IMG/VR virus record: IMGVR_UViG_3300041964_000082
Location: 1 to 64,000 of that record
Reading direction: 5' to 3' (one strand)
Origin: a virus
DNA length: 64,000 nucleotides
Shown here one piece after another: positions 1-64,000 of the stretch (positions within the stretch are counted from its first letter, which is position 1; the number at the start of each line of letters is the position of its first letter). Position numbers and translations under genes: made by a program. The notes beneath the pieces were generated by a model. That model saw nothing but the letters and a program-made list of their open reading frames with translations, was not told the origin of the DNA and did no database searches.

Positions 1-1358
1 CCAAGATCTAGAACCGCGCATTCGACAGGTATCGCAGGCGGCAGAGTCGCTTGAGCTTCTGACAGCTCGACTCGATTCTAGTCGTGACAAGCTAGATGAT
101 CTGCTGCAACGCCTGAATGGACTGCCTACCAAAACTCAGATTTAACCGCAGAACAGCGCGATCGCTACGCTGCAATTAAACGCACCCGCAACGCTCAAGG
201 CAAGCTGCCGCAGCGGGTTGAGCAGTATCGACAGTTACGCGCTGAATTGAGTTCGCAGCTTGCCACCCGCGCTAACACCACACAGCAGCTATCCGACAAC
301 TACAGTACTCAGCGGCAGTCCGCGATCAACAACCTGCAAGCGATCGTTAGCCGCGATGTCGAAACCGTTCGCACTAATCTACAGATCCTTGCTTCTCTTC
401 GTCCCGGTTCAGTCGCTTGGCTGCTGGATAGCCGCAACTGGGAAGAAGGGGCGATGCCTTCAGATCTGGCGATCGTCTTGCAGCGCCAACCCGGAAAGAC
501 ACCAAATGAGCGCTTGCAGTCTGCCGCCAACGAAGTAGCAAAACTAGTAGGGACAGGTCAACGGGCGAATCCAGTCAATTCAAAAGCAGCTTGACTACCC
601 AGATCAGCTTGCACAGGCTACGACCGCTCAAGCCGCTGCCCAGATCGCTCAGTGGCAGCAGTTGCGCGATGAGTTGGCGGATGAGGGTAGGTTGAGCGAT
701 CGCCAAATTCAGCAACTCCTGAAACACCAGACGCATTCGAGCGATCGATGTGGCGCGATCGGGCAATCAGTTAATTGAAGATTTGGCAGAGTTCAACCAA
801 GACTTTGCCAACCTGCTTCTAACTGATGAAAATGTTGACCCACGCCAAATCATTGATCAGTCGGAACTGTACCGACGCGCTCGCGATGGCTTCGCTGAGG
901 AGACGCGCAGACCAAAGCAGCAATCGCTCGTGAATTGAAGAGCGCTTGCAATTGCCACGGCACTACAGCAGCGGAGTGAACGCGATCGAGGGGCAGCGTT
1001 AATCTATGAGGTCGATGGTCGCGCGATCAGCGTGTCAGACTTGCGATCGCAGCTAGAGCAATACAATCAGCAGTTGCGAGAATTCTTGCAGATTCCTCAA
1101 ATTGACGTAGCGGCAAGAGTGACGGCAGAAGAAGACGATCGCTTGCGTCGTCGGCAAAGTGAGGTAGAGAAATCTCAAGCGCAAATCGCACGACTTGGCA
1201 GCACTTCAGGGTGAGCTATCAGAAGTTAACTTGGAAATTCAAAAGCGAATTGAAGCAAGAGAACGCGACAAAAGCGAGGGATTGCAGTCGATCGACTGGA
1301 AGCAAGACGCAGACGAATCCTGAAAGACATCGAGAACGCAGGCAACCCGAATGGATGA
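1..1358 (+). CDS. Partial coiled-coil phage protein, frameshifted
   Basis: The left end lies inside a Gln/Glu/Arg-rich coiled-coil protein that runs off the window. Rejoining at least five reading-frame pieces (about 1-145, 145-594, 594-766, 750-938 and 950-1358) gives one alpha-helical protein of over 440 residues, ending next to the small gene at 1351. I see no enzymatic motif. Its place upstream of the tail tube suggests a head or head-tail structural role, but no family is recognised. Each break shifts the frame by one base, which suits indel errors better than decay. Confidence 0.45.
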
Positions 1359-1518
1359 TACAGAGCGAATTGACGCAACCGAAGCAGAACCGCTACCCAA
1401 TGGCGGGAAGTATGCGGTTGTCCGGTATGAGGGCGCAGACGGGCTACCTGCTACCAAGGCGACGGCGACTAAGGCAGAAGATATTGAGTACAGTGCGACG
1501 ATCGCCCAATATCCCTAA
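1351..1518 (+). CDS. Small head-tail region protein, 55 aa
   Basis: This intact short ORF starts MDDTERIDATEAEP and overlaps the end of the coiled-coil gene by a few bases, the coupling seen between phage structural genes. The body (KYAVVRYEGADG) looks like a small beta-rich domain. The function is not recognised. Confidence 0.45.
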   Translation: MDDTERIDATEAEPLPNGGKYAVVRYEGADGLPATKATATKAEDIEYSATIAQYP

Positions 1519-1523
1519 TTACG

Positions 1524-1937
1524 ATGAGGATGGTTAATGGAAGAGGTGGATCTGATCGGCTGAGGACAGCGATCGAGACAGCGCTGAGAGATGAACTGGG
1601 GGTTTATGTCTTCCCTGGTGGTAGACCGCACCTGCGATCGTGCCTGAGCATGGGAACCGATAACAGTCCGATCGATGGGACTAAAGCGAGGGGCTAGAGT
1701 GTGTGCTTGTATTCCGTCCTGATGTGCCGCTGCGTCCCCTTGATGGGCAATGCTTTCGAGGGAAACCTACAAAGTTCAAATCCTGCTGAAACAGTGGAGT
1801 GCTGAGCAGAACACGCTAGGGGCGCTGTCGCGAATTCTAGAGACGATGATCCCGATGCCTGGATGGTCGGTACAAGTGGCAGCGTTCGGCGGCAGATCCC
1901 GATCGTAGAGCTTGGACTATCGAGATTTTATCGATGA
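1524..1937 (+). CDS. Probable tail-completion-like protein, frameshifted
   Basis: Pieces in three frames rejoin to about 135 residues. They start MRMVNGRGG, continue RTAIETALRDELG and VYVFPGG, then LECVLVFRPDVPL, and end VELGLSRFYR. A small alpha/beta protein just before the tail tube gene is the usual position of tail terminator or completion proteins, so the role comes from gene order only. At least three frame changes are needed in 400 bases, making this one of the most damaged genes here. Confidence 0.35.
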
Positions 1938-2006
1938 TTCTCACGCAAACTCTGCTGAGAGAAGCATAGGAACACTGCCCGCAGAACTAATTCTAAAGAC
2001 TCTGCA

Positions 2007-2705
2007 ATGGCTAAAACTCCTTTTTTCACAGGGAAGGGCGTAGAACTGTGGCTAGCTGCGCTTCCTGATGGTATTGAAACCGAGCCGATCGAATTTACGG
2101 CAACGGCATCCGCAGCAGCAAAAGGGGCAACCACAGTCACCATTACGCCCGCACTGCCTGCCGATAGCTTCGTGCCCAAAGACAGCTATATCAATGCCAT
2201 CAGCGCATTGGGTTATGAGGTTCTGGTGCAGCTTAATGCTGATGCTGAGGCTGGAGATACGACGCTAACGACCAAGCCACTACCGGAAGCGATCGTAGCG
2301 GGTTCGACGGTCGAATATCCGCTCAAGCTCCGCGCTCGTACCACTGCCGATCTCGATCGCTCTGGTAACCGAGTCACCACGGTTACATTTGATGACGATG
2401 CCTACGAAAGCGGTCGCACCACGACGATTTCGATCGGGCTGAACATGCAAGGCAACTGGTCGCCTCTCGATGCAGGCTACGCCACCTGCTGAACATTGGT
2501 TTAACGAGGGCTATCAGCAGCTTTATTTCTGGATGCAGTTGCCCAATCCACGTCCGACTGTTTACAGCAAGGGCAAGGTTTACAAGGGTACAGGGTCAAT
2601 CACCTCAATGCCGCTATCTGCTCCGGCTGATGGCATTATCACCGGAATATTGACGCTGCCTTTAACGGCAAGCCGACGATGGTTAACCCAACGCCGATCG
2701 TCTAA
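2007..2705 (+). CDS. Major tail tube protein, one frameshift
   Basis: The first piece (2007-2492, start MAKTPFFTGKG) and the second piece (from about 2480) rejoin into about 232 residues. The second half reads FNEGYQQLYFWMQLP, then KGKVYKGTGSITSMPL and SAPADGIITG. A Gly-rich turn with a KVYxGxGxIxSxPLSAP pattern is typical of tail tube proteins of long non-contractile tails. It would polymerise into the tube that carries DNA. Position before the chaperone and tape measure genes supports this. The frame change is near 2485. Confidence 0.7.
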
Positions 2706-2707
2706 GG

Positions 2708-2931
2708 ATGATTCGCTCATTGCAGTCGCGCGGTGTCTTTTGCTGTGGCTGTACGGTGCAGCCCGATGGTGTCCAGGTCGCGATCTATATGACTGATGGC
2801 AGTCAAACAGGAAATCGCGACTGGTAGACCTCGACACAAACGATCGCTACACCGTGCAGCTTCCTCGCATCACAGAAAGCCCAACTTACAAAATTCTCCT
2901 TCCCTATGCCCCTGCCCTACAAAACGCTTAA
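2708..2931 (+). CDS. Small tail-region protein, frameshifted
   Basis: The start MIRSLQSRGVF lies three bases after the tail tube stop. After one frame change near 2815 it continues LVDLDTNDRYTVQLPRITES and ends PYAPALQNA. It is about 74 residues, likely beta-rich. Its end overlaps the start of the next gene, so the two are probably translationally coupled. No family is recognised. Confidence 0.4.
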
Positions 2932-3679
2932 GCCCGTTGAAACCGTCGAGTGGGCGGGTTCACAATTCGGAAGCGAGGCAGCTTGACCGTAGCCGAAGAA
3001 CACGCCATGCTGGGTTAGAACAACTCATCGAGAGGAATCCATAAAATCTGACTCCGTTGCAGTCAGATCTAGTGCTAAAACAGCGACGTGATCACTATCT
3101 TGATTCAGTCCAGACTTGATCGCGACTGGGATCTCTGCAAAAACACAGCTTCTGTTTGGCCTGTAGAATGGATGGAGAGACGGTAGAGATCTGAACCAGA
3201 CATGGAATGCTAGATGATCTGTTTGACTTCTTCATGGCTGAACAGCGGCGACACAAGTCGATCGAGGATTAGAGGCGGAACCGCAGTCGGCTAAAAAAAA
3301 GAAATAAATTGGGCAGAAACCTACTGGCGACTGAAGTTGGCATACCCAGTGAGAACGCTTTGGTGAGGAGAGGTTTGGGGATTGTTCGCTGATTGAGGTT
3401 GAAGACGCACTAAATGCACTCGATCGCAGAGATTTTGAAGCTGCCAACCGTGCCGCCATTCCGATCGCCTTCTGTTGGGCAAATGATGCTGCTAGCAAGG
3501 GAGTTAAAGAATTGATCAGACTGTTAATCCCTTACGCCAGCGTTCTCTACAGCGAAGAAGCCCGATCGATCATCGATCCAAAGGTTGCTCAAATTTGGCT
3601 GGATTTAGCCAATGAACAACGCATTCCGAGTTGGGCGATCGCTGAAATCGATATGAAACTGATTCGAGCCGCAGTATGA
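2906..3679 (+). CDS. Tail assembly chaperone with likely -1 frameshift
   Basis: Rejoined pieces give about 250 residues: MPLPYKTLKPVETVEWAG, SLTVAEEHAMLGLEQLIE, VTILIQSRLDRDWDL, LFDFFMAEQRR, then NWAETYWRLKLAYP and a helical C-terminus ending DMKLIRAAV. This matches the two-part chaperones (lambda G/GT type) that guide tape measure and tube assembly. At 3291-3304 an A8 run follows GCT. The zero frame ends AAG-AAA-TAA just after it, while a -1 slip continues straight into NWAETYW. Other breaks upstream (near 2965, 3045, 3200 and 3265) look like ordinary indel errors. Confidence 0.6.
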
Positions 3680-4049
3680 GCAGCTATAAACTCAGCTTAA
3701 ACATCACCGAGATCAACAAGCGGCAGAGCAGGCATTTGTTGACACTGCCTTTCAGTTTGGCGCTGCCATGACTCGCGTAATCTCAGAACCTCGATCGTGG
3801 GCAGGATGGGATGACACACGAGACATCGTTGACACTGGACAACTGCGATCGAGTCAGCAGATGGTCTTTAATAATCCTTTTGAAGCTGCCTACTCATGGC
3901 CTACAGAGTACGCCGCCTACGTTCACGAAGGCTACACACTGAGAAACGGCGAACGAGTTGCAGGGACGACCCTGGACAGTATAGCGCAGCAGGAATTCGA
4001 CATCCAAGAGGCGTATGCTGCGGCGTATCAGAAGTACATAAATGCGTAG
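3676..4049 (+). CDS. Minor tail / connector-like protein, frameshifted
   Basis: The ATG overlaps the previous stop (GTATGA). After one frame change near 3705 the protein continues AEQAFVDTAFQFGAA, then TGQLRSSQQMVFNNPFEAAY and YAAYVHEGYTLRNG. The pattern 'DTGQLRSS ... YAxYVHEG' is typical of the small HK97 gp10-like head-tail or minor tail proteins. About 124 residues. It sits in the order chaperone, this gene, lipoprotein, tape measure. Confidence 0.5.
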
Positions 4050-4138
4050 CCTCTTGTTTTCATCAAAACTTCACAGCCAAAGATTGCAGAATTTTATCTG
4101 GCGACAAGCATACTAAAGGGGTCGATTCCATCTTCCTC

Positions 4139-4609
4139 ATGAAAGCTCAAGCATCTGCGATCGCTGCCTTGGTTCTTTTGGCTGGGTGCGCTACTCAGTC
4201 CAAAGATCTGAGTGGACAGGTATTCTTTCCTAGCGCTCCGCCTGGATACGATGGACAGCCCTGCACCGCACCAACAGGTTATGACGATATCGAAGCGGGG
4301 TTACAGGTTGTCGTCAAAAATGCGGCGGGCGAAATCGTAGGCAGTGGAGCGCTTCAGGAAAGCACGGCAACAGCGAAAACTTTGAGTGAAGAGCAGCAAA
4401 GAGGATTGCAAGATCCACAGGTGGCAGCACATCTCGCAGGCAGAGTACCAATTACCTGTACCTTTCCTTTTGAGGTTGAAGGCATACCAAAATCAGACTT
4501 TTACACAGTTCAGGTAGGCAGTGGCGATCGCGGTTCTCTAACTTTTAACTTTGACGAACTTGAGCAGCAAGATTGGAAGGTTGTCTTAACGCTAGGTGAT
4601 GCGCCCTAG
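4139..4609 (+). CDS. Putative lipoprotein within the tail module
   Basis: An intact 156-residue ORF. The N-terminus MKAQASAIAALVLLAGCATQ is a bacterial lipoprotein signal with lipobox LAGC, so the mature protein would start at Cys16 and be anchored to a membrane. The mature part is a beta-rich domain with two or three cysteines (for example ITCTFPF). A membrane lipoprotein between the chaperone and tape measure genes is not a usual tail component. It could be an accessory gene acting in the host envelope, for example in superinfection exclusion, but that is only inference. Confidence 0.6.
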   Translation: MKAQASAIAALVLLAGCATQSKDLSGQVFFPSAPPGYDGQPCTAPTGYDDIEAGLQVVVKNAAGEIVGSGALQESTATAKTLSEEQQRGLQDPQVAAHLAGRVPITCTFPFEVEGIPKSDFYTVQVGSGDRGSLTFNFDELEQQDWKVVLTLGDAP

Positions 4610-4661
4610 CTCGATCGCTTTTAGGTAGGAATTCTAGCCACGAAGTCTTTAAGCAAAGCTC

Positions 4662-7600
4662 GTGGCAAGTCTCGGAACCCTCAATCTTGTTTTATCCGCA
4701 GACTCTAGTCCGCTACGCAAAGAGCTAAGCGGAGTCACACGCGAAGCCCAATTTGCCGCCAAAGCAATTCAAGGCATCTCCACAGGCGAAAGCTTTAGCG
4801 GTGCAGGGCTTCAGGTTCTAAGCTCGACCATCATTGGCCTAGTTGACGATACCCATCGGCTAGGCAATGAATTTAAGCTCACCACTTCACTAGTTGAAAA
4901 CCTAAAAAACGGGATAGGTGGTCTTGCCGCACTCCCGATTCCTGATTTTCAGGCAGAAGCTTTATCCTCACTGGGGCTAGGGCAGGTTTCTAGCAGTCTG
5001 GAAGTCCTCAGCCTTGCCTCTACAGGATTAAAGACACTGGCGATCGCTCAAGGGATCGCTCAAGGTGCGATTGTAGCTTTTAGCGGTGCGCTCGAAACAC
5101 TGAGAGTAAACCTCAAGTTAGTCAGCTACTTCTTTGAGGATATTGGCAATTCACTCAGGGCAGCAGGGGCAATGTTTGCGCCCCTGGTTGGCTTGATGGA
5201 TGGCGCTGGTCGCGCATTCGATCGACTGTCGGATGGGGCGGGCGACGTTAAAGGCAGAATGGATTCTGCCTGGGTTTCGGTTGGCAGCTTTGGGCAACAA
5301 CTCCAGAAATATATCGGAGCCGCCGAAAAATTCCAGTCGGCAATGGAAGATCTGGGCGAAGCTGCCATCCTATTTAATCAGTGGAAGAACCTTTCTGATA
5401 TCGTTGACGGTTTTTTTGGCGGGCTTCAAGAGAATTTTGACGCCGCTCGCAACTTTGAAACGCTAAATAATCGACTTGAACTTACCTCTACATCGGCGGG
5501 TGGAGCGAGAGAGGATCTAGCCTTCCTTCGGCAAACAGCAAAAGATTTAGGGCTAGACTTCAAGGCGGTTAGTGAGGGTTTCGCCCAATTCTCAACAGCA
5601 GCAAAACTAGCGGGCTACGACGCTAATCAGACCAAGCAAGTCTTCACAGACGTATCGCAAGCCGCCTCTGTGATGGGTCTGTCGGCTGAAGAGACCTCTG
5701 GAGTATTTCTAGCACTGCGGCAAAGTTTATCAGGTGGAACAGTTCAGCTAGAAGAATTAAACCAATTAGCTGAGCGTGTACCAGGTGCATTTGCTGCTGC
5801 TGCCCAAGCGCTAGGGGTAACGACAGGCGAGGTTAAAGGCTTGATTTCGGCGGGCAATGTTTCCTCAGCCGACTTTATTCCTAAATTTGCTGCTGCTCTT
5901 GCTTCTGTCACCGAGTCCGGCGTTACTGATGCGATGGGTTCTGGCACAGCAGCGGTCAATCGTTTTAATAACGCGCTGGGCGAAGTGTCGGTTTCACTTG
6001 GTAAAGATCTGCTGTCATTCGGTACGCCTGCAATCAATGCCTTTGCCAAAGTGCTTGAATTTGGCGCAGAAAATGCTGAATTGTTTGGAACTGCTGTCGA
6101 TGCATTCCTCGTTGCAGCAGCAATACGAGGTGCGGGTGCAGTAGGCAAGATGGGCACCGTGATTGCTAGCTTCGTCGCGCAAGGCGGCAAAGGCTCGATC
6201 GCAATGCAACTATTTGGGCAGCAAATCTCGCTTACGACTGCACAGATCGGAAACTGGCAGCGCAGGCTGGCTTAACTTTTGCTGCCCTAACTGTTTTCTA
6301 CAAAGTACTCGATCGCTTCAAGGATGGTGGCAGTGAAACCCAAAAGGCGGTCGACAGCCTCAACAATTCCTTGGTTGAACTGAATCAAGCTGCTGGCAAT
6401 ACTCCGTCACTTGCCGCGATCATCCCTGAAAATCCACCTTCAACTGATTTTCTCGATTCATTTGTCCACAAACTGAATGATGCCAACGCCGCAATCAATC
6501 GCTTGTTTGGACTGGATGAAGGCTTTGGCAGGCTGACCACCAATGCTGATAAACAGCTCAACGATCAGCTGATCAAGATCGGAGAATTCGGTCAAAAAGC
6601 ACAGGAGATTTTAGGACAATCGCTCAGCCTGCGTGAACAAAACAAAGGCGGTGACGGAGCGATCAACGAACTGAAGCAGCTAGACGCGATGCTTGCCCAA
6701 ATTGAGCAGCGCAAAGTCAACGTTGACCCTGCCAATGAGGACGCGATCGCTCAAATCCGACAAGAAGAGGAAGCGCTACTAAAGCGACGAGCAGACGCCC
6801 AAAAAGAGGTGCAAGCAACCCAAAGCGCCATCAACAACGCGCTGACGCAGGCACGGCAAGAGCTTCAGAATCTTGATCCTGCTCAGATGGGGCAAGAGGG
6901 ATACGATCGCGCTAAGGAGCAGATCGAGACTCAGATCACGCTGCTAGAGCGAGAGAAAACAGAACTCGATAAGGTTGCCAACGCTGCCACACAAACTGCT
7001 CAAGTTACGGCTGACGCTTTCAGCAAGTCGAATCACGAGATCGAAGCGGGCTACCAGCAGCGACAGGCAGCGATCGCAGAAGCGCTGGCAAGTGGAGAGA
7101 TCGACGAAGAGCAATCGAGAGAACGATCGCTTCAGGCTGAGCAAGAATACTTGCAGCAAAAGCTGGAACTAAACCGATCCCAGCTTGAAAAACTGCGGGC
7201 AGAACTAGAGAAAAACGCCAAGCTGCGGGCGATCGATCCTGCCGCTGCCACACTGACGGCAGATCAGGAAAAGCAGTACGCAGAACAGGTAAAGCAACTT
7301 GAACTGGAGACGGCGCAGACCCGCATTCAGATTGCCCAGAACACCCGCGAGGGCAAGCAGCAGGCACTAGAGGATGAGCTAAAAGGCATCGAGCAAGCCA
7401 ACAGCGAAGCAGAAGCCGCAGTCTCTAAAAGTCAGAACGATCGCACTGCCGCCATTCGTCAGCAGCAGCTAGCAGGTACGGTGGGAGAGGAGGAAGCCGC
7501 CGCTAAGATTGCCGAAATTCAGCGCGACTCGATCGCTGAGCAAATCGACCTTGAACGCGACAAGCTCGCTCAGCTTGCAGAACTTGAAGCCGCTGGCACA

Positions 7601-9834
7601 ATTCCAGCAGAAGAAGCCGCCAAGCGCCGGCTAGACATCCAAAGCGAAATCAGCGACCTCAGTCTGCAACAGATTGAGTCTGAGCTTGATGCCCGTCTGG
7701 AAGCAGAACGCAAAGCGGCAGACGAGGCAAAAGAACTGCGAGATTCTGTAAACGTCGATGCGACTCGCGAGACTACACAGGTACGAGTAAGGCAGGCAGG
7801 CGGCGAAATTAATGAGGCAGAAGCCGCAGCAGAAATCGCAGAAATTACCGCCAATGCCACCGCACGGCAGATTGAACTGGTAGAGCAGCGTTTAGGGCGT
7901 GGTGCGGCGTGGCAGTGATGAAGAAAAGGATTTAACCAGAGAACTTGCCGACTTACAGCAGCAGTCCGCAGAGCAGGAGATCGCCCGTCAAGAGCAGGTG
8001 AAGCAGGCGCGATTGGAGGCTCTTGAACGTGCCAACGAACAGGCTGAGCTGCGATCGATCAAGGAGAAACCGCTGAAATTACTGCTATTCGTGAACTGCA
8101 AGCCCAGAGGGTGATCAGTGCTGAGGAGGCAGAGACAAGAATTGCTGCTATGAGGCAGCGTACTGTAGCCCTTCAAGTTGCTCTTACCGAAAGCGAAATC
8201 GAACAAGTTCGACAGCTTCGAGCGGAAGGCGTTCTTAGTGAAGAAGAAGCGATCGAGCGTCTGTCAGACCTAAGTGGCGAACTTGGCGAACTAAATCAAC
8301 AGCGAGTTGAAAATGAAATCGACGCGCAAGAGCGATTAAAGCAGGCTCGATTGGAGGCAATGGAAAGCGCCAATCGCCAAGCAGAAGCGGCGATCGATCA
8401 GTCACAAACCACAGGGGTTACTGCAATCAAGAGCTTGCAGGCGCAGCGAATAATTTCAGAGGAAGAAGCCACCGAAGAAATCGCAGCGCTACAGCAAGAA
8501 GCACTCGATCAGCAGATTGCCCAAACTCAAGAGCAAATTGCAGAAATTCAGCAGCTTCGATCTGAAGGCATTCTCAGCGAAGAAGAAGCTACTGACAGAT
8601 GATCGACCTAAATGGAGAATTAGGCGATCTTAACGAGGAACGAATCGATGCAGAAATTGACTCTCAAGAGAGGCTAAGAGAGTCGCGAATAAAATCCCTT
8701 AATGAGGAGCTAGACTTCAAGCGCAAATCAGCAGAAGCAGATCAGGGACTCAACCAAATCGCGATCGACTCTATTAAAAATGAAAACAATCTTCTGTCTG
8801 CTCAAAGCAGTCTGCTTGAGGCTCAGTCGGGGCTAGCAGAGCAGCGACTTCAATACGCCCTTAGAAGACGCTGAAACGGCAGGCAATAGCGCTCAGCTGA
8901 TCAGATCAGACAGCAAATTCTCGCTCAACAAACCGTTGCCCAAGAGAAAGCAGTTTGCGATCGCTCGACAGCAGCTTGAACTCAAGCGCGAACAAGTCGC
9001 ACTGGAATCACAGCAGCGGCAGATTCAAGCTGATATTGCGATTACAGAGGCAGAAGTTGCGCTCTCTACAGCAGCAATCAATGGTGAAAATCAACAGGTG
9101 ATCGCAGGGTTAGAGCGAATTTTAGATCTGAGACGGCAGCAGCGAAAGGCAGTCAATGACCAGAACAGAGCGCAAGAGCGATCGCTTGAACTTGAGCAGC
9201 AAACGCTCACCACTCAACAGCAGCAAACGCGAGAACAGCAAGCACGGCAGCGGGCGCAGGCAAACAATAGAAACTCAGGCAGCGGCAGTGGTTCGGGTGG
9301 TCAATCAGGATCGGGATCAGGATCTTCTGGAGGCTCAAGGAGTTCTGGATCAAGCTTCGGATCGAGATCTGGACTTGCACCCAGCCGATCGCTTGTTAGT
9401 CGAGAGTCGCTGGTCGCTGCAATGGGTGCGGGAAGTATGCCAGCCAACTTTAGCTATGGCGGAATCGGTGGCAGTCAGATGCGGCAAGCGGAATGGCGCA
9501 CACCCGAATGGAGCGATGGGCGATCGACACCAGTGCAAAGTCCTGCTGCTTCGACAATGGCAGCATCTAGGCAGTCAAGTCCTTTGCAGTTGCAAGGGCT
9601 ATCACAGGCGGGCTTACAGCGCAATGCGCAAGCAAATCGCGCAGCTCAGCCACAGACTACAGGAACGCTAACAGCAGCCAATTCAATAGCGGAATTAATC
9701 AGCTATCGCAAAGGATCGTTCAGCTTGCGAATGCGCCAAGAGCGGTAACACTTCAAACACCCGAACCCGTTCGTGACTATCAGCGAATCTCCAGTGATTT
9801 AATGTCTTCTCGCGCTAGAGCAGCAGGAATATGA
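4662..9834 (+). CDS. Tail tape measure protein, several frameshifts
   Basis: About 1,720 residues when rejoined, starting at a GTG (ASLGTLNLVLSADSSPLRK). Residues about 260-450 carry the tape-measure N-terminal domain (RNFETLNNRL, VMGLSAEETSGVFLALRQS, QLEELNQLAERVPGAFAAAA). The middle (about 6370-9240) is a long coiled coil rich in Gln and Glu with internal repeats (see repeat entry). Near 9270-9370 is a Gly/Ser linker. The end (GRAAGI region) overlaps the next gene by ATGA. Frame changes lie near 6270, 7900, 8105, 8600, 8900 and 9745. It would set tail length and take part in DNA entry. Confidence 0.75.
7440..8720 (+). repeat. Degenerate protein repeats in tape measure
   Basis: The coiled-coil part repeats a unit of roughly 70-90 residues containing 'EGxLSEEEAxxRLxDLxGELGxLN', then 'xIDxQERLxxxRLExxExAN' and 'AxxIxxLQ'. 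Clear copies have cores GVLSEEEAIERLSDLSGELG and GILSEEEATDR-LIDLNGELG; weaker ones are GTIPAEEAAKRRLDIQSEIS and GEINEAEAAAEIAEI. Repeats in tape measures fit length change by unit gain or loss. Confidence 0.6.
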
Positions 9835-10282
9835 AACCAGGAACGATCGAACTCTACGCAGGCGGCATGATGCTCTTACTGGAACTATTCAGCGAGGGGA
9901 CTTTTCCACGCGAAGATCTTGAGGTTACAGGCGTCTCTTTTCCGCATATGGAACGCCTGCACAGATGGCACAACCTACCAGATGAGCATCTGGAATCTTA
10001 CGGTCTTTGCTAACCGACAAAGGATGCTGAAAAGCTAGCGAGAATGTATCGGCTCAGCAAAAGTCAAAATATTTTGATTGTCGATCGCACCGATCGCTAT
10101 TGGGAACCCACCCAAACAGAGCGATCGCGCCTGGAGATGTGGCAGTCGTAGAAGACGGAATGACAGGTTATTTTGCTCAGTTTTACGGGCGAATTACTCA
10201 GGCGATCAAGCAAGACAAAGAAGGTAGAATGCGGGCGATCCAGTTACAGCTAACCGAAACTGACAAAGTGCCGATCGCATGA
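9831..10282 (+). CDS. Phage tail protein, frameshifted
   Basis: The start MKPGTIELYAGGMML overlaps the tape measure stop by ATGA. Rejoining pieces near 10005 and 10120 gives about 148 residues: SFPHMERLHRWHNLPDEHL, LARMYRLSKSQNILIVDR, PGDVAVVEDGMTGYFAQFYG, and end LTETDKVPIA. Position directly after the tape measure suggests a distal tail or tail-tip role. No family is recognised with certainty. Confidence 0.45.
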
Positions 10283-10518
10283 GCATGAGCGAAGATCTGC
10301 GACTACTAAAGCAATTAGACTTGTCGCTGGTACTCCGCGATGGGCGATGGTATTGCGGTCAATTTGGCGGCGACTTCGAGGGCGATGAAGGCTATTTAGA
10401 CGAACACGGAAGGATCGATGGGCTTCTATACAATGCCGGGGTAGCTGATACCATCCCTAAAGCGATCGCGCTTGCTGTTGTCGCTCGTCAAAGTGTGCGG
10501 CAGCGATCGAAGAATTGA
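10279..10518 (+). CDS. Small tail-region protein, 79 aa
   Basis: An intact ORF that overlaps the previous stop by 4 bases (ATGA). It is acidic and Trp/Tyr-containing (DGRWYCGQFGGDFEGDEGY) with a helical C-terminus. No family is recognised; the tight coupling implies it belongs to the tail operon. Confidence 0.5.
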   Translation: MSMSEDLRLLKQLDLSLVLRDGRWYCGQFGGDFEGDEGYLDEHGRIDGLLYNAGVADTIPKAIALAVVARQSVRQRSKN

Positions 10519-10565
10519 AATTAAATCAGTAGGAATTCTCACGGCAGCAAACTCACCGCTGCCGC

Positions 10566-12416
10566 ATGACCGTCGATCGCAGTTCCCGCCCTTTCAAAAT
10601 CGTCGTTGCTGCGCCTGGTGAATCGATCGCGCAAGGGTTGGATGTAACCGCGATCGTTAAATCATTTAGCGGTAGCTGCAACCTACTCGACCAAAGTGGA
10701 ATTCAATCTTGGTCAGGCGATATTGTGCTTAATGCCTACTCACCAGGAATCTCGATCGAGTGCAACCCCAGGCGCGATCGAGTTCGTTGGGCGCGTGGCA
10801 ACCGTGTAGTGATTTGGCTGGCAAACAGTGTCGGGACGCTGGTTAGGTACAAAACGCTTCATATCCTGAAAGAACCGTTGCCGCCCACACCAAGAATTCG
10901 AGACGCTATCACCCTAGACATCGGTGATAAGCTTGCGCTCCTTGACTTTAGGCAACCACCGGGGGATGAGAGCGGCGTTGCACCCGGTACAACCAGCACT
11001 CGATCGGATGTCGTGGCATCGCTGTTACAGGCAGCAGGTGCAGGCAATCTCACCGGATCAATCCCTGGTGATGTCAACTGTCCTCTACAGAAATTAGGCA
11101 GTGAAGGTTTTATTCAGCAGGCAGGTCAAATCGCTTTTGCCGCTGGTAGGTACTTATGGTGTGATGCCACTGGAGATGTTCGCGCTTCGGCAATCCCTGA
11201 CGATGAAGATGCAACCGCGCATCGAGTAATAGCGATCGGGCAAGACGAACTTGGATATGAGGCGATCAGCAGTGAAGAAACACCTGCCGAAATTGTGCGC
11301 TGTACTGGCACTGAAAATGTCACCAAGTTTACGGACGACTACAACAAAAGCACTGTTGAAACGTGGGGGCCAGCGGCGATCGTCAGCCCCAACGCAGGCG
11401 GCATCACAATCTTTTCAGAGAAACGATCGAGGAATCTTGGGGGCCAAACTCACGAACCGTTCGCACTTATCGAGTGGAACCGCGCGGGCTTGTATTTCCT
11501 GATGTGCAGAGCAATCGGATTGCCTTAGTGCCCAGCCTCGATCAAGAGGAAACATTCGTCTACGAACCAGGGATAGAGGGCAAGCTACTAAGAATTGAGA
11601 GGCATATTCGCAAGCCCTATGGCGTGGCACTGCGTGAATATTACGCCACACAATCCGCGCAAGAGCAAGCGAACAATCGATCGAACATGATCGCGGCTGA
11701 ACGGGTGATTACAACTTTTGATTACAGCCTAGAACAGACGATCGGGATATTCAGTGACACCTCAGAACCACAGGGCGCGATTTTGCCTAACGAGGATTGG
11801 ACGTTTGGCAACCCTGCTTTTCTAGTGCCTTCTGCGGCTGAGAATCAAACCTGGAAAGAAGTTTACAAGGGTGAATGGAAATACACCAAATCGACCTATG
11901 AAGCAGTCGCGCGGGCATTTCCAGAAGTGATCGAGGCGATGCTGCCAGATACGCCGACAAGCGCCAAGCTGGGGATCTTGCTCACCGACAAGCAGACCGT
12001 AACCAGCAACTCAGGACAAGCGCAACCACCTGCACCCGAATCGACGTAAGCCCAAGACCACAACCGAAGAGAAACCGATCGAAGGCGTGTGCAGAATTCC
12101 GCTCTTATGCAGGGGCGAGAGTATCAGGAGAGGGAGCGCACCTATGACGTGCCTTACGCCGACCAAGAGGAGAGCTAAACGCCTGCTGCAAGGCGACTAG
12201 GCAAACTGCTGATCGGGCGGCATTTGGGCAAAATATCGAGTTCGCGCTGAGTGATTATTGGCTGAACGATCGACCGCCATTGCAGACGATATCCGTGACT
12301 GAACCTGACGGTCGTGAGTATAAATTCTTGCTGAATAACATTTTGATCGCGTTTGATAATCGCAACTGTTTTTAGGTGGCGACGGGCATTGGTTAGGGGA
12401 GATTGTTGATGACTAA
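10566..12416 (+). CDS. Tail hub-like protein, frameshifted
   Basis: About 615 residues after rejoining near 11430, 12050, 12110, 12180 and 12375. The N-terminal part (FKIVVAAPGESIAQGLDVTA, IECNPRRDRVRWARGNRVVI, YKTLHILKEPLPPTPRIRD, CPLQKLGSEGFIQQAGQIAF) looks like the beta-rich hub protein following the tape measure in many siphovirus tails, which links tube and fibres. A later part reads TWKEVYKGEWKYTKSTYEAV and the end GHWLGEIVDD. The stop overlaps the start of the His/Gly-repeat fibre gene (ATGACTAA). The role comes from size and gene order. Confidence 0.5.
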
Positions 12417-13677
12417 ACGCCTGAAGCTACCTTTTCAAACTGTTCTCATCTCAAAGGTGGGCAGGGGGCATGGGGGCGAGATGTTCGCGCCTCCCTATCC
12501 TCTAGCCCCGACTCAAGTTACTTTGTCGGGCGGACAGGGGCATGGGGGCGATATTTCGTCACCACTCAACCTTGCAGGCGGACAGAGGCATGGGGGCGAA
12601 AACTTTGTCTATGCACCGATTTTGGCGCTGTCAGGGGGGCATGGGCACGGAGGCGAAATAGGGCAACCCGTCTCAGCGATCGGGGCACATGGGCATGGTG
12701 GGCAGATCACCTTTGCTTGCGCCTACGAGAACCTTAGAGGGTGGACATGGGCATGGTGGAGACGTGCTTGTAACGCCTGCGTATATCCGCATGAGAGGGG
12801 GGCATGGGCATGGCGGCGAACTCAGACCCCGCCTCAACTTTGCAGGTGGACATGGGCACGGCGGGCAAATCCTAGCGCGATCGAACCCACTGAACCTTGC
12901 AGGTGGACAGGGGCATGGCGGAGATATCGCGGCACTAGCGGCAGCTTTTGCCATGTCGGGTGGACATGGGCATGGCGGCGCACTGGCATTGCCACCCAGC
13001 ATCGTCAACAGCGCCCTAACGCGCTATATGTTTGCTGATTCCAACGTCACTAGAGACGGAAGCGATCTAGTGACGCAATGGAGAGACAAAAACCCGCTGA
13101 GCGGTACGGTAAGCAACAGCGGATCGGGTCGCCTTTGTATGTCGCAAGCGCCATCAATACTCAACCTGCTCTCAGGTTTAATGGATCATTAAACTTCCTA
13201 TCAGGTGCAGGCGGCGGTTTAATCACGGCGGCACAGTTTACCGCTTTTGTCGTTTTCAAAGCCAGCAGCATTACGGCAAATAGCTCAATTTCCTTTTACA
13301 ACCAAACCTTAATTAGTACAACTGGGGGTTGGTGGGGGCTGCATCTCAGAACGCCGAACATCGTGATCGCTCAGAACTACACACTGTCAGGCGACACTTC
13401 GGTCACACGAACACTTTCCAGCCCAACCGCCCTAACGATCGCAACGGTTTGGCACGGAGGCAACGAACTAAACCTGCAACTCAACCAGGGGACAGTCGGC
13501 ACGATCGCGAGTGGAGACACCGGATCAATTAGTGATACCTTCCGCATCGGTCGCATTACTTCGGGGGCCTACTATGCGGGCGATATTGGAGCAATCTTGA
13601 TTTACAACACCGCGCTTTCGGATGTCGATCGAACCTATGTCCAAAACTATCTAAACGAGATTTACGCGGTCTTCTAG
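12409..13677 (+). CDS. Tail fibre: HGHGG repeats plus LamG-like domain
   Basis: About 420 residues after rejoining near 12730 and 13170. Residues about 15-205 hold ten copies of a motif close to GGHGHGG(E/D/Q), spaced mostly 16 or 19 residues apart. The C-terminal about 200 residues resemble a LamG/concanavalin-like lectin fold (TQWRDKNP, PALRFNG-LNFL, FTAFVVFKAS, DTFRIGRITSGAYYAGDIG, AILIYNTALSDVDRTYVQNY, LNEIY). This is a stalk plus receptor-binding head arrangement. HxH motifs bind iron in the tip of the T4 long tail fibre gp37, so metal binding is plausible but not shown. Confidence 0.6.
12450..13005 (+). repeat. GGHGHGG-encoding tandem repeats
   Basis: Ten imperfect DNA repeats of the form 'ggggggcatgggcatggcgg' encode RGHGGE, GGQGHGGD, GGQRHGGE, GGHGHGGE, GAHGHGGQ, GGHGHGGD, GGHGHGGE, GGHGHGGQ, GGQGHGGD and GGHGHGGA. 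Between them lie 9-17 residue hydrophobic segments often ending LAGG or LSGG. The repeat crosses one indel near 12730, after which the motif continues in the next frame, showing that the break is recent or artefactual. Confidence 0.75.
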
Positions 13678-13712
13678 CGTAGGAATTCTCAGGCGATGCT
13701 CACAAAGAGTTT

Positions 13713-14398
13713 ATGCCGCCAACAAGTTTTGCCGCATGGGATGAGAGAGTCGGTCGAGTAATGTACTTGGGAGACGCCCGACCCGACCCCAGCAGATTCA
13801 GAGTTATGCTGCTCAACGGTCTGAGCGTCACCCGAAATACTTCAAAGGCTGCGATCGTCTCAGCCGAAGTTTTAGGTGGTGGCTATCTCCGCGCTAGCTA
13901 CGCACCGAGCGGGGGCGTTTTCGACTCAGGACAAAATCGATATGAACTATCAACCGTAAACGTCGATATTTCAATCAGTGGCACATCAATTCAGTGGTCA
14001 AGCGTGGTTCTGTTTGCTGATGCCGCTGCTGTTCATGCCCTGACAATGGGGGCGATTAATACCTCAACCGATCGAATCACAATCACAGCGCACGGGCTGA
14101 CCAGCGCAACTGAGGTAGCAGTTACTACAACGACTGTGCTGCCTGGGGGATTGTCGCCAACACGCTGTATTTCGCTAGGGTTATTGATGCGAATACGATC
14201 GAGCTTGCATACCACCTCAGCCTTAAACAGCATCGTCGATATCACCACGGCGGGGACTGGCACTCACTCACTCAGAAACGCCACAGGAACGCCTTTCAGT
14301 TTGAGAACTTTGCCGCTCAAACCGTGGGTGCTGGGGCTACTCAGTCGCTTCGCATCGATTGGGCGATTATGAACGCAGGCAACGTGAATGGTGTCTGA
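13713..14398 (+). CDS. Virion-associated beta-rich protein, frameshifted
   Basis: The start is MPPTSFAAWDERVG, and about 228 residues follow when rejoined near 14145 and 14310. Motifs include RVMYLGDARPDPSRFRVMLL, SGTSIQWSSVVLFADAA, ITAHGLTSATEVAVTT and the end SLRIDWAIMNAGNVNGV. 'IxITAHGL..G..V' elements are common in phage fibre and baseplate accessory proteins. It likely belongs to the fibre/tip cluster. The stop overlaps the next start (TGATG). Confidence 0.45.
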
Positions 14399-15754
14399 TG
14401 AGCGAAGAGTACACCGCTAGGAGATTGGCATCTTTCGGCAGCAGCTAGTCCGCCACCGCAGCTTAGCGGCATCGATCGCCCGTCAAGAAGAGATCGATGC
14501 TACATCGCCCCCACTGCGATATGTTAGCTACGATGCCGATCGGGGTGCGAGAGCTTCGATGGATGGCGGCATGGTGTACGTGCCAACAATTACCAACGGG
14601 GCGATCGCGTTGGGGTCAAGCGTGATTAGTACGGGCGGGTGTTGGACGGCAGGCCCAGAGTGGTGCGAGAAGAACGGAGGACACAAGAGCGCGTGAGTTC
14701 AACCGTTGCCTATCTGCTAGAAGCGCTGCAAGAGTCGTTTGGTGGCACTGAAACGCCTGTGACGACGATGCCGCAGACGATTCTCTATCTGCGGATCAAC
14801 AACCGGACGATCGAGCTACTGAACATTGACAGTCGCATCGCCAACCGTCGATCGAATGGCATCACGCCGCTGTTTTTCTCGATTGTCGATCGCCCTCGCA
14901 GCGCGTGATTGTGCAAGTCGTTACGACAGCCGCAGAGACTTAGGGACTAGGAAGCGACGAGACAATTACTCATACACCCGTTCGTCTGCATACATGGATT
15001 GTGAACGCCTAGCAACGGGCAATCGATCGCTGCTCACACGCAAGTTTTAGGCAATCGCACCCAGAATCAGACCTGGAGTTTTGGCAACTACGGCAGCATT
15101 GATTTTGAGGCAGGAAATGCAATGACCTTGGGGCTATTTCCCAAAGCGATCGAGTACCCTGCCGCTCTTGCCACATGGAGCCAACACTTGATCACAAGTT
15201 CGGTTGTGACCTTCGGCAACTTGACCGCTCATCGGGCTGTACAGCCGCAGAGTTGGGCGCGGGCAGACATGGCGGGGTTCTATCCATTTATCAATCCCAC
15301 TGCTATCAGTAATCAGCTAACGCGGCTACGGGTTCTCTATCAAGGGACAGGGTATCAGCCGACTTTGCCGGGGCTGTTTGGCAGCAGTTCAAGCTTGGCG
15401 ATCGAAACTGCACCTGTTGCGGATGTGACGACCGCGCTGAATCAGCCCGACACGGTATTTCGACAGCGCAAACGACTGACTCAGCGCACAGATTTAATCG
15501 CGGATCACCCTGCTTTTAGCGCTTGGGGCTTCACACTCGAAACCTATCTTACTAACCTGTTTTATCCGTTTAACACTTTCAATGCACCAGGGACGATCGG
15601 GCAACTCTTGACAGCTACCCCAACCGATCAAATTCAGTCTGCCAGAACAGACATGATCTTTGCGAATGTGATGTTGCCGGGGGGCGCAGACTTTATCGAA
15701 AGACGATCGCCCTATCGGTATTTTCGATTACTCAATGCTTTGGGAGTACCTTAG
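14398..15754 (+). CDS. Large virion protein of unknown family, broken
   Basis: Pieces rejoin into about 450 residues: MSEEYTARRLASF, SLAASIARQEEIDATSPPL, MVYVPTITNGAIALGSSVIS, STVAYLLEALQESFGG, QRVIVQVVTTAAET, SNGQSIAAHTQVLG, QTWSFGNYGSIDFEAG, then the uninterrupted 15122-15754 part ending YRYFRLLNALGVP. Breaks lie near 14430, 14640, 14900, 14941 (an in-frame TAG), 15010 and 15050. The split into one or two genes is uncertain; ATG at 15122 could start a separate 210-residue protein. No family is recognised. Confidence 0.4.
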
Positions 15755-16033
15755 ATGCCCGATGAAAACAGCGCCCGTAGCCTCGGAAAAAAACGACAAC
15801 AGAAGCAGCGCGAACGCCATCTCAGCAGGACTACAGCACCGGATCGTCGTCCACTGAGTGGCGAGTGTGTGGGCTACGATGCCGATGCTGCTGCCTACCT
15901 AATCAAGATTCCAGGCGGCGGTGTGATTCGGGCAGCAAGTTTATCGAATGGAGCGATCGCAAGGGGCGATCGAGTTCGGGTGAACACGGCGAGAGGAAGT
16001 TCTCAGGCAACAGTTGACGGAATGCCACGTTAA
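15755..16033 (+). CDS. Small basic phage protein, 92 aa
   Basis: The ATG follows the previous stop directly. The N-terminus is Lys/Arg/Gln-rich (GKKRQQKQRERHL) and the rest looks like a small beta-barrel (AAAYLIKIPGGGVIRAASLS, IARGDRVRVNTARG). Similar small beta-barrel proteins end tail-fibre operons of cyanobacterial prophages. Function unknown. Confidence 0.5.
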   Translation: MPDENSARSLGKKRQQKQRERHLSRTTAPDRRPLSGECVGYDADAAAYLIKIPGGGVIRAASLSNGAIARGDRVRVNTARGSSQATVDGMPR

Positions 16034-16315
16034 TTAGCTGTAGTGTCCTTCAACTTTTGATGAGATCAATTGGATTAAAGCAAGCTCTGAATCAGTAAAA
16101 GACTCTTCGCTGTCAAAGTATCGAGAGCTTAAATAATCGATACTTTCATTCTTAAGGATGACTCGCAAGTACTTAATCAATAGCTGTCTGTATATATCTC
16201 TTTCTGTCGCAAACTTCGGCTGATTAGACGCTGTGACAGGATCTTCATTCCATTGGGACACAACACGAGTAAGCAAAATTACTTCTTCTTCCGTCCAAGG
16301 ATTCGGGTTTAGCAT
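16034..16315 (-). CDS. Inserted small acidic protein, 93 aa
   Basis: The only minus-strand gene in the late cluster. It encodes MLNPNPWTEEEVILLTRVVS and YLRVILKNESIDYLSSRYF, all helical, with a more AT-rich composition than its neighbours. Its stop abuts the stop of the plus-strand gene at 16033. This placement suits an independently acquired accessory gene. No family is recognised. Confidence 0.5.
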   Translation of the reverse strand: MLNPNPWTEEEVILLTRVVSQWNEDPVTASNQPKFATERDIYRQLLIKYLRVILKNESIDYLSSRYFDSEESFTDSELALIQLISSKVEGHYS

Positions 16316-16383
16316 GTGGCGTCAGGTTCAAGTAGCCTCAGTCTAGCTAGCGGGAATGCTGCTATCAAGAATTCTGAGGCAGT

Positions 16384-17131
16384 ATGAGCGCAACCCCAAC
16401 CCTAACCGCCGCTTGCCCGATCGATCGCCTCAGCAATGTCGATCTGCTGTGGGTGCAACAGCAACTCCTAAGAGGCGGCTACCTCGATCGCCCCACAGAT
16501 GCAGACGGCTTGATCGGCAACCGCACTCGCACCGCCTTTGCTAATTTCAAGCGTGACGCCTCTTTGTCCGATCCTGAGCTAATTGGCGGCACGTCGATCA
16601 CACTAGTTGCAGCAGCTTGACGCGCCTCACAAGGTCAGTGAGCAACAGCAGGCGTTGGCGACCAAAGCCAATCCAATCGCAGGTACTCGATCGGGTAAGC
16701 GGGCAATTCTTCCAGTAGTCGGTGAAGTCTACGAAAACGATGGATCGCTGATGGCGCTTACCTGACCTGGGGTGAAATGCTGCGCGGCTTTAGCCGATGC
16801 CGATCGGGTCTGCCACTTTTGGGAGCGAGGAGCAGCTTGTAAAAAACATGCTGGCAACTGCGGCAGCATACCGATGATCCGGCAGAAGTTCGGCAGTCCG
16901 ATCGCCATCAACTCTGCCTACAGACCATACACCTTAGACATTGGAGCATCACGATCGCAGCACAAATATGGTCGCGCTTTGGACTTGCGCCCGCTCAATG
17001 GCGATTTTAAACGGTTGCTGGAAGTTGTCAAAAGTACCTCAGCCATCAAGGGGATCGGGCTAGCTCAGCCAAGCTTTTTGCACGTCGATATCAGGCCAGA
17101 AAAGAAGCGCACTATTTTTCGCTATGCGTAG
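16384..17131 (+). CDS. Endolysin: PG-binding domain + M15-type peptidase
   Basis: About 248 residues, one protein split near 16615 and 16840. Residues 10-65 form a peptidoglycan-binding domain (VDLLWVQQQLLRGGYL, DADGLIGNRTRTAFANFKR). The C-terminal half is a zinc D-Ala-D-Ala-type peptidase of the M15A group common in cyanobacteria: TWGEMLRGFSR, PIAINSAYRPY, SQHKYGRALDLRP with the SxHxxGxAxD metal motif, and the last ligand in LHVDIR. It would cut peptidoglycan peptides for host lysis. The start is ATG 16384 just after an AGAATTCTGAGG stretch. Confidence 0.7.
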
Positions 17132-17133
17132 GA

Positions 17134-17300
17134 TGACATTGCTCTGGCAGGACGGCGATCGAGTCCGCAACACCAATACCGACCAACTCGCGACAGTGCG
17201 ACTAGAGCTGGGATCGTCGCCTGTGTTGGCGCTTGATCAGGGTGGCGTAGTTTCAGGACGGCAGGAGATCTTGCAGTCGATGGGGTGGAAAAAGATATGA
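17134..17300 (+). CDS. Small protein, 55 aa
   Basis: The start MTLLWQDGDRVRN lies three bases after the endolysin stop and the end overlaps the next start (ATGA). It looks like a small beta-barrel (DRVRNTNTDQLATVRL). It is part of the lysis-gene operon; function unknown. Confidence 0.45.
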
Positions 17301-17467
17301 ACTGGCGTAAGGGCGATCACCTAAAAAACTCACAAACGGGTGACAAGGGCACGATCGCGCGGATCAACGGGCAAAGCGTTCATGTTCACCATCGAGATGC
17401 GCCGGGAATCTCGGTTGGGACGCAGGAACGATTAGAGCTGGCAGGGTGGGAGTTAGTGGAAGATTGA
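17297..17467 (+). CDS. Small beta-barrel-like protein, 56 aa
   Basis: MNWRKGDHLKNSQTGDKGTI and INGQSVHVHHRDAPGISV suggest an SH3-like or KOW-like fold. It overlaps the preceding gene by ATGA. Function unknown; it lies between the endolysin and the pilin. Confidence 0.45.
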   Translation: MNWRKGDHLKNSQTGDKGTIARINGQSVHVHHRDAPGISVGTQERLELAGWELVED

Positions 17468-17515
17468 GCGGCGATCGGGTGCAAAGCAGGCAAACACACA
17501 GCAAAAGGGTTGAAA

Positions 17516-18004
17516 ATGAAAGCACTAAGCGATCGTCAGAATACAGCGGGCTTCACTTTGATCGAAGTTTTGATAACGATAATCATTATCGGTATCCTCA
17601 GCTCTCTCGCTTTGCCAGCGTACTTATCACAGGCTGCAAAAGCCAAACAGACAGAAGCGAAGGGGTATGTGAGTGCTGTCAATCGCGCTCAGCAAGCCTA
17701 CAGAATCGAAAAGTCTACATTTGCTGGGGAATGGACAGACCTAGAAATTGGCATTCCTGCCGAAACTCAAGACTATACCTACACTCTGAGCGCTGCGAGC
17801 GAAACCACAACAACGATCGCTGCCGAATCAGAAGCGCCTGAACTGCGCGACTACTCAGGCGGCGTGGTAGTCCTGCAAGACAGCGGGCAAACGTCCGTAG
17901 CCGCCTGTCAGACAACCAAAACAGGTGGGAGCGTGATTCTGCCGACGCTCGATCGATCGATTGGGGCAGGATGTGAGGGCAACGATGTGGAGATCATGCG
18001 GTAA
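17516..18004 (+). CDS. Type IV pilin-like protein
   Basis: An intact 162-residue ORF with a textbook type III signal: MKALSDRQNTAG followed by FTLIEVLITIIIIGILSSLA. Cleavage after Gly by prepilin peptidase would leave Phe at +1 and Glu at +5. The long hydrophobic helix, an alpha-1 spine (QAAKAKQTEAKGYVSAVNRA) and a C-terminal domain with two Cys (VAACQTT, GAGCEGN) match cyanobacterial PilA-like pilins. Pilins form host fibres for motility, adhesion and DNA uptake. A pilin among phage lysis genes is unusual and suggests transfer from the host. Confidence 0.85.
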   Translation: MKALSDRQNTAGFTLIEVLITIIIIGILSSLALPAYLSQAAKAKQTEAKGYVSAVNRAQQAYRIEKSTFAGEWTDLEIGIPAETQDYTYTLSAASETTTTIAAESEAPELRDYSGGVVVLQDSGQTSVAACQTTKTGGSVILPTLDRSIGAGCEGNDVEIMR

Positions 18005-18007
18005 GCA

Positions 18008-18212
18008 ATGGCTAACTTTTCTCCACGGCAAGGACATCCGATCGAAGTCTCCCGGCAACCGCTGTTTGTTCTGTCGATCGCGTGTCTGCGTCTCGCCTGG
18101 GTCGTATTGCGAAGATTGGCTAGCGTACATGATACGCGGCAACGAAGTGGGTATGGTTCACAATCGCTGCTTCTATGGCGGCGGCGAACCAAACAAAGAG
18201 AAGGCAAGGTAA
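18008..18212 (+). CDS. Cys-rich small protein, one frameshift
   Basis: ATG 18008 lies four bases after the pilin stop. After a frame change near 18040 it reads SPGNRCLFCRSRVCVSPGSY, then a Cys and CFYGGGEPNKEKAR. Five or six cysteines in about 45 residues suggest zinc binding. No family is recognised. It overlaps the following membrane protein start. Confidence 0.4.
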
Positions 18213-18579
18213 ACAGGTGGAACAACTGCTAGCCCATTTGTGCGGAGACTGGATGACCCAAAATAATTGGATTGCCCTGAACAAACGCACCTCTCCATCA
18301 TGGCTACCCGTCCTGGTACATGGCATGTTCTACGGTCTGTCATTTGTGGTCACAAGCCTTGCTTTTGATTCGCCCGAAATGCGATCGCTCATGCCTTTAG
18401 CCTTTATCGTCAGCACTCATATTCTGGTTGATCGATTCAATGTAGCCTCGCTATGGGTGAGAGCCTACAACTGGCAATGGGACGGCGATCGCCCCAACGT
18501 GCCTAACTTCGTCCTCTTGTGCTGCGACCAATCAATCCATTTGTGGCTAAATGCTATTGCTTTGCACTATCTTTCTTGA
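18175..18579 (+). CDS. DUF3307-like membrane protein
   Basis: The core pattern LLAHLCGDWMTQNNWIALNK, a hydrophobic segment with an early His (VLVHGMFYGLSFVV), HILVDRF and a terminal DQSIHLWLNA match the DUF3307 family of small integral membrane proteins found in phages and bacteria. Three membrane segments are likely. The start may instead be GTG at 18218. The last 17 codons are supplied next to an HNH element, and a second diverged copy of the same ending lies beyond it at 19340. Confidence 0.6.
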   Translation: MAAANQTKRRQGKQVEQLLAHLCGDWMTQNNWIALNKRTSPSWLPVLVHGMFYGLSFVVTSLAFDSPEMRSLMPLAFIVSTHILVDRFNVASLWVRAYNWQWDGDRPNVPNFVLLCCDQSIHLWLNAIALHYLS

Positions 18580-19230
18580 TTCGTCTATTTTCTCTCATCA
18601 AAGGAGTTGTCAATGCTTTTTCTATCGACCATCCACACTTAAAGCGCCTGCTGATAGTAGTAGGTCTAAAGCCCAGCCTTCTTTCCCACTCTCTTACACA
18701 AAGCGTCTCACCTTGAAAAGTTATCCATCGTGTCGTTCGTCTGTTTGCCGCTTGCTCTATCGGAGTAGCCCATCGACAGTTGTCTTTTGAGTAGCCACAA
18801 TTGTTGTCAATCCGATCAATCGAATGCTGTCTTGTTGGAGGTTCGCCCATATCCTCCAAAAACGCCTCGAAACTGTTGCGCATCGATCACAGACTGTAAT
18901 TCCTTTTGCCCCGTAATTTGCATAATTTGAGTCTTTGCAATCACAATGACACCGAGAAATCATTGCAGACCACGATCTAAAAGCGCCAGACAGATTATGT
19001 CCTCGCGTGTGTCCATGCGTGGAGAATCTTTCAGCAGCGGCAACTGCTGCAAGATCTTTCTTCAAACAACCACAAGATCTTGTGTGTCCTGTTGTAACCT
19101 TATGCTTGCTAAATTTCTTTTGTGTTCCGCAGTCACACAGGCATTCAAGTTGCGCTCTTCCGCCCAATATCTCTTTGACAACGGGTCAAACGACCAAACC
19201 GATCGCCCGGATCACTGTTATTCTTGTCAT
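18554..19230 (-). CDS. HNH homing endonuclease-like gene, copy 1, broken
   Basis: About 225 residues when rejoined. The start MTRITV-NPGDRFGRLT matches copy 2 at 20771, with a missing A near 19212. Then come ECLCDCGTQKKFSKHKV, GHTRSCGCLKKDL, SAMISRCH, NYGAKGITVCDR, and the HNH-type core HSIDRIDNNCGYSKDNCRWA, ending with an HTH-like tail (RLGFRPTTISRRFKCGWSIE). Cys pairs and the RIDNN..YS..NCRWAT motif are typical of a common phage HNH family. It sits against the 3' end of the DUF3307 gene, in opposite orientation. Confidence 0.7.
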
Positions 19231-19313
19231 AGCCCTCTCGCAAGTCGTGTTGTGAAATGGGTCAGCCGTTGCCGAATGTTGGAAGCATTTTGCAGCGGCG
19301 TTTCTATTATTTT
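19231..19313 (-). ncRNA. Conserved hairpin leader of HNH copy 1
   Basis: About 80 bases upstream of the HNH start are strongly conserved between the two copies (compare 20772-20855). Within it, 19265-19299 read on the minus strand folds as GCCG ... CGGC outer stem and an inner stem AATG-CTTCCAA-CATT. The loop CTTCCAA is identical in copy 2 while the stem is not (see findings). It may be a structured 5' leader; no known RNA family was recognised. Confidence 0.45.
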
Positions 19314-19339
19314 AACAAATCTAAGAAATGCAGTCGATC

Positions 19340-19392
19340 AATCAATTCACCTGTGGCTGAATGCTCTTGCTTTGCACTACCTGATCATCTAG
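19340..19392 (+). pseudogene. Duplicate 3' end of the DUF3307 gene
   Basis: This stretch encodes DQSIHLWLNALALHYLII-stop, nearly the same as the end of the gene at 18528-18579 (DQSIHLWLNAIALHYLS). DNA identity is roughly 40 of 48 bases, so the two are homologous but not a recent duplication. It is probably the original gene end, separated from its gene by the HNH element. Confidence 0.6.
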
Positions 19393-19404
19393 GAGGCGAT
19401 CGCC

Positions 19405-19689
19405 ATGCCAGATACACCCCTTGAACGCCTCGCAGAATTAGAAGCCGCTGTAGCAAAGCTAGAGGTAAGCGATCGCCTGCAAGTGAAGCAAATTCGGCTG
19501 ATCCAAAAGCTCAACTCTGCTCTGTTTGGGTGCATAGCGATCGGGCTTCTGCTCAGCCAGCAAACCATCCAAAGCCCTGAAAATAGACAGATGTTAGAAC
19601 GCATTGCGATCGGCGTAATAGCAGCAGGTGCGTCTGGTTTAGGCTTAAGTGGGTTTCTGGAAACGAAAGAATCGGAGTCAACTGAATGA
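19405..19689 (+). CDS. Small coiled-coil membrane protein, holin-like
   Basis: 94 residues: an N-terminal coiled coil (LERLAELEAAVAKLEVSDRL), a membrane segment (LFGCIAIGLLLS), then a second hydrophobic stretch (IAIGVIAAGASGLGLSGFL). The start has a good ribosome site (AGGAGG upstream). Size, topology and position downstream of the endolysin would suit a holin or lysis helper, but this is inference. It overlaps the next gene by ATGA. Confidence 0.5.
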   Translation: MPDTPLERLAELEAAVAKLEVSDRLQVKQIRLIQKLNSALFGCIAIGLLLSQQTIQSPENRQMLERIAIGVIAAGASGLGLSGFLETKESESTE

Positions 19690-19924
19690 CTTTCCACAAA
19701 TCCAGTAATTACGTCGAAATAACCTGCCCTGCTTGTGACGAGCAAGGAAATCGGCTTATTCCAGTTGAATCAGTTGCCTTCAGAGTTCATATCAGCATCG
19801 CGATCGACCCGAAAATGAGCCAGAGTCAAAAGACTTTCAGCCACTATTGCAAGAGTTTTATGAAAAGCTAAATCAACATTGCATAGAATTTAACGATCGA
19901 TACACCGCTTTAATCCAAGGTTAA
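19686..19924 (+). CDS. Small zinc-binding-like protein, one frameshift
   Basis: The start MTFHKSSNYVEITCPACDEQ contains a CPxC pair. After a frame change near 19810 it continues ENEPESKDFQPLLQEFYEKL and ends DRYTALIQG. About 79 residues. No family is recognised. Confidence 0.4.
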
Positions 19925-19946
19925 TTACCCAAGATCGATCGCCCTC

Positions 19947-20067
19947 ATGCCCGCAACCCAGCAACCCAGTGCCCGCGAACTCTTGAGAGCGATCGAGCAG
20001 AACGAATTGCGGCTCCACTATCAGCCGATCGTTTCTCTGCAAGCTCCAGCCTTGCCTGTGAGCGGCT
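19947..20067 (+). pseudogene. N-terminal EAL-gene fragment cut by HNH element
   Basis: ATG 19947 encodes SARELLRAIEQNELRLHYQP, then IVSLQAPALPVSGY. This is the beginning of an EAL domain, aligned with ALEKKQLLLYYQPIV...VVGYEALLR of the intact gene at 20912. Homology stops after GGCTAC, exactly before the codons for the E-A-L signature. The remainder of the open frame to 20855 runs through the inserted element and is not coding. Confidence 0.65.
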
Positions 20068-20077
20068 ACAAATCAAT

Positions 20078-20771
20078 TTATCCGGCCTCTCTAGCTGCTT
20101 TACTGCCTTTAGCTGATACTCCCTTTCTGTTCATACTTGGTGTTGTAAAAGCTTGCTCTACACTCCATCCTCTCTTTAGCCGACTGGATAACAGTGACGC
20201 GGGCAAACACACTTTGTCGCTCCACTCCTGCAAGCACAAAGACTCACCTTTATATTCAACAATTGTGTTGTTAGATCTGTTTCTTTGTTGTTGCTTGCGC
20301 GTTGCCCATCGACAATTTTCTTTTGAATACCCTAAATCGTTGTTTCTACGATCGAGAGTATGTTTATTTGTCGAAGGCTCACCCATATCTCAAGAAAGCT
20401 TCAAAGCTTTTACGCCATCGATCGCAAACTGTAATGCCTCTGCCACCATAGTTCTCGTAATAAGTATTCTTTGGATTGTGGCAACGTTGAATCATGTTCG
20501 TCCAAATTCGGTACAGTCTTGTTTTACGTCCACATGGGGTATGACCATGCTTTGTTATACGCTGCCGAGTAACATCAGACTGAAGACACCCGCACGATTG
20601 AGTGTGTCCAGTACGCAGCGCTTGCAGCAGAACTTTGCGCTTTTTGCCGCAATCACAAAAACATTCAAAGACTCGATACGTTCTACCAGAAGAAATCCTA
20701 TGTCTGGCAACTTCCTGAACGATTGTCAGCCGACCAAATCGATCGCCCGGATTTACTGTTATTGTTGTCAT
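20078..20771 (-). CDS. HNH homing endonuclease-like gene, copy 2
   Basis: About 230 residues with one frame change near 20380. The N-terminal part has NPGDRFGRLTIVQEVARHRI, CFCDCGKKRKVLLQALRTGH, QSCGCLQ, RIWTNMIQRCHNPKNTYYEN and YGGRGITVCDRW. The second part has the HNH core TLDRRNNDLGYSKENCRWAT and an HTH-like end (SLLSSRLKRGWSVEQAF). It is clearly related to copy 1 at 18554-19230 along its whole length but well diverged. It splits an EAL-domain gene at the active-site codon. Confidence 0.75.
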
Positions 20772-20855
20772 AGCCCTCTTGCAAGTCGTGTTGTTAGATG
20801 GGTTAGCCGTTGTGAGGTGTTGGAAGCACCCGCAGCGGCGTTTCTATTATTTTAG
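20772..20855 (-). ncRNA. Conserved hairpin leader of HNH copy 2
   Basis: The upstream 84 bases match the leader of copy 1 closely, including AGCCCTCT-GCAAGTCGTGTTGT and GCGGCGTTTCTATTATTTTA. At 20806-20839 on the minus strand the fold is GCCG ... CGGC with inner hairpin GGTG-CTTCCAA-CACC. Compared with copy 1 two base pairs change on both sides, evidence that the RNA or DNA structure is kept. Confidence 0.5.
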
Positions 20856-20911
20856 CTTAAATAATATTGATAGCTTGCTAATTACTTGTCGCTCAACAAA
20901 GCCTAATTATT

Positions 20912-21653
20912 GTGAACATACTAGACGCGCTAGAAAAAAAACAACTTCTGTTGTACTATCAACCAATTGTTGATCTGCAACAGCACAGCGCCCCAGTAGT
21001 GGGGTATGAAGCGCTTTTACGCTGTAAATGCCCCGATCGAGGTTTTCTACTTCCTAAAGACTTCCTACCCAGCATTACCCAAGCAAAAATAACTGATTTC
21101 AAGTGGCAAACGCCTTTATTTAACTGGGTATTCACTGAAGCATGTAGAACAGCAGACAACGCTTGAAGACGGGCTGTACTTGAGCGTAAACGTCGAACCT
21201 ATGCAGTTTCTTGAAGCTGGGTTTGTAGCACGAGTCAAGCAAACAATAGAACAGCTAAACCTTAAAGGCCGAATATGTTTTGAGATCACGGAACACTCGA
21301 TCGCGAGTCGTGATTTGCTAGTTCTACAGCAAGAACTTACATTATTAACAGAATCAGCAAAAGTTGCTCTAGATGATGTTTGGACAGGCAATGCTTCTTT
21401 GTGGAGAATTAGCGAACTGTATGGGTTGATTGACCTCTTAAAAATCGATCGCGTTTTCATGCCAAAAGACTCGTTTGATCGCAAGTCGATTGCTATCTTT
21501 AGGTGTTTCGTCACACTAGCTGACGCTCTGGACTTGCAGACAGTAGCAGAGGGGATTGAAACACAGCAACAGGTTGATTTCTGTCGATCGCTGGGCGTAC
21601 GCTTTGCTCAGGGGTTCTTTTTCGGGAAGGCGCAGGCAGAGTTGGCGCAATGA
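20912..21653 (+). CDS. Stand-alone EAL c-di-GMP phosphodiesterase, one frameshift
   Basis: About 246 residues starting at GTG. It is a single EAL domain with no sensor or GGDEF part. The catalytic set is present: EALLR, SVNVEP (Asn), FEITEHS (Glu), LDDVWTGNASL (Asp-Asp), LLKIDR (Lys), VAEGIET (Glu) and AQGFFFGK (Gln). EAL enzymes cut c-di-GMP to linear pGpG. The frame break near 21160, between FTEACR and LEDGLYLSVNV, looks like a single indel. Lowering c-di-GMP usually favours motility over attachment; a role in host behaviour is inference. Confidence 0.75.
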
Positions 21654-21889
21654 GTTGCAAACCCTGCCAAGACTTTAAAAGTCGTGGGAGAGCATTAGAA
21701 TTAAGACATATCTTTACGGTGTTACCAATGGAAGATAACGAAGACTTTCAATTGTCATCTGAATTACGCAACTTTTGGCACTACCTGAAATACAATCCAG
21801 CGTCGTTGTTTGATTACTGGTTAAAACATATGAAGAGGCCATCTGAAGAATTTTGGATGATGCTCAACTGGAACAGCCCTAGTTTCTGA
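21650..21889 (+). CDS. Small hypothetical protein, 79 aa
   Basis: Overlaps the EAL stop by 4 bases (ATGA). MSCKPCQDFKSRG has a CxxC pair. The body (ELRNFWHYLKYNPASLFDYW) is helical and Trp/Tyr-rich. Coupled to the EAL gene, so it may be co-expressed; function unknown. Confidence 0.45.
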   Translation: MSCKPCQDFKSRGRALELRHIFTVLPMEDNEDFQLSSELRNFWHYLKYNPASLFDYWLKHMKRPSEEFWMMLNWNSPSF

Positions 21890-22277
21890 GACTAACTTCT
21901 TCGCTTTGTACACTTGTACTCCCACGAAGCGACGGCTAAAATGTAGGGGCGATCGATCAATCAGTGGCTTGCCGCGCCCTGACAGGATGGGCTTCTCTAA
22001 GGGCTAGAGCGTGAGTGTTCTACTGGGTGGGAGAGAGAAGACTGAGCGCTGATTATCTGAGGCTTGGCGATAGCATCAACAGAGCGAGATACTCTCAGGC
22101 GGCAACAGCGCAATCGATCGCAATATCTCACCTGCCATGTGTAGGCGGAGCAACGAAGGCGATACGGGTATCCGGTCGCCTTTTGCATTGAAACTCTAGC
22201 CACTCGATCGCGTCACTGCATACGGTGTACCTTGCCATTTGCACGGTTAAACTGTATTAAGCTGCTGCCGTGCTGTC
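21890..22277. other. Intergenic, no gene seen; ends with terminator
   Basis: About 390 bases with no convincing ORF on either strand. A hairpin at 22156-22184 (AAGGCGA ... TCGCCTTTT) followed by T residues looks like a rho-independent terminator for the EAL operon. I checked for a tRNA and saw none. Confidence 0.4.
22156..22184 (+). terminator. Probable rho-independent terminator
   Basis: AAGGCGA pairs with TCGCCTT around a short GC-rich loop and is followed by TTTT. It lies between the EAL operon and the gene at 22278. Confidence 0.5.
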
Positions 22278-22924
22278 ATGAAATACGATCGCATCGCAAT
22301 CGACTTCTTGGATTGGCTACGGCAACTACTGTGGCACAGGGAAGATGTGATCAAGCACCGTCCCTACGATGTGCTACGAACGATGCGGGGAAAGTACGGG
22401 CTAATCAGCAAAGTCGATCGACGGACGCCACGCGCTATCTCGACTTACACATTTCTCCCTTTCCGCTACAACCAGCCAGAGCAAGAGCTGCGAGACATCC
22501 ACCTCTGCTGCGATCACCTGGGGGCAATTCAGGGCGAGAAATCGATCGCGCCTCGTGGTGGAGGCAATCAGCTAACGCACAGAATTTCAATCTATAGCGC
22601 CAGTCATTTCTTAGATGCGCACGGCTCCTACGACCTGAAAGAGCTGTTCTCCGGCGAGTACGATCTGCAAGGCCAAGACGCGCTACCACACAGACAGGCG
22701 TCATAGTTGTAGATAAAGTTGCTTACTATTTCAAAGAGCGCGACCCTAAGGCGTTCAACTGGGGGTTTGAAGTCCCGGCTACGGTAAAAGAGGTGATGTC
22801 AGGGACGTGGCGATCGCCCTCATCCGATCGGCAAGACTTCACCATCGAGGGCACGTTGATCGATGACGGGAAGCCACGGAAGGCACGAATCACAATTAAG
22901 GACGATCGCGATCGATCGAGGTAG
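22278..22924 (+). CDS. Hypothetical protein, frameshifted
   Basis: About 215 residues after rejoining near 22690: MKYDRIAIDFLDWLRQLLWH, IHLCCDHLGAIQGEKS, ASHFLDAHGSYDLKELF, then VVDKVAYYFKERDPKAFNWG and TIEGTLIDDGKPRKARITIK. No family is recognised. It starts the operon that ends with the MerR-like regulator. Confidence 0.45.
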
Positions 22925-22932
22925 GAGGCACG

Positions 22933-23165
22933 ATGAAGCAGGCGACTCAGTAGAACTCGTGGAGATGCAGGAAGCTTTGGTAACTGCCAGTGAAGCAGCA
23001 CGATTGCGGTATGCCCTGCTACTTGCCCGCTGGTACTGCCACGAGCGCGATCGAGCATCAGAAGCAGAGTCCTTGGCGCACCAGTGGCAGATCTGCGCCT
23101 GCATCTGGGCGTCGGTGGGGATTCTTGCCTGTACTGCGGTTTTGGTGATGGTCGTGAGCGGTTGA
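22933..23165 (+). CDS. Small membrane protein, early frameshift
   Basis: ATG 22933 has an AGGAGG ribosome site but its frame stops after six codons. A frame change near 22952 joins it to ELVEMQEALVTASEAARLRY, then a C-terminal membrane segment (ACIWASVGILACTAVLVMVV). About 77 residues, with a coiled coil outside and one membrane helix. Function unknown. Confidence 0.4.
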
Positions 23166-23188
23166 TAAAACAAGAGAGCGGCTTAACC

Positions 23189-23677
23189 ATGTCCAACGGA
23201 TTCACCCGTCAAGAGACAATGATTTTGACAGGTCTTACATCAAACCAACTGAGCTACCTCGATCGCACGGATTTAGTTACTCCTCGAAAAGAAGGACACC
23301 CAAGACACCCAAAAATCACGTACTCAGCAGAACAAATTTTAGAAATTCAACTTATAAAAAAACTGAGAGAGAAAGTTTCACCCAAAGAAGTCGAGTCAGC
23401 CTTAGATTATCTGAAATCCAAAGACTACGATCCTCCGCTTCTTAATGTCAGACTTTTGTCTTTCAATAAAAACTTGTATTGGATTAAAAATGAAGAAAAC
23501 TTGAAGAGCTTAATCATGGAATTAGTGGAAAAGAATAAAGGTGAAATCGTTATGCTTACAATTGAACCGATTGGTGACGTTATCTCTGAAATCTGGGAAG
23601 AGAGAAGAAAAAGCCGAGTGTTAGATTTTGAGAAACGAATCAAAGGAACTGCGCTAGAGGTAAAGCGATCGCCCTAA
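23189..23677 (+). CDS. MerR-like DNA-binding regulator
   Basis: 162 residues. The N-terminal part has a winged-helix pattern of MerR type (FTRQETMILTGLTSNQLSYL, DLVTPRKEG), then AEQILEIQLIKKLREKVS and a C-terminal effector-like domain (GEIVMLTIEPIGDVISEIWE). Similar MerR-like proteins occur in cyanobacterial genomes. It ends face to face with the HNH gene at 23674. Confidence 0.55.
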   Translation: MSNGFTRQETMILTGLTSNQLSYLDRTDLVTPRKEGHPRHPKITYSAEQILEIQLIKKLREKVSPKEVESALDYLKSKDYDPPLLNVRLLSFNKNLYWIKNEENLKSLIMELVEKNKGEIVMLTIEPIGDVISEIWEERRKSRVLDFEKRIKGTALEVKRSP

Positions 23678-24213
23678 AACAAGGAAAGCTGCCCCTCAGC
23701 AACAGACTTCGATCGCTTACCCTTGCGCCTGTCCTGAGGTGGGGTGGAAGGCTGGGAAGTGGATCGATCGCAGCTCAGAGCGAAGATTTCGGCTTCGATC
23801 GGGTCATACCATGCGGGCGGCTCTCCATTCTCATCATTCACCCCAGCATAGATTCCAAAAAGGTCGGCTCTCATGCCGCTGATGAGCTTTGCCGCTTGGT
23901 CGGCATCGCCAGAAACCTCGATCGCATTTAGCAGCATCCTCTGCCAGATAATGCCACCCTGTCTTTGGTACTGAAGAAATTTGTCGGCATCCATTGGCAC
24001 GTTTTTGTGACACTGCCTGCACAGCGATACCAGATTCGATAGGTCATCTGCTCCACCCTGTTCTATCCAGTGGATGTGATGCGCCTCAACGTGGTCATAG
24101 ACAAAACCGCAGCATTGACAGATATTTCGATCGCGCTTTTTCACCTGATTCGGCAAGGTGTAGCTGCGCTTCGATCGTTCTTCTTTGGGGGCGATAGATA
24201 GCTTTTTGGGCAT
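23674..24213 (-). CDS. HNH endonuclease
   Basis: 179 residues with a classic zinc-bound HNH (McrA-like) motif: VKKRDRNICQCCG, HVEAHHIHWIEQGGADDLSN, LVSLCRQCHK. The C-terminal half is helical and ends GQLSLF. It is unrelated in sequence to the two HNH genes at 18-20 kb. It may be a packaging-related or homing nuclease; no terminase genes are nearby in the window, so the role is open. Confidence 0.75.
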   Translation of the reverse strand: MPKKLSIAPKEERSKRSYTLPNQVKKRDRNICQCCGFVYDHVEAHHIHWIEQGGADDLSNLVSLCRQCHKNVPMDADKFLQYQRQGGIIWQRMLLNAIEVSGDADQAAKLISGMRADLFGIYAGVNDENGEPPAWYDPIEAEIFALSCDRSTSQPSTPPQDRRKGKRSKSVAEGQLSLF

Positions 24214-25789
24214 ACACTTTTTGACCTGTCATCGATCGCAACACCTTATTATATAAGGGTTTCAGCGTTTACGCGAAAAACCAGTTTAACCAGAACGGCT
24301 TTTAATTTTCGAGTAGACATGAGAAGCTAGACGGATGGAGAAAATCACGATCGCAGTCGTTCGATCAGTGTCGAAGAGCAAGACGGCAACCGCAAACCAG
24401 CTTCGCGGCACCTTGAAGCAATTATCGCAAGCGGAGCCAGCCGATCGCTTATTTTTTGGATAGTATGCGACACGAGATGCCGACTGTAGACGAGCGACCC
24501 GGTTAGCTCGGCAGCGATCTCGAACTGAGTCATAGCTGGATAGGTGGGTAGATTCTATCTGACATCCCGGACGTGATTCGCACTGACCACAATCAGGGAT
24601 GCTGTCAAAAAGTGATTCGATGATGCCGTCAGCATGAAGGTCACATTATTGGCGCTTAACATGGGACTAGATTTGACCACTGATACAGGCGAACTCATGG
24701 CAGGCAGTAGCAGCGTCCGGGTAGGAGATTGAGCATCGACAGATCCGATCTCGCGACTATGCGCGCAACCGCAAATTCGCGCACAGTATACGACATCCCT
24801 CGAGGCGGTGTGCACGATTTGGCTGGGTGAGGACACGCAAAACACGCTGGAACTCGACACAACACCGGTTTCTGTGTGCTGCTAGTCAGAACCATCAGGA
24901 GATGTCTAGGCTATTATTGCACTGCTATCACGTCGAGCTATTTGAGAGGCTGAAATGCGTCTACTCAGACTTGTATGCATGCTATCCATCACTTTTACGG
25001 CATCCACACCGGGTAAAACCTCCTCGACTTGCGCCTCTACAGCATGAGCTATCAGCAGAGGTCTTGGACACATTCCGTCGCCAGCGTCACCGACGTTCGC
25101 AGCTCGTCTGCTGGACACGAACAGGGATTCCAGACTGGTACGAGATCCGATTCTCTGTGGCGATCGAGTGGTGAACATGTACGAGATGGCGACCAACGAA
25201 GATGGGCACAGCGCTATACTAGATAAACGCTAGCTAAAACCGGAAGTGATAGTCCTAGCGGACAGTTACCGGGGCTGTTACTCGAGTACGCCATGCTGCG
25301 TTCATCAAAACCTTATAACGCTACTCTGCGCCTGCTCGAAGTGTTGGGCGCACGCTGAGAGTGATTTATTCACGAAGCGACTGAGCTTTGTGTGATGAGT
25401 GCGGCACGCGTGTGAACTGCAAAAACTGATGGAATTGGGCACGGCAAGCCAGAGCAAAAGAGCGTTTGCTTCATCAATGTTCTGCCTATGTCCAGGATCG
25501 ATCGCGCGGCGAAGGCTTGTACAGCAAAACTGTTCTCGGTCTGCACCCAGACACCGCAAATTCGGATCGAAAAAGTCGAAGCTGCTGTTGTAGAACAAAC
25601 TGACTAGAACACGCTCAGATCTTTCCAGGAAGACGCGACAATCGTAGCGGTGCTGCTTCCGTGCAGAGCCTCCAGACACACCAGAAATTGCTGAACATGC
25701 GCTTGCAGATCGGCAAGCTTAAGGCAATGGATGACTACGACTTAGCCAGCATCACTCGCAGCCAAGAAGCCCGCCTTGCAGCCCTCTAG
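24214..25789. other. Stretch with little coding signal
   Basis: About 1.6 kb in which every open frame is short and shows no recognisable motif, and in which CGATCG-type words become rare (about 24500-25480). A short peptide from 24335 (MEKITIAVVRSVSKSK) and the segment encoding LQIGKLKAMDDYDLASITRS before 25789 look the most protein-like. It may be a decayed or foreign insert, or a poorly assembled part. No function is assigned. Confidence 0.35.
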
Positions 25790-25933
25790 ATGCAGGGCTA
25801 CACAAAACAAATGACACGAGAAGTAACGATCGGAATAATTCGACGGGCATTTTCAAACCCTAGATTCTGGCGTCTCTGGGGATTCGATAAGAAGCATGAG
25901 TTTGTCATGAGGTCGTCGATCGAATCATGGTGA
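25790..25933 (+). CDS. Short ORF, doubtful
   Basis: 47 codons: MQGYTKQMTREVTIGIIRRA and FWRLWGFDKKHEFVM. It is basic and Trp-rich, could be a gene remnant, and overlaps the minus-strand gene end at 25905. Weak support. Confidence 0.2.
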   Translation: MQGYTKQMTREVTIGIIRRAFSNPRFWRLWGFDKKHEFVMRSSIESW

Positions 25934-26081
25934 GAGACGGCAAGATTGTGTCAACACGCTGCGTTGAGTTTTCTCGTTTAAGCTCGATTGATTCAGCGAT
26001 TTCGCGCAGCTCTGCAATTTGCGGCATTAGAGCCGAAATTTGATCGTCAGGTGTGCGGGCAATTTGCAAGGCAAGCTCCAT
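25905..26081 (-). CDS. Small coiled-coil protein, 58 aa
   Basis: MELALQIARTPDDQISALMP and IAELREIAESIELKRENS form a continuous heptad pattern. It is the last recognisable gene of the minus-strand replication operon. Function unknown. Confidence 0.4.
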   Translation of the reverse strand: MELALQIARTPDDQISALMPQIAELREIAESIELKRENSTQRVDTILPSLTMIRSTTS

Positions 26082-26215
26082 CAGTCAAACTGAAGGCGCC
26101 AATCAATCATTTTTGAGCAGCTTGGAATCCATCTTTCAATCTCCTAGTGTGTAAGTTTCAATCTACGGAAGTCAGTCCAGCTAAACTCGATCGCCCTCTA
26201 CAAACTCAAATCGAT

Positions 26216-26399
26216 TCACGCTGCTGTCAATTGGGACGTACCTAGAAACCAATCAAGTCGATCGCTTCCAGTAAACAGCGAAATAGTGGGAGCGTTAGCA
26301 GGCGCATACTGCACCCGATCGCTATCGACGGATAAAATTCTGTAAAGTCTGCCTTCCCATTGCTGCCAGATGTCCCAGGTTGCGGGTGGGTCTAGTCAT
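26216..26399 (-). CDS. Small protein, frameshifted
   Basis: Start MTRPTR, then after a frame change near 26377 TWDIWQQWEGRLYRILSVDS, RVQYAPANAPTISLFTG and the end LGTSQLTAA. About 60 residues. The Trp-rich start is protein-like; no family is recognised. Confidence 0.35.
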
Positions 26400-26607
26400 C
26401 GCGATCGCCCTCACGTTTGGTTCGCCTCATCTGCTCAATCCGCGCCTCAAAATATTCCACCGTCTTGATACAGGCAAGATAGAGTCACAACGAACATCCA
26501 AGATGCGCCCAAGAGTTAAGCGGTGGAACTCGATCACCCAACCCGTAATAGCCCAGCCAAAACGCCACAATCAAAATAGTTTCTCATACTCGATCGCCCT
26601 CCTTCCC

Positions 26608-26763
26608 TTAGAATCTCGATTCAACAAACTCTGCGAAATTCTCGACCTCGATCGCACTATCAGGCGGCAGATCGAAAGTAGTAAGCGCGTTGTCCAGATC
26701 CGAGTGCATCAACTCAAGCATTGGCGAAAATTGATGCGTGCCAATCTTCAGGAGTGTAGCCAT
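26608..26763 (-). CDS. Small protein, 51 aa
   Basis: Intact ORF MATLLKIGTHQFSPMLELMH ending AEFVESRF. Acidic and probably alpha/beta. The 26400-26607 stretch to its left has one short damaged frame (TILIVAFWLGYYGLG, membrane-like) that I could not close into a gene. Confidence 0.35.
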   Translation of the reverse strand: MATLLKIGTHQFSPMLELMHSDLDNALTTFDLPPDSAIEVENFAEFVESRF

Positions 26764-26771
26764 TGTCGATC

Positions 26772-26993
26772 TCACCCATCTCTTTCGTGTGTCAAAGCAA
26801 AATTGATCGCCCTTTGATCCCCGTCACTCGTCTCTTGCGCTGCTAGATACTTGAGTTGTTTTGCATTCTGGCGAGATAGTGAAGGCGGGACTTGCTGCCA
26901 TTGACTACAAATTTCGAGAGCCAACAAACTAATTGATAGAGATCTGATTCTGTGAAACTCACGATCGATCGCCTCCTCTTTGCAACTCTTCAA
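26772..26993 (-). CDS. Small hypothetical protein, start unsure
   Basis: Open for 73 codons and overlaps the upstream coiled-coil gene by about 35 bases. The part IRSLSISLLALEICSQWQQV is protein-like, as is NAKQLKYLAAQETSDGDQ. No family is recognised. Confidence 0.3.
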   Translation of the reverse strand: MKSCKEEAIDREFHRIRSLSISLLALEICSQWQQVPPSLSRQNAKQLKYLAAQETSDGDQRAINFALTHERDG

Positions 26994-27276
26994 CTTGCGT
27001 CTCTAAGCACCCGATCTGCTGCTCTAAATTGGCGATCGTCTCCGCGCGATCGCTCAACGCTTGCAGAGCATTTTTGAGGTCGATCGCCTGCGTTGTGATG
27101 GTTTGAATCGCTTGATGATTCCGTTCGCGTTCAGCGCCTATCAAAGCCATCAGCATCAAGCAGTGCGATCGAGCTTCTTCGAGTGAAAGCTGATGGATGC
27201 TTGCCACTTGCGCAAAGGCTAAATGGGTGGGCATAGTCGCGGGTTCAGTGTTGTGGTCAAATTCTGGGTGTGTCAT
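26959..27276 (-). CDS. Coiled-coil protein, 105 aa
   Basis: MTHPEFDHNTEPATMPTHLA, then a helical body (EARSHCLMLMALIGAERERN) and a clear leucine heptad segment (AETIANLEQQIGCLETQVEE). Probably oligomeric. It lies downstream of the DNA polymerase gene; function unknown. Confidence 0.5.
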   Translation of the reverse strand: MTHPEFDHNTEPATMPTHLAFAQVASIHQLSLEEARSHCLMLMALIGAERERNHQAIQTITTQAIDLKNALQALSDRAETIANLEQQIGCLETQVEELQRGGDRS

Positions 27277-27316
27277 TGCTGTCTCCTAAAAAATGGTTTG
27301 CTGCGCGTTCTGCCCA

Positions 27317-27477
27317 TCAGTCCCAGTCCTCCCAGTGAAAATCGCAGTAGCCTAGCCCGTCTGCGTCGTAATGTGTGACTGGCAATCACACTCCTCTGAA
27401 AACTCACATCCGCTTGGTGTAGCTGTTGGCTCCGTATAAATTGCTGCGCCCTCAAACAGTGGCGATGTAAATTCCAT
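27317..27477 (-). CDS. Small Cys/His-rich protein, frameshifted
   Basis: MEFTSPLFEGAAIYTEPTAT, then CEFSEECDCQSH, and after a frame change near 27370 YDADGLGYCDFHWEDWD. Four Cys and two His in the last 30 residues suggest zinc binding. About 52 residues. Confidence 0.4.
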
Positions 27478-27584
27478 TACGGGCGCTTCCTCTGTCGTGT
27501 CTTGTTTAGAAATTCGGTCGAGAGGTTGATAAACTGATTTGCGATCGCCATATAGCCTCTTGCGTTGGGTATGGTGGTCAATTT

Positions 27585-27608
27585 GGGGTTGAGCTGCTAC
27601 TCAACCCC
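27585..27608 (-). terminator. Hairpin after the polymerase gene
   Basis: GGGGTTGAG-CTGCTA-CTCAACCCC is a perfect 9-base-pair hairpin just inside and after the polymerase stop codon region. On the minus strand it is followed by AAATTG rather than a T run, so it may weaken rather than fully stop transcription. Confidence 0.45.
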
Positions 27609-27614
27609 ATCGAT

Positions 27615-29654
27615 TTATTTCTCAGACCAGTCATCGCAGACGATAGAGCTGGCCTTAAACGGGTCTTCAACAACTGGAATCACTTGGACAAACATCGCTA
27701 AGCACCCCTGCATGGCAAGCCAAACTGCATGAGCAGCAGCGTCGGCGTGTTCTGCTTTGCAAGTGCAATCAAGCTCGTCGTGGCAAATATTGACGAGCTG
27801 CAAATCCCATTCAGGATGCTTGGCGGCTTCGGTGCGGATAACGTGCATCGCTGCCTTCACCGCATCGGCTTCGACCATCATCCAAGCGGCCATCACTGCA
27901 TCGGTGGGCTTGGCAGACTTGGCAATATAGGGTTTGCCGTCGCGTCCTGTTTTGGGGTTCTCCCAGACAGGAAGCCACACGCGCCGACCACTAACGCCCG
28001 TTGCCCAGGTGTAGGAAAGTGATACGCCGGAGTGACGGACTTGATTGGTTTTCAGATGCCGCTTGACGCGATCGTGATAGGCACGAATACCAGGGAAAGA
28101 TTCACCCAGCAAGGCAACAATGCTTTCGGCAAACTCGATCGAGTTCTCGAAGCCACCAACCCGGATCGTCTCGCTGGTTTTGGATGCGCCTGCACCATTT
28201 AGCCAGCCGTAAAAGACGTTCTTTGAGACGTTTCTAAGCGAGGTAGCAAGAACCGCGTCCGGTGTTTTGCGACCGTTTTCGTCTTCCTGCTTGCGAATCT
28301 TGCTGATCTGCTCTCGTGTCCAATTTCTTGCCACAGTTGGCAGCGTGGACAGCCGCGAGGCGACGATCGCGTGAACGTCTACGTTGTCGATGTAGCTGGC
28401 GATAAACAGTTCATCGCCTGTAGTCTGGGCAGCGATGCGGGCATGAGCTGCGCTGAGGTCAACGACTAGCAGCTTGTAGCCGACAGGCGGGCGGAACGCC
28501 GATCGCACTTTGGGCAAGTTCAGCGCTGCCAGTTCAGGGCAAGCCTTTGTCGGGTTTGGCGGATTTTGCAGGTTACAAGACGGGATACCATTGCCGCCGC
28601 CGCTTGTGCTGCGTCCGCGCCCCTGCTTTGCCTGCTGTCGATAGCCACCGCGCACCGCGCCATCTCGATAGGCCCGCTTCATGTTGTGGAGGTAGTCGAG
28701 GTATGCGCCGATCGATCGACCCGCCAACAGCGATGAAATCTCAGGGCGATCGCGGTAAGGGTTCAGCGCTGATTTGTCAGATTTGCTGACTTCAATCCCC
28801 AGCTTTTGCTTGATCGCGGCTGGTAGTTTGGCGTGGTCGTCCACCGATAGGTCAGGAAAAGCAGGCGGCGAACGGCTCCAGTAATGCGGCTGCTGCTGTT
28901 CGTACTCTGCGGTGATGGCATCGAGAATCTGGCGATCGACTGGGAAGCCACCGATCGTCATTTCAGCGAATGCAGGCAGGGCATTAAACTCGATGCTGGC
29001 GCTGAGGTTCATGCCTGCTAAGTCAACTTCTGCCGCTAGCTTGCGCCAAATGGGAACAGCACGCGCACATCATTTGCGGCGTAGTTGATTTGCTCATTGC
29101 TGAGCGGCCATCCCCAGTCCGATCGCTGCTGCTCTTTGTCGATCGAGATGCCAAGCCGTTCACCTACTGCTTTTAGCGAGTGCCTGTAGGCTTCGATGCC
29201 AGCCCACAAAAGCTGACTGAGCAGCATCGTATCGGCGCAGCGCCAAGCCTTGATGCCGTACTTGTGCCCTAACCAGCACAGCTCAAATAGACCGTTGTGC
29301 ATCACCGTCCAGATGGCGGGCGATTCCACTGTGGTCTTGAGCGTGTCAAAGAATCCCAGTCTGGTGAGGCGATCGTGGTTGGCGCTGCGATCGTCGTCCC
29401 ATCCACCCAAGTCAGCCACTAGGACACTGCCAGACTTCAGACCTATCTGAACGGTGCGGATATGACCCAGCCAAGGGGTCTAGCGGGTCGTTCTCGCCTT
29501 TGCCGTAGGTTTCTAGGTCAAGGGCGAATGAGGTCTGCTCCTGCCAAGTGAGGATGAACCGTTTGATTTGCTCGTCGGTGGCAGTAGAGGACAGAACGAT
29601 CCCAGGATCGATCGCGGTGAGGTTGGCAAATAGTGAGGGTTGATTAGTGAGCAT
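27615..29654 (-). CDS. Family A DNA polymerase with 3'-5' exonuclease
   Basis: About 680 residues rejoined over breaks near 29415 and 29020. The exonuclease domain has FALDLETYG (Exo I), MHNGLFELCWLG with DTMLLSQLL (Exo II) and SNEQINYAANDV (Exo III). The polymerase domain has motif A (VVDLSAAHARIAAQTTGDEL), motif B (RNVSKNVFYGWLNGAGASKT) and motif C (ICHDEL). No 5' nuclease domain is present, as in many phage enzymes. It would replicate the phage genome. The proposed start ATG 29654 has GGGAG upstream, but the frame is open through it from the helicase (see findings). Confidence 0.8.
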
Positions 29655-29657
29655 TTT

Positions 29658-32600
29658 CAACGGCTCCCAAGGGTTGCATTTCAATTCGCTGATTTTGTGC
29701 CGCTCTGCTTCCGTCAGTCGTCCCCAAATGCGCTGCTTACTGTCTGGGGTCAAGCTTGTGAACATCTCCCAGCTGAGCAGGTCTTGCACGAATGCCGGAT
29801 CGTTGGTTTCGGCTGCTTCCTTGAGAAGCTTGGCGGCATCTGCGATCGAGTCGTCGTCAAACTCAACTGCGATCGGCTCTACTTCGGTAATGTCTGCCCA
29901 CTGGTTTAGTCCCAAGTGAAGCCGCGTTGTGTCACCCAACTCGATGCGTTCAATCTGCCGTTGTTGTCCTCGCCATTGAACGCGATCGCCTGTTTTATAG
30001 GTGATGCCATCGTGTTCTGTCTGAGCTGTGCTTTCTACACCGACTCGCTTACCCATTGGTGAAGCGTCTTTGCGGTAGTTAGCGAATCCACCTTTAACCA
30101 CTACTGGAGATTCAACACAGACCCCCCCCCTCTGCGCGTGTCGAAAATGTGATGAATCTTCCACAACCTTGACCACGACAGGGTTTGAGTCGTTTTGAGA
30201 TTGATCACAACCGTCGAAAAAGTTCGACACACAATCAAGTGTGTGATCTACTTTTTCGACACCGTGTGATGAACTTAAATCCTCTCCCTGTATGGGTTCT
30301 AGAGATTGATCACACTTTAGGGTTTTTGGCATAGGGGGGGGTGTGTGATCATCTTGTGTTGGAATTAAGTACAAGCAAACGCGCTTATCTTTTTCCCAAC
30401 GGTTTGTAGATACAAGCCCTTCCTGCACCAACGCTTTTAGAGGTCGTGAGAGCGATCGATCGTTATCGTTTAGCCCAACTGCTTCTTTCAACCATCGGGC
30501 GCTCATGCCGTTGGGGTGGTGCGGTTGATTGACTCGAATCGCTTCGAGGATTTTGGCTTTCAAATGCTTCTCTTCGGCAGAAACACCCGACTCGCTATGG
30601 CAGACCCAATGGAAGCGGGGAAATCGTCGTCTATCAGTTCGATCGAAAAGCAGCCGTTGCAACTGCGTCCGGCCATCTTGATTTGTCTGGCGCGATCGGT
30701 TGGGTCTTGAGTGACACGCAACAACGTGTGTATATTGTCGCAAGCGCCAATTAAGGCGCTATTCCCTGCAATCTTTTCCAGGTTTCCTGCTTCTTTGTTT
30801 TTGTTGAAGTGATGGATCAAGTAACCCGACACTTTCAACATTGAGAGTCTGGATTGAAGGTCGTAGACAGGGGCAGCAAACGCCTGTGAATTTTCATCGC
30901 ACCCCGTCGATTTGCTCGCCATTCGTAAGGAGTCGATCATCACAATGTCGGCGCGATGTTCAACAATCCACTGCTCTAGCGTGTCGAGGTCATCGATCGA
31001 CCACTGTCGCTCAACCCGCAAGCTACCTGCTAAAAGCACCTCTGGGTCATAGAGAACATTTACGCAATCAAGGTTGTCTCGGATTTGCTCTTCGTTTTCC
31101 TCAAGCTGAACCAGCAACACACGCGCCTTGGTTGTTGGTGTCTGCCCTAAGAACGGCTTGCCAGTCAGCAGTGAAGCGACTTTTTCATACATCAGCGTCG
31201 ATTTACCGTCTTTGGCAAATCCAGCAAGCATCGTCAGCCCGACCTTAGGTGTAAATCGAGGAATGAGCCAGCGCGTACCTGATGACTCAAGATTTATGAG
31301 GTCTTGAAGGCTGTATGACGTTTTAGCGGTGTTGTGCCGCTTGCTGATTTCGGTCACAATGCGCCGAACAAGCGCCATAGGCACAGAAAATTTAGAAGAG
31401 ACACGGATCAGCGTTAGCTCTTTTTCAAGCGGGTCACTGTGCAATAGAGCGTCGGTAATCGCTAGCCGCAATTCGGCGTAGCCATTGTCCTGCGATACCG
31501 TGGACTCGATCGCCTGCTTCGTCGTCTTGGCAGCAGCAACCGGCGTTAGAACCTCTGTCAAAATTGGCTTCGAGATTTTAACGCCGGTCTGCTCTTGCAG
31601 CGTCGGCCAGAAAAATACGTCCAACTCTGGCTGATTGTGTTCACCGATCGATTGGGAAAACTCGCTAGCCGCATCCATGACGGCTTGCAACTTGGCATCG
31701 GTGAGCGGCAAGCCCTGCTCCTCGACTAGCTTTTGTGCTTCAAACCGCAGACCATGCACCCGCCCGTCGATGTGCGATCGCCAAGCGTCCATGCCGTTTG
31801 CGATCACAAATTCATCGGGGTCGAGTTTGTCGGCAGCACCGGGGCGCAGTAGGTTTTGATGCCTGCCGCTGCCAAGTGCTTGATTCCATCTCTAGTGCCT
31901 TTGTCACCGGCTCCATCCGGGTCAAGGCAGAATGTGACTGACTGCACCCGACGCTTGACTAAGGTTTCGATCTGGTCTTGAGACGGGTTAGCTGCCACCC
32001 ATGCCACAACGCGGCTATCGCCTCTGGCTTGCAGTAGAGCGGCATCGAATACGCCTTCGACGACTACCAGATCGCGATGATTGTCTGCCAGCGCCCGATC
32101 GAGGTAGAGGGGCGATCGCTTAGAGCGCAGCCACACCTCGTCGCCGGTTCCAGGGTTGCGCAGAGCAGTTGTTTTGGGCTTGCCTTGGGGCGGCGTTTTG
32201 GTGTGGTAGCGACCGTAGATTGTGAGCGGTCTGCCGTTTTCGTCTGCCCAAGGGATCGTGATATAGCCTTCAAGCGGGGCATAGTAGCCACCCTTTGGTG
32301 TGCCATGCTCATCACGATTCGATAGAGGATGCCGTTTTCCTCTAGATCTTCGATCGAGAACACTTGCAGCAGATGAGCAGCAGCGCGATCGGCAGATGGG
32401 AAAATGCCCAAGCCTAGATCTTCGATGTCTAGCGCTGTAAAGCCGCGCTCATCCGTCAGATAGGCGATCGCTTTTTTGCTCTCGCTCAGCAGCAGATTGT
32501 GGCAGTAGGTGGCGACAGTTTCCAGCAGGTTGCGCCGGTTATCAACCTTCTGCATCTGCATCTTTTGTTCTGGCGTCATTTCCCGCTCTGGGAATTCAAC

Positions 32601-32941
32601 CCCAGCGGTTTCGCCTAAGAATTTGGCAGCTTCAATAAAGCTTTGCCGCGTGGCGAACCGTTGCCGCCCATGACCTGGTGTAGGTATTGGATCGGTGTGC
32701 CGCCTACTTCACACTGAGGGCAGCGCCACATCAGCGAATCGGGATTCATATAGAACGATGTGCCGCTCTTAGAATCGTGCCAAGGGCACTTACCGCGCCA
32801 GCGTCCTTTCGATTTGTGCCAGTCATGCTGGAATAGACCTTCGTAGATCTGTTCAGGCTGTAAGCGGCTGTAGACGGCTTGCAGAAATGTGTCGATCGGA
32901 TTCATTACGCCGCCCTCCGTACTGCTTTGCTGTAAGCACAT
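29658..32941 (-). CDS. Primase-helicase, multi-domain, frameshifted
   Basis: One continuous protein when breaks near 32640, 32300, 31850 and 30610 are joined. Order: CHC2-type zinc ribbon (GKCPWHDSKSG, WRCPQCEVGG), primase core with DUF-like helical part, TOPRIM (VVVEGVFDAALL, FCLDPDGAGDKG), link LDPDEFVIANGMDAWRSHI, RecA-like ATPase (Walker A GFAKDGKSTL, Walker B DIVMIDSLRM), a winged helix (ARWLKEAVGLNDNDRSLSRP) and an acidic tail with a small barrel (ITYKTGDRVQWRGQQRQIER). It would lay primers and unwind DNA ahead of the adjacent polymerase. The C-terminal border is not defined. Confidence 0.7.
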
Positions 32942-33435
32942 CTTCCGTATTCACCGGTTAGTCGAAGCTCTGTCGGTCGCTGCACTTGTTGCAAAATCCA
33001 TTCGGCGTTGATCGTGTATGTTTCAACGTCGAGACGGTTAAGAACTCCTGCTTTGTATTCAGTAACGGGGTGTTTGTGGACAACCTCAAAGGCGTAAATA
33101 ATGCTGCCCTTGTGCTGAATGGCAACGTCAAAAATGATGTCCGGTCGATCGCCTGCTTTGACTAGCTGCTCAAAAGTTGGAACTGTACCCCAGTGCGTTT
33201 CATCCCAAGCGTGAACATAGCCACCCCATTCAACAGATTTAGAAACCGGATACTCCTCAAAGATCCCCCACGTAGGTTCTCCTCGATTTGTGCGCCAAGA
33301 GATATCACCGATGCGGGCGTAGGTGTCATTGTCTTTGTAGGCAGCTTCTCCGAGTTCTCGAAGCCACTGCGTTAGCGTTTGCTTGGCGAATTTGTGCTTG
33401 TAGCTTTCAACCGATCGATTTTCAGGAGTTGTCAT
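32905..33435 (-). CDS. Nuclease-like protein, possible PD-(D/E)xK fold
   Basis: 176 intact residues. SYKHKFAKQTLTQWLRELGE, then KAGDRPDIIFDVAIQHKGSI, IYAFEVVHKHPVTEYK and LDVETYTINAEWIL. The spacing of Asp in 'PDIIFDV' and Glu in 'AFEVVH' resembles the PD-(D/E)xK core seen in CoiA-like and replication-linked nucleases. This is pattern-based only. It overlaps the start of the primase gene, indicating co-translation. Confidence 0.45.
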   Translation of the reverse strand: MTTPENRSVESYKHKFAKQTLTQWLRELGEAAYKDNDTYARIGDISWRTNRGEPTWGIFEEYPVSKSVEWGGYVHAWDETHWGTVPTFEQLVKAGDRPDIIFDVAIQHKGSIIYAFEVVHKHPVTEYKAGVLNRLDVETYTINAEWILQQVQRPTELRLTGEYGRCAYSKAVRRAA

Positions 33436-33437
33436 GA

Positions 33438-34050
33438 CTAGGCGACCTCCTGTACTTGCTCGATCGAGTTCAGCCGACCGATTGGGCCCGTCTTCTGCAA
33501 AACTTCCCAGTTGTATCGGACGATCGCTTCTTCCAGCGTCTTGAACGACCCCAGCCGCTTCGTCTCACCGTTGGCTCGAAACTTGGCGACGTAAAATTCG
33601 CCCTCTTTCGAGATGCCCTTGTGCGCGATCGCTTCCCTCTGCGCGGCGGATGGTTCTGCACGTTCTCCGCATGGGTCACAACTCTGAGATTGCAGATCCA
33701 TCGGTTATCCAGCGTGTCGCCATTGCCATGATCGATCTGCTTGCCGCGTGTGCTAACGCCGTGCAGTTGAGCGATCTCTTCGTGCAGTCTGGGCGCTGTG
33801 TGGCGATCGACTCTGCGGCGGGCGTAGACAAGCTGTGATTTGTCTGGGCGCGTCCGGTTCACATCTGCGTAGTATTTCCGCCCTGCAGCTTGAGCGCGTC
33901 CTCTTGATGCACGATCGCCTCCAGTCCTTTCGACAGCGGCAGGCGGGCGATCGGGCGACCGCAGGTGCAGTATTCGGTTTTCTGGGCATTAGAGCGATCG
34001 ATTGTACCAACCGAATTTGGTACAGTTCTGTGTAAAGTTTGCATGACCAT
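33438..34050 (-). CDS. AP2/HNH homing endonuclease-like, frameshifted
   Basis: About 200 residues rejoined near 33875 and 33665. N-terminus with CTCG and SKGLEAIVHQEDALKLQG, then VYARRRVDR, the HNH_3 core KQIDHGNGDTLDNR with NLRVVTHAENVQN, and a C-terminal AP2 domain (GEFYVAKFRANGETKRLG, FKTLEEAIVRYNWEVL). HNH plus AP2 is a known free-standing homing endonuclease layout in phages. It lies between the annealing-protein-like gene and the nuclease-like gene of the replication operon. Confidence 0.7.
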
Positions 34051-34125
34051 TGTTTGCTTCTGTGTAGGCGTGGTCGGGGCGATCGCTGTCCGTGGAAAGT
34101 CAAGCGATCGCCTTTTGGTTTGGAT

Positions 34126-34890
34126 TTAGAACGGCGACTCTGATGGGTCGCTAGATACGTCAATGAGTTCTGCTGTCGTTGGGGCGTTGTAGATTTCGGG
34201 CTGCGAAGAATCGTCAGCGATTTCGCAGATTTCGTCGTAGCGATCGACCGTGATGTCGTAGAACGACTCAAAGCCCAAAACCCGATAGGCAGTCTACGCA
34301 CACCCTCTGCTGTGAACCCTGATTTCTTCGCGATCGCCCACAAGCGCTTGCCCTGCTTCTCGCTGATTACGGCAGGCTTGCCAGCTTCAAAAGCTGCTGC
34401 ACCCATTTGCGCGTTTGGGATTGTTTCGACCTCTGTCTCGTCGAGCATTCCTAGCCCGCACATTGACAGAGTGACGCGCCGCTTAGCCTTTAGAAATAGC
34501 TTTAAGGATGGCATTGGCTCTCGCTTCACCTTGCAGGCTTCCAAGCGCTACAGCGCCGATATCGCTGTCTTCTCGACCATGACGATCGCGAGCAGTTACG
34601 GTGACAACGACAAGACCATCCTCAAACTGAATCTCAGGCTTGGTGATAGAAATGTGATTGATTTTGCGTAGCTGGTCAGTCGCGCCTTTAAGTGCGTACA
34701 GGGTTAGCTTTCCATTTAGTTTCAAGTAGCTAAATGGCTGTGTTAGTGGGTTCAATCCGACCGATTCGCACACCTGCATGTAGTAGCTGATGCGTTCCGG
34801 TTCCGACAGTCTAGACAGGTCATTTTCAAGCAATACCTTTTCAATTGCTGCGGCTTTGTCGGTGTCGTGGCTAACAGTAATTGCGGTCAT
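34126..34890 (-). CDS. Phage recombination-type protein, SSB-like C-tip
   Basis: About 254 residues, rejoined near 34500 and 34285. VCESVGLNPLTQPFSYLKLN, KLTLYALKGATDQLRKI, DGLVVVTVTARDRHGREDSD, GSLQGEARANAILKA and KAKRRVTLSMCGLGMLDETE match a widespread phage family usually left as hypothetical or linked to RecT-type recombination. A linker region (QGKRLWAIAKKSGFTAEGV) precedes an acidic tail ending DPSESPF, like the tips of single-strand binding proteins that dock partners. A single-strand annealing role is plausible. Confidence 0.6.
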
Positions 34891-34920
34891 TATGTTTCTC
34901 CTGAGAAGTGAATTTTGAAC

Positions 34921-35058
34921 TTAGGCTGCGTCGTCGCCAGTTGGGGCTGTCACTCGATCGCCCCGCTGATGGTGTGGCAGAGGCGCGATCGCTGGGCGGT
35001 GCTGGCGTGGGATGCGATCGCGCAGCTTTCGGTGCTGATCTAGGCTGATTACTTTCAT
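34921..35058 (-). CDS. Small basic protein, 45 aa
   Basis: MKVISLDQHRKLRDRIPRQH and a His/Arg-rich middle ending TAPTGDDAA. It fills the gap between neighbouring operon genes but has a weak ribosome site. Doubtful but in the right place. Confidence 0.3.
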   Translation of the reverse strand: MKVISLDQHRKLRDRIPRQHRPAIAPLPHHQRGDRVTAPTGDDAA

Positions 35059-35109
35059 GGTGGTATGTGGTGAAGGTGTGCAGAGGGCGGCAGAACACCG
35101 CCCGCAAAT

Positions 35110-35322
35110 CTAGAACGGTGTGCCAACTCGATCGACCCTGCGAACGATCGCGCCGGGAATCTGTCGCCAAACTTCGAGGATTGTCTCTAGCGGCGAATCT
35201 TTGTGCATGAGGATGTCTGCAACCTGTGCCGTGCGATCGTCTGGATTCGGCCAGAACTCCACACGGAAGGCGATCGGATTGCGGCAACTGAGAGCGTTTA
35301 GAGAGGAGAGGTAGCGTGTCAT
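35110..35322 (-). CDS. Small protein next to methyltransferase, 70 aa
   Basis: The start ATG 35322 follows the methyltransferase stop without a gap. MTRYLSSLNALSCRNPIAFR, QVADILMHKDSPLETILEVW and the end RRVDRVGTPF suggest a compact alpha/beta domain. No family is recognised. Confidence 0.5.
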   Translation of the reverse strand: MTRYLSSLNALSCRNPIAFRVEFWPNPDDRTAQVADILMHKDSPLETILEVWRQIPGAIVRRVDRVGTPF

Positions 35323-36297
35323 CTATGCCACCTCCTGGGAGTGGAGTTGCAAAACTCGCTGGAGTGCGATCGCTGCTACTTGTGGGACTACTGAGTTGCC
35401 GAGTCCTTTAATGCGGTGTGTCCGATCGGGTATCCCATGAGCCACTCGCAAAACGCTGGATTCAGTTGCCCAAGGGTTTGATCGCCCGCTTCGTGGCGAA
35501 GATAGTCGATGATGTGTTTCTGTTTGTTGGAGTTCCAGCGCTCCTTTGACGCACAACCCCTGATCCCATCGTTGGCGTCCAGTGTCGGCATTAGCCCCAT
35601 TGCTTTCGCCTTCTTCGTGTTGCTGCTGCCGCCAAAAGGATTTCTCTGGCTGGTTAGCGTTGGCATTAGCTTCACAAATCTGGCTAGCGACACACTGCCA
35701 TCTACTCCGTTGTTGCTGATCTTGCGAGGCTTTCCACTCTTGAGCCAATAAATTTGTGTATTCTCGTTCAGAATTGCCCCCATTGTTCCGTCTGATGCGG
35801 TGACAGTTGGTAGCAACGATGAAGACTCTTTCGCGTAAATGAGGCGCACCCACTGACGCCGCTGAAATAGTCTGCCATTCCGCATCGTACCCGCCTTGGG
35901 AAAGCTCCCAGAGAACGGTTCCCATAATGCGACCTCGCTGTTTCCGAAGCATCTCTGCGACGTTTTCCAGTACGAGGTAACGGGGTCTGCACTCGCGAAC
36001 GATTCGCATGAGTTCAAAGAAGAGTCCAGACCGTTCACCTTCCAGTCCTCGCCCGTTGGGGTTGGCGCATGAAATGTCCTGACAGGGAAAACCTCCGGTG
36101 ATGAGATCGAAATCTCCAGGCTTAGCTGAGTAGGTTCTGATGTCGTCATGGATGGGGATTCCAGGGAAATTCTTAGCTAGAACCTTTTGGCAGTAGGGAT
36201 CGATTTCCACGAATTGCCGTGTCTCAATTCCTCCGACCATTTGAGCGGCAAGGGAAAAACCGCCAATACCTGAGAACAGATCAAGATGTTGCAGCAT
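35323..36297 (-). CDS. C5-cytosine DNA methyltransferase
   Basis: 324 intact residues with ordered motifs: DLFSGIGGFSLAAQMVGG (I, AdoMet binding), FVEIDPYCQKVLAKNFP (II), DLITGGFPCQDIS (IV, catalytic Cys), LVLENVAEML (VI), VGAPHLRERVFIVA (VIII) and RIKGLGNSVVPQVA (X). It methylates cytosine in DNA, probably to protect phage DNA or mimic host HIP1-site methylation; specificity cannot be read. A second gene lies inside it in another frame (35388-36149). Confidence 0.85.
   Translation of the reverse strand: MLQHLDLFSGIGGFSLAAQMVGGIETRQFVEIDPYCQKVLAKNFPGIPIHDDIRTYSAKPGDFDLITGGFPCQDISCANPNGRGLEGERSGLFFELMRIVRECRPRYLVLENVAEMLRKQRGRIMGTVLWELSQGGYDAEWQTISAASVGAPHLRERVFIVATNCHRIRRNNGGNSEREYTNLLAQEWKASQDQQQRSRWQCVASQICEANANANQPEKSFWRQQQHEEGESNGANADTGRQRWDQGLCVKGALELQQTETHHRLSSPRSGRSNPWATESSVLRVAHGIPDRTHRIKGLGNSVVPQVAAIALQRVLQLHSQEVA
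35388..36149 (-). CDS. Overlapping gene inside the methyltransferase
   Basis: A 253-codon ORF fully inside the methyltransferase gene in another frame. It resembles a phage protein family: SFPKAGTMRNGRLFQR, SSSLLPTVTASDG, LMPTLDANDGIRG and LGQLNPAFCEWLMGYPIGHT. That last motif is the shifted reading of the methyltransferase motif X region (RVAHGIPDRTHRIKGLGNS). I recall proteins with a 'LPTPTAxD ... LNPxxVEWLMGxPxGWT' layout beside or overlapping such methyltransferases. Function unknown. Confidence 0.55.
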   Translation of the reverse strand: MTTSEPTQLSLEISISSPEVFPVRTFHAPTPTGEDWKVNGLDSSLNSCESFASADPVTSYWKTSQRCFGNSEVALWEPFSGSFPKAGTMRNGRLFQRRQWVRLIYAKESSSLLPTVTASDGTMGAILNENTQIYWLKSGKPRKISNNGVDGSVSLARFVKLMPTLTSQRNPFGGSSNTKKAKAMGLMPTLDANDGIRGCASKERWNSNKQKHIIDYLRHEAGDQTLGQLNPAFCEWLMGYPIGHTALKDSATQ

Positions 36298-36466
36298 CGA
36301 TCGCCTCCTTCACCTGCTGAGTTGCTTCGCCCTCTGTTTTGCACTCCTCGCTTTCAAAGCGATCGGTATGGGCAACGTAGAGCGGGTAGGGGGCGAACCC
36401 CCCATCTGCATCTATGTTCTGTGTGGTGTGAATTTCGATCGTGTAGCCCTTGTAGGTGAGTGACAT
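36281..36466 (-). CDS. Small protein, 61 aa
   Basis: MSLTYKGYTIEIHTTQNIDA then PYPLYVAHTDRFESEECKTE, a small beta-rich fold followed by a helix. It overlaps the methyltransferase start by about 17 bases. Function unknown. Confidence 0.5.
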   Translation of the reverse strand: MSLTYKGYTIEIHTTQNIDADGGFAPYPLYVAHTDRFESEECKTEGEATQQVKEAIDAATS

Positions 36467-36685
36467 CTACGCCACCCCCTGCGCTGCTACAGGCTTGCCA
36501 GCGTCTTTCCATCCAGCGTTGTAAGCCCACTGATAGGACACGCCGATCGAGCGCTTGGTGCGTCCTGATGTGCGATCGTCTTTGCCCTGCTGATAGGCGC
36601 GATCGACTTGGTTCTGTAGATGAATGGCGCTGTGAGAAGTGTTGTACGAGGCGTTTACCTCATGCTCCAGCGGTTGACGTGCCAT
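36467..36685 (-). CDS. First gene of leftward early operon, 72 aa
   Basis: ATG 36685 begins MARQPLEHEVNASYNTSHSA, then QVDRAYQQGKDDRTSGRTKR and SYQWAYNAGWKDAGK. Basic and helical. It is the first gene after the divergent control region, and the stop abuts the next start. Possibly a small DNA-binding or early regulatory protein; no family is recognised. Confidence 0.5.
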   Translation of the reverse strand: MARQPLEHEVNASYNTSHSAIHLQNQVDRAYQQGKDDRTSGRTKRSIGVSYQWAYNAGWKDAGKPVAAQGVA

Positions 36686-36848
36686 AGTGTAGTTACCTCT
36701 GTTTGGGGTGCTCACCTGCTGCGTCGTGGAAAACTGGCGGGTGAGCTTTTGCTTTGTTACCCCTCTATTATGACGCGATACTAGTATCCTGTCAACAGCT
36801 AGACAGTATCGCGTTATCGTGCTATCTTGAGATGGTACGATAGGGGCT
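36686..36848. promoter_or_regulatory. Divergent control region with palindromic operators
   Basis: The 163 bases between the leftward early genes and the rightward repressor contain nested symmetry. CGCGATAC (36774-36781) mirrors GTATCGCG (36806-36813), GATACTAGTATC (36777-36788) is a perfect palindrome, and CTGTC/GACAG mirror inside. CTATC...GATAG follows up to the repressor start. This is the layout of a phage genetic switch bound by the repressor at 36849. Confidence 0.6.
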
Positions 36849-37085
36849 ATGAAGATGAGATGCAAACTACCTGAACTGATGAAGGCGCGAAACCTTGACC
36901 AGAAGACTCTTGCCGCTGAGACGGGCTTGAGTCCTACAACCGTAGGGAAGTTGTACCGCAGCCATTTCGATCGCATTGACAACCACACAGTTACAACGCT
37001 GTGCAAATATTTCGGATTGCGGACGCTTGATAGCTTGATCGAGTTGGTTTGGGAAAGTGGTGACACAGAAGGACGGCAAGCATGA
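36849..37085 (+). CDS. XRE/Cro-type repressor
   Basis: 78 residues with a helix-turn-helix of the Cro/CI group: KLPELMKARNLDQKTLAAET, GLSPTTVGKLYRSHFDRID, VTTLCKYFGLRTLDSLIEL. It is read away from the leftward operon, so it likely represses its own and that promoter. The stop overlaps the next start (ATGA). Confidence 0.7.
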   Translation: MKMRCKLPELMKARNLDQKTLAAETGLSPTTVGKLYRSHFDRIDNHTVTTLCKYFGLRTLDSLIELVWESGDTEGRQA

Positions 37086-37663
37086 CTCTCACAACCATCG
37101 ACCCATTGACCTTGCCGTCTATCCCGCTGTCCGATCGTCGAAATCTGCCTGAATCGGCTGGAATCTATTTCGCAATCGCTGCTGATGGCTCGATTCAATA
37201 CATCGGCAGGGCAAAGAACTTTAGAGCTAGATGGGGTTCTCATCACAGGCTTAAAAAGTTGGCAGAAATCGAAAGCGTAAAGATTGCTTGGCTTGAGGTT
37301 TCTGATTTGCTGCTGTTGCCCGAAATTGAGTCTTTGCTGATTGCTCATTTCCAACCGCCTTTTAACAAGGAATATGAGGTAAGGTTCAAACCGTCTGGCT
37401 TGACTGCTGCTTCTCTTCCGTGCGCAACTTCTTTTAGAAAATTCACTCCGACAGGGTGGCGACTTCGAGCGCTAATGGCTGAAAAGCGGATAACAAACCA
37501 GCAGCTAGCCGATCGATTGCAAGAAATTACAGGCAAGCCAAGGCATCGCCAAACTATTACTCGCTGGCGCAACGCTGATACGATGCCACTGCTCGACGGC
37601 AAAGATTTAGACGCATTGCAGCAAATCCTTGAATGCTCTCGCGACGACCTGTTAGGAGACTGA
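37082..37663 (+). CDS. GIY-YIG nuclease fused to XRE domain
   Basis: 193 intact residues. GIY-YIG part: ESAGIYFAIAADGSIQYIGR, a following Arg/His (FRARWGSHHR), the catalytic-type Glu (LPEIESLLIAHFQPPFN) and Asn. The C-terminal 70 residues form an XRE helix-turn-helix (GWRLRALMAEKRITNQQLAD, HRQTITRWRNAD). The fusion could steer the nuclease to specific operators. It is co-transcribed with the repressor upstream. Confidence 0.65.
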   Translation: MTLTTIDPLTLPSIPLSDRRNLPESAGIYFAIAADGSIQYIGRAKNFRARWGSHHRLKKLAEIESVKIAWLEVSDLLLLPEIESLLIAHFQPPFNKEYEVRFKPSGLTAASLPCATSFRKFTPTGWRLRALMAEKRITNQQLADRLQEITGKPRHRQTITRWRNADTMPLLDGKDLDALQQILECSRDDLLGD

Positions 37664-37714
37664 GTAATACCGATCGATCGATCAGTATTTGTAGAATTTT
37701 GAATAAAGCTCACC

Positions 37715-37870
37715 ATGTCGTTTCTTATCTCAATCGGAAGATGGGGCGGAATTTATTGGTCTAGCGGGTACACAAAGCGGCTGTGCTTGGGGTGGATTGC
37801 GTTCACCTTTATTCCGATGGATGATGATTTCCTGCGTCCTCGCGATGGACAAGAAAATATTCAAAACTAG
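37715..37870 (+). CDS. Small protein, 51 aa
   Basis: MSFLISIGRWGGIYWSSGYT, then LCLGWIAFTFIPMDDDFL. Aromatic and partly hydrophobic, possibly membrane-associated. Follows the GIY-YIG/XRE gene on the same strand. Function unknown. Confidence 0.4.
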   Translation: MSFLISIGRWGGIYWSSGYTKRLCLGWIAFTFIPMDDDFLRPRDGQENIQN

Positions 37871-37947
37871 GAACGCGATCGACCACCAGAGCAGGACGCG
37901 ATTCGCTGTAGTTGGCGTTTGCAGAAATTTGAATAGGAGCGATTCTT

Positions 37948-38169
37948 GTGAAATTCGTCATGAGTAAAACGTCCGATCAAAAGAACAAATATGAGCAGGA
38001 GTTTTCTTCTTTCGAGGAGCTTATAGCTTGGGCGAAACAGCAATATGCTCGCGTAGACGGTCAAGTTGAGATCATCCTTAAAGTGCCTGTACCAAGAGAA
38101 GGAGTGCCTTTCATTGAGGTGCAGCCAGAGTTGGAAATTCATGACGACTGCCGAGATCTTGGGTGGTAG
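37948..38169 (+). CDS. Small acidic protein, 73 aa
   Basis: Start possibly at the ATG for MSKTSDQKN. FSSFEELIAWAKQQYARVDG, then beta-rich VEIILKVPVP and a Trp-ending tail. Likely alpha/beta fold. No family is recognised. Confidence 0.4.
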   Translation: MKFVMSKTSDQKNKYEQEFSSFEELIAWAKQQYARVDGQVEIILKVPVPREGVPFIEVQPELEIHDDCRDLGW

Positions 38170-38259
38170 GAAAGCGATCGCCGCGTGAACAGGGACAGCG
38201 ATCGCAGTTTGTGTAGTTGCTGATAGAAATTTGCATAACAGTGCCGTCTAAAAAGCTGT

Positions 38260-38733
38260 CTACTGGAGGCGATAGGGGTATCCATTGGTGCGTCCGTCAT
38301 AGATGCCGCAACCTGCATTTCTCAGGTATTCCGTCATGCTCCGAAGCGTTGCAGTGTCAACCGTTAGAGTCGATCGCCCCTGATCCACCTGCTCTCGATC
38401 GATTCCCGCAGCCTTTGCGATCGCTGTTAGCAACTCCTCAAGCGCTTCGCGGTTCTCTCGGTGGGTTAATCCCTTTGCTAGTGCCAGTTGGAAGGTTCGC
38501 AGCGGCAGCGTTAGTTCGATCGTTGTTGGTTTCAGTGCTTCGTCTGCCTCGAATTCTGCGCAGGGTATCAGCACAGAAGAAAACAGGTTTAGCCGCTCTT
38601 GGCTGTCAATTTCTAATCTTTTCGACGCTTCCCAGTAGGGAGCATTAACAGCACAGCCGCGATCGGCGTTGTATTTGCAGTTTTTACAGATTGGTGGGGT
38701 CATAGTTTCAGGTGGTGATTTGGTTTCTTGCAT
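38260..38733 (-). CDS. Zinc-binding-like protein, 157 aa
   Basis: The N-terminal part has a four-Cys pattern (PPICKNCKYNADRGCAVN ... PCAEFE), then a helical middle (LTHRENREALEELLTAIAKA) and DTATLRSMTEYLRNAGCG. The start ATG overlaps the methyltransferase stop region upstream. Function unknown. Confidence 0.5.
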   Translation of the reverse strand: MQETKSPPETMTPPICKNCKYNADRGCAVNAPYWEASKRLEIDSQERLNLFSSVLIPCAEFEADEALKPTTIELTLPLRTFQLALAKGLTHRENREALEELLTAIAKAAGIDREQVDQGRSTLTVDTATLRSMTEYLRNAGCGIYDGRTNGYPYRLQ

Positions 38734-39875
38734 TACGCTGTTGCCTCCTGTAGGTTAAAAATAGTGAGTTGCTGGCAGCCGTCCGCAACCTTGAGCAGCT
38801 TGGGTTTGCTGACTCCAGGCGCGTGTTTTTCTAGCCATTCTTCGCGCTCTTGCTCAGAAGGCAAATACTTAAAATGTCCTAGCCGCTGGCAGCATCGACT
38901 AATCCAGTGCGGATCAATTTCAATGCCGATCGCCTGCCTGCCTAAGCTTTTCGCAGCGATCAGTGTTGAGCCTGATCCGGCAAAGCAATCGAGTACGACA
39001 GCGTTCGATCGAGTGGACGCGCTAATGATGTGTTGCAGCAGTTCTAGCGGCTTTTCGCAGGGGTGCTTACCTGGATATGCGCCAACGGTCGGAAATGTCC
39101 AAACATCGGTGTATGGCACGTCAGCAGTGACAGAGAAGGGGCGGCGTAGCGATTCGTATTCTTGGCGTAGCGATTCGTATTCTTGGCGTAGCGATTCGTA
39201 GCTGCGTTCAAAGTAGCCGGGGAATGCTAGCTGGAGTTTTGCGTAGTGTTCTGGTGTTGGACAGTTCTTACCCTTCTCCCAGTTAGAGCAAGCACCCCCA
39301 TGATTTACAGTGCCGTATGCCCCTACAACCTCGGTTAACTGCTTCGATGACAGCTTATGCTCCGCTCTAATTTGTTTAATGTAGTTACCCCAAACCGCTT
39401 GCGCTGCTTCGTCGCATTTAGACCAGTAACCGCTTTCATCTTTTGCGCCTTCATCAGATCCATAGTGTTCGCAAAAAATAATAGATTCCGTGTTAGGCAG
39501 AAACGATCGAACCTGCTCTTTGTCTGCACACCAATTTCTATTCCCGTTGGACTTGTACCAGCGGATGCTATTCAGCACATTAAATCGATCGCCCAACATC
39601 ACCTCAACTCTTGCTGCCATTCTCGGAGAGGCAAAACAGTAGAGCGAGCCATTCGGCCTTAGCAGTCTTTGCCACTGCTCAGCGACTTTATCTAGCCAAG
39701 ACAGGAAAGCTGCGGGCTTCTCCCACTGACAATCCCACCATTCATCTTTTTTCACCTGAAAAAAAGGTGGATCTGTGAGGATTAGATCGACACTGCTATC
39801 AGGCAGCGATCGCATTACTGCCAAGCAATCGCCCTGGTACAAGCTGATTTGTGGTGTTTCAAAGCACGGTTTCAT
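38733..39875 (-). CDS. DNA methyltransferase with inserted XRE domain
   Basis: 380 residues. SLPDSSVDLILTDPPFF carries the DPPF catalytic motif and VVLDCFAGSGSTLIAAKSLG the AdoMet-binding motif; DPPF-first order fits the beta class (N6-adenine or N4-cytosine). Between them, residues about 165-225 form an XRE-type helix-turn-helix (IRAEHKLSSKQLTEVVGAYG, SNWEKGKNCPTPEHYAK) followed by a heptad repeat (LRQEYES). This would serve as a target-recognition insert. It may protect phage DNA from host restriction. Confidence 0.8.
   Translation of the reverse strand: MKPCFETPQISLYQGDCLAVMRSLPDSSVDLILTDPPFFQVKKDEWWDCQWEKPAAFLSWLDKVAEQWQRLLRPNGSLYCFASPRMAARVEVMLGDRFNVLNSIRWYKSNGNRNWCADKEQVRSFLPNTESIIFCEHYGSDEGAKDESGYWSKCDEAAQAVWGNYIKQIRAEHKLSSKQLTEVVGAYGTVNHGGACSNWEKGKNCPTPEHYAKLQLAFPGYFERSYESLRQEYESLRQEYESLRRPFSVTADVPYTDVWTFPTVGAYPGKHPCEKPLELLQHIISASTRSNAVVLDCFAGSGSTLIAAKSLGRQAIGIEIDPHWISRCCQRLGHFKYLPSEQEREEWLEKHAPGVSKPKLLKVADGCQQLTIFNLQEATA
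39144..39199 (-). repeat. 21-bp tandem repeat in methyltransferase
   Basis: GCGTAGCGATTCGTATTCTTG occurs twice in full and a third time in part, with perfect copies. It encodes YESLRQE heptads. Perfect repeats of this kind are prone to unit gain or loss and would change the length of a coiled-coil linker. Confidence 0.8.
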
Positions 39876-39944
39876 CGTTTGCTTTAGATGGTGATTGGTG
39901 GGCGGCGATCGCCCCTCTTTCCTGAAGCGATCGCCTGTCTGCTG

Positions 39945-40052
39945 TTAGTGGGCAGCAGATTGTTTATTGCGGTAGATCTCCTGTAGCTTGGTTGCCACTA
40001 GAAACAGCCAAGCGGAACTGACGAAAAATGCGAGAGCCAATTTCAAGAGCAT
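39945..40052 (-). CDS. Tiny membrane protein, 35 aa
   Basis: MLLKLALAFFVSSAWLFLVA followed by a basic tail (TKLQEIYRNKQ) gives one membrane helix. It overlaps the end of the upstream gene by ten bases. Function unknown. Confidence 0.4.
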   Translation of the reverse strand: MLLKLALAFFVSSAWLFLVATKLQEIYRNKQSAAH

Positions 40053-40297
40053 TTCTGTACCTCCTCAAGAGTTTCAGGCGGTGAAACAGCACCCGCAACG
40101 CCTGCTCGCTCCCAAGCGTGTACTCGCCCTAGCACTTCCTGACGTGCCAGCAGCAGAGCATCGATCGCTTGTCGAGATTGCTTCAGCAGAGCGATGTAGG
40201 ACTGGCAGTCAGGCGTAATTGCTGAGTTTGCTGCCGATCGTTCAACTGCAACGATTTGAATTCGTAGTTCGTGAATGGGGTGAAGGTCGATCGACAT
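40043..40297 (-). CDS. Small helical protein, 84 aa
   Basis: MSIDLHPIHELRIQIVAVER, then YIALLKQSRQAIDALLLARQ. Helical bundle-like. It lies in the minus-strand early operon, stop next to the gene above. No family is recognised. Confidence 0.5.
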   Translation of the reverse strand: MSIDLHPIHELRIQIVAVERSAANSAITPDCQSYIALLKQSRQAIDALLLARQEVLGRVHAWERAGVAGAVSPPETLEEVQKCS

Positions 40298-40594
40298 CTA
40301 TTTACCTCCTAGAGCAAAAGTGTTGTTGTAGATATCACTCACACGCTGAGCTGTGACGATCGCTGCATGATGCCGCCCCAACTGAACGCTTAAACTCCTG
40401 TTTCTGGACTGGAGATCGTTGTTTCTGGCTTGTAAATCGCTGTTCTCATCCAGCAGATTTCCACAGAGAGATTTGACCGCGGGCTGTAGTTTTGCTGATA
40501 TCTGCTGACGGTGATCGGGGTTTGGTTCTGCTGCGAGTTGAGCGATCGCCTCGCAGATTAGGCGTTGCGCTTCTTCAACAAATTCAGCTTGCAT
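40298..40594 (-). CDS. Coiled-coil protein, 98 aa
   Basis: ATG 40594 (MQAEFVEEAQRLICEAIAQL) has AAGGAGA upstream, favouring it over the longer frame. A heptad segment with repeats (LQARNNDLQSRNRSLSVQLG) follows. Function unknown. Confidence 0.55.
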   Translation of the reverse strand: MQAEFVEEAQRLICEAIAQLAAEPNPDHRQQISAKLQPAVKSLCGNLLDENSDLQARNNDLQSRNRSLSVQLGRHHAAIVTAQRVSDIYNNTFALGGK

Positions 40595-40632
40595 AGAATC
40601 TCCTTGCAGTAAATTAGGCGGCTGGCTAATCG

Positions 40633-41607
40633 TCACGCTGCATTGCTCCTTTCAGCTCGCTCCAGTTCTCGATCGCACAGTTGCTCGATCGCCTTCTGCG
40701 CTCGTTTTTTCAGCTTCGGTCGAAGTTCGAGCGCTTCATTTGGCGCGTTGGCGCGAAGAACTAGCTCAGAGAGGGTGAATGGCTGATCGGCTGCAATCAA
40801 CTCGTCTAGAGCCTTTTGCAAACGAACTACCAAATCAGCCCATTGCTCCTGGGTGTAATAGCGGCGGGCGTGGAAGTGTCCAGTCGTGAGCAATCGCCCT
40901 TCCTGCACTAAGCCTGACAAGGTACACGAAAAGCTTCTCTGAGGCAGATCGGGGTCAAGTTCTTTGATGTCACTGGCAAGCAATCCACCGCCAGATTCTT
41001 CGACCATCTGCATTACGCGGTCTTTGTTGGTGAACCGTCTTTTTGTTAAGCTGTGTGCCTTTATAGGCTTGCTGCTGTAGATGTAGTGATGACTCTTTTT
41101 GGCGCGATCGCGGTAGATCTGCCCCTCTTGCGCCAGTACAGTCAAAAACTGTGTCAGTGATGCAGGCGGTAAGATGCCTTCTTTCCGGCAGCGCGAAGTC
41201 AGAGTGGCGGTAGTGCCTGTACCAAACCGCTTAACGATCTGCAGCGTCTGATCCTTTTCGTCGTCCTCGCTGATAGGTTGCAGTGGCGGTCGTTCGATCG
41301 TGAGCCGTGCAGACTTTGCCGCTAAGTCAGGAAGAACAATTTTTAACTTGCCACCGCAACCGTCATTTACCAGGTCAAAGCACGATCGACACAAGAACCG
41401 AGTATTCCACTGATGCCCGTGATCAGTCTCGGTGACGATCTTTGCTGCGGCAGACTTGAAATCAGGCAGGCCACAGTAACGGCATAGTGCGCAGCTTTGA
41501 TATGGCTGAGCGACCGCGAACTTGTGAATAGTGCTGTAGGTGCGATCGATCTTGGCGGCAGTAATCCACCCATTCAGGGCTTGAGCAGGATTGCGGGGTT
41601 TCATCAA
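40633..41607 (-). CDS. Zinc-finger and winged-helix protein, 324 aa
   Basis: Residues 38-80 have two Cys pairs and His (CALCRYCG, TDHGHQWNTRFLCRSCFDLV), like an HNH-derived or zinc-ribbon element without a full catalytic set. Residues 120-320 hold three winged-helix-like segments (LQIVKRFGTGTTATLTSRCR; DRVMQMVEESGGGLLASDIK; QPFTLSELVLRANAPN). A DNA-binding regulator or replication helper is likely. Not recognised further. Confidence 0.55.
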   Translation of the reverse strand: MMKPRNPAQALNGWITAAKIDRTYSTIHKFAVAQPYQSCALCRYCGLPDFKSAAAKIVTETDHGHQWNTRFLCRSCFDLVNDGCGGKLKIVLPDLAAKSARLTIERPPLQPISEDDEKDQTLQIVKRFGTGTTATLTSRCRKEGILPPASLTQFLTVLAQEGQIYRDRAKKSHHYIYSSKPIKAHSLTKRRFTNKDRVMQMVEESGGGLLASDIKELDPDLPQRSFSCTLSGLVQEGRLLTTGHFHARRYYTQEQWADLVVRLQKALDELIAADQPFTLSELVLRANAPNEALELRPKLKKRAQKAIEQLCDRELERAERSNAA

Positions 41608-41876
41608 ACAACCCTCCCGTCAGCTAGGGGAACGCGGTAGCCACGCCAGCCGGGATAGCTAGCGTCCAAATAGGCGATCGTGTCGTTCCACCAGTCGTAG
41701 CCCCTTGAGTAGCCGAGAAATTTAGCGACCTCTTGAATTGCTCTTTCGACTCGATGAGGTGTTTCGCCGCATTCGTGCTGTAGTTGTTCTAGGAGGGATT
41801 CAGGAATCTCGATCGATCGGGCTTCGATGGGTGAAGCAGGTGTAATCGTTCGTACGAGTGTGCTAATCTGCGGCAT
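41604..41876 (-). CDS. Small helical protein, 90 aa
   Basis: The start is taken at ATG 41876 (MPQISTLVRTITPASPIEAR). Then LLEQLQHECGETPHRVERAI and FLGYSRGYDWWNDTIAYLDA. The stop overlaps the next gene start by 4 bases (ATGA). Function unknown. Confidence 0.5.
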   Translation of the reverse strand: MPQISTLVRTITPASPIEARSIEIPESLLEQLQHECGETPHRVERAIQEVAKFLGYSRGYDWWNDTIAYLDASYPGWRGYRVPLADGRVV

Positions 41877-41934
41877 GTTATTTGCAAGTTTGTTTGGGTC
41901 ATGGGGCGGGCTGAATGCCCGCTTTTTCTTTGGC

Positions 41935-42572
41935 CTAGAGAAAAGTTTCAGACGCTCCTGGCTTGCCGGGGCGAATGTCGTAAACACAATCGCTAATCTG
42001 ACGCCCTGAGACAGCTACGCCGTTCTTCAGATAGGCCACGCGACCTTGAATCAGATAGCGATGGTGGATGTGGCAATCCAGCCGCTTAAAGTAGTCACCC
42101 CGCGCTTTGCTCTGGAACACATCGCAGGGCAGCAAGTAGAGCAGGCGGGCGTGTTCGTAAGAGCGATCGAGCAGTTCAAGACTGCGCTCGAGAATGCCGA
42201 TCGCCCCTCCATCGCCTCTAGACAGGCAATTAGCACGAACAGAAGCGCGATCGCCTCTTCGCTGTACAGCGCTTGGAATTTGCCACTGCGGACGCTTACT
42301 ATGTCCCACTGGATGGGATGCTCGATCGTCAGCGGCAGTTGATGCAAGCGAAACATGCGCTTGAAAATGATGCACACCTCAATCAAGTCGGCGCGATCGG
42401 GTTTGGCTGCGTTCTCAAGCTCGTAGCCGCAAAGCTCGTTGTCTAGCCAAAAGCTTTGATTGCCTTCCAGCATCGAATCTGTGCGGATGCACAGATTGGG
42501 TTTGACTGCTGCCAGTTGATCGAGCAGCGCGGTTAAATCAATCGTTGCAACTGGTGCGTTTGTATCAGTCAT
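41935..42572 (-). CDS. Hypothetical protein, one frameshift
   Basis: About 212 residues. ATG 42572 begins MTDTNAPVATIDLTALLDQL; a first domain includes ADLIEVCIIFKRMFRLHQL. After a break near 42180 the second part reads LLDRSYEHARLLYLLPCDVF and AVSGRQISDCVYDIRPGKPG. No family is recognised. Confidence 0.45.
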
Positions 42573-42603
42573 CGTTATAATACGGGTGTGGTTTGTACTC
42601 AAC

Positions 42604-42645
42604 AAAAGCCCCGATCGCGTTACCACTGCCCGATCGGGGCTTTTG
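42604..42645. terminator. Strong bidirectional-type terminator
   Basis: AAAAGCCCCGATCG pairs perfectly with CGATCGGGGCTTTT around a 12-base loop. T runs on both strands fit a two-way rho-independent terminator. It separates the small HTH gene at 42651 from the gene starting at 42572. Confidence 0.75.
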
Positions 42646-42650
42646 TTTGT

Positions 42651-42818
42651 CTATGCGGCAGATTGTTGAGAAGCTTGCTTGAGTTGTCGCCATTCACGAC
42701 GAAACCGGACGACAGTTGCCCTAGAGACAGGGACGCGATCAGGGATGCTGTCGATGACAACGCCGCGATCGAATAATTGAAAAACCTGTTGCTTGAGAGC
42801 CTGTGTTGCTACTGCCAT
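42651..42818 (-). CDS. Small HTH (Cro-like) protein, 55 aa
   Basis: MAVATQALKQQVFQLFDRGV, then IPDRVPVSRATVVRFRREWR, a compact helix-turn-helix. It is read divergently from the larger repressor at 43065 across an operator region and ends at a strong terminator, so it is a single-gene unit. It is likely the Cro-like partner in a switch; this comes from context. Confidence 0.5.
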   Translation of the reverse strand: MAVATQALKQQVFQLFDRGVVIDSIPDRVPVSRATVVRFRREWRQLKQASQQSAA

Positions 42819-42944
42819 AGGTTCAATTGAGCATTTGAGCGGTTAAAAAGACCCCGAAAGTGGGGTCAGAAGCTTTTGTATTGCCGAAGGAGGAGACGCC
42901 GGAGCAGCGGTTAGCATGTCCGGTGCGCTGGTTCTATCTTGGCG

Positions 42945-43028
42945 TAAAACCGGAACTCCGTCAACTAAAACCGGAGGAGCGGTTTTATAGCTAGTACAAC
43001 CGTAGTTGTGCATAAAACCGGAACTCCG
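42945..43028. promoter_or_regulatory. Three operator-like repeats (TAAAACCGGA)
   Basis: TAAAACCGGAACTCCG occurs at 42945-42960 and again at 43013-43028. Between them TAAAACCGGAGGAGCGGTTTTA (42966-42987) is palindromic at both ends. The region lies between divergent HTH genes and fits a triple operator. Confidence 0.6.
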
Positions 43029-43064
43029 GTACACTTGGGTCAGAAAGTGACAGCGTACTGACAT

Positions 43065-43772
43065 ATGGTCAATGAACTGACAGATACCGAGATTGAAAGG
43101 AAGCGCTGGTTTTCCGCCCTGATTGCAGAGTTGCAGGGCGATCGAACACAGGAAGAGCTTGGACTCCAGATCGGTGCAGCGACTTCAACTGTGCAAGATT
43201 GGCTGGGCAAAGATGGGATCGCCAAGACTGACCCGCATAAGGTGAGAATTCCTTACTGGAGAGCGATCGCGCAGGCTAAGGGCACAACCGTAGATGCCCT
43301 GCTCGAAGAGATGAACAAAGCGATCGCAGGGGAGGAGTCAGGCGTAAAGCCTGCCCCAAAGTCTGATCGATCGGTCTATGACCAGCTTGCAGAAATGTGC
43401 AGTTTGGCAAGTATCCTGCAATCCAAGTTGCAGAAATTTGAGAAACAATTGTTAGGGAATGCTATGTGCAGCAACGCCGTTGTCAGGCTGATTCAGGCAG
43501 CTTTTGAGGCTAAAAGGATGTCGGTCAACAACCCGAGTCATATGCGCCGATTTCTCAATGGGGTCGATTTGGAGGATGTATCTGCTGAGGAAATTCGGCT
43601 GGTCGCGATCGGGCGATATCCCCCAAATTCTGAAAACATTCCAGCGATCGCAGCCGCCCTCACGGAATTTACGGGCACTGAATACACCCAAGAAGAGTTA
43701 GAGCATCTAAACCTGCTACCAGTGGATGCGGATCAAGGGCAGGACTGCCGTACCCTCAATCCGATCGACTAG
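43065..43772 (+). CDS. CI-like repressor
   Basis: 235 residues. N-terminal HTH: DRTQEELGLQIGAATSTVQD, WLGKDGIAKTDPHKVR, WRAIAQAKGTTVDALLEEMN. Middle: coiled coil (SILQSKLQKFEKQLL). C-terminal: a second helical domain (IPAIAAALTEFTGTEYTQEE). No LexA-type protease Ser/Lys pair is evident. It would bind the TAAAACCGGA sites directly upstream. Confidence 0.6.
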   Translation: MVNELTDTEIERKRWFSALIAELQGDRTQEELGLQIGAATSTVQDWLGKDGIAKTDPHKVRIPYWRAIAQAKGTTVDALLEEMNKAIAGEESGVKPAPKSDRSVYDQLAEMCSLASILQSKLQKFEKQLLGNAMCSNAVVRLIQAAFEAKRMSVNNPSHMRRFLNGVDLEDVSAEEIRLVAIGRYPPNSENIPAIAAALTEFTGTEYTQEELEHLNLLPVDADQGQDCRTLNPID

Positions 43773-44467
43773 CCCGCTTGGGTTTTCAGGCTCTTAGCGT
43801 AGTTCTGCCAGTATCCGGTCTGCCAGCAATCGCCTTCTTTGACCGTTACAATAACTTCGCCTTCTGCCAAACTAAAGACGCGATTGTGAAGCAGCCAGTT
43901 CATATCCTGCCAGCGATTTTCGTAGGAAACCTGCTGCTCCTCTCCTGTCTCCAAGAACTGCTCAATTGCCTGACGACGCGGCATGGCGATCGCTTCTGCC
44001 CAGACACTAAGCGGCTGTCCGATTAGTTCGTTGATCCGTCGGTTGAATTGCTTTTCAGCGAATTCGTATTTTGCAGCCAAGCACGGAAAGCCTTTGTCAC
44101 GATCTGCGCTATAGACGATCGCGCACCCTTCCAACCTTTTAAACAAGAGTGGATTTGCCCTAGCCCACGAACTTAAAAAATCTGTTTGAGTTTGCATTTT
44201 GTCCTCAGTAATGTACGGCTGATTTAATTGAAGGACATTGTTAGTCGCGGCGTACAGACGGTTATTGACCCGAATTACTACGCGCTTTTGCTGAAGTGCT
44301 GGGGGGTGGCTTTTCCAATCTAGCGATCGCCATAGCCGATCGGCTGATTTTACGTCAGGACAGTTAACTAAATATTCATCATCTAAAGAGCAAAATTCTA
44401 GACGCCTATAGTCTTGATCTTGCTGGAGCCAATTCAGAAACTCGGAGTTGGTATGGGAGTCAGTCAT
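43769..44467 (-). CDS. PAS-like domain protein, 232 aa
   Basis: Start taken at ATG 44467 (MTDSHTNSEFLNWLQQDQDY). The N-terminal part (YLVNCPDVKSADRLWRSLDW) and middle precede a C-terminal PAS-like region (EKQFNRRINELIGQPLSVWA, VSYENRWQDMNWLLHNRVFS). Convergent with the repressor, sharing four bases at the stops. It may sense a small molecule; function unknown. Confidence 0.45.
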   Translation of the reverse strand: MTDSHTNSEFLNWLQQDQDYRRLEFCSLDDEYLVNCPDVKSADRLWRSLDWKSHPPALQQKRVVIRVNNRLYAATNNVLQLNQPYITEDKMQTQTDFLSSWARANPLLFKRLEGCAIVYSADRDKGFPCLAAKYEFAEKQFNRRINELIGQPLSVWAEAIAMPRRQAIEQFLETGEEQQVSYENRWQDMNWLLHNRVFSLAEGEVIVTVKEGDCWQTGYWQNYAKSLKTQAG

Positions 44468-44567
44468 GATCACGATCGTTGCTAACGGGAGTACGGTTCT
44501 TGCTGGGCTGTGGGGCTTAGCCAGTGATCCGCCGTCATGCCTCGCTGAGGATTTCGACAGTTCCATA

Positions 44568-44961
44568 ATTGTCGAGACTGCGATCGATCTCTGATCAACC
44601 TGGCCTCAAGCAATCAAGTTTTGCTAATTTCTTTCCCTAGCCTACTCGTGTTTTTACGGGGAAGACACCCCTTTATCTAAAAAAGTCTCTCTATCTTTTG
44701 GATTAGGTAGCATCTGCTTCACAATTGCTTTCTCATGCGCAGAAGGGCTTTGAGCAATTGTATACGATCGCGCTTCATGAAACTTTTACACAAGGGTGGG
44801 CTGAGTCACCTCATGGGTGGGTGCGATCGACTGTGAGAAAATAACGGGAAACCGACGCAGCCAAGCTTTGCAAGGGCAGCCGCGTCGGTTTTGTCGTAAC
44901 TGGACAATTGCACTCACAGGTTTAGACGTTCGGTTTAGACCAGTGGGTGTAACCCCTCACT
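44568..44961. other. Intergenic region with hairpin
   Basis: No gene with a start is supported. A minus-strand frame encoding SYTIAQSPSAHEKAIVKQML looks like a gene remnant. At 44848-44893 AACCGACGC mirrors GCGTCGGTTTT, a terminator-like stem with a 23-base loop. Confidence 0.35.
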
Positions 44962-45201
44962 ATGGTAAAACAAGGCGATCGATTTACGTTGGGTGAACTG
45001 CGCAGAATTAGGGGAATAACGCAGCGGCAAGTAGCGGATGCAATGGGCGTCACCGGAAAGGCTGTGAGCGAATGGGAGCGCGGCATTAACGAGCCGCATA
45101 TCACGCCGCTGCAAACGCAGAAAATGATGGAAGCCTATGGCTGTGACACAGTTCAAGAATTGGTAGACGCGGTTGCTGCTTGCCGCCAACAAAATGCGTA
45201 A
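44962..45201 (+). CDS. XRE-family regulator, 79 aa
   Basis: A clear helix-turn-helix: LGELRRIRGITQRQVADAMG, VTGKAVSEWERGINEPHITP, and a C-terminal helix. Third repressor-type protein in the window. It stands alone on the plus strand facing the end of the minus-strand small-gene operon. Confidence 0.65.
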   Translation: MVKQGDRFTLGELRRIRGITQRQVADAMGVTGKAVSEWERGINEPHITPLQTQKMMEAYGCDTVQELVDAVAACRQQNA

Positions 45202-45238
45202 AAGCCTTCTGTAGCCGACGCGATCGAGCGGTCGAATG

Positions 45239-45505
45239 TCAAGCATCGGTGCTGCTCTCTTTATTCGCTTCCTTTCGCTGGCGAATCAGCACCTTCAGAT
45301 CACCCCAAACCTGATAATTGTGAGCGGTGCTGGTAATGCGTTTAACCCATCCTCTCAGCGCTGTATCCCACAATTCGGCAATGACAGCGAAACAGATAAA
45401 CAGTGCTGCTACTAGCCCAGCGATCGTGACCGTGGCCACAATGTAAGGCGTAATTGCTTGGCAGAAATTCAAATAGCGAACTGGTAGATCAAGCATCGGT
45501 GTCAC
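45239..45505 (-). CDS. Small membrane protein, 85-88 aa
   Basis: One long membrane segment (PYIVATVTIAGLVAALFICF) and a basic cytoplasmic tail ending SSTDA. The real start is probably the ATG in the ATGCTTGA junction at about 45496. Last gene of a row of small genes. Function unknown. Confidence 0.5.
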   Translation of the reverse strand: MTPMLDLPVRYLNFCQAITPYIVATVTIAGLVAALFICFAVIAELWDTALRGWVKRITSTAHNYQVWGDLKVLIRQRKEANKESSTDA

Positions 45506-45803
45506 TCCTCAGCGCAGCAATCTCCATCAATCTAGCTTCCACCATTTCGATCGAAGGGTGCGACTCAAAATCGCCTAAACCTGATACGCGATTTGCCACT
45601 GCTAAGGCTTTTGCGGAAAACAAACCAGGTGAAAACCTCAACCTAAACTGCTCGATGTCTGAATCAAAATAATATTTAGGATTGTCATGCAATACAATTT
45701 GAAACGATCCTTGATTGTCAATCCCACCCTCTGAGTGTCCTGCAATCCCATAGTAAAGAGCCGTCCTAGGGTAATGCGCTCCACCTGTCCATAGTTCGGT
45801 CAT
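45489..45803 (-). CDS. Small protein, 104 aa
   Basis: MTELWTGGAHYPRTALYYGI, YFDSDIEQFRLRFSPGLFSA and a helical end RLMEIAALRSDTDA. The tail overlaps the next start as ATGCTTGA. Function unknown. Confidence 0.5.
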   Translation of the reverse strand: MTELWTGGAHYPRTALYYGIAGHSEGGIDNQGSFQIVLHDNPKYYFDSDIEQFRLRFSPGLFSAKALAVANRVSGLGDFESHPSIEMVEARLMEIAALRSDTDA

Positions 45804-45854
45804 ATTTGCTCCTTTGTAAAACTCAAAACGGCGGCAAAACCTCACGCCCACAGA

Positions 45855-46037
45855 TCAAGCATCGGTGTCATTCTTCAGCGCAGCGATCGCTGCTTCCATA
45901 TCTTCTGTACTCGTCACCTGCTGCACCCGTCTGCCGCGCGGCTGCTCGTACACAGTCCATTGGTCATACTCCCAAACTAGCCAGCGGTTATCACAGGATA
46001 GGCGGGCGTTTTGGGTTTTGAGGAATTGTTCAAGCAT
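45855..46037 (-). CDS. Small protein, 60 aa
   Basis: MLEQFLKTQNARLSCDNRWL, then WEYDQWTVYEQPRGRRVQQV and IAALKNDTDA. Looks like a small beta-sheet domain with a helical end. It ends in the same CACCGATGCTTGA junction as its neighbour. Function unknown. Confidence 0.5.
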   Translation of the reverse strand: MLEQFLKTQNARLSCDNRWLVWEYDQWTVYEQPRGRRVQQVTSTEDMEAAIAALKNDTDA

Positions 46038-46048
46038 CGCGATCGTCC

Positions 46049-46270
46049 TCACTCCAGTAGTAACGCTTGACGACAATTAGAATTATCTTGCTCATCTTCA
46101 TCCGCAATCTGAAACTTGCCTTCCCACCAAGGATTGCTTGGCTGTGGAATGACAGCTACAGCTTTAACCTCCTGCACTGGATCTGCGCCCTCTTCATGCC
46201 CAGGAACGACGATCAAAAGTTCATCCGGGTATCGATCGAGGATTTCCTTGAGCTGCTTGACGTTAAGCAT
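46049..46270 (-). CDS. Small protein, 73 aa
   Basis: MLNVKQLKEILDRYPDELLI then VPGHEEGADPVQEVKAVAVI. The pattern 'LKEILDxYPDExxV' occurs in small phage and plasmid proteins of unknown role. It starts in an ATGCTTAA junction with the previous gene. Confidence 0.55.
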   Translation of the reverse strand: MLNVKQLKEILDRYPDELLIVVPGHEEGADPVQEVKAVAVIPQPSNPWWEGKFQIADEDEQDNSNCRQALLLE

Positions 46271-46824
46271 CGGCGATCGCCCTCCTCTGCACCGGAGTTG
46301 CCAGTTATCCTTGCAAAAGGCCACCATTCAACCTCATGACCTGTAAATCCTGGCAAGACCTTGATTTCCATCTTTGAGGCGTTCGCATACCAGTGACCGT
46401 AGGAGTCAACGGAGTAGCGATCGCGAAGCATTTGCTCTACTGCTTGCTTCAGATCCTCCTCGCTGCCCATTACGGTGAACCCTCGAATCAATAGCGGATG
46501 GCTAGGAGCGCCCTGCCGAGTTGCAGTGACCGCATACTGCCAGATATAGAGTGGTTCAGGAGGCTCAGGAAAAAGCGAAACCTCCTCTATAGGTGGTAGA
46601 TTGGCTCCCGTCTCCATGTCAACGCCTGTACAAATTGTTTCGCAGTTGTAGGCCTTAAATCCTGGTTTCAGTGAAGTCAAGACACTCGATCGAAACTCAC
46701 TGATCGCTTTTTCAAACGAGACTCCACTGATAGTAATCATCGAGTGGATAGAGTAGGCTTCCCAGCCCTTGCTATCCACCTTAAGCGCGATTCCTGAGCA
46801 GCTTAGCATCCACAAAATTGTCAT
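46213..46824 (-). CDS. Hypothetical protein, probable late frameshift
   Basis: About 200 residues; the start may be MITISGVSFEKAISEFRSSV. Middle: EPLYIWQYAVTATRQGAPSH, LIRGFTVMGSEEDLKQAVEQ. A frame shift near the end (about 46310) would give an ending ...AIADA and the usual ATGCTTAA junction instead of a 58-base overlap. Function unknown. Confidence 0.4.
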   Translation of the reverse strand: MTILWMLSCSGIALKVDSKGWEAYSIHSMITISGVSFEKAISEFRSSVLTSLKPGFKAYNCETICTGVDMETGANLPPIEEVSLFPEPPEPLYIWQYAVTATRQGAPSHPLLIRGFTVMGSEEDLKQAVEQMLRDRYSVDSYGHWYANASKMEIKVLPGFTGHEVEWWPFARITGNSGAEEGDRRCLTSSSSRKSSIDTRMNF

Positions 46825-46875
46825 TTTCTTGGGTAAAAGTAGTTGGGTTGGCTGTCGATTGAGGGTGAGAACTGG

Positions 46876-47121
46876 CTATGATTGATCGCCCTCCTTCTGC
46901 TCTTGCGCAAATCGATCGCACCACGCTTTTGCCGCTGCGTCGATCTTCGCTTGGTCGGGAATGCCTTTTTCGTTGGCCTTGGCGAGAACAATCTACACTG
47001 CCTCGAAAATCTTCACCTGAGTCACCTTGAGATTTCTGTGAGCGATTTCGGCATCAAGTTGCTGCTTGAATCGCTGGCCGAAGCTTGAAAGGTCTACTAT
47101 GCCTGGGTTTGGGGTTGTCAT
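46876..47121 (-). CDS. Small protein with one in-frame TAG
   Basis: The frame encodes MTTPNPGIVDLSSFGQRFKQ, EIAHRNLKVTQVKIFEAV, a TAG, then IVLAKANEKGIPDQAKIDAA and KAWCDRFAQEQKEGDQS. Both sides are protein-like, so a substitution error or recent nonsense change is likely. The start overlaps the previous stop (ATGA). Confidence 0.4.
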
Positions 47122-47519
47122 GGTTGCATTGCCTCCTGAGAATTGAGATCGGTACGAGCAGCAATAATCGCCTCAAGAGTAGTGAAGCCATCGTTCTCAG
47201 ACATAGCACGGCGAAGTTCAGCAGAATCTCGTGCATCCTCAAGTGCTTTCATACGTGCCATGAACGCTGCATGACGTGCCTCTTCCTCTGCATCCATCCT
47301 TTTAAGGTCAATTTCTAGCTTGATTCGATAGAAGATGATTTGCCCTGCAACGGTTATTGCAATGGCTCCGGCAGATCCGCCTAGCTCTGACTTGGGAAAT
47401 GGGAACTGTCCTTTGCTGAAGCTATATCCAACCCAGATCAGAAAAGCCAGAGCTAGCAGGGTTACTCCGTTGTAAATAGCCAGCACTAGATCTACTTCGC
47501 GATCGTCATGGTCGTGCAT
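47118..47519 (-). CDS. Membrane protein with coiled coil, 133 aa
   Basis: Two membrane segments (NGVTLLALAFLIWVGYSF; AGAIAITVAGQIIF) followed by a helical tail (DLKRMDAEEEARHAAFMARM). The last codons overlap the next start. Possibly an inner-membrane accessory protein. Confidence 0.5.
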   Translation of the reverse strand: MHDHDDREVDLVLAIYNGVTLLALAFLIWVGYSFSKGQFPFPKSELGGSAGAIAITVAGQIIFYRIKLEIDLKRMDAEEEARHAAFMARMKALEDARDSAELRRAMSENDGFTTLEAIIAARTDLNSQEAMQP

Positions 47520-47565
47520 TTGGTTTGTCCTCGTGAATGGTTCAAATCTTTGCGGTGTGCGATCG

Positions 47566-47919
47566 TCAACTCGCTTTATTGTTCGAGCGATACTGCTCGA
47601 CCCTTTTCTGCCAGTGCAGTTTGCCTTTCAAAGCCGTTGTACCGTGTGGCGAGTTTAGATTCGGCTGCAATTCATTAATGTAGAAAAGCTCCCAGCCTAA
47701 AAGATCGGAAAGGCGAGCGTTTTTTGTTTCTCTCAAAATTTCAAGAGAAAAACTAAATACCCCGTTCTCATCGCAAACCTTTTGGAACTTTTTATTTGAA
47801 TGTCGATTTCGGCTTAAACAGTAAATATGCTCAGAAAATCTTGCTTCAATGCAAACACTTGATCCGACATACGAATCGCCTGTCGCAACGCAAGTAATTC
47901 GATAAACACCAACTGTCAT
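47566..47919 (-). CDS. GIY-YIG homing-type endonuclease
   Basis: 117 residues with VGVYRITCVATGDSYVGSSV, a downstream Arg/His (ARFSEHIYCLSRNRHSNKKF), the catalytic Glu region (LLGWELFYINELQPNLN) and a basic C-terminal part. This is the small free-standing phage form. It overlaps the gene at 47916 by ATGA. Confidence 0.7.
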   Translation of the reverse strand: MTVGVYRITCVATGDSYVGSSVCIEARFSEHIYCLSRNRHSNKKFQKVCDENGVFSFSLEILRETKNARLSDLLGWELFYINELQPNLNSPHGTTALKGKLHWQKRVEQYRSNNKAS

Positions 47920-48185
47920 TCGCTGGCTCCTGTGTCTTTGATAAGCGAATCTTGAATCTCAGCAATTCGCACATTAATTGCGCTCAATGTCGGCGTCACG
48001 CCTTCTGCATTCAACTGATGGTACGCTTCATAAAACAAAATTAGCTGCTCTACCTGAGATCCTTCGTTGCGCCCTTGTCGTTCAGAAATGCGGGTCAATA
48101 GTGCGCGCAGGTCACTATCTAGTTTGTAATTAACGCGATCTGTAGGTCGCGATCGTCGTGGTCTTCCCAAAATTGTTTCGGTCAT
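47916..48185 (-). CDS. Ribbon-helix-helix-like regulator, 89 aa
   Basis: DRVNYKLDSDLRALLTRISE, QGRNEGSQVEQLILFYEAY resembles an RHH DNA-binding domain (beta strand, two helices) followed by a helical tail. It precedes the GIY-YIG gene in one transcript and palindromes lie upstream, so it probably autoregulates that nuclease. Confidence 0.5.
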   Translation of the reverse strand: MTETILGRPRRSRPTDRVNYKLDSDLRALLTRISERQGRNEGSQVEQLILFYEAYHQLNAEGVTPTLSAINVRIAEIQDSLIKDTGASE

Positions 48186-48245
48186 CTCGTCGCCCTAATT
48201 AAACATGAAAAACATCTGTATTTGTCTATAATACAGCAGTTATCA

Positions 48246-48267
48246 GTATTTTATCTGTACAAAATAC
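48246..48267. promoter_or_regulatory. Inverted repeat upstream of RHH gene
   Basis: GTATTTT and AAAATAC mirror each other across 8 bases, within an AT-rich 200-base divergent region. Related half sites (CTGTATTTGTC, CTGTACAAAAGG) repeat nearby. Probable operator. Confidence 0.5.
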
Positions 48268-48462
48268 ATGAGAATAAATTATCAATATCTGCTATTACAT
48301 AAGAATTCTGTCTGTTTTTCGTCTGTACAAAAGGCATACGGTTGAGCCATACTGTTTTACAAGGCGGAACCGACAGAGACAACCCGGCTGCTCTGCGGAA
48401 CCAGCGGCAACCAACCTGGATCGCTCCGCCTTTAACTCACCCAAGCAAAGGAGCCAAGTAAA

Positions 48463-48705
48463 ATGATTGCCACATACGCCAAGCAGCTAGCACAGATTGA
48501 AGAGTTTGAGAAAGCCTACGATCATTGCGTTGAAAACTTTCAAGCCCCATTAAAAAAAACTCTTAGAAAAGTTAGAAGGCAAAGACGCTGAAAGTAAATT
48601 TTTGGTGTGTTCTGGAATTGTTAAAGATCCTGCTTTTAGTGCGGCAGTAAAACTATGTGCAATGGCAGTTATAGCTATTGCCTTGGGATTGCGCCCGACA
48701 GTCTA
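48463..48705 (+). CDS. Small protein, break in A8 run
   Basis: MIATYAKQLAQIEEFEKAYD, FQAPLKK, then after dropping one A at the A8 run near 48552 LLEKLEGKDAESKFLVCSGI and a hydrophobic end (LCAMAVIAIALGLRPTV). Good ribosome site (AAGGAG). The homopolymer makes a base-calling error likely. Confidence 0.45.
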
Positions 48706-48787
48706 GATGGCGATTAAGGGGGGAGGCTTGAATGTACACCGCACACTGCCAACCCCTCATTTAACTCACTCACTACTGGAGAATCTA

Positions 48788-49039
48788 ATGATCGCCACAT
48801 ACATCACTAGGAAAGGTGCTTCTTACTTCTGTAGCGAACGACTAGCCCATGACGCAGCCGCAAGAAGCAAAACTGAAATCCTGCTCAGGATCACCTCTGG
48901 CTTTTTCGTGGACGGTTTTTATTGGTGGATTGAGAAGCTAACCCCGGAGTTTGGATGGATTGCCGTAGAAGCGTGTGACGACATGGATGAGGCTTACTCA
49001 TCTGCTAAAGAACGAATTTTGCAAGAAATGGCAGACTAG
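48788..49039 (+). CDS. Small protein, 83 aa
   Basis: MIATYITRKGASYFCSERLA, FVDGFYWWIEKLTPEFGWIA, ending AKERILQEMAD. The first codons match those of the previous gene (ATGAT(T/C)GCCACATAC), a sign of shared leader DNA. Function unknown. Confidence 0.5.
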   Translation: MIATYITRKGASYFCSERLAHDAAARSKTEILLRITSGFFVDGFYWWIEKLTPEFGWIAVEACDDMDEAYSSAKERILQEMAD

Positions 49040-49052
49040 CGCACGAGCATCT

Positions 49053-49265
49053 ATGATGATCAATTTTATTGACAAATACCGCATACAAGAACCGTTTTAC
49101 GGTGTTTTTATTGTCAAAAAGCGCTACTTTTGTTTTTGGCGTATTGCATCATGGACTGGCTCAAAAAATGGCAGTTGCCCACACATTTTTGAGTCTATAG
49201 ATGATGCTGAGCGATGGATAAAGCTGGATATTTACAACGACCGCAAAAGATTCAACCGGGAGTGA
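49053..49265 (+). CDS. Small protein, 70 aa
   Basis: MMINFIDKYRIQEPFYGVFI, KRYFCFWRIASWTGS and IDDAERWIKLDIYNDR. Aromatic alpha/beta protein; no family is recognised. Confidence 0.45.
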   Translation: MMINFIDKYRIQEPFYGVFIVKKRYFCFWRIASWTGSKNGSCPHIFESIDDAERWIKLDIYNDRKRFNRE

Positions 49266-49370
49266 TGCGGTTTTGCAGAAATGGAAGAGATTCGCGAGGG
49301 CAGCGCAGAGATTCTGCGGCAGTGGGCAGAGGGCGATCGCGCTTAGAGAACGCACATCACAGGAGTATTT

Positions 49371-49691
49371 ATGCAATTCACAGCACTAGATGGATACGCG
49401 ATCGAAGCGGTTAGCAGTTTTTGCGACTGGTTGGATCCTGATCGCGTTCGACTGCGAGACGAAAAGCGGCGGTACTACCAAATTGAAAACGTCTGCAAGC
49501 TTTCAGAGTCTCCCGAAACCATAGCGCGATCGTTTGTCGCAATGGTTGATAACGGACTATGGACTATTGAGCAAATGTGCGAAATGTTGACCTTAGTTCC
49601 TGCTGAGAAATACACCGCCATCGTTAACGCAATCGAAATCTTGAAGGAACGAAGAATCGATACGCGCCTCTTGAAGGCACACAAAGGATAG
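49371..49691 (+). CDS. Hypothetical protein, 106 aa
   Basis: MQFTALDGYAIEAVSSFCDW, YYQIENVCKLSESPETIARS and QMCEMLTLVPAEKYTAIVNA. It has a short, probably helical body. A 21-codon ORF at 49281 lies before it and is not called. Confidence 0.5.
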   Translation: MQFTALDGYAIEAVSSFCDWLDPDRVRLRDEKRRYYQIENVCKLSESPETIARSFVAMVDNGLWTIEQMCEMLTLVPAEKYTAIVNAIEILKERRIDTRLLKAHKG

Positions 49692-49820
49692 CGATCGCGC
49701 CCAAGCCGTCCAGTGCAGGGAAGACGACATAAAAGCTTCTGCATACCAAAAGCGATCGCCTCCCCGTCGAAAGTTTGGCGATCGCCTTTCACTCACCACC
49801 GTTAGATAGGAGCAATCATC

Positions 49821-50054
49821 ATGCTACGACGATTTGCCGCCGTTTCCGCGATCGCTCTTTCGCTGTCTATTCCTGCTCAAGCCGCGCTTGCCAATGTCCA
49901 GCCGATCGATCGATGCCCGCTAAAGCCTCATGAATGCGTCCAGACGACGCTACCAGAGTTGCAGGGCAGCAGACAGAAGGGACAGACAACGTACACGCCC
50001 CCAAATCGAGGTGGCCCCACATCCACACAAGGCACTGGCACTCGGTATCGTTAG
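49821..50054 (+). CDS. Small secreted protein, 77 aa
   Basis: The N-terminus MLRRFAAVSAIALSLSIPAQ followed by AALA is a typical signal peptide with an AQA/ALA cleavage site. The mature part is Pro/Thr-rich with two Cys (DRCPLKPHECVQTTLPEL). Good ribosome site (TAGGAG). It would act outside the cytoplasm; role unknown. Confidence 0.55.
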   Translation: MLRRFAAVSAIALSLSIPAQAALANVQPIDRCPLKPHECVQTTLPELQGSRQKGQTTYTPPNRGGPTSTQGTGTRYR

Positions 50055-50132
50055 GCGATAGGAGCGATCGCTCCTCGCAAAACGCCCCTCCACAGGGGCA
50101 CTGCACACTACTCACCACACACTCACAAAGCC

Positions 50133-50267
50133 ATGTCTGTAGAAAAATTTGTAGCCAGCTTGAACGACGAACAACTACAAGCTTTGCTAGAAGCGTTAGA
50201 AAACGATGAATCCGTGAAAGAGCTTTATGAATGCGTTGAAGCTTTGATGGATGCAAGGGGTCTCTAG
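50133..50267 (+). CDS. Tiny acidic protein, 44 aa
   Basis: MSVEKFVASLNDEQLQALLE then ELYECVEALMDARGL. Acidic and fully helical, a type common in phage early regions. Function unknown. Confidence 0.4.
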   Translation: MSVEKFVASLNDEQLQALLEALENDESVKELYECVEALMDARGL

Positions 50268-50309
50268 TTAGCCAATCGCGATCGCCCCTAATGGAGGACT
50301 AGCAGCAGT

Positions 50310-50546
50310 ATGACAAGGTACACCCAATCTCAAATCAATGCCGCCAAGAAAATTGCAGAACTGCATGGATATGACCCAAATCTAGTTTCTGATGAAATTG
50401 CGATTAAGTTTATCGATTGGTGGCATAACTCCAAAACCGAATACGCCTCAGTGGAAGAGGCTACGCGAGCAGGCTTAAGCGGCCTCGTGACAAACGGGAT
50501 TGCTCAGCAAGAAGCATTTTGGCAAGACGAATTCCCCTTACGTTAG
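50310..50546 (+). CDS. Small protein, 78 aa
   Basis: MTRYTQSQINAAKKIAELHG, AIKFIDWWHNSKTEYASVEE and ATRAGLSGLVTNGIAQQ. Helical. Ends just before the DUF6283-like gene. Function unknown. Confidence 0.45.
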   Translation: MTRYTQSQINAAKKIAELHGYDPNLVSDEIAIKFIDWWHNSKTEYASVEEATRAGLSGLVTNGIAQQEAFWQDEFPLR

Positions 50547-50560
50547 GAAAATTGATCGAA

Positions 50561-50818
50561 ATGACCCTTAAAGTATGTGTCTGGCAGTGCAGTCAATGCC
50601 TGTTCTCTGCCAACAAAATAGTGAGCGATCGCCGCAAAAAGCAGATCCTTGCTGAGTGCCGAGCAAATGATCAGCATTTCATTTGCCACAAGAGCGAGGA
50701 TACGGTCTGTCGCGGATTCTACGATCGCTTCAGTACCAACCTGATTAGGATCATGGGTCGCTTGAACGGGATTGAATTTGTAGAACCAGAGAAGGAGAGC
50801 GATCGAAATGACCCTTAA
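50561..50818 (+). CDS. DUF6283-like Cys-rich protein, 85 aa
   Basis: VCVWQCSQCLFSANKIVSDR, AECRANDQHFICHKS, VCRGFYDRFSTNLIRIMGRL. The pattern CxxC ... CH ... C with 'GFYD...TNLIRI' matches the DUF6283 family found in phages and bacteria, which may bind a metal. Role unknown. Confidence 0.6.
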   Translation: MTLKVCVWQCSQCLFSANKIVSDRRKKQILAECRANDQHFICHKSEDTVCRGFYDRFSTNLIRIMGRLNGIEFVEPEKESDRNDP

Positions 50819-51047
50819 AGAAGCGCTACAGCAAGCGATCGACTCTAGATCCTACTTCACCATCTATGCCGAAGTTTCACCCGATGGCGGCTGCTTCATG
50901 CTCGATAGCGAGGCTTCTTTTGCGAACAGGAAGGAATGCAATTCTTTGCAGCCGCACAGTATATTCGTGAGAGCGTGGATCATTTCCAGCTATCGGCTAG
51001 AGCAGATTTTGGACGAAGTGAACGCAGACGAGTTCCCACTAGGTTAG
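50808..51047 (+). CDS. Small protein, 79 aa
   Basis: MTLKEALQQAIDSRSYFTIY, then VSPDGGCFMLDSEASFANRK. It begins with the same MTLK codons and context as the previous gene and overlaps it by 11 bases. Function unknown. Confidence 0.45.
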   Translation: MTLKEALQQAIDSRSYFTIYAEVSPDGGCFMLDSEASFANRKECNSLQPHSIFVRAWIISSYRLEQILDEVNADEFPLG

Positions 51048-51059
51048 GAGGCGCGATCG

Positions 51060-51323
51060 ATGAACCTTTGCAAAGAAATTGACTGCCCATTCTTTTCTGA
51101 TGACCACACGAAGTCTTGGGGATGCCAGCGCTGGAAGTCTTCTGGTGTCTGCCACCTTAAAAAAGTTCATCCTGAGTTAGATTCTCGCAGTGGTTACGTT
51201 CTGGACGTTTACACAGAAGTAGACGTTGCTGGATTACGCAGAGAGAATGAAGCGTTCTTTCAAGAAGATCGCTACTTCGGTGAGGTTCGCTCTCACTACG
51301 AGGAATACCCCGAAGACTTTTGA
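51060..51323 (+). CDS. Cys-rich small protein, 87 aa
   Basis: MNLCKEIDCPFFSDDHTKSW and GCQRWKSSGVCHLKK contain four Cys and one His that may bind zinc; the rest is acidic. Ribosome site TAGGAGG. Function unknown. Confidence 0.5.
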   Translation: MNLCKEIDCPFFSDDHTKSWGCQRWKSSGVCHLKKVHPELDSRSGYVLDVYTEVDVAGLRRENEAFFQEDRYFGEVRSHYEEYPEDF

Positions 51324-51371
51324 GGGGAAATTTGTCCCGCGGAAAATATAGCTAACTCCAGGAGAAACACA

Positions 51372-51713
51372 GTGCCTATCAATTTGGACGGTATTAAGCC
51401 TAAATTCCACGTCCGACTATCCGTAACTAACAACAACCCGTCGATTGTATTTAATTTTGCAAGACCTCCAGGAACAGAGGTGATTGCGGAGTTTAACGCT
51501 TTGAAGAATCATTCTTTCGTTAAATTCTTGATTACTAGCCAAGTGCATCAAAGCGGGATTATTGAATTGACTCCTGAAGTCGATTCCTTTGAGGTAGCAG
51601 AGGCGATCGCAACCTGCTTAGAAAACGATCACGGCTTGACCGTCAACAGGGTTCAGTGTACTTCCATCGCAGGACGGTTTGCTGAATCTGCGGTTGCAAA
51701 GTTTGGAGCGTGA
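51372..51713 (+). CDS. Hypothetical protein, 113 aa
   Basis: GTG start after CAGGAG. IKPKFHVRLSVTNNNPSIVF, KNHSFVKFLITSQVHQSGII and EVAEAIATCLENDHGLTV. A beta-rich core with a helix. No family is recognised. Confidence 0.5.
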   Translation: MPINLDGIKPKFHVRLSVTNNNPSIVFNFARPPGTEVIAEFNALKNHSFVKFLITSQVHQSGIIELTPEVDSFEVAEAIATCLENDHGLTVNRVQCTSIAGRFAESAVAKFGA

Positions 51714-51727
51714 CTCAGGAGGCGCTG

Positions 51728-52132
51728 ATGACACCACAAGAGCAACAGTTTTACGAGAACCTTTTTCCCTGCCTGCGCGATCGCGATTGGTGGCACACAG
51801 GGGCGCAAAGCTTCGGTTTGGTTTGGTGGAGGATTAACCTGCCATACATCACGGTAGATGAGATTACTGCTGCTGTTCAGGTAGGTTTGGTTAAGCTGCC
51901 GAATAGTTCCAAGCTGTTTGCTCAGATCAACACTGACGGCTATCCCAGCTTGGGATATACCTGCGATCTGCCAATCAATGTTAGACAGGCAAGTAGTGAG
52001 GAAGTGAAGGCGAATGCAATGTCGATCGCGCTTCAATTGCTCAGTGACAAAACTGAGGTGATTCGCCAGCGTCGGCAGCAGTGGCTAGATGAACTAGAGG
52101 AGATGCGATCGAATGGCGCTAACCTACTCTGA
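51728..52132 (+). CDS. Hypothetical protein, 134 aa
   Basis: ATG 51728 has CAGGAGG upstream and is preferred over GTG 51710. EQQFYENLFPCLRDRDWWHT, LVWWRINLPYITVDEI and IRQRRQQWLDELEEMR. It overlaps the next gene by about 20 bases. Function unknown. Confidence 0.5.
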   Translation: MTPQEQQFYENLFPCLRDRDWWHTGAQSFGLVWWRINLPYITVDEITAAVQVGLVKLPNSSKLFAQINTDGYPSLGYTCDLPINVRQASSEEVKANAMSIALQLLSDKTEVIRQRRQQWLDELEEMRSNGANLL

Positions 52133-52388
52133 AACTGCCGCACGTGCGATCGCGCTCCACCCCGGCACGATTGCCACCCGCGATGATTTCTATCGGCTGT
52201 ATCGGCGGCTAATTGAAGCCAACGCCCCGATCCAAGATGCACAGGTTGCGGCAGGTGCTATTGCCCGATGGAGACACGAAAGAGTCCCGCCTAACGCCAC
52301 TCAGAAAAGGTCGATCGCGTACCTTAAAGACGTACTAGAGCGATTGAATTTGTACGTGAAGGATTGGAGTCAGCATGATTTCCATTAG
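52113..52388 (+). CDS. Small helical protein, 91 aa
   Basis: MALTYSETAARAIALHPGTI, DDFYRLYRRLIEANAPIQDA and AYLKDVLERLNLYVKDW. Helical bundle, possibly DNA-associated. Overlaps the next gene by 14 bases. Confidence 0.5.
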   Translation: MALTYSETAARAIALHPGTIATRDDFYRLYRRLIEANAPIQDAQVAAGAIARWRHERVPPNATQKRSIAYLKDVLERLNLYVKDWSQHDFH

Positions 52389-52614
52389 AACTGACAGCTA
52401 CAACCAAGCCAATCAACTAATCGCAGCGCTGGCAGAAGCGGATATAGAAGCAGGGATAACTGAGGGCGGCGTTACTTTGCGCGTAACACCGGATCAGATT
52501 CCCCTGTCTAGCCAAATCGCAGCAAGCTATGGTCTGACATTGACAGCAGGCAATGCAATTCCTATGGGCGGTGGATGGGAAGAGTGTTTCTCAAATAAGG
52601 CGAAGCACTGCTAG
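52375..52614 (+). CDS. Small protein, 79 aa
   Basis: MISIRTDSYNQANQLIAALA, EADIEAGITEGGVTLRVTPD, ASYGLTLTAGNAIPMGGGWE. An alpha/beta ferredoxin-like pattern. It is followed at 52621-52779 by a damaged frame encoding EEFDPDEDYEIVQDSQLLGY, probably another small gene with a lost start. Confidence 0.45.
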   Translation: MISIRTDSYNQANQLIAALAEADIEAGITEGGVTLRVTPDQIPLSSQIAASYGLTLTAGNAIPMGGGWEECFSNKAKHC

Positions 52615-52849
52615 AAGAATGGCTAGCCTAGCGCGATCGCCTCAGCCGTACCACGTCCCTATAACATAAGCGACTTTGAAGAGTTCGATCCTGATGAGGA
52701 TTACGAGATTGTTCAAGATAGCCAGCTTTTGGGCTATTTCTCTGAGGCAGTGAAAGATTTTATTAAAACGGACTCTTAAGTTGAGGCTTGAGGCAGTTTT
52801 ACCGATTGTCTTTCCGATGACCAAATATTTGGGATGCAAGCCCCGTCGT

Positions 52850-52990
52850 TTACGACGGCTTTTTAGGGAGTCGCAACCTACGGATCAACTCTCTCAGTAC
52901 GTCAGACTTCGTTCTGCAGACTGCCTCGCAATAAGCCTCTAGCAATGCAAACTCTTCATCATTCAACCGGAAAAACACACTTTTACTCAT
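52850..52990 (-). CDS. RHH protein divergent from TnpB, 46 aa
   Basis: MSKSVFFRLNDEEFALLEAY, then TKSDVLRELIRRLRLPKK, a compact ribbon-helix-helix DNA-binding protein. It is read away from tnpB with a perfect palindrome between them, so it is probably the repressor of the element. Its stop lies in the left-end hairpin. Confidence 0.6.
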   Translation of the reverse strand: MSKSVFFRLNDEEFALLEAYCEAVCRTKSDVLRELIRRLRLPKKPS

Positions 52991-52996
52991 GGCAAG

Positions 52997-53015
52997 GTAT
53001 ATCGTTATGATATAC
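52997..53015. promoter_or_regulatory. Palindromic operator between RHH gene and tnpB
   Basis: GTATATC-GTTAT-GATATAC is a perfect 7+7 inverted repeat placed 7 bases from the RHH start and 10 bases from the preferred tnpB start. A repressor bound here would block translation-start regions of both transcripts. Confidence 0.6.
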
Positions 53016-53024
53016 AATAGTAGC

Positions 53025-54236
53025 ATGAAACTTCGCTACCGCTATCGTCTTTATCCCAATTCCGAGCAGGTTAAACTGCTCTCTAAGCTGTTTGGCTGCA
53101 CTCGTGTAGTTTGGAACGACGCTTTAGCTTTTTGCCAGCAGACGTGGAAGGAGGGAATCAAATACCCTGGTGCTAGCGAGTTGATGAAGCAGTTCATCAC
53201 ACAAGCGAAAGCCAATCCTTTGCGCTGCTGGTTAAGCGAGGTTTCTAACATCCCATTGCAACAGTCGATTCGAGATCTAGACGCTGCCTTTCGCAACTTC
53301 TGGAACTCGATCAAAGGCAGCCGCAAGGGGCAGAAAGTAAAGCCACCCAGGTTTAAGAAACGGCATTCTAGACAGACTGCCAGATTCACCACGGGTGGAT
53401 TCAGCATCAAGGCTGAGAAGGTCTACTTTGCCAAGATTGGCAAGGTCAGAACGGTATGGAGTAGACCTTTGCCATCTACTCCATCCTCCGCAACTGTAAT
53501 CAAGGATGCAGCCGGACGCTACTTTGTCAGCTTTGTCTGCGAAGTCGAGGTTGCTACACTGTCAACTTGCCCTAACGCGGTCGGCATAGACTTGGGCATC
53601 CAGACCTTTGCCGCCCTGAGCACGGGTGAGAAGATTGATGCCCCCAAGCCGCTCAAAGCTGCACTCAAAAAGCTCAAACGATTACAACAGAGCCTCAGCC
53701 GCAAGGTGAAAGGATCAAAACGTAGAGAGCAAGCAAAGTTAGCCGTAGCGAAGCTTCACGCCTTCATTGCTGATGCCCGCACCGATTTCCTGCACAAACT
53801 CTCAACTCGACTGATTCGCGAGAACCAAGCAATCAGTTTAGAAGACCTAAATGTGTCAGGGATGGTCAAGAACCGCAAACTCGCAAGAGCGATTAGCGAT
53901 CTAGGGTGGAGAACCTTTCGAGAGATGTTGGTCGCCAAAGGTGGGATGTATGGCCGTGAAGTCAGCATCATCAACCGTTGGGAGCCGACATCGCAAGCCT
54001 GCTCAAACTGTGGGCATCGTGGCGGCAAACTCAATTTGTCTGTCCGATTGTGGGAGTGCCTGTATTGCGGTGTAAGTCATGACCGAGACATCAACGCTGC
54101 CATAAACATCAAAGTCGCGGGAGGACATTCCGAGACTCAAAACGGACGTGGAGAGACTGTCAGACTGCCATTGGCAGCAGGTTTCAGTGAAGCGTCAACC
54201 CATCAATTAGGAGAGCAGCTATGCCTGGACTTCTAG
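53025..54236 (+). CDS. tnpB: TnpB RNA-guided nuclease
   Basis: 403 residues from MKLRYRYRLYPNSEQVKLLS; an upstream in-frame ATG at 52989 lies in the operator and is not preferred. The RuvC residues are present: Asp in VGIDLGIQTFAAL, Glu in ISLEDLNVSGM, Asp in HDRDINAAINI. The zinc finger is CSNCGH ... CLYCG. Frame and length are intact, so the nuclease may be active. TnpB cuts DNA next to a short target motif using a guide RNA from the element's right end. Confidence 0.85.
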   Translation: MKLRYRYRLYPNSEQVKLLSKLFGCTRVVWNDALAFCQQTWKEGIKYPGASELMKQFITQAKANPLRCWLSEVSNIPLQQSIRDLDAAFRNFWNSIKGSRKGQKVKPPRFKKRHSRQTARFTTGGFSIKAEKVYFAKIGKVRTVWSRPLPSTPSSATVIKDAAGRYFVSFVCEVEVATLSTCPNAVGIDLGIQTFAALSTGEKIDAPKPLKAALKKLKRLQQSLSRKVKGSKRREQAKLAVAKLHAFIADARTDFLHKLSTRLIRENQAISLEDLNVSGMVKNRKLARAISDLGWRTFREMLVAKGGMYGREVSIINRWEPTSQACSNCGHRGGKLNLSVRLWECLYCGVSHDRDINAAINIKVAGGHSETQNGRGETVRLPLAAGFSEASTHQLGEQLCLDF

Positions 54237-54276
54237 ATTGGGAATCCCCGTGCGTTCACGCCGGGGAGGATGTCAA
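54200..54276 (+). ncRNA. Likely omega RNA 3' part of TnpB element
   Basis: In characterised TnpB elements the guide RNA scaffold covers the 3' end of tnpB and the right end. Here the right-end hairpin and GGATGTCAA would end the scaffold near 54276, and the following 16-20 bases (ATAAGCGACCTCTGCC) would be the guide. The 5' end is not visible; the extent given is approximate. Confidence 0.5.
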
Positions 54277-54522
54277 ATAAGCGACCTCTGCCTGCTCCCA
54301 GTTGTCGCTACTGATTTTGATCTTGGATATGTGGCGTTCGCCAAACGATCGAGTCGGCATCGTTGAAAATATTGCACTTACTCTGGCATTGTCATGATCC
54401 CGGCTGGCTTCTTGCAGGTTGCTGATCGTCTGGTTTAGCATCTTTCCATCGAACAGAGAAATTTGCTCCAGTATCTCAGCGATCGGCAGGCAGTCATCCC
54501 AGCTTTGTGTGTTTTCGCTCAT
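54256..54522 (-). CDS. Hypothetical protein, tail from IS element
   Basis: MSENTQSWDDCLPIAEILEQ, then SLFDGKMLNQTISNLQEASR and ARVSAIFSTMPTRSFGERHI. The last codons (LTSSPA-stop) and the stop lie in the right-end hairpin of the TnpB element, so the original C-terminus was replaced on insertion. Function unknown. Confidence 0.5.
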   Translation of the reverse strand: MSENTQSWDDCLPIAEILEQISLFDGKMLNQTISNLQEASRDHDNARVSAIFSTMPTRSFGERHISKIKISSDNWEQAEVAYLTSSPA

Positions 54523-54645
54523 GGCTCGATCAAGTGCGATGAATAGATTCTAGCTGCCGACATTCTGCCGCAGAACGCCCCAACATCGAGTTGCGCGATC
54601 AGGCTTGGGGTCGCTGGGTGGGGAAGCGATCGATAAACTCTAAAA

Positions 54646-54697
54646 TTAATGGTTGACCATTAAAGTAGAATCGAGTATATTAATGGTGTACCAGTAA
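54646..54697. promoter_or_regulatory. Twin palindromic operators
   Basis: TTAATGGTTGACCATTAA (54646-54663) is a perfect palindrome; TTAATGGTGTACCAGTAA (54680-54697) is the same with one changed half-site base. Centres are 34 bases apart, about three helical turns, and the second ends 17 bases before the gene at 54715. Confidence 0.7.
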
Positions 54698-54714
54698 ATC
54701 AAAAGGCGGTCAAA

Positions 54715-55005
54715 ATGCAGCCCAAAACATTTAGTAAAAAATGGTATCCCGGAATGCCTAAATTCTCAGATCCTTTAGATGAGATTGACTGGCTAGAAGA
54801 GTACGAAGCAAAACACGGATTGCGTGAGCCTGAATTTGATGTGGATGGAGCAATTGGAGAGATTGCAAAATATCTCCCAATGGATTCAAACCCATCCGAA
54901 GCCAACCTCTTGAGCAAAGCATACCAAGTAGCTGAGGGCGCGATGTCTGCCCAGGAAGCTGCAAATTTACTCAGCAGCAAGAAAATCGTTATCAAGAAAA
55001 GGTAG
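54715..55005 (+). CDS. First gene behind twin operators, 96 aa
   Basis: MQPKTFSKKWYPGMPKFSDP, LDEIDWLEEYEAKHGLREPE and LSKAYQVAEGAMSAQEAANL. Acidic middle, basic end. Tight regulation by the upstream palindromes suggests a gene that must be kept low; no family is recognised. Confidence 0.5.
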   Translation: MQPKTFSKKWYPGMPKFSDPLDEIDWLEEYEAKHGLREPEFDVDGAIGEIAKYLPMDSNPSEANLLSKAYQVAEGAMSAQEAANLLSSKKIVIKKR

Positions 55006-55015
55006 GGCAAAGCTA

Positions 55016-55264
55016 ATGCTAGGTGAAGTGAAAAATATTGCCAATCTTGGCGTAAAGCCTGCTACAGGAGAACACTCCTATCAGGTTTTCAGAATGAAAA
55101 ACGGGCACTACAAAGAGGCTCAATATCAGATTGGCACAGTATTTCAAATTGAGGAGGAAGGTGATTCAGGAAGAATGATTCTTCTTGACCCTGACGGAGA
55201 TCGCGTTTTTGTGCCTGCCGAAGAGCGTCAATGCTTTGAGGAGGTAGATGACTCCCCAAAGTAA
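55016..55264 (+). CDS. Small protein, 82 aa
   Basis: MLGEVKNIANLGVKPATGEH, then IGTVFQIEEEGDSGRMILLD and VFVPAEERQCFEEV, probably a beta-barrel. Follows the gene above by ten bases. Function unknown. Confidence 0.5.
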   Translation: MLGEVKNIANLGVKPATGEHSYQVFRMKNGHYKEAQYQIGTVFQIEEEGDSGRMILLDPDGDRVFVPAEERQCFEEVDDSPK

Positions 55265-55437
55265 AACGCGGTCGCCCCGAAGGTTTCAGCCCTATCAACG
55301 GTGAAGGTGGGGCCATGCTCAAAAAGAGCAAAGCATGGTCAATGCCTGACGAGGACTGGAAGTGGCTAGAGTCTCAAGATAACCAGTCCGAAACGCTTCG
55401 ACAGGCGATCGCGTTTTACCGACAGCAGTCAGAATAG
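55250..55437 (+). CDS. RHH-like small protein, frameshifted
   Basis: Start MTPQSK overlaps the previous gene end; after a frame change near 55270 it reads GRPEGFSPINGEGGAMLKKS, WSMPDEDWKWLESQDNQSET and LRQAIAFYRQQSE. Cyanobacteria encode similar small 'RGRP ... W.WL..Q..ETLRQAI' proteins that look like DNA-binding RHH proteins. It may be the repressor acting on the twin palindromes. Confidence 0.45.
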
Positions 55438-55453
55438 ACGCGCAGCCAACAGA

Positions 55454-55496
55454 AAAACCGCAGCACTGGGCTGAAAAGCTTGCGTACTGCGGTTTT
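55454..55496. terminator. Bidirectional terminator between convergent genes
   Basis: AAAACCGCAG pairs with CTGCGGTTTT over a 23-base loop, between the plus-strand operon ending at 55437 and the minus-strand operon ending at 55522. A and T runs on both sides fit termination in both directions. Confidence 0.6.
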
Positions 55497-55521
55497 GGCG
55501 TGGTTTGTACTAGCGATCGAT

Positions 55522-55833
55522 CTAGCGTCGTCTCAGCTTGTCATTGGCGCTATTCCAAACAGCATCAACCATGATTTCTACCAAATCGCTTGTAATCCGA
55601 TCTTTAACCATCTGCTCTAGGGTTGCATGAAAATCTCTTTGCACAATTATCTGAATTTGCCGCAAGATTTCTTCCTCGACAACCTTCTTGATCGGGTTGT
55701 CATAAGTGGCAGACAGTTTGCCAATCTGCTGCTCAATCTCGGTCTTTAATTTGTCGCCAATTACGCTGTTAAGAATGGCATCAGAAACCATTTGATTGAT
55801 CTGCTCTGCGTCGATGTTGACTTGAATACTCAT
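55522..55833 (-). CDS. Helical protein, 103 aa
   Basis: MSIQVNIDAEQINQMVSDAI, KLKTEIEQQIGKLSATYDNP, EEEILRQIQIIVQRDF. Long amphipathic helices without a motif. Similar small proteins occur as phage structural or chaperone-like factors; function unknown. Confidence 0.5.
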   Translation of the reverse strand: MSIQVNIDAEQINQMVSDAILNSVIGDKLKTEIEQQIGKLSATYDNPIKKVVEEEILRQIQIIVQRDFHATLEQMVKDRITSDLVEIMVDAVWNSANDKLRRR

Positions 55834-55860
55834 TGAAAATTCCTGTTTGTTTGGTTTGTA

Positions 55861-56127
55861 CTAGTGGTTAGTAAAGGAACTTTGCCCTGTCATCTCGACA
55901 TGAATGGTCTTGTCTTGATCGTCACACCACACAATGCCGTCTGCATCCCATAGTTTTCTAGTGCCTTCAAGAGCATTTTTTATGCCCTCTGTTTTCGCCA
56001 CCGTGTCTGCCAGGTGAACAAGCTTGACGCCTGCGGTCAATTCTCTTAGGCAGTCGTCAAGGCGATCGGGTGGAATGTCCAGCAGATCAGAGATCGATCG
56101 GATTGTGTATTTGGTGTGTTGCGTCAT
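55861..56127 (-). CDS. Small protein, 88 aa
   Basis: MTQHTKYTIRSISDLLDIPP, DRLDDCLRELTAGVKLVHLA and LWDADGIVWCDDQDKTIHVE. The first half may be a short DNA-binding-like helical domain. Function unknown. Confidence 0.5.
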   Translation of the reverse strand: MTQHTKYTIRSISDLLDIPPDRLDDCLRELTAGVKLVHLADTVAKTEGIKNALEGTRKLWDADGIVWCDDQDKTIHVEMTGQSSFTNH

Positions 56128-56175
56128 GGCGTTTTGTGGGTGGTTAGCGCAGGACTGGAGAGCCGCGATCGATGC

Positions 56176-56607
56176 TCAACCATTCACCAACCAATTTAAT
56201 ACCATTGGCAGTAAGTATCGCCAGGTCACCGTAATGCCGATCGCAATACACAGCCAGCGCTGTATTTCGCTAGAGATTTGATCTTGCCACAACAGCCGCC
56301 GATTGGGCTTTTCCTTGCGCTTATTGAGGGGTGGTCGATGCTTAGCTATGGCGATCGCTTCTTCGTGCTTAAGTTTTCGCTCATTCTTTATGATTCGATA
56401 CTCAATATGAGTTGCGCCTAAAGCATCGAGCTGTTTTTCTCGATGGTGACTGCCGTAGCCAAAATTATTGCCCCATCGTTCATGCAAATTTTTGCTGATG
56501 CCGATGTAAAGCAGCTTGCGGGTAAATGGGTTGCGACCTGCGTAGACATAATAGATGCCAGGTTCTTTCGGGAGAGAGGCGCGATCGCTCCAAGGAATGG
56601 ATTTCAT
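56176..56607 (-). CDS. GIY-YIG protein with membrane tail
   Basis: 143 residues. KEPGIYYVYAGRNPFTRKLL, YIGISKNLHERWGNNFGYGS, then the Glu/Asn region (HEEAIAIAKHRPPLNKRKEK). The C-terminus is hydrophobic (WLCIAIGITVTWRYLLPMVL), suggesting a membrane anchor, which is unusual for this nuclease type. It overlaps the helicase stop by ATGA. Confidence 0.65.
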   Translation of the reverse strand: MKSIPWSDRASLPKEPGIYYVYAGRNPFTRKLLYIGISKNLHERWGNNFGYGSHHREKQLDALGATHIEYRIIKNERKLKHEEAIAIAKHRPPLNKRKEKPNRRLLWQDQISSEIQRWLCIAIGITVTWRYLLPMVLNWLVNG

Positions 56608-58253
56608 TGGGCAGATTCTCCAAATTCTCTCGCTATTTCTCTTTCAATTTTGCCTTCATCCCAATCCAAAATATAAGGTGGTTTTGTCAGGCGATGCAGG
56701 CGCGATCGATAAAGCGATCGCAGTTCTTCAGAATGTGGACTTTCAAATATGGAACCTAGCCAAAAATCAGGATCGTTCAGTGGTGTATCAATTCCTAACT
56801 TATTGCATTTAGCAGCCGCTGCATAGGGATTCCATTCATTCAAATACGCAATTTTGCGCCATTGGCGAAAGTAAGCGATCGCTCCTTCTCTCGACTGCTT
56901 GGCGCTGAGTTCGCTGCCCAGAGTTAGCAACTTGCCTGTAGCTGGATCAACCAAGAAAACGCTCGATCGCGGCTGCTCAGCTTGGCAGTGAGGGCAGACA
57001 ATCATGCAGGCTAGAATGCTTTTCTTGCAGCTAGCACAGCGCTTCTGAGGTGCATCACCTTCTAGCTTGGCAACAGGTGACAAGATCGAGTGATCGATTG
57101 ATTCACTTAAATCTTCAATTTTGGGATGCAGCCCACTATCGCCAAGCTGCACATTACCCGCAAAATCAAACACATGGCCTGATTGCTTACCAGATGCAGA
57201 GCAAGGGCGCGATACTCTGCCAACCGCCTGCACATAGCGATCGCGGCTTTTGATTGCTCTGAATAGCAACGCCGACTGAGTACAGGGCATATCCCAGCCT
57301 GTAGACAAAGCTTGAACACATAGCAGGTTAGTTTGCCCTGTCTCATACTCAACCATCAGTCGTTCGTAGTCGGCTTGCTTTGTCTCTTCACCGATGATTT
57401 CAAAGCGATGCCCTAACCTGCTTGCAATTGCTTGCACCCGTTCAATTTGGCTGAATCCCCCTTGCTTAGGCTTGCAAAAACCAACAGCATGAATCGGCGC
57501 GATCTGTTGCTGCTGACAGGTATTGAGCCACTGTTGCAGCATCCACTCGATCGCGCTGTCAGAGTCCAGATCGAGCTTTTCTTTGTCCTTCAGCGGGCGA
57601 ATGAGAGAATGATAGACCAATGGCGACAAATAGCCCTTTGCCTGCATCTGCCTGTAAGAGGGCAATGTAACAACTGCGGTATGCCGCTCTAAATCTCCAT
57701 GCCGCAGATCCACACCCATCGATCGATTAAATGGCGTAGCGGTGAAGCTGATGATCTTCTTCCACTGCCAGCGCTTGTAAATATCTTCTACTTCCTTAAA
57801 AAAACTGCCTGTGTGCCCTTCATCAATCAACACCACTGCGCTATCAGATAGCCACTGATGGAGCGCAGGACGTGATGCAAGCGTTTGCAGCGTGACGATC
57901 TGAATCGGTGCATGAATGTCTTCAAGCTCAGGAAATGCACCTGAAAGCACCCCGTACCTGCCAGCTAAACCCATGCGATCGAGCGCACCGACCATCTGAG
58001 TGTGATTGGTTGCCGACCTTGTAACAACGCAGTTGAAGGGCACTAGAATCGCGCATTTCTGCCGTGCATTGTAGGCTTGACGAGCGATCGCAGCTTGCAG
58101 GTTGGTTTTGCCTGTGCCAGGTGATCCGCTCACCAAAATCCGGCTATGACCTTGATAAAAACAGCGATCGATTTCCGCGATCGCTGTTTTCTGATAGTCC
58201 CTCAGCTTGACCAGCGGTTGAGGGAGATAGGAAGGAAGAATGGGCGATCTCAT
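56604..58253 (-). CDS. SF2 DNA helicase (DEAD/SSL2-like)
   Basis: About 549 residues from ATG 58253 (MRSPILPSYLPQPLVKLRDY). Q-like motif LRDYQKTAIAEID, Walker A GSPGTGKTN, DEGH box in VVLIDEGHTGSF, motif III SFTATPFNRS, C-terminal motifs LSTGWDMPCTQ and QAVGRVSRPC. A zinc ribbon follows (RCASCKKSILACMIVCPHCQ). Such helicases act in phage replication or recombination. A small two-helix membrane protein overlaps its upstream side. Confidence 0.8.
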   Translation of the reverse strand: MRSPILPSYLPQPLVKLRDYQKTAIAEIDRCFYQGHSRILVSGSPGTGKTNLQAAIARQAYNARQKCAILVPFNCVVTRSATNHTQMVGALDRMGLAGRYGVLSGAFPELEDIHAPIQIVTLQTLASRPALHQWLSDSAVVLIDEGHTGSFFKEVEDIYKRWQWKKIISFTATPFNRSMGVDLRHGDLERHTAVVTLPSYRQMQAKGYLSPLVYHSLIRPLKDKEKLDLDSDSAIEWMLQQWLNTCQQQQIAPIHAVGFCKPKQGGFSQIERVQAIASRLGHRFEIIGEETKQADYERLMVEYETGQTNLLCVQALSTGWDMPCTQSALLFRAIKSRDRYVQAVGRVSRPCSASGKQSGHVFDFAGNVQLGDSGLHPKIEDLSESIDHSILSPVAKLEGDAPQKRCASCKKSILACMIVCPHCQAEQPRSSVFLVDPATGKLLTLGSELSAKQSREGAIAYFRQWRKIAYLNEWNPYAAAAKCNKLGIDTPLNDPDFWLGSIFESPHSEELRSLYRSRLHRLTKPPYILDWDEGKIEREIAREFGESAQ

Positions 58254-58260
58254 GGTTGCG

Positions 58261-58410
58261 CTATCTTTCCCACTCACGCCAAACAACAAATGAAACAGCA
58301 AACAATACGGTGATTAGCAAAAGCCAGATCAACGGCGTATTTGTCCACGCTCCAAACAAAGAGATTGCAAAACTGAATGCAATAACTGCCGTATGTTCAG
58401 AGGAAGTCAT
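58261..58410 (-). CDS. Tiny membrane protein, 49 aa
   Basis: MTSSEHTAVIAFSFAISLFG, then IWLLLITVLFAVSFVVWREW: two membrane segments. It ends 8 bases before the helicase start and overlaps the upstream gene by ATGA. Confidence 0.5.
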   Translation of the reverse strand: MTSSEHTAVIAFSFAISLFGAWTNTPLIWLLLITVLFAVSFVVWREWER

Positions 58411-58616
58411 GACTCTTTCCCCTTAGCTCCCAAAACAATTGCATTCAGAGCGGATTCACTTACAGAGTAGTAATAGCAGTCTGATCCCATGTTCAAGAAT
58501 TCGGCATAGCTTTGTGCTTCTGCAAGAGTCTTGAAACCCGATTTATAAAGTCTTCTTGTTGAAGGCCATCCTTCTTCCCATATAGAGTAATTGTCTTCCC
58601 TGGATTGATGTGTCAT
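58407..58616 (-). CDS. Small protein, 69 aa
   Basis: MTHQSREDNYSIWEEGWPST, LYKSGFKTLAEAQSYAEFLN, YYYSVSESALNAIVLG. A short alpha/beta domain; overlaps both neighbours by 4 bases. Function unknown. Confidence 0.5.
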   Translation of the reverse strand: MTHQSREDNYSIWEEGWPSTRRLYKSGFKTLAEAQSYAEFLNMGSDCYYYSVSESALNAIVLGAKGKES

Positions 58617-59275
58617 GACTGTTCACCTCGAATAATGCTTGCTTTGCCATTATTTACTTCGATCGCTTTCCCTGGATTCGATCGCCATATGTCGATCAAC
58701 TCTTGAGGCAATTTGCCAGCCTTCGCTTCAAACCAACTATCAACCAGAGCAGCAGGTACAAGATAATGCGCTGGCTCTGTTGTTGGTTGAGCCGCTTCAG
58801 GGTCAAAGTCACCCGTAGGATCAGCCATTGTTGCTGTAGCTGTCTGCGGCTGTTGCTGGGCTTGCTGGAGTGCCTGCCGTGCTTCGTAGTTGGGAGGTCT
58901 AACACCGATTACCTCAGCAAATTCCTCATGCCGATCGATGGGGATTAGGCCATACAACTGCTCAGCTTCGTCAATTTCTTTGAGCTTTTCACCGATTTGA
59001 ATTTCTTTGCGGATGCGTTCTGATTTGACTTCTTTTTCCAGTCCCTCAGCGCGATCGAGAGAGGCTACCTCATCCTCACGAATGCGCTCAACTGCCACTG
59101 ACACACCGAAGAAGGCGATCGCCGCTAGCAGCCTGCCTGAGTTGGCAGGATTCTTGGGCTGCATTAAACAGGCGAGTAGCAAGCATCCACCGAAGATTCC
59201 CAGCCCTGTAGAGAGGCGATCGAATAGTGACACCGACTGCTTTTTAGCTGTCTTGTGCTGATGAAATAGGTTCAT
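58613..59275 (-). CDS. Membrane protein with coiled coil, 220 aa
   Basis: Start ATG 59275 (MNLFHQHKTAKKQSVSLFDR) overlaps the upstream stop. Two membrane segments (LGIFGGCLLLACLM; LLAAIAFFGVSVAV), a coiled coil (LEKEVKSERIRKEIQIGEKL), a Gln-rich stretch and a C-terminal helical domain (ELIDIWRSNPGKAIEV). The largest of the membrane cluster; role unknown. Confidence 0.55.
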   Translation of the reverse strand: MNLFHQHKTAKKQSVSLFDRLSTGLGIFGGCLLLACLMQPKNPANSGRLLAAIAFFGVSVAVERIREDEVASLDRAEGLEKEVKSERIRKEIQIGEKLKEIDEAEQLYGLIPIDRHEEFAEVIGVRPPNYEARQALQQAQQQPQTATATMADPTGDFDPEAAQPTTEPAHYLVPAALVDSWFEAKAGKLPQELIDIWRSNPGKAIEVNNGKASIIRGEQS

Positions 59276-59595
59276 GGCAACACCTGCTGATACTGCGGCT
59301 GGTAGGGCTGTGCAGGTGGTGCAGGCTGAAATAGCAGCGACATTGCAAACGAGCAAACGATCGCGCTTAGCGCTCCCCAAAACAGGCAGGTGTTTCGTAA
59401 TTCTTGGATCTCGGTTGCCTGTCGTCGCTGTTCACGCTTGAGAATGTGGATTTCATCATCGATCGCTGCGATGTCTGCCGCAATTCTGCGCGTGTTGTCG
59501 CCTGTCAGTCGATGATAGGTTTGCGCGGCTTGCGCTGCTCGTTCTGCTTCTACTGTACTGTCTTGAATTTGCCAGGATTCTCGTAATTGATGCAC
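59272..59595 (-). CDS. Coiled coil plus membrane helix, 107 aa
   Basis: A helical N-terminal region (AAIDDEIHILKREQRRQATE) followed by one membrane segment (FWGALSAIVCSFAMSLLF) and a Pro/Gln-rich tail (PAPPAQPYQPQYQQV). Fits a membrane tether protein; function unknown. Confidence 0.55.
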   Translation of the reverse strand: MHQLRESWQIQDSTVEAERAAQAAQTYHRLTGDNTRRIAADIAAIDDEIHILKREQRRQATEIQELRNTCLFWGALSAIVCSFAMSLLFQPAPPAQPYQPQYQQVLP

Positions 59596-59608
59596 TTGCT
59601 TTCCTCCT

Positions 59609-59902
59609 TCAGATAAGCTTGCCGATGCCGATTACTGCGGCGACCGACAGGCAAAACAAAATGGCATAGGGTAAAAATCGGGATGGGAAAAGTTGAGGCT
59701 CCACTTGGAACTCTTCGCCTGATTCTTGAGCTTTGGCAAGCATGAACGCCAGTACGATCGCCCCTACTCCAAGCACAAAGCTGATAAATAGAGTGGTCAT
59801 TCCGAGTGATGCTGTTACCGAAAAATGCCCCGTTGCCAGCAATAGCGCGATCAGCAGTCCTGATTCGTTCCACCATTCAAAAAAGGGTCTGAGAGCTTTC
59901 AT
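59609..59902 (-). CDS. Three-helix membrane protein, 97 aa
   Basis: MKALRPFFEWWNESGLLIAL starts at ATG 59902. Membrane segments are GLLIALLLATGHFSV, TTLFISFVLGVGAIVLAF and PYAILFCLSVAAVIGIG. It could be holin-like by topology, but it lies far from the endolysin. Confidence 0.5.
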   Translation of the reverse strand: MKALRPFFEWWNESGLLIALLLATGHFSVTASLGMTTLFISFVLGVGAIVLAFMLAKAQESGEEFQVEPQLFPSRFLPYAILFCLSVAAVIGIGKLI

Positions 59903-60042
59903 GGCAACCACTCCTGAATTTGGTTGATTGGATTGAGTGCGGTTAGCTGCTGCTGAGCTTTTAGGGCAACGTAGGCACTGCCAGCGGCGATCGTCGTTGC
60001 GGTCAGGATGCCGCACATAAAGCCGATCGAGAATCGAATCAT
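59899..60042 (-). CDS. Tiny membrane protein, 47 aa
   Basis: MIRFSIGFMCGILTATTIAA then an amphipathic tail (LKAQQQLTALNPINQIQEWL). One membrane helix. Overlaps the next gene by ATGA. Confidence 0.5.
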   Translation of the reverse strand: MIRFSIGFMCGILTATTIAAGSAYVALKAQQQLTALNPINQIQEWLP

Positions 60043-60115
60043 GTTTTACCTCTAACGCTTTATGAGAAAAGAAAGAAAAGCGCGATCATGACGATCGCGC
60101 TACCAGGAAATGATG

Positions 60116-60580
60116 CTAGATCGCAAACCGAGATGCGGCTTGACTGATTGCAGTGTTAAATGATGCCTTAGCATGGCCTTCACTAAGTTTGTGCTGTGCT
60201 TCGGCGTTGATTTGGGCAACTGCTTGACCTGCCTCGCCTGCTGCCATCGCAATATTGGCGCGACTTTTGGCGGCTGCTACATAGCCTTTTGTAGCAGCGA
60301 TCAATGGCTTTTCAAGCATTTGCATTGTGTGGGCATCACGAATAACTGCGCCAATTTCTGCGCCAAGAGTACGCGCTTTTTCTTGAGTGAGTGGACGCTG
60401 AATTGCCTGCACACCACGCATGATCTTTTGTCCGTTCTGCCGATCGATTGCGTTATTTTTGCCAACCGCTAGCAGCGCAGCATTGCTGATACCAAGCCCG
60501 TTAGTCGCAATCGCAACACTGGATTCACTTTGTGTATTCACTCGACTGATGCCCTGACTGACTGCTCGAACTAAACCCAT
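60116..60580 (-). CDS. Helical protein, 154 aa
   Basis: ATG 60580 has GGAGG upstream (MGLVRAVSQGISRVNTQSES). Ala-rich helices (KGYVAAAKSRANIAMAAGEA, GQAVAQINAEAQHKLSEGHA). May be a structural or chaperone-like protein; no family is recognised. Confidence 0.5.
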   Translation of the reverse strand: MGLVRAVSQGISRVNTQSESSVAIATNGLGISNAALLAVGKNNAIDRQNGQKIMRGVQAIQRPLTQEKARTLGAEIGAVIRDAHTMQMLEKPLIAATKGYVAAAKSRANIAMAAGEAGQAVAQINAEAQHKLSEGHAKASFNTAISQAASRFAI

Positions 60581-60695
60581 GAGTCGATCCTCCAATAATC
60601 AGTAGTGCTGTAGCTGTGCCCGCTACTAGCAGGACTTTGTTTGCAGTATCTAAGCGATTAATTGCCGACGCCGATCGCCTCAGCAAGCTCGACAT
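60525..60695 (-). CDS. Small membrane protein, 56 aa
   Basis: MSSLLRRSASAINRLDTANK, a membrane segment (VLLVAGTATALLIIGG) and a Ser-rich tail. It overlaps its upstream neighbour by about 40 bases and its downstream neighbour by about 55, so translational coupling is likely. Confidence 0.45.
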   Translation of the reverse strand: MSSLLRRSASAINRLDTANKVLLVAGTATALLIIGGSTHGFSSSSQSGHQSSEYTK

Positions 60696-61032
60696 TCGCA
60701 GCGTCACCCAAACGATCGAGGGCATCCGCTGTAAATCGATCGAGAGTTGCCGCAATTCTTTCATCGACACGCCGAAAGGAGTCGGCTAGCTTGCGATCCA
60801 CCTCCTGCATTTTGCGTTCGACGTGGGATTCAAGGTTCGTAGCATTCGATTCAATCTTTGCGGCAAGGCGATCGACTTCACCGATCATCTTTTGATGCTG
60901 CGTGTCGGCATTGCGATCGGCTTGCGCCAACTTGTCAGCGATTGATCGACTGCCTGACTTTGCTAGCTTGCCGTTACTGTCGCCATTGAGTGAGGGGCGA
61001 TCGGGTTGCTTGGGTAGACCTTCTAGAGCCAT
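60658..61032 (-). CDS. Coiled-coil protein, 124 aa
   Basis: ATG 61032 (MALEGLPKQPDRPSLNGDSN) follows GGAGATG. A basic N-terminal part precedes a long coiled coil (GEVDRLAAKIESNATNLESH, ERKMQEVDRKLADSFRRVDE). First gene of the minus-strand operon that runs to the helicase. Function unknown. Confidence 0.55.
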   Translation of the reverse strand: MALEGLPKQPDRPSLNGDSNGKLAKSGSRSIADKLAQADRNADTQHQKMIGEVDRLAAKIESNATNLESHVERKMQEVDRKLADSFRRVDERIAATLDRFTADALDRLGDAANVELAEAIGVGN

Positions 61033-61064
61033 ATGACATCTCCTGAATTTGCTCTTTTTCGGAC

Positions 61065-61086
61065 AATAACACAGGTTACCGTTATT
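61065..61086. promoter_or_regulatory. Inverted repeat in divergent promoter region
   Basis: AATAAC ... GTTATT mirror each other over ten bases between divergent genes at 61032 (minus) and 61177 (plus). Probable operator for one or both promoters. Confidence 0.4.
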
Positions 61087-61176
61087 TGGTACAAATTCGG
61101 GCTTATTTTGGACACCTAGCGAAAATTCACTGTAGAATGACACCTAATCAGCCATACCGTAGGATTAAAAGCATCC

Positions 61177-61470
61177 ATGCCAGATACACTCATGCCCGCT
61201 AAAGACGATCGACTCCGCATTTCCTCGCTTGGGGAGTACTACGAAGACTTGCTTGCAGTTGACAGCCGCATCAACGATCGAACACCTGCACAGCAAGGAT
61301 CGAGCTTGCTGTGTGCAAAACTCCAAGAGCGAGAGCAGCGCATTAAAGATCGGGTGGGCTATTTGGCGTGGAAACGTGGGTTGTCGTTTGATGAAATGTG
61401 GAAGCAGTTGGTGCAGGACAACTACAGCAAAATCACCCCAGAAGAAGCGGTATTTCTAAGGGAAGAGTAG
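61177..61470 (+). CDS. Hypothetical protein, 97 aa
   Basis: MPDTLMPAKDDRLRISSLGE, KLQEREQRIKDRVGYLAWKR, GLSFDEMWKQLVQDNYSKIT. Possibly DNA-binding. It is a single-gene unit closed by a terminator. Function unknown. Confidence 0.55.
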   Translation: MPDTLMPAKDDRLRISSLGEYYEDLLAVDSRINDRTPAQQGSSLLCAKLQEREQRIKDRVGYLAWKRGLSFDEMWKQLVQDNYSKITPEEAVFLREE

Positions 61471-61520
61471 TTTTCGGCCTGTCTGTACTGCGGCAGCAGG
61501 CAAAATCAGTAGATCAAAGG

Positions 61521-61547
61521 CTCCGCAGAAACTTTTGCGGAGTTTTT
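61521..61547 (+). terminator. Rho-independent terminator
   Basis: CTCCGCA-GAAACTTT-TGCGGAG followed by TTTTTATT: a clean stem and T run after the gene at 61177. Confidence 0.8.
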
Positions 61548-61569
61548 ATTAATTGCAGGGGTTTCGAGA

Positions 61570-62100
61570 ATGACCACTCAGGATATCTACAGCAGCGCAT
61601 CAGCTCGAAAGATTTGCACATTGCTCTATGGCAAGGCAATTCATCCGAGTACTTGGGCGAGTTGGCGAAAACTCGCAGATATTGATAGCAACCAAAAGAG
61701 GCTAACCAAACATCAATACCTTTTGGTTTGCGCGATCGCTTACATCAGAAGCATCCACCCTAAAAAGCATCTGACCTGGAGCTTTGTAGAACCTGTGATG
61801 CTTGAAATTGAATTGCACATTGCAGCGGCTCTTAAAAGAACTTCTGCTGCATACAAAATTGCCAACAAAGCGATTAAACCTTCCAAGGAGTCGCGGCTTA
61901 TTAAAGGCAGAGATATTCCGTCTTACTTGAAAAGCAGAGGGATTAATCCGCCTCATATCAGCACTGTCTATAGAAAAATTGCAGGCTTTTCGCTGGAAGA
62001 ATACTACAGCGATCGCCAAGTTCTGGCAATTTTCAAGCACCACAAGTCAATTCAGAGCTTCAATCGAACCTATAAAATCAGATCCCTACAGTTTGCTTAG
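61570..62100 (+). CDS. Hypothetical protein, 176 aa
   Basis: MTTQDIYSSASARKICTLLY, HLTWSFVEPVMLEIELHIAA and SYLKSRGINPPHISTVYRKI. Its first part (KICTLLYGKAIHPSTWASWRKL) and last part look like helix-turn-helix units, so a DNA-binding role is possible. No family is recognised. Confidence 0.5.
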   Translation: MTTQDIYSSASARKICTLLYGKAIHPSTWASWRKLADIDSNQKRLTKHQYLLVCAIAYIRSIHPKKHLTWSFVEPVMLEIELHIAAALKRTSAAYKIANKAIKPSKESRLIKGRDIPSYLKSRGINPPHISTVYRKIAGFSLEEYYSDRQVLAIFKHHKSIQSFNRTYKIRSLQFA

Positions 62101-62132
62101 TTTTTGAGATGCAATTATAAAGATCCAGACTG

Positions 62133-62218
62133 GGTAAGGGTTTCAGCGATTGGCGGATCAATACAGTATGGATTTCGCACTATTTTTGCCTGTTTTGCAA
62201 TCGCTGAAACTCTTGCCC
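62133..62218. other. Long imperfect inverted repeat
   Basis: GGGTAAGGGTTTCAGCGATTG at the left is mirrored by CAATCGCTGAAACTCTTGCCC at the right with 19 of 21 positions matching; both exceptions are G-T pairs that still fit in RNA. The loop is about 42 bases with no ORF. No T run follows. It may be a small RNA, an att-like site or a transposon end remnant. Confidence 0.5.
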
Positions 62219-62275
62219 AGAAAGGATTCGCACGGAGTTGGCGATCGCCTGTTTTCTTGCGAACGTCGATCGGGC

Positions 62276-62518
62276 TTAAATCGACTCAATCGTTCGTCCC
62301 GCAAAGGTTGTAGGCGTTTTGCAAACACGATCGATCGGCTGAGGTTTGGCTACCAACTGCTCAGCAGCGCGATCCGGTAGGTTTGTACGCCAAGTAGTAT
62401 CGAATCGCTTACGCGCCAAACCACTTGGACTATCCTTTTCCGCTTTAGCTCGATCGCGCAGTGCTTCGATGTCGTGACTACTCAATCGGAGTGGAAAGAC
62501 TAAAAGCTTAGTGGTCAT
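62276..62518 (-). CDS. Arc/RHH-like small protein, 80 aa
   Basis: MTTKLLVFPLRLSSHDIEAL, RDRAKAEKDSPSGLARKRFD fits a ribbon-helix-helix fold, then a Pro/Thr-rich tail. Probably a DNA-binding regulator. The gaps 62101-62275 and 62519-62678 hold no gene I can support. Confidence 0.45.
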   Translation of the reverse strand: MTTKLLVFPLRLSSHDIEALRDRAKAEKDSPSGLARKRFDTTWRTNLPDRAAEQLVAKPQPIDRVCKTPTTFAGRTIESI

Positions 62519-62678
62519 TGATGCTGCTTTGAGAGTGCTTATACCCTGTCTAACGGCATCTCAGGGATAAAAGCAACGTTTGGACGACTATCTTGATTTG
62601 TGTTGCAAAGTCTTTACATTTGCTGCCCGATCGCCCCTTATGACAGATTTCTCCCAATGCTCCCACTAAGGCGTAGCG

Positions 62679-63083
62679 TCAGACATTCTCAGTGCTTGCT
62701 TCTAGAAGCTGGATTGACGGGAATTCATCAGGCAGCGCAATCTTGACCTTTAGAGTTAGCAACAGCGATCGAATGCTGCCATAGGTTTCGCCACCGCGAC
62801 AGTCAGTAAGCAGATCGAGCGGAATCAGTCGCTCGCCCGCGATCGTCGTTCTCCAGCCAATTTTGTTCGTGCGGCTGGCGTTAAAAGACTCGATCTCAGC
62901 AACGCGAGAAGCTGGAAGCAGTAGCCAGCGATTCTTGAGCCAATCTCTTGCACTAACTGAAAACCCTTTACCAGAAGCGGGGCGCAGCAGACGGGCGAGA
63001 TCTTGCTGAATTTCAGCAGACGCCTCGGCAAAAGATCGATCGCCGTTGGCAAAGAATGCTTCGACTTCCTCGGTTGTCGCCAT
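62679..63083 (-). CDS. Protein beside the second fibre locus, 134 aa
   Basis: MATTEEVEAFFANGDRSFAE, SARDWLKNRWLLLPASRVAE, TTIAGERLIPLDLLTDCRGG. Stop-start overlap with the fibre gene upstream. It could be a fibre chaperone or accessory tail protein by position; no family is recognised. Confidence 0.45.
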   Translation of the reverse strand: MATTEEVEAFFANGDRSFAEASAEIQQDLARLLRPASGKGFSVSARDWLKNRWLLLPASRVAEIESFNASRTNKIGWRTTIAGERLIPLDLLTDCRGGETYGSIRSLLLTLKVKIALPDEFPSIQLLEASTENV

Positions 63084-63890
63084 TAAACGTTTCTCCCCAT
63101 TGCCGTCTCTTTGGCCTGAATTCCGTTGTAATAGTTTGTGTGTTGTGCTGCCGTCAAGCCTCGTCCTACGCCAATGTGAGTCATGAGTCGATTGGCAAAA
63201 TTCGCAGGCCCAGCCGTCACATTAAACGCAAAAGCGTAAATTGAGTTTGTCGGCAACGTTCCCGCTGAACTGCTGATAGAAGCTAAAGATGTTGCATTGC
63301 GATAAATTGCCGCTGAGTTGTTGGCGGTTCGGTTGCCTGTGAATAGTCCTAGCGTGTTTGTGTTTGAGGTTGATGTGCGAGAGGTTTGATTTGAGTAGCA
63401 ATCAAAAGTGAAAACATCGCTGGCCGAAGCGTGAAGCAAAAAAGATGAGGATCCAGACAAATAGGCTCCAATATCAACCGCCCCGGTTGATCCGCTTTGC
63501 TGCCTGCGAGAATAAAAGGCTAACCGCCCAGACGTAGACGTAGAAACTTCTGAAGGAATGATGCCAAGATCCAAGTATTTTGAGATTATTGCTTCGTTCC
63601 AGCATCCAGTCCAGTCGCTTCCGTCCAATCCCCTGCACGAAAGTTAACGATGAAATAGTCTTGCCTGTTGGGATGTATAGAGGCGTCAATGCAGCAGCAA
63701 GATTTGTCCCCAAGAACGGCATCTCTAGCCCGATGCGGATGGTCGAGAGAATGCCTGCAAGCTCCCACCGTAAGCACCATGCTGTTCGCAAGGCATCGAA
63801 TGCCGTGCCCGATATCGTCCCACCCGCAGTCGTAGCGCGATCGAACCAACTCACAACGTCAGGATGGGGCTCGTAAATGCCTGAGAGCAT
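63083..63890 (-). CDS. Tail fibre-like protein, frameshifted
   Basis: About 270 residues rejoined near 63610. MLSGIYEPHPDVVSWFDRAT and SALRTAWCLRWELAGILSTI-type start, then FLGTNLAAALTPLYIPTGKT, and a lectin-like C-terminal domain (GRLAFYSRRQQSGS, AAIYRNATSLASISSSAGTL, NRLMTHIGVGRGLTAAQHTN, YYNGIQAKETAMGR). Such 'HPDVVxW ... LAAALxPL' proteins occur as fibre or capsid-decorating proteins in cyanobacterial prophages. Opposite strand to the main tail module. Confidence 0.55.
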
Positions 63891-64000
63891 TAGACTGCCG
63901 CTCCATGAAAGACCCAGGTGTTAGCCGACAAACGTCTCAGCACGATCGACTTGTAGCGAGCAGTAATGACCACAGTCGTTGCTGCTCCGTTCAAGGTGAC
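63890..64000 (-). CDS. Partial fibre-region protein, runs off the window
   Basis: The window edge cuts a protein whose end reads VTLNGAATTVVITARYKSIV, LRRLSANTWVFHGAAV-stop. Stop and next start overlap (TAATG). A C-terminal beta-strand part of a fibre or structural protein is likely. Confidence 0.45.
   Translation of the reverse strand, partial: VTLNGAATTVVITARYKSIVLRRLSANTWVFHGAAV

Follow-up and report, generated by a model that had tools for sequence, protein, structure and literature searches.

Many HxH motifs in a phage fibre are already known. In the R-pyocin fibre, the HxH sites bind iron through six histidines contributed by three chains, and the same motif is present in T4 gp37, T4 gp12 and the P2 spike (PMC6116203, in the portion of the text available). 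The same portion describes a lectin-like domain at the end of the R-pyocin fibre and mentions a proposed role of the fibre metal sites in folding, for which it states that there are no experimental data. T4 gp37 holds seven bound irons, as given in the accessible part of PMC11705849. Its sequence contains eight HxH motifs at spacings of 141, 32, 14, 37, 14, 9 and 9, and in several of them the residue two past the second histidine is Val, Phe or Ile. More regular arrangements are found in Alteromonas phage R22Y gp12, with six HxH motifs, of which four stand exactly 22 residues apart, and in phage V19 gp4, with four HxH motifs at 22-residue spacing. The locus described here resembles T4 gp37 and the R1/R2 pyocin fibres in carrying HxH pairs and a receptor-binding end, and resembles R22Y gp12 and V19 gp4 in having an N-terminal part with several HxH motifs at regular intervals. 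It differs from both sets in the motif itself. The T4 contexts are of the HTHTV and HSHTF type with demonstrated metal, and the R22Y and V19 repeat is of the HxHxIxDIxGL type. In contrast, the repeat of this locus is Gx[G/R]HGG at 16- and 19-residue spacing, with Gly at the position two past the second histidine, and its metal is only inferred. The R22Y ORF also matches the Pfam family PTR (PF12789, E 6e-24), while the stalk described here does not. The repeat and its spacing are thus a separate variant. The first-pass annotation knew of no described fibre with so many such motifs, but T4 gp37 and R22Y provide precedents for fibres with many HxH motifs.

Two further systems share glycine-rich features with this locus. 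Salmonella phage S16 gp38 has ten glycine-rich motifs with variable segments between them, and no histidine motif is mentioned in the part of PMC6851490 that is available. Shepherin I is a Gly/His-rich peptide that binds Zn(II) and Cu(II), and GGHGHGG occurs in the paper that describes it (PMC10698721, available in part). By this example, the bare motif can bind metal.

The DNA analysed here, referred to as the window, covers bases 1-64,000 of an IMG/VR virus record that is 94,714 bases long. A putative fibre gene lies downstream of the tail tape-measure gene, within the tail module (Table 1). The first-pass annotation had read 12450-13677 as a single continuous frame, silently joining what are in fact three frame segments. 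The change from frame A to frame B falls between about 12708 and 12740, and near 13100-13130 the reading returns to the frame of segment A. Motif copies 1-5 therefore share their frame with the greater part of the head, and copies 6-10 with the start of the head lie in another. The position of the gene in the tail module and its variability among close relatives are as in receptor-binding fibres, and its product is probably the receptor-binding fibre of an uncultured cyanophage.

Table 1. Positions of the fibre gene, its repeat and its neighbours in the window
Feature	Position	Strand	Remarks
Tail tape-measure protein, first part	4662..6275	+	PF20155, E 7.6e-35; phrog_2335
Gene upstream of the fibre, broken into frames in the window, end approximate	10566..12410	+	Intact 615-aa ORF in L012
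Fibre gene, ATG to stop, three frame segments, about 420 residues	12409..13677	+	Homologous to intact L012 ORF 18295-19623
Frame segment A: N-terminus (LKLPF, common to L012) and motif copies 1-5	12409..12735	+	In ORF 12403-13038
Motif copy 1, GRGHGG	12460..12477	+	
Motif copy 2, GQGHGG	12532..12549	+	
Motif copy 3, GQRHGG	12580..12597	+	
Motif copy 4, GHGHGG	12637..12654	+	
Motif copy 5, AHGHGG	12685..12702	+	
Frame segment B: motif copies 6-10 and head start (RYMFADSNVT...VTQWRDKNPL)	12710..13125	+	In ORF 12689-13192
Motif copy 6, GHGHGG	12743..12760	+	
Motif copy 7, GHGHGG	12800..12817	+	
Motif copy 8, GHGHGG	12848..12865	+	
Motif copy 9, GQGHGG	12905..12922	+	
Motif copy 10, GHGHGG	12962..12979	+	
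Frame segment C: head domain, probably a ConA/LamG-like lectin jelly roll	13126..13677	+	Frame of ORF 13078-13677; L012 head homology, weak fold matches
Variable cassette	12433..14036	.	Low DNA identity to L012; blastn similarity back at 14037
Gene downstream of the fibre	13713..14372	+	

The stalk motif Gx[G/R]HGG is present in ten copies in order (12460-12979). The count of ten given in the first-pass annotation holds for this form of the motif, but the exact string GGHGHGG that it had named occurs in only 5 of the 10 copies. The second histidine is present in all ten (codon CAT in eight, CAC in two). The first motif position is His in six copies, Gln in three and Arg in one, and so HxH, always as HGH, is found in 6/10, with QGH in two of the remaining copies and QRH and RGH in one each. 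A six-histidine site of the T4 or R-pyocin type needs both histidines, which are available in those six copies only. The intervals between motifs are 24, 16, 19 and 16 residues in frame A and 19, 16, 19 and 19 in frame B. The near-constant 16- or 19-residue spacing that had been claimed applies to the later intervals, but not to the first, of 24 residues. The fifth interval, which joins frames A and B, measures 58 nt, or 19 codons and one nucleotide. Hydrophobic spacers separate the motifs, and nearly all of them have one or the other of two fixed lengths. A DNA pattern for the repeat (GGNCANGGNCANGGNGG) has seven matches in the window, all within the stalk, and none in 100 dinucleotide shuffles. 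In the seven motif codons of the ten copies, bases that depart from the majority come to 4 at the first codon position, 3 at the second and 24 at the third (70 cells each). Since the motif codons vary mostly at silent positions, selection has evidently acted on the protein, and the copies do not stem from recent duplication of DNA. Judged by its codons, the repeat is real and kept at the protein level.

The most informative relative was found through the tape-measure protein, a scan of IMG/VR with which returned two loci, L012 (87% identity) and L013 (99%). L012, located on IMG/VR contig 3300018877_000004, aligns with the window up to 12435 and again from 14037. Between the aligned parts it has an intact ORF of 442 residues in an uninterrupted frame. 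The two fibres are syntenic and begin alike (MARYLKLPF in L012, MTKRLKLPF in the window), and their heads are homologous, with 76 of 183 residues identical (42%) and an alignment score of 370, where the best of 200 shuffles reached 70. The L012 stalk consists of 11 repeats of the form GxG[IV]Txx[hydrophobic]G at spacings of 24, 19, 19, 16, 19, 19, 16, 19, 19 and 16. The L012 stalk thus has the spacing of the window stalk, 24 and then 16 or 19, but the HGH motif is absent from it. Although the sequences of the stalks hardly align (segment A scores 34 against L012, where the shuffle mean is 35), the common spacing marks them as counterparts. As the HGH-free stalk keeps this spacing, the shared fold requires neither histidine nor metal. 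The L012 fibre matches no Pfam family, and neither PHROGs nor NCBIfam offers a convincing match.

The register between the two stalks was examined by sliding unit profiles over 19 offsets, window against L012. In the best register of the 16-residue units, the invariant histidine falls on the Ile/Val of L012 (-1.2, the next register scoring -5.8). The best register of the 19-residue units gives the same pairing by a negligible margin (-6.6 against -7.1), all scores being negative. Counting by hand from the conserved N- and C-terminal anchors gives a register 3-4 residues off the profile optimum. That histidine stands in place of a core aliphatic residue is offered as a hypothesis only. Two positions past the Ile/Val, L012 mostly has Lys or Arg, otherwise Gln or Trp, and because of these mostly basic residues this face of the L012 stalk appears unlike a buried one.

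The nature of the head was approached through models of the intact relative. AlphaFold2 monomer predictions reached a mean pLDDT of 36 for the L012 fibre and 42 for its head alone, values too low for confident use. A Foldseek search with the head model (pLDDT 42) ranks an Agrocybe lectin and neurexin, agrin and laminin-G folds first, at E 3.8e-4 and weaker and TM of about 0.3-0.43. The BFVD matches of the full model (pLDDT 36) include ConA-like and LamG-like phage proteins. Neither head, from the window or from L012, has a Pfam match at E up to 10. On these models, the head is likely a lectin-like jelly roll. The annotation of the gene as a tail fibre with a lectin-like head is supported by its place in the tail module and by the intact fibre-like homologue in the same place in L012, and weakly by the lectin, laminin-G and neurexin matches of low-confidence models.

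No relatives were found by tblastn among phages (queries P0001, P0002, P0003 and P0004) or among plasmids (query P0004), by a search of the genome collection with the upstream protein, or by peptide-pattern scans of IMG/VR with P0002 and P0003; the scan with P0004 returned only the L012 contig itself. Two spaced DNA patterns matched four stretches (on three contigs) and none, respectively, in IMG/VR, the four being judged by eye as unrelated and of low complexity. With a single-motif pattern, 85 stretches of IMG/VR matched (80 of the 85 listed), and with a two-motif pattern, 37 stretches of the genome collection. A script for spaced motifs covered 137 sequences, with 7 skipped as copies of the window, and the runs at eight other loci were rejected by eye as Gly/His-rich low complexity or out-of-frame readings. 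At the level of families, P0001, P0002 and P0003 have no Pfam match at E up to 0.1, the window stalk matches neither a Pfam nor a PHROG family, and segment B of the stalk corresponds to no NCBIfam family and to no fibre sequence in the PDB. Comparison of P0004, P0002 and P0003 with PDB sequences by phmmer gave no fibre match at E up to 10. The exact string GGHGHGG occurs in three papers of the collection searched, none of them about phages judging by title. Together these searches hint, weakly, that such stalks are absent elsewhere.

The boundary of the fibre region is sharp. DNA identity between the window and L012, counted per 100 nt, is 86-88% before 12400 and ranges over 38-59% across the 12501-13900 blocks, with the drop at fibre codon 9. 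Two contig ends fall on the base that corresponds to 12433 and share their last bases: that of L013 and that of the second copy of this region carried by the record itself, which stops exactly at codon 9. Because assemblers stop contigs at forks where alleles diverge, we infer from these ends that the populations probably carry more than one or two versions of the fibre. The sharp drop and the two contig ends make the region look like an exchangeable receptor-binding cassette, and the HGH and HGH-free stalks suggest which part may be swapped. Switching of the DNA by an invertase is unsupported, as the edge has no inverted repeats: no 14-mer from window 12396-12440 recurs inverted in the record or in L012. 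The flanking genes differ in conservation. The upstream protein is 96% identical to that of L012 across the 204 residues compared; the downstream protein is 41% identical in its first 108 residues and 79% in a later stretch, and its L012 counterpart has weak matches to tail and baseplate PHROGs. A relative of the upstream gene (25% identical) is present on plasmid pPSE7367.01 of Pseudanabaena sp. PCC 7367 (L147 8001-10031), a conjugative plasmid with a phage terminase, and its C-terminus has short AANVTAGTE-type repeats. The plasmid was set aside as a source of a fibre relative, as a separate fibre is absent from the region read.

These observations can be assembled into a tentative model. The fibre would have three parts: a short N-terminal anchor (LKLPF), a stalk with repeat units of 16 and 19 residues, and, at the C-terminus, a lectin-like head whose most likely ligand is a glycan on the host surface. 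The stalk would be exchangeable, built of GxG[IV]T units in the close relative and of Gx[G/R]HGG units in the window allele. Three chains may associate as a homotrimer with the histidines facing inward, so that the invariant second histidine, together with the first histidine in six units, would be aligned across the chains. Such aligned histidines could bind a transition metal and stiffen the stalk, as in T4 gp37 and the R-pyocin fibres. Metal binding by the window stalk is plausible from the motif itself and from analogy with those fibres, and nothing conserved predicts a metal staple. Several observations speak against the metal-bound trimer: the HGH-free relative, the four copies that lack the first histidine, the weak register, the unburied look of the L012 face, the Gly that stands where several T4 gp37 motifs have Val, Phe or Ile, and the low pLDDT of the predictions. 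Taken whole, a receptor-binding fibre with an exchangeable stalk, the histidine version of which is perhaps a metal-bound trimer, falls somewhat short of being probable. It is unlikely, if conceivable, that one lineage carries two interchangeable stalks of equal unit spacing, one packed by aliphatic residues and the other with histidine at the matching position in all units, the hydrophobic core being swapped for a metal core; as many as ten metal sites would then be stacked along the histidine stalk, and its stiffness or assembly would depend on the supply of metal.

A different account keeps the same fibre and cassette but takes the His/Gly units as tight exposed turns between strands, or as a response to receptor or pH, without structural metal. 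This account is a serious possibility, if on balance an improbable one. Glycines flank each histidine, as suits turns, and Asp, Glu or Gln stands three residues past the second histidine in nine of the ten copies; the loss of the first histidine in four copies and the HGH-free L012 stalk of the same spacing also fit. Against it, the second histidine is invariant in the face of silent codon variation, a constraint stronger than a plain turn needs.

The stalk could instead be a single-chain beta-solenoid, with one unit per coil, Gly/His turns and no intertwined trimer. Units of 16 and of 19 residues have a common length for such a coil, and their 3-residue variation could fit in a loop. This arrangement is nevertheless quite unlikely: the low-confidence L012 model contains no solenoid, and the R-pyocin fibre, which is of known structure and has a C-terminal lectin domain, is a trimer (PMC6116203, as far as its text is available).

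An adhesin like S16 gp38, with a polyglycine-II lattice, which likewise combines ten glycine-rich motifs with hypervariable segments between them (PMC6851490, in its available part), is very improbable here. The homologous L012 stalk has none of the long glycine runs that such a fold would keep among relatives, the hydrophobic window spacers of two fixed lengths are unlike short hypervariable segments, and the window protein has a lectin-like head of its own.

The receptor-binding fibre with an exchangeable stalk remains the preferred reading. If the histidine version binds metal, the window and L012 alleles form a natural experiment, with the same spacing and the same kind of head, with and without histidines, and the pair would reveal what metal sites add to a fibre. 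If it does not, the sharp edge of the cassette at codon 9 of the fibre is nonetheless documented for a lineage of uncultured cyanophages, and the window fibre serves as a warning on reading motifs across broken frames.

The broken frames reflect the state of the record as a whole. Its last 12.4 kb (G000 82282-94714) is a second version of window 1-12433, 91.97% identical across 12,371 aligned bases, and the record probably combines sequence from two strains of a phage of approximately 82 kb. The two copies are separated by 114 gaps, the lengths of 112 of which are not multiples of three. In two aligned blocks of the 12.4 kb, whose genes are intact in L012, substitutions fall at codon positions 1, 2 and 3 in the numbers 91, 51 and 347. 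This preference for the third position indicates that the neighbouring genes are under constraint and not decaying, and gene decay was rejected on this ground; single-base indels in such genes are most likely assembly errors, and the frame breaks across the record are probably of this kind. A homopolymer origin of the indels was also rejected, as only 13 of the 43 window-private indels have a stretch of at least three identical bases nearby. That the repeat itself is artefactual, produced by a chimeric assembly with broken frames or by decay of the gene, as the three frame segments and the second copy at 92% identity might suggest, is scarcely credible: its protein register is kept in frame A and, with silent changes, once more in frame B, the head and spacing match the intact relative, the neighbouring genes show third-position bias, and ten motifs cannot arise from indel errors.

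The host of the phage is probably a cyanobacterium, since the record is enriched in GCGATCGC (115 occurrences, 1.6 expected), which we take to be HIP1, a cyanobacterial signature, and in CGATCG (566 occurrences, 23.9 expected).

The record contains several other features. By eye, a second fibre-like gene cluster lies on the other strand (window 63083-63628 (-), L141 1083-3266 (-)), and its ORF 63083-63628 has no Pfam match. The large terminase subunit (G000 72151-74157 (-), L141 10151-12157) carries an intein (PF14890, Hint_2), and nested in the terminase stretch is an ORF resembling a homing endonuclease by eye (L141 10293-10964). An IS605-type OrfB/TnpB protein with a Cas12f-like TNB domain is encoded at window 52989-54236 (+). 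A perfect 21-bp tandem repeat of 2.8 copies (window 39143-39200), giving YESLRQE repeats, sits inside a putative DNA methyltransferase ORF (38733-39875). Window 21180-21653 (+) encodes an EAL-domain protein of the cyclic-di-GMP phosphodiesterase type (E 2.4e-28). Directly behind the tail module, at window 17510-18004 (+), is a gene whose product resembles a type IV pilin (Pilin_GH, E 1.7e-24) and has an N-terminal methylation motif, an unusual cargo for a phage.

Follow-up and report, generated by a model that had tools for sequence, protein, structure and literature searches.

Closest to the arrangement described here are the WHO elements of Torulaspora and Lachancea yeasts, which home without splicing and exchange the 3' end of FBA1 whenever they integrate; the incoming end belongs to an allele that resists cleavage, and remnants of the old one stay beside the nuclease gene, where the duplicated fragment forms the second homology arm (Coughlan et al. 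2020, PMC7282813). In the mORF hybrids of fungal mitochondria (Allomyces atp6; Glomus atp6, atp9, cox2 and nad3) a foreign C-terminus is fused to the gene body and the native C-terminus is orphaned (PMC3630166). The free-standing homing endonucleases of the T-even phages (Seg, Mob) and the phage HEG islands spread by gene conversion with co-converted flanks (PMC2988022, PMC10448857). As to duplication of target ends, the string 'duplicat' is absent from the T4 review and occurs twice in the HEG-island paper, both times on another matter (PMC2988022, PMC10448857).

We report two HNH genes, each lying at a split target gene, in a 64,000-nucleotide stretch of viral DNA (hereafter the window; positions 1 to 64,000 of IMG/VR record IMGVR_UViG_3300041964_000082). 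These genes are, very probably, the motors of splicing-free homing cassettes, WHO- or mORF-like in plan and built on a phage HNH nuclease whose cleavage is inferred. Like the WHO elements, they combine splicing-free homing with replacement of a target end and retention of the old end beside the nuclease gene, whereas WHO is an intein-zinc finger protein of yeast chromosomes directed mainly at the FBA1 3' end and the phage cassettes carry HNH proteins, strike many targets and occur at either end and in either orientation. The phage cassettes work like WHO elements but are not WHO elements proper, because their proteins belong to a phage HNH family and their targets are phage genes. With the mORF hybrids they share an endonuclease ORF, a foreign end, a native orphan and a similar, synonymous-rich divergence, though the mORF enzymes are LAGLIDADG or GIY-YIG proteins of organelles, confined to C-termini in the cases compared, while ours match an HNH profile in phage records. 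Seg, Mob and the HEG islands are likewise phage-borne nuclease genes near essential genes, but they either cut at a distance from their point of insertion or merely split the gene. No earlier description of end-replacement homing in phages was found in the open-access literature, subscription papers lying outside the search. The strategy itself is thus known from yeast and fungal mitochondria; its phage form, with an unrelated HNH nuclease, is new as far as found and gives phages a mode of homing so far recorded, to the same limit, only in fungi.

Organisation of the window loci

The record behind the window comprises 94,714 bases, is rich in CGATCG sites and resembles a phage of cyanobacteria. 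Between 18.2 and 21.7 kb the order is a DUF3307 gene, HNH1 (minus strand), a second DUF3307 tail, a small ORF, the first 41 codons of an EAL gene, HNH2 (minus strand) and a complete EAL gene, the last being of the c-di-GMP phosphodiesterase type; a type IV pilin-like gene lies at 17510-18004. Two relatives serve for comparison, L084 (IMGVR_UViG_3300041964_000064) and L085 (IMGVR_UViG_3300018877_000004), the latter colinear and with an uninterrupted 259-aa EAL gene. The features are as follows:

18175..18579, plus strand: DUF3307 gene, an intact 134-aa ORF (PF11750, E=3.5e-9) with a putative replacement C-terminus
18525..18579, plus strand: tail A, putative replacement (donor-type) DUF3307 end from the DQxxH codons (85% repeat of tail B; 38% GC; recoding)
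18554..19230, minus strand: HNH1 gene, frameshifted, in pieces 18554-18883 and 18757-19167, its 3' end overlapping tail A (PHROG 374/3377; frames)
19229..19314, minus strand: HNH1 leader, with -10-like TTAAAATAATAG, a hairpin of the form stem-CUGC-hairpin-RCAA-stem' and a second hairpin over the ribosome site (likeness to the HNH2 leader; fold z -3.2)
19335..19394, plus strand: tail B, orphan (inferred native) DUF3307 C-terminus (repeat; L085 homology from 19390, just beyond)
19947..20069, plus strand: orphan native EAL N-terminus, cut before the E-x-L codons (89.8% to the uninterrupted L085 gene, match ending at 20069)
20078..20771, minus strand: HNH2 gene, frameshifted, in pieces 20379-20771 and 20078-20386 (PHROG 374/3377; 46-47% to HNH1)
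20769..20854, minus strand: HNH2 leader, same design (84% to the HNH1 leader; fold z -2.6)
20912..21653, plus strand: complete EAL gene, a different allele with its own N-terminus and a frame break near 21163, most likely imported (PF00563 in both pieces; GC; no match to the L085 body)
21654..21914, no strand assigned: probable rest of the imported tract (relatives' homology resumes at 21915 and 22190; GC)

The first-pass annotation of this DNA had placed HNH1 at the DQxxH end of the DUF3307 gene with a second gene end beyond it, and this is confirmed: tail A (18525-18572) recurs in the same direction as tail B (19335-19382), with 85% identity over 48 nt, and each opens with the D-Q-x-x-H codons, a motif that does not vary among three DUF3307 homologues. 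Between the tails runs HNH1, on the minus strand, terminating within tail A (stop codon 18554-18556). Eight of the 16 codons are identical in the two tails, seven differ synonymously and one non-synonymously; the GC content of tail A is 38%, against 51% for the body of the DUF3307 gene. Tail A looks imported and tail B native, which remains an inference, as relatives carry other DUF3307 alleles. IMG/VR yielded no close DUF3307 relatives, and those in cultured phages are below 60% identity. Since no relative was found that carries this DUF3307 allele without an HNH gene, and hence no empty site, the case for copy 1 rests on architecture, synonymous recoding and analogy. Beside this locus, window 19390-19671 is 96.5% identical to L085, against 80-90% for neighbouring matches, suggesting from the alignment a recent local exchange adjoining HNH1; about 0.9 kb of L085 (reverse complement, 6078-7224), running from the small ORF to the EAL gene and holding ORFs of 235 and 145 aa, is missing from the window (19671-19934).

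Empty sites had been predicted at both insertion points, and for the EAL gene L085 provides one with its junction at the predicted base. Window 19934-20069 matches the L085 EAL gene at 89.8% and the match ends at GGCTAC/, where '/' marks the break, the codon before E-x-L. The claim that copy 2 cuts the gene exactly before its E-A-L codons is thus upheld as to position, the residues at the cut in L085 being E-G-L. Likewise, the diverged N-terminal version that had been seen beyond HNH2 does exist, as the N-terminus of a complete EAL gene, but the foreign piece is this whole gene, of a different allele. Its DNA gave no match to the body of the L085 gene, the GC content of 20855-21914 is 30-45% (43-45% in the EAL gene) against 53-55% in the flanks, and homology to relatives resumes at 21915 and 22190; therefore the imported tract most likely comprises HNH2 and the entire EAL gene. 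We had considered an element bringing only a short EAL N-terminus and rejected it, since the window's EAL body is unlike that of L085 throughout. The EAL gene of L084 is uninterrupted but has indels, and is 73% identical to the orphan and 68% to the window's full EAL body.

The two HNH genes are related, as had been noted, with 46-47% identity between protein pieces and 54% in DNA, but neither is intact: small indels break both frames, at least three in HNH1 and one in HNH2, and the complete EAL frame is also broken. Decay cannot be told apart from assembly or sequencing error, and both window cassettes may now be inactive. The window HNH pieces, and the HNH proteins of the related loci L057, L061, L081, L090 and L093, match PHROG 374/3377 (E 1e-9 to 1e-70). 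The HNH proteins gave no Pfam match, and a model of the L093 protein (pLDDT 85.6) gave no PDB match by sequence or by fold.

Target-end duplication in other phages

HNH loci related to those of the window were gathered from viral contigs, bacterial genomes and cultured phages, and left and right flanks were compared in translation, with flank matches limited to 300 nt from the HNH start and 100 nt from the HNH stop and a cut-off of at least 28 bits. In ten of the 144 related loci (about 7%) a target end is duplicated close up against the HNH gene, where mismatched left/right pairs would give 0.17; of 339 non-HNH ORFs of the same loci, one scores (Fisher P = 3e-4 without the window, 3e-3 after dropping near-identical loci). 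The first-pass annotation had named as support for its reading that such elements are always paired with a donor-type copy of the target end, which this frequency contradicts; because most related HNH loci have no detectable target-end duplication, end replacement is not universal in the HNH family. Weaker matches below 28 bits (L075, L033, L125, L015, L101, L068) were not counted, and AP22 and its relatives, whose flanks score 23.5-26.7 bits, were accepted on empty-site evidence. An early flank scan without a distance limit returned mostly chance matches. The targets, with lysin, TerL, Dam, NTPase, macrodomain and MuF named from sequence motifs or record annotation and without a Pfam run, are:

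L057: GH108-type endolysin, orphan N-terminus cut at HEGG, HNH antisense
L090: terminase, cut just before Walker A
L061/L062: terminase, cut further upstream than in L090
L093/L094/L096: Dam methylase, cut at YYGG/KS
L081: P-loop NTPase, C-terminus
Xanthomonas phage LucasX (MW825358): macrodomain gene, cut before NTVGAMGKG
Acinetobacter phage AP22 and relatives: MuF-type head protein, cut at CxCR

Together with DUF3307 and EAL these make about nine independent insertions, at N- and C-termini and in sense and antisense orientation. In L081 (2980-3555) the HNH frame continues in frame into the target's orphan C-terminus and ends at the target's stop codon.

For three of these targets, comparison with uninterrupted relatives shows that the orphan is native and the end of the intact gene foreign. 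Two empty sites of the terminase, L141 and L142, have an uninterrupted gene carrying exactly the peptide of the L090 orphan; the orphan is 92.6% identical to them in DNA over 81 nt, after which the match stops. The intact L090 gene is about 70% identical to the same two sequences for its first 570 bp or so and then about 94% to its end, a step in identity that marks a co-conversion tract ending inside the gene.

Empty sites of the Dam gene, with the same upstream gene, are found in L222, L224, L226 and L227. Across L093, L094 and L096 a 613-nt cassette, made up of the leader and HNH gene (569 nt) and the initial 44 nt of Dam, is 100% identical. Around it identity is lower, at 82-96% in the upstream gene, 81-96% in the orphans and 87-91% in the Dam bodies, and every orphan is similar to an uninterrupted allele of the matching type. 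The peptide is unchanged in the replacement end, although seven of 14 codons differ.

The AP22 region is matched by 101 phage records, nine of which span the HNH gene and 80% or more of the query, and the HNH-free phages KEN_01 and WUPSU carry the AP22 orphan-type tail and the 3' flank. Compared with six HNH-free phages in 60-nt intervals, the AP22 head gene is mostly 85-100% identical, whereas its last 170 nt or so fall to 38-60% against five of the six. The exception is AB1, which at 75-88% in this tail region may be nearer the donor allele, so that the line between donor and recipient alleles is not sharp in every case. Among AP22, Ab31 and IME-Ap7 the HNH segment is 97-99.5% identical and the orphans 56-82%.

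Taken as a criterion of homing, spread into cognate empty sites with gene conversion is met by these comparisons of relatives (Dam in three backgrounds, the TerL tract); for the window's own cassettes there is nothing beyond the EAL empty site. A foreign end on an intact target beside a native orphan is met in TerL, Dam, AP22 and EAL, and is inferred only for DUF3307.

The proposed homing cassette and its rivals

The most serious rival holds that an intergenic homing gene cut the target once and was captured by illegitimate repair, one end recombining with the donor's homologous gene and the other joining non-homologous DNA, so that the orphan is a scar and no part of a reusable cassette. In copy 2 and L090 a long imported tract lies to one side alone and the opposite junction is abrupt, which is what such an event would leave. 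This rival is confronted, however, by the Dam cassette, identical in three backgrounds although each has retained its own orphan and body, and by the near-identity of the AP22-type cassette in several; this recurrence implies that the unit moves repeatedly in this form. We consider such repair an unlikely account of the loci as a whole, though it may still describe the first insertion. A metagenomic assembly chimera, suggested by the fact that the window duplications come from one record with several frameshifts, is very improbable, the same architecture being present in the cultured phages AP22, Ab31, IME-Ap7 and LucasX and in three separate Dam contigs.

Similarly little can be said for tandem paralogues, in which the target pieces would be separate old genes with the HNH gene merely between them. 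Partial gene duplicates do occur in phages and the window's two EAL genes differ throughout, but uninterrupted relatives have a single gene whose sequence is continuous across the breakpoint, the outcome that the first-pass annotation had named as refuting its reading thus being contradicted; moreover, the breakpoints hug the HNH gene and such duplicates are rare at other genes. Least credible of all, to the point where we almost discount it, is a group I intron or similar splicing element with the target pieces as exons. Phage introns commonly carry HNH genes and the leader is structured, yet what would be expected of an intron-borne HNH gene is not met: there is no Rfam intron match, at DUF3307, EAL and the lysin the HNH gene and leader run antisense, which would put the intron in the wrong orientation in the target transcript, and one of the two sides already holds the complete gene, so that residues would be duplicated by splicing. 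The first-pass suggestion of a homing-like element that brings a replacement piece, keeps its target whole and involves no splicing intron is supported by the EAL empty site and by the same plan in other phages.

If the HNH genes are the motors of homing cassettes, each cassette would consist of a leader/promoter, the HNH nuclease gene and a copy of one target end that has diverged, often by synonymous recoding. The nuclease would cut the unoccupied target at conserved-motif codons near one end of the gene; the predicted cut in the empty Dam allele is at or near TATTATGG/GGGC, and in the head gene at the CxCR codons. Repair of the break would copy the cassette from a donor having orphan, leader, HNH gene, replacement end and gene body, and once a cassette exists homology would be available to both arms. 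The recipient would keep its own orphan and gain the cassette, its gene being rebuilt with the donor's end and staying whole; with the old site split and the new end different in sequence, neither should be cut. The first insertion into a new gene would probably have used one homologous and one illegitimate side, judging by the tracts in copy 2 and L090. Sequence comparison shows the architecture and the EAL empty site in the window and, in other phages, the native orphan, the foreign end, tract boundaries within the gene and one cassette shared unchanged by several backgrounds. It is inferred that the nuclease cleaves and where exactly it does so, that recoding protects, and that the recombining arms are the orphan on one side and the gene body on the other, although the abruptness with which the orphans break off points to a cut at the site of insertion. 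For the window cassettes, no donor phage was found.

With less assurance, we lean towards a wider proposal, that a sizeable share of the 'free-standing' phage HNH genes are end-replacement cassettes that cut and insert at one conserved-motif site, intron-like but without splicing, as a further independent occurrence of the WHO/mORF strategy, steadily replacing core-gene ends with recoded alleles and leaving orphan ends as scars. The targets hit in several unrelated phages include terminase, Dam methylase, endolysin, macrodomain and MuF-type head genes, and cassettes of this kind explain three familiar nuisances of phage annotation: HNH genes overlapping their neighbours, orphan gene ends and abrupt mosaic breakpoints in core genes. 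The prediction is that the nuclease cuts empty alleles at the orphan's breakpoint and spares the recoded copy; if so, synonymously recoded ends are natural records of the target sequence of each nuclease.

Leaders and further HNH genes

The two window leaders are 84% identical, with 23 nt at 100% and 86% beyond, while their HNH genes are 54% identical. The element TAAAATARTAGAAA is common to both and to the leader of a third HNH gene in L084 and L085, and is followed by the hairpin design stem-CUGC-hairpin-RCAA-stem', with a 7-nt loop in the inner hairpin and compensatory variation in both stems. In the window leaders the Shine-Dalgarno sequence is covered by the second hairpin. Folds are better than those of shuffled sequences in the window (z -2.6, -3.2) and not in L084/L085 (z -1.1, -0.7), and because the latter fold no better than shuffles a conserved leader fold is suggestive only. 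A pattern search of viral contigs with the leader returned only L003, a chance match, and Rfam returned nothing relevant.

The third HNH gene (up to 414 aa, with repeated zinc-ribbon units) lies before the pilin-like gene at L084:1030-2166 and L085:16493-17737 and has the same leader design as the window HNH genes; no target duplication was seen there, and the corresponding window site, between 17467 and 17534, is empty. Another, canonical HNH gene (PF01844) at window 23674-24213 is 88-93% conserved in L084 and L085 and seems to be a stable resident rather than a mobile one.

Follow-up and report, generated by a model that had tools for sequence, protein, structure and literature searches.

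The stretch of DNA analyzed here, referred to as the window, comprises 64,000 nucleotides (positions 1 to 64,000 of IMG/VR virus record IMGVR_UViG_3300041964_000082); the source is a 94,714-base virus record whose genes include those for a tape-measure protein, a DNA polymerase, a helicase, a second methyltransferase, and a transposase. On the minus strand of the window lies a gene for a C5-cytosine methyltransferase, which we call alpha, and a second ORF, beta, is fully nested within it in the +1 frame. The features of the locus are listed below in window coordinates.

36304..36310, minus strand: Shine-Dalgarno-like AAGGAGG 5' of the alpha ATG (sequence context)
35323..36297, minus strand: alpha ORF, 324 amino acids, ATG start; C5-cytosine methyltransferase with motifs I to VIII and X, motif IX not recognizable
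36256..36282, minus strand: alpha motif I, DLFSGIGGF (sequence)
36079..36096, minus strand: alpha motif IV, GGFPCQ, including the catalytic Cys (sequence; PF00145 match)
35959..35967, minus strand: alpha motif VI, ENV (sequence)
35812..35835, minus strand: alpha motif VIII, RERVFIVA; immediately 3' of it lies the switch of constrained frame (substitution analysis)
35383..35406, minus strand: alpha motif X, GLGNSVVP (sequence, profile match)
35388..36149, minus strand: beta ORF, 253 amino acids plus stop, ATG start; +1 frame relative to alpha, fully nested in it
35817..36149, minus strand: beta residues 1 to 111, over the alpha catalytic core; dual constraint over roughly the final 80 codons ahead of motif VIII (substitution analysis)
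35466..35816, minus strand: putative beta recognition zone, three repeat-like modules starting LLPTVTASD, LMPTLTSQ, and LMPTLDAND (substitution and motif analyses)
35415..35465, minus strand: beta motif IX, LNPAFCEWLMGYPIGHT; dual constraint (position, spacing, substitutions)

Read in the alpha frame, bases 35466 to 35816 are an unconstrained linker, and alpha motif X overlaps the final beta codons and the beta stop. Elsewhere in the window, a second DNA methyltransferase is encoded at 38733 to 39875 on the minus strand (phrog_67, E 1.9e-76; its 333 residues cover 230 profile positions, and it may hold an insertion), a transposase at 52989 to 54236 on the plus strand (phrog_506, E 1.1e-122), and a short ORF that combines a GIY-YIG domain with a Cro/C1-type helix-turn-helix at 37082 to 37663 on the plus strand.

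Family matches of alpha and beta

Alpha matched Pfam family PF00145 (E 1.6e-46; 159.7 bits against a curated cut-off of 22) and PHROG profile phrog_363 (E 2e-77), and its PDB match to M.HhaI spanned alpha residues 2 to 162 only, residue 162 being the end of motif VIII. Beta residues 43 to 247 aligned with positions 65 to 281 of the 329 in phrog_1008, a profile named "DNA methyltransferase" (E 1.3e-22), and the motif X end of alpha gave a weak match to positions 287 to 324 of the same profile (E 0.0036). For beta, no Pfam family scored above its cut-off, no HNH family was among the Pfam matches up to E 1, no NCBIfam model matched, and a beta profile (A4) compared with PDB sequences gave 0 matches up to E 10. 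The ORF list, the +1 offset, and the PF00145 match of alpha bear out the original prediction of a 253-codon ORF inside a C5-methyltransferase gene; the peptides quoted there from the beta frame are present in the translation, and the phage protein family suspected behind the second frame is found in phrog_1008. The same prediction took alpha motif X to be the shifted reading of EWLMGYP in beta, which is incorrect: EWLMGYP (inside 35415 to 35465) overlaps the alpha RVAHGIPDRTHR stretch just before motif X.

By position and spacing, the end of beta is motif IX. The beta modules lie upstream from it and start with [LW]xPT[PVL]; within the zone between motifs VIII and IX, the pattern [LWFMIVYC]PT[PVLIA] occurred 283 times in the beta frame, once in the alpha frame, and 5 times in the +2 frame. 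A "TL" motif, PT[ILV][TASV], is described in PMC2413257 as conserved in recognition domains, 10 to 50 residues before motif IX, and the likeness of the module readings in window beta (PTVT, PTLT, and PTLD) to this recognition motif is suggestive. A rough pattern counted 0 to 7 modules per putative recognition zone across loci. The variable number of PT[P/V/L] modules in the beta zone (window positions 35466 to 35816 and relatives) might mean that there are several recognition units per enzyme.

Conservation of the overlap

The openness of the +1 frame alone is only moderately unusual. When alpha was shuffled synonymously 10,000 times, a +1 run of at least 262 codons survived in 71 of the shuffles, so openness in a single sequence proves little. 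The converse test on the window locus, in which the beta protein was held constant, gave a stronger result: the zone from motif VIII to motif IX was open in the alpha frame in 0.2% of shuffles. A +1 beta match was present in 111 of 111 loci (80 fetched with alpha alone, 30 with beta, and the window), a count made with a beta HMM trained iteratively on those same hits, the N-terminal part of which may echo alpha conservation. When the set was enlarged by 80 loci from genomes, 80 from viruses, and 7 annotated records, the match was found in 273 of the 275 loci having an alpha core; the two exceptions, L115 and L117, encode enzymes of the ordinary single-frame kind. A second frame broken in most homologs, which the original prediction had named as speaking against it, was looked for and is absent from this set.

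Of 278 loci examined with motif patterns, which are independent of the HMM, 208 had motif IX in the +1 frame and motif X in frame 0, and 9 had the two motifs together in frame 0; one locus was odd, and 60 were unassigned, among them three without an alpha core (L171, L187, and L193). For the 80 loci fetched by alpha alone, 49 had the strict IX(+1)/X(0) arrangement, 4 had IX(0)/X(0), and the other 27 were pattern unassigned. The spacing from motif IX to motif X was 62 nt in 185 of the 208 IX(+1)/X(0) loci; for the 10 loci with motif IX in frame 0, it was 84 nt in 9. For some loci the same contig is present twice (L002/L032, L047/L245, L051/L240, and L053/L273).

Both members of the pair are already annotated in some phages, namely, Shelly ("g55 internal gene"), K1ind2, and Zaka; a search of 571 phage records with Zaka beta served only for choosing examples. 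The overlap, which the original prediction placed among the longest in a phage, is no record in length: such pairs are known from annotation, and relatives reach 1239 bases (L048).

Selection along the two frames

Substitutions between close pairs were scored as silent or nonsilent in each frame, with NN/SN as the measure for alpha and NN/NS for beta; values of about 1 denote an unconstrained frame. The first set comprised 35 disjoint pairs (73 to 99% identical DNA) from 103 distinct alpha sequences, and those in which the motif VIII pattern found no match went into a pool of their own, separate from the three zones given here. Alpha gave 0.23 up to motif VIII, 1.12 (0.89 to 1.37) between VIII and IX, and 0.62 in the tail; the corresponding beta values were 0.82 (0.67 to 1.00) in the core, 0.39 (0.28 to 0.56), and 0.43. 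Analysis in bins of 10 codons was possible for 26 of the 35 pairs; in these, the alpha codon position that evolves fastest changed from third to first directly after motif VIII, and alpha-silent changes were suppressed from about 70 to 80 codons before it. A replicate set of 54 further disjoint pairs, drawn from 136 new loci and divided into five zones, gave alpha values, in order, of 0.34, 0.40, 1.15 (1.03 to 1.27), 0.59, and 0.31 and beta values of 1.08, 0.70 (0.62 to 0.77), 0.65 (0.55 to 0.78), 0.26, and 0.89, with the +2 control frame at 1.44 to 1.72 in all zones. The window and its two nearest kin (L002 and L033) agree with this pattern (alpha 1.05 and beta 0.68 between VIII and IX).

The constrained frame thus switches at motif VIII in two independent pair sets. 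From the zone ratios it follows that the start of beta is little constrained, that constraint is dual over about 80 codons ahead of motif VIII, that the zone between VIII and IX is constrained in beta only, that motif IX is again under dual constraint, and that motif X is constrained in alpha only. The expectation that codon substitutions would reveal selection on both frames therefore holds for those 80 codons and at motif IX and fails between VIII and IX and at motif X; dual constraint over about 760 bases, as originally predicted, shrinks to parts of the overlap. That both frames are truly coding is upheld by the retention of beta in homologs and by this pattern of constraint.

Between motifs VIII and IX, an open alpha frame was present in 186 of 186 loci, compared with 23.3 expected from synonymous shuffles with the beta protein fixed, and the +2 frame was open in 8 of the 186, compared with 10.4 expected, which is the chance level; near duplicates and zones shorter than 60 nt were left out, leaving 186 of 208 loci for this test. 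In this zone the alpha residues are free, yet the frame must run on to motif X. The pair is a natural experiment in which an unconstrained stretch is held open to serve a motif farther downstream.

Fusions, layout variants, and structure models

In mycobacteriophages Aggie and Seagreen, the core, modules, motif IX, and motif X all lie in a single frame, and viral loci related to these two include both fused and split forms. The C-terminal halves of the fusions aligned with the beta profile (97.4%, E 9e-12), the motif IX of beta falling on theirs, and motif X was in frame in every fusion inspected. One natural in-frame fusion (L312) models as an HhaI-like enzyme: the prediction was confident for the core and for motifs IX and X, with the modules below pLDDT 50, and it aligned with M.HhaI end to end (1svu_B, Z 21.3, 220 residues aligned, rmsd 3.4). 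The model of beta alone was poor (mean pLDDT 59, pTM 0.39) and had no Foldseek match at E <= 0.001; VIA-align returned only WW domains for it (Z 2.0 to 2.4), which were set aside given the low confidence of the model. An alignment in which fusions were combined with alpha cores and beta tails was also set aside for modeling, as its beta rows fell under the alpha core.

Other layouts occur as well. In Mycobacterium phage Zaka, a member of the same family, alpha stops after motif VIII, and motifs IX and X are on beta; in L105, L107, L109, and others, motifs IX and X are in the alpha frame, and the modules are in +1. Profile A3 matched 23 of 292 cyanobacterial genomes, many solely over the part that overlaps the alpha core. 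In five cyanobacterial loci (L325, L338, L340, L343, and L347), alpha (280 to 290 codons) lies inside a longer +1 ORF of 415 to 946 codons that exceeds it at both ends. Four of the five share a segment downstream of alpha (E 2e-76 to 1e-110 among L325, L338, and L340; E 2e-6 to 2e-7 for L343 against these three), and for this reason we favor true translation of the +1 frame there. The long +1 ORFs of the four that were scanned (L325, L340, L343, and L347) had no Pfam match up to E 0.01. A further candidate, a methyltransferase inside ASCH-domain or J-domain genes of cyanobacterial plasmids, was dropped, as those overlaps measure just 4 to 11 bases.

Putative initiation of beta

In the window, alpha has a strong Shine-Dalgarno sequence, and beta has at best a weak one, its ATG being preceded by CCTGGAATCCCCATCC. 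A +1 ATG near the alpha PCQ motif was present in 163 of 221 distinct loci, and the remaining 58 had none in that zone. Among the 58 loci whose start falls outside the alpha WPEVP zone, 24 had a Shine-Dalgarno match of at least 5 bases, compared with 23 of 496 control +1 ATGs, an enrichment that makes internal initiation likely in many relatives. The signal may be partly a by-product, because +2-frame ATGs of the same zone have a strong Shine-Dalgarno sequence in 18 of 98 cases. In the window itself, beta would presumably be initiated internally as well.

Discussion

The overlapping pair most likely encodes both subunits of a single C5-cytosine methyltransferase of the M.EcoHK31I type, with the recognition region in beta. 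Alpha would give the AdoMet-binding and catalytic parts (motifs I to VIII) and, past a long free stretch, motif X; beta, starting within alpha in the +1 frame, would give motif IX and the DNA recognition region, which has one or several PT[P/V/L] modules. Together, the polypeptides would assemble into an HhaI-like enzyme that would methylate phage DNA, probably as a guard against host restriction. Selection, motif content, and the fusions make the beta zone between motifs VIII and IX most likely the recognition region; an HhaI-like recognition-domain fold did not emerge there from the low-confidence models of beta and of the L312 modules. The original prediction spoke of two separate proteins, and here the fusions and the beta profile point instead to parts of one enzyme.

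A different way of making the same parts would be a programmed +1 frameshift near motif VIII, giving one chain with motifs I to VIII, the recognition region, and motif IX, and leaving unshifted ribosomes to make alpha with motif X. The change of constrained frame within about 10 codons of motif VIII would fit such a shift, as would the 58 of 221 relatives that lack a +1 ATG in the start zone, and the in-frame fusions show that a chain of this kind is viable. A shifted chain would, however, stop short of motif X, which all inspected fusions keep in frame; a late shift would not call for the constraint on beta that begins some 80 codons ahead of motif VIII, and many beta ATGs are preceded by a strong Shine-Dalgarno sequence. 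We consider a frameshift unlikely, though it is the most credible of the rivals.

Two further explanations carry still less weight. That beta is a separate protein with a role of its own, for example as a regulator or antirestriction factor, and merely overlaps the methyltransferase seems improbable to us: beta by itself has no recognized fold, and its frame is part of a longer ORF in five cyanobacterial genomes, but motif IX sits in beta at a fixed spacing to motif X while alpha lacks motif IX, and the fusions put alpha and beta parts in one chain. The least probable explanation, and one already contradicted, holds that the +1 ORF is a by-product of the composition and conservation of alpha and that no protein is made from it. 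The 71 of 10,000 shuffles that match the window run and the possible echo of alpha in the N-terminal beta similarity are what it could account for; it does not account for beta-silent changes being favored where alpha is unconstrained (the +2 control shows none of this), for the restriction of the PT[PVL] motif to the beta frame, or for the existence of in-frame fusions.

The reading as two subunits of one enzyme has precedents. M.EcoHK31I and M.EaeI are both C5 methyltransferases made of two polypeptides, and the small gene of M.EcoHK31I is reportedly nested in an alternate frame of the large gene (Lee, Kam and Shaw in 1995); the window pair, with beta nested in alpha in another frame, would resemble it in this respect. 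M.EcoHK31I is called naturally split in PMC3439449, and its large subunit is described in PMC3404938 as having motifs I to VIII and X with the predicted recognition domain and its small subunit as having only motif IX. Compared by motif layout, the window pair is alike, with motifs I to VIII and X but no recognizable motif IX in alpha and with motif IX in beta; it would differ from that printed account over the recognition domain, for which selection, motifs, and fusions favor the small subunit and not the large one. The placement given there belongs to one account and does not define the two-subunit type. For M.AquI, PMC3404938 gives motifs I to VIII on one polypeptide and the recognition region at least partly on the other, which also has motif X. 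The window pair shares with M.AquI the separation of catalytic motifs I to VIII from the predicted recognition region but has motif X in alpha and motif IX in beta, unlike the placement of both on the second subunit of M.AquI; Zaka, of the same family as the window pair, has the AquI-like layout. With single-chain enzymes of the M.HhaI type, the pair has in common the motifs and the core fold, and the family fusion models as HhaI-like, whereas the putative recognition region and motif IX of the window sit in another reading frame. A second ORF in a different frame within a phage methylase gene is also seen in the ShiLan type, which PMC11855218 describes as an out-of-frame mobile HNH insertion in the third frame; window beta, by contrast, is in +1, has no HNH match, and is read as part of the enzyme. 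In the literature searched, mostly open access, we found no description of a family-wide overlap, a frame switch, or a recognition zone in beta; the location of the recognition region and the range of frame layouts reported here go beyond the published accounts that we found.

Annotation usually distrusts or drops long overlaps on the same strand; this one is conserved over phages and bacteria, its signature at the codon level is clean, and each frame has a likely function. The records of Escherichia coli A16 and Synechococcus phage S-H1 show alpha only, and that of Gordonia phage Geodirt shows beta only; in the phiBT1 record, alpha is noted as "may be inactive," and the +1 beta ORF is unannotated. 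A locus of E. coli EC20 (L318) is annotated as two incomplete pseudogene pieces, and its alpha ORF and +1 beta ORF both match the family. The recognition specificity of such enzymes is to be sought in the other frame.

A broader reading, to which we give about an even chance, is that the family represents an old and widespread frame-modular enzyme design of phages and bacteria, in which the recognition part lies in +1 over a free but open stretch of the catalytic subunit and small indels shift whole parts between frames. The outcomes of such indels would be motif X in alpha or beta, motif IX in alpha or beta, in-frame fusion, and alpha nested in a longer beta-frame ORF. With the recognition part in a separate frame, modules could therefore be changed while the catalytic subunit is left untouched. 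If this reading is true, the recognition domain of M.EcoHK31I has been placed in the wrong subunit, and for this methyltransferase family half of an enzyme is what many annotations show.
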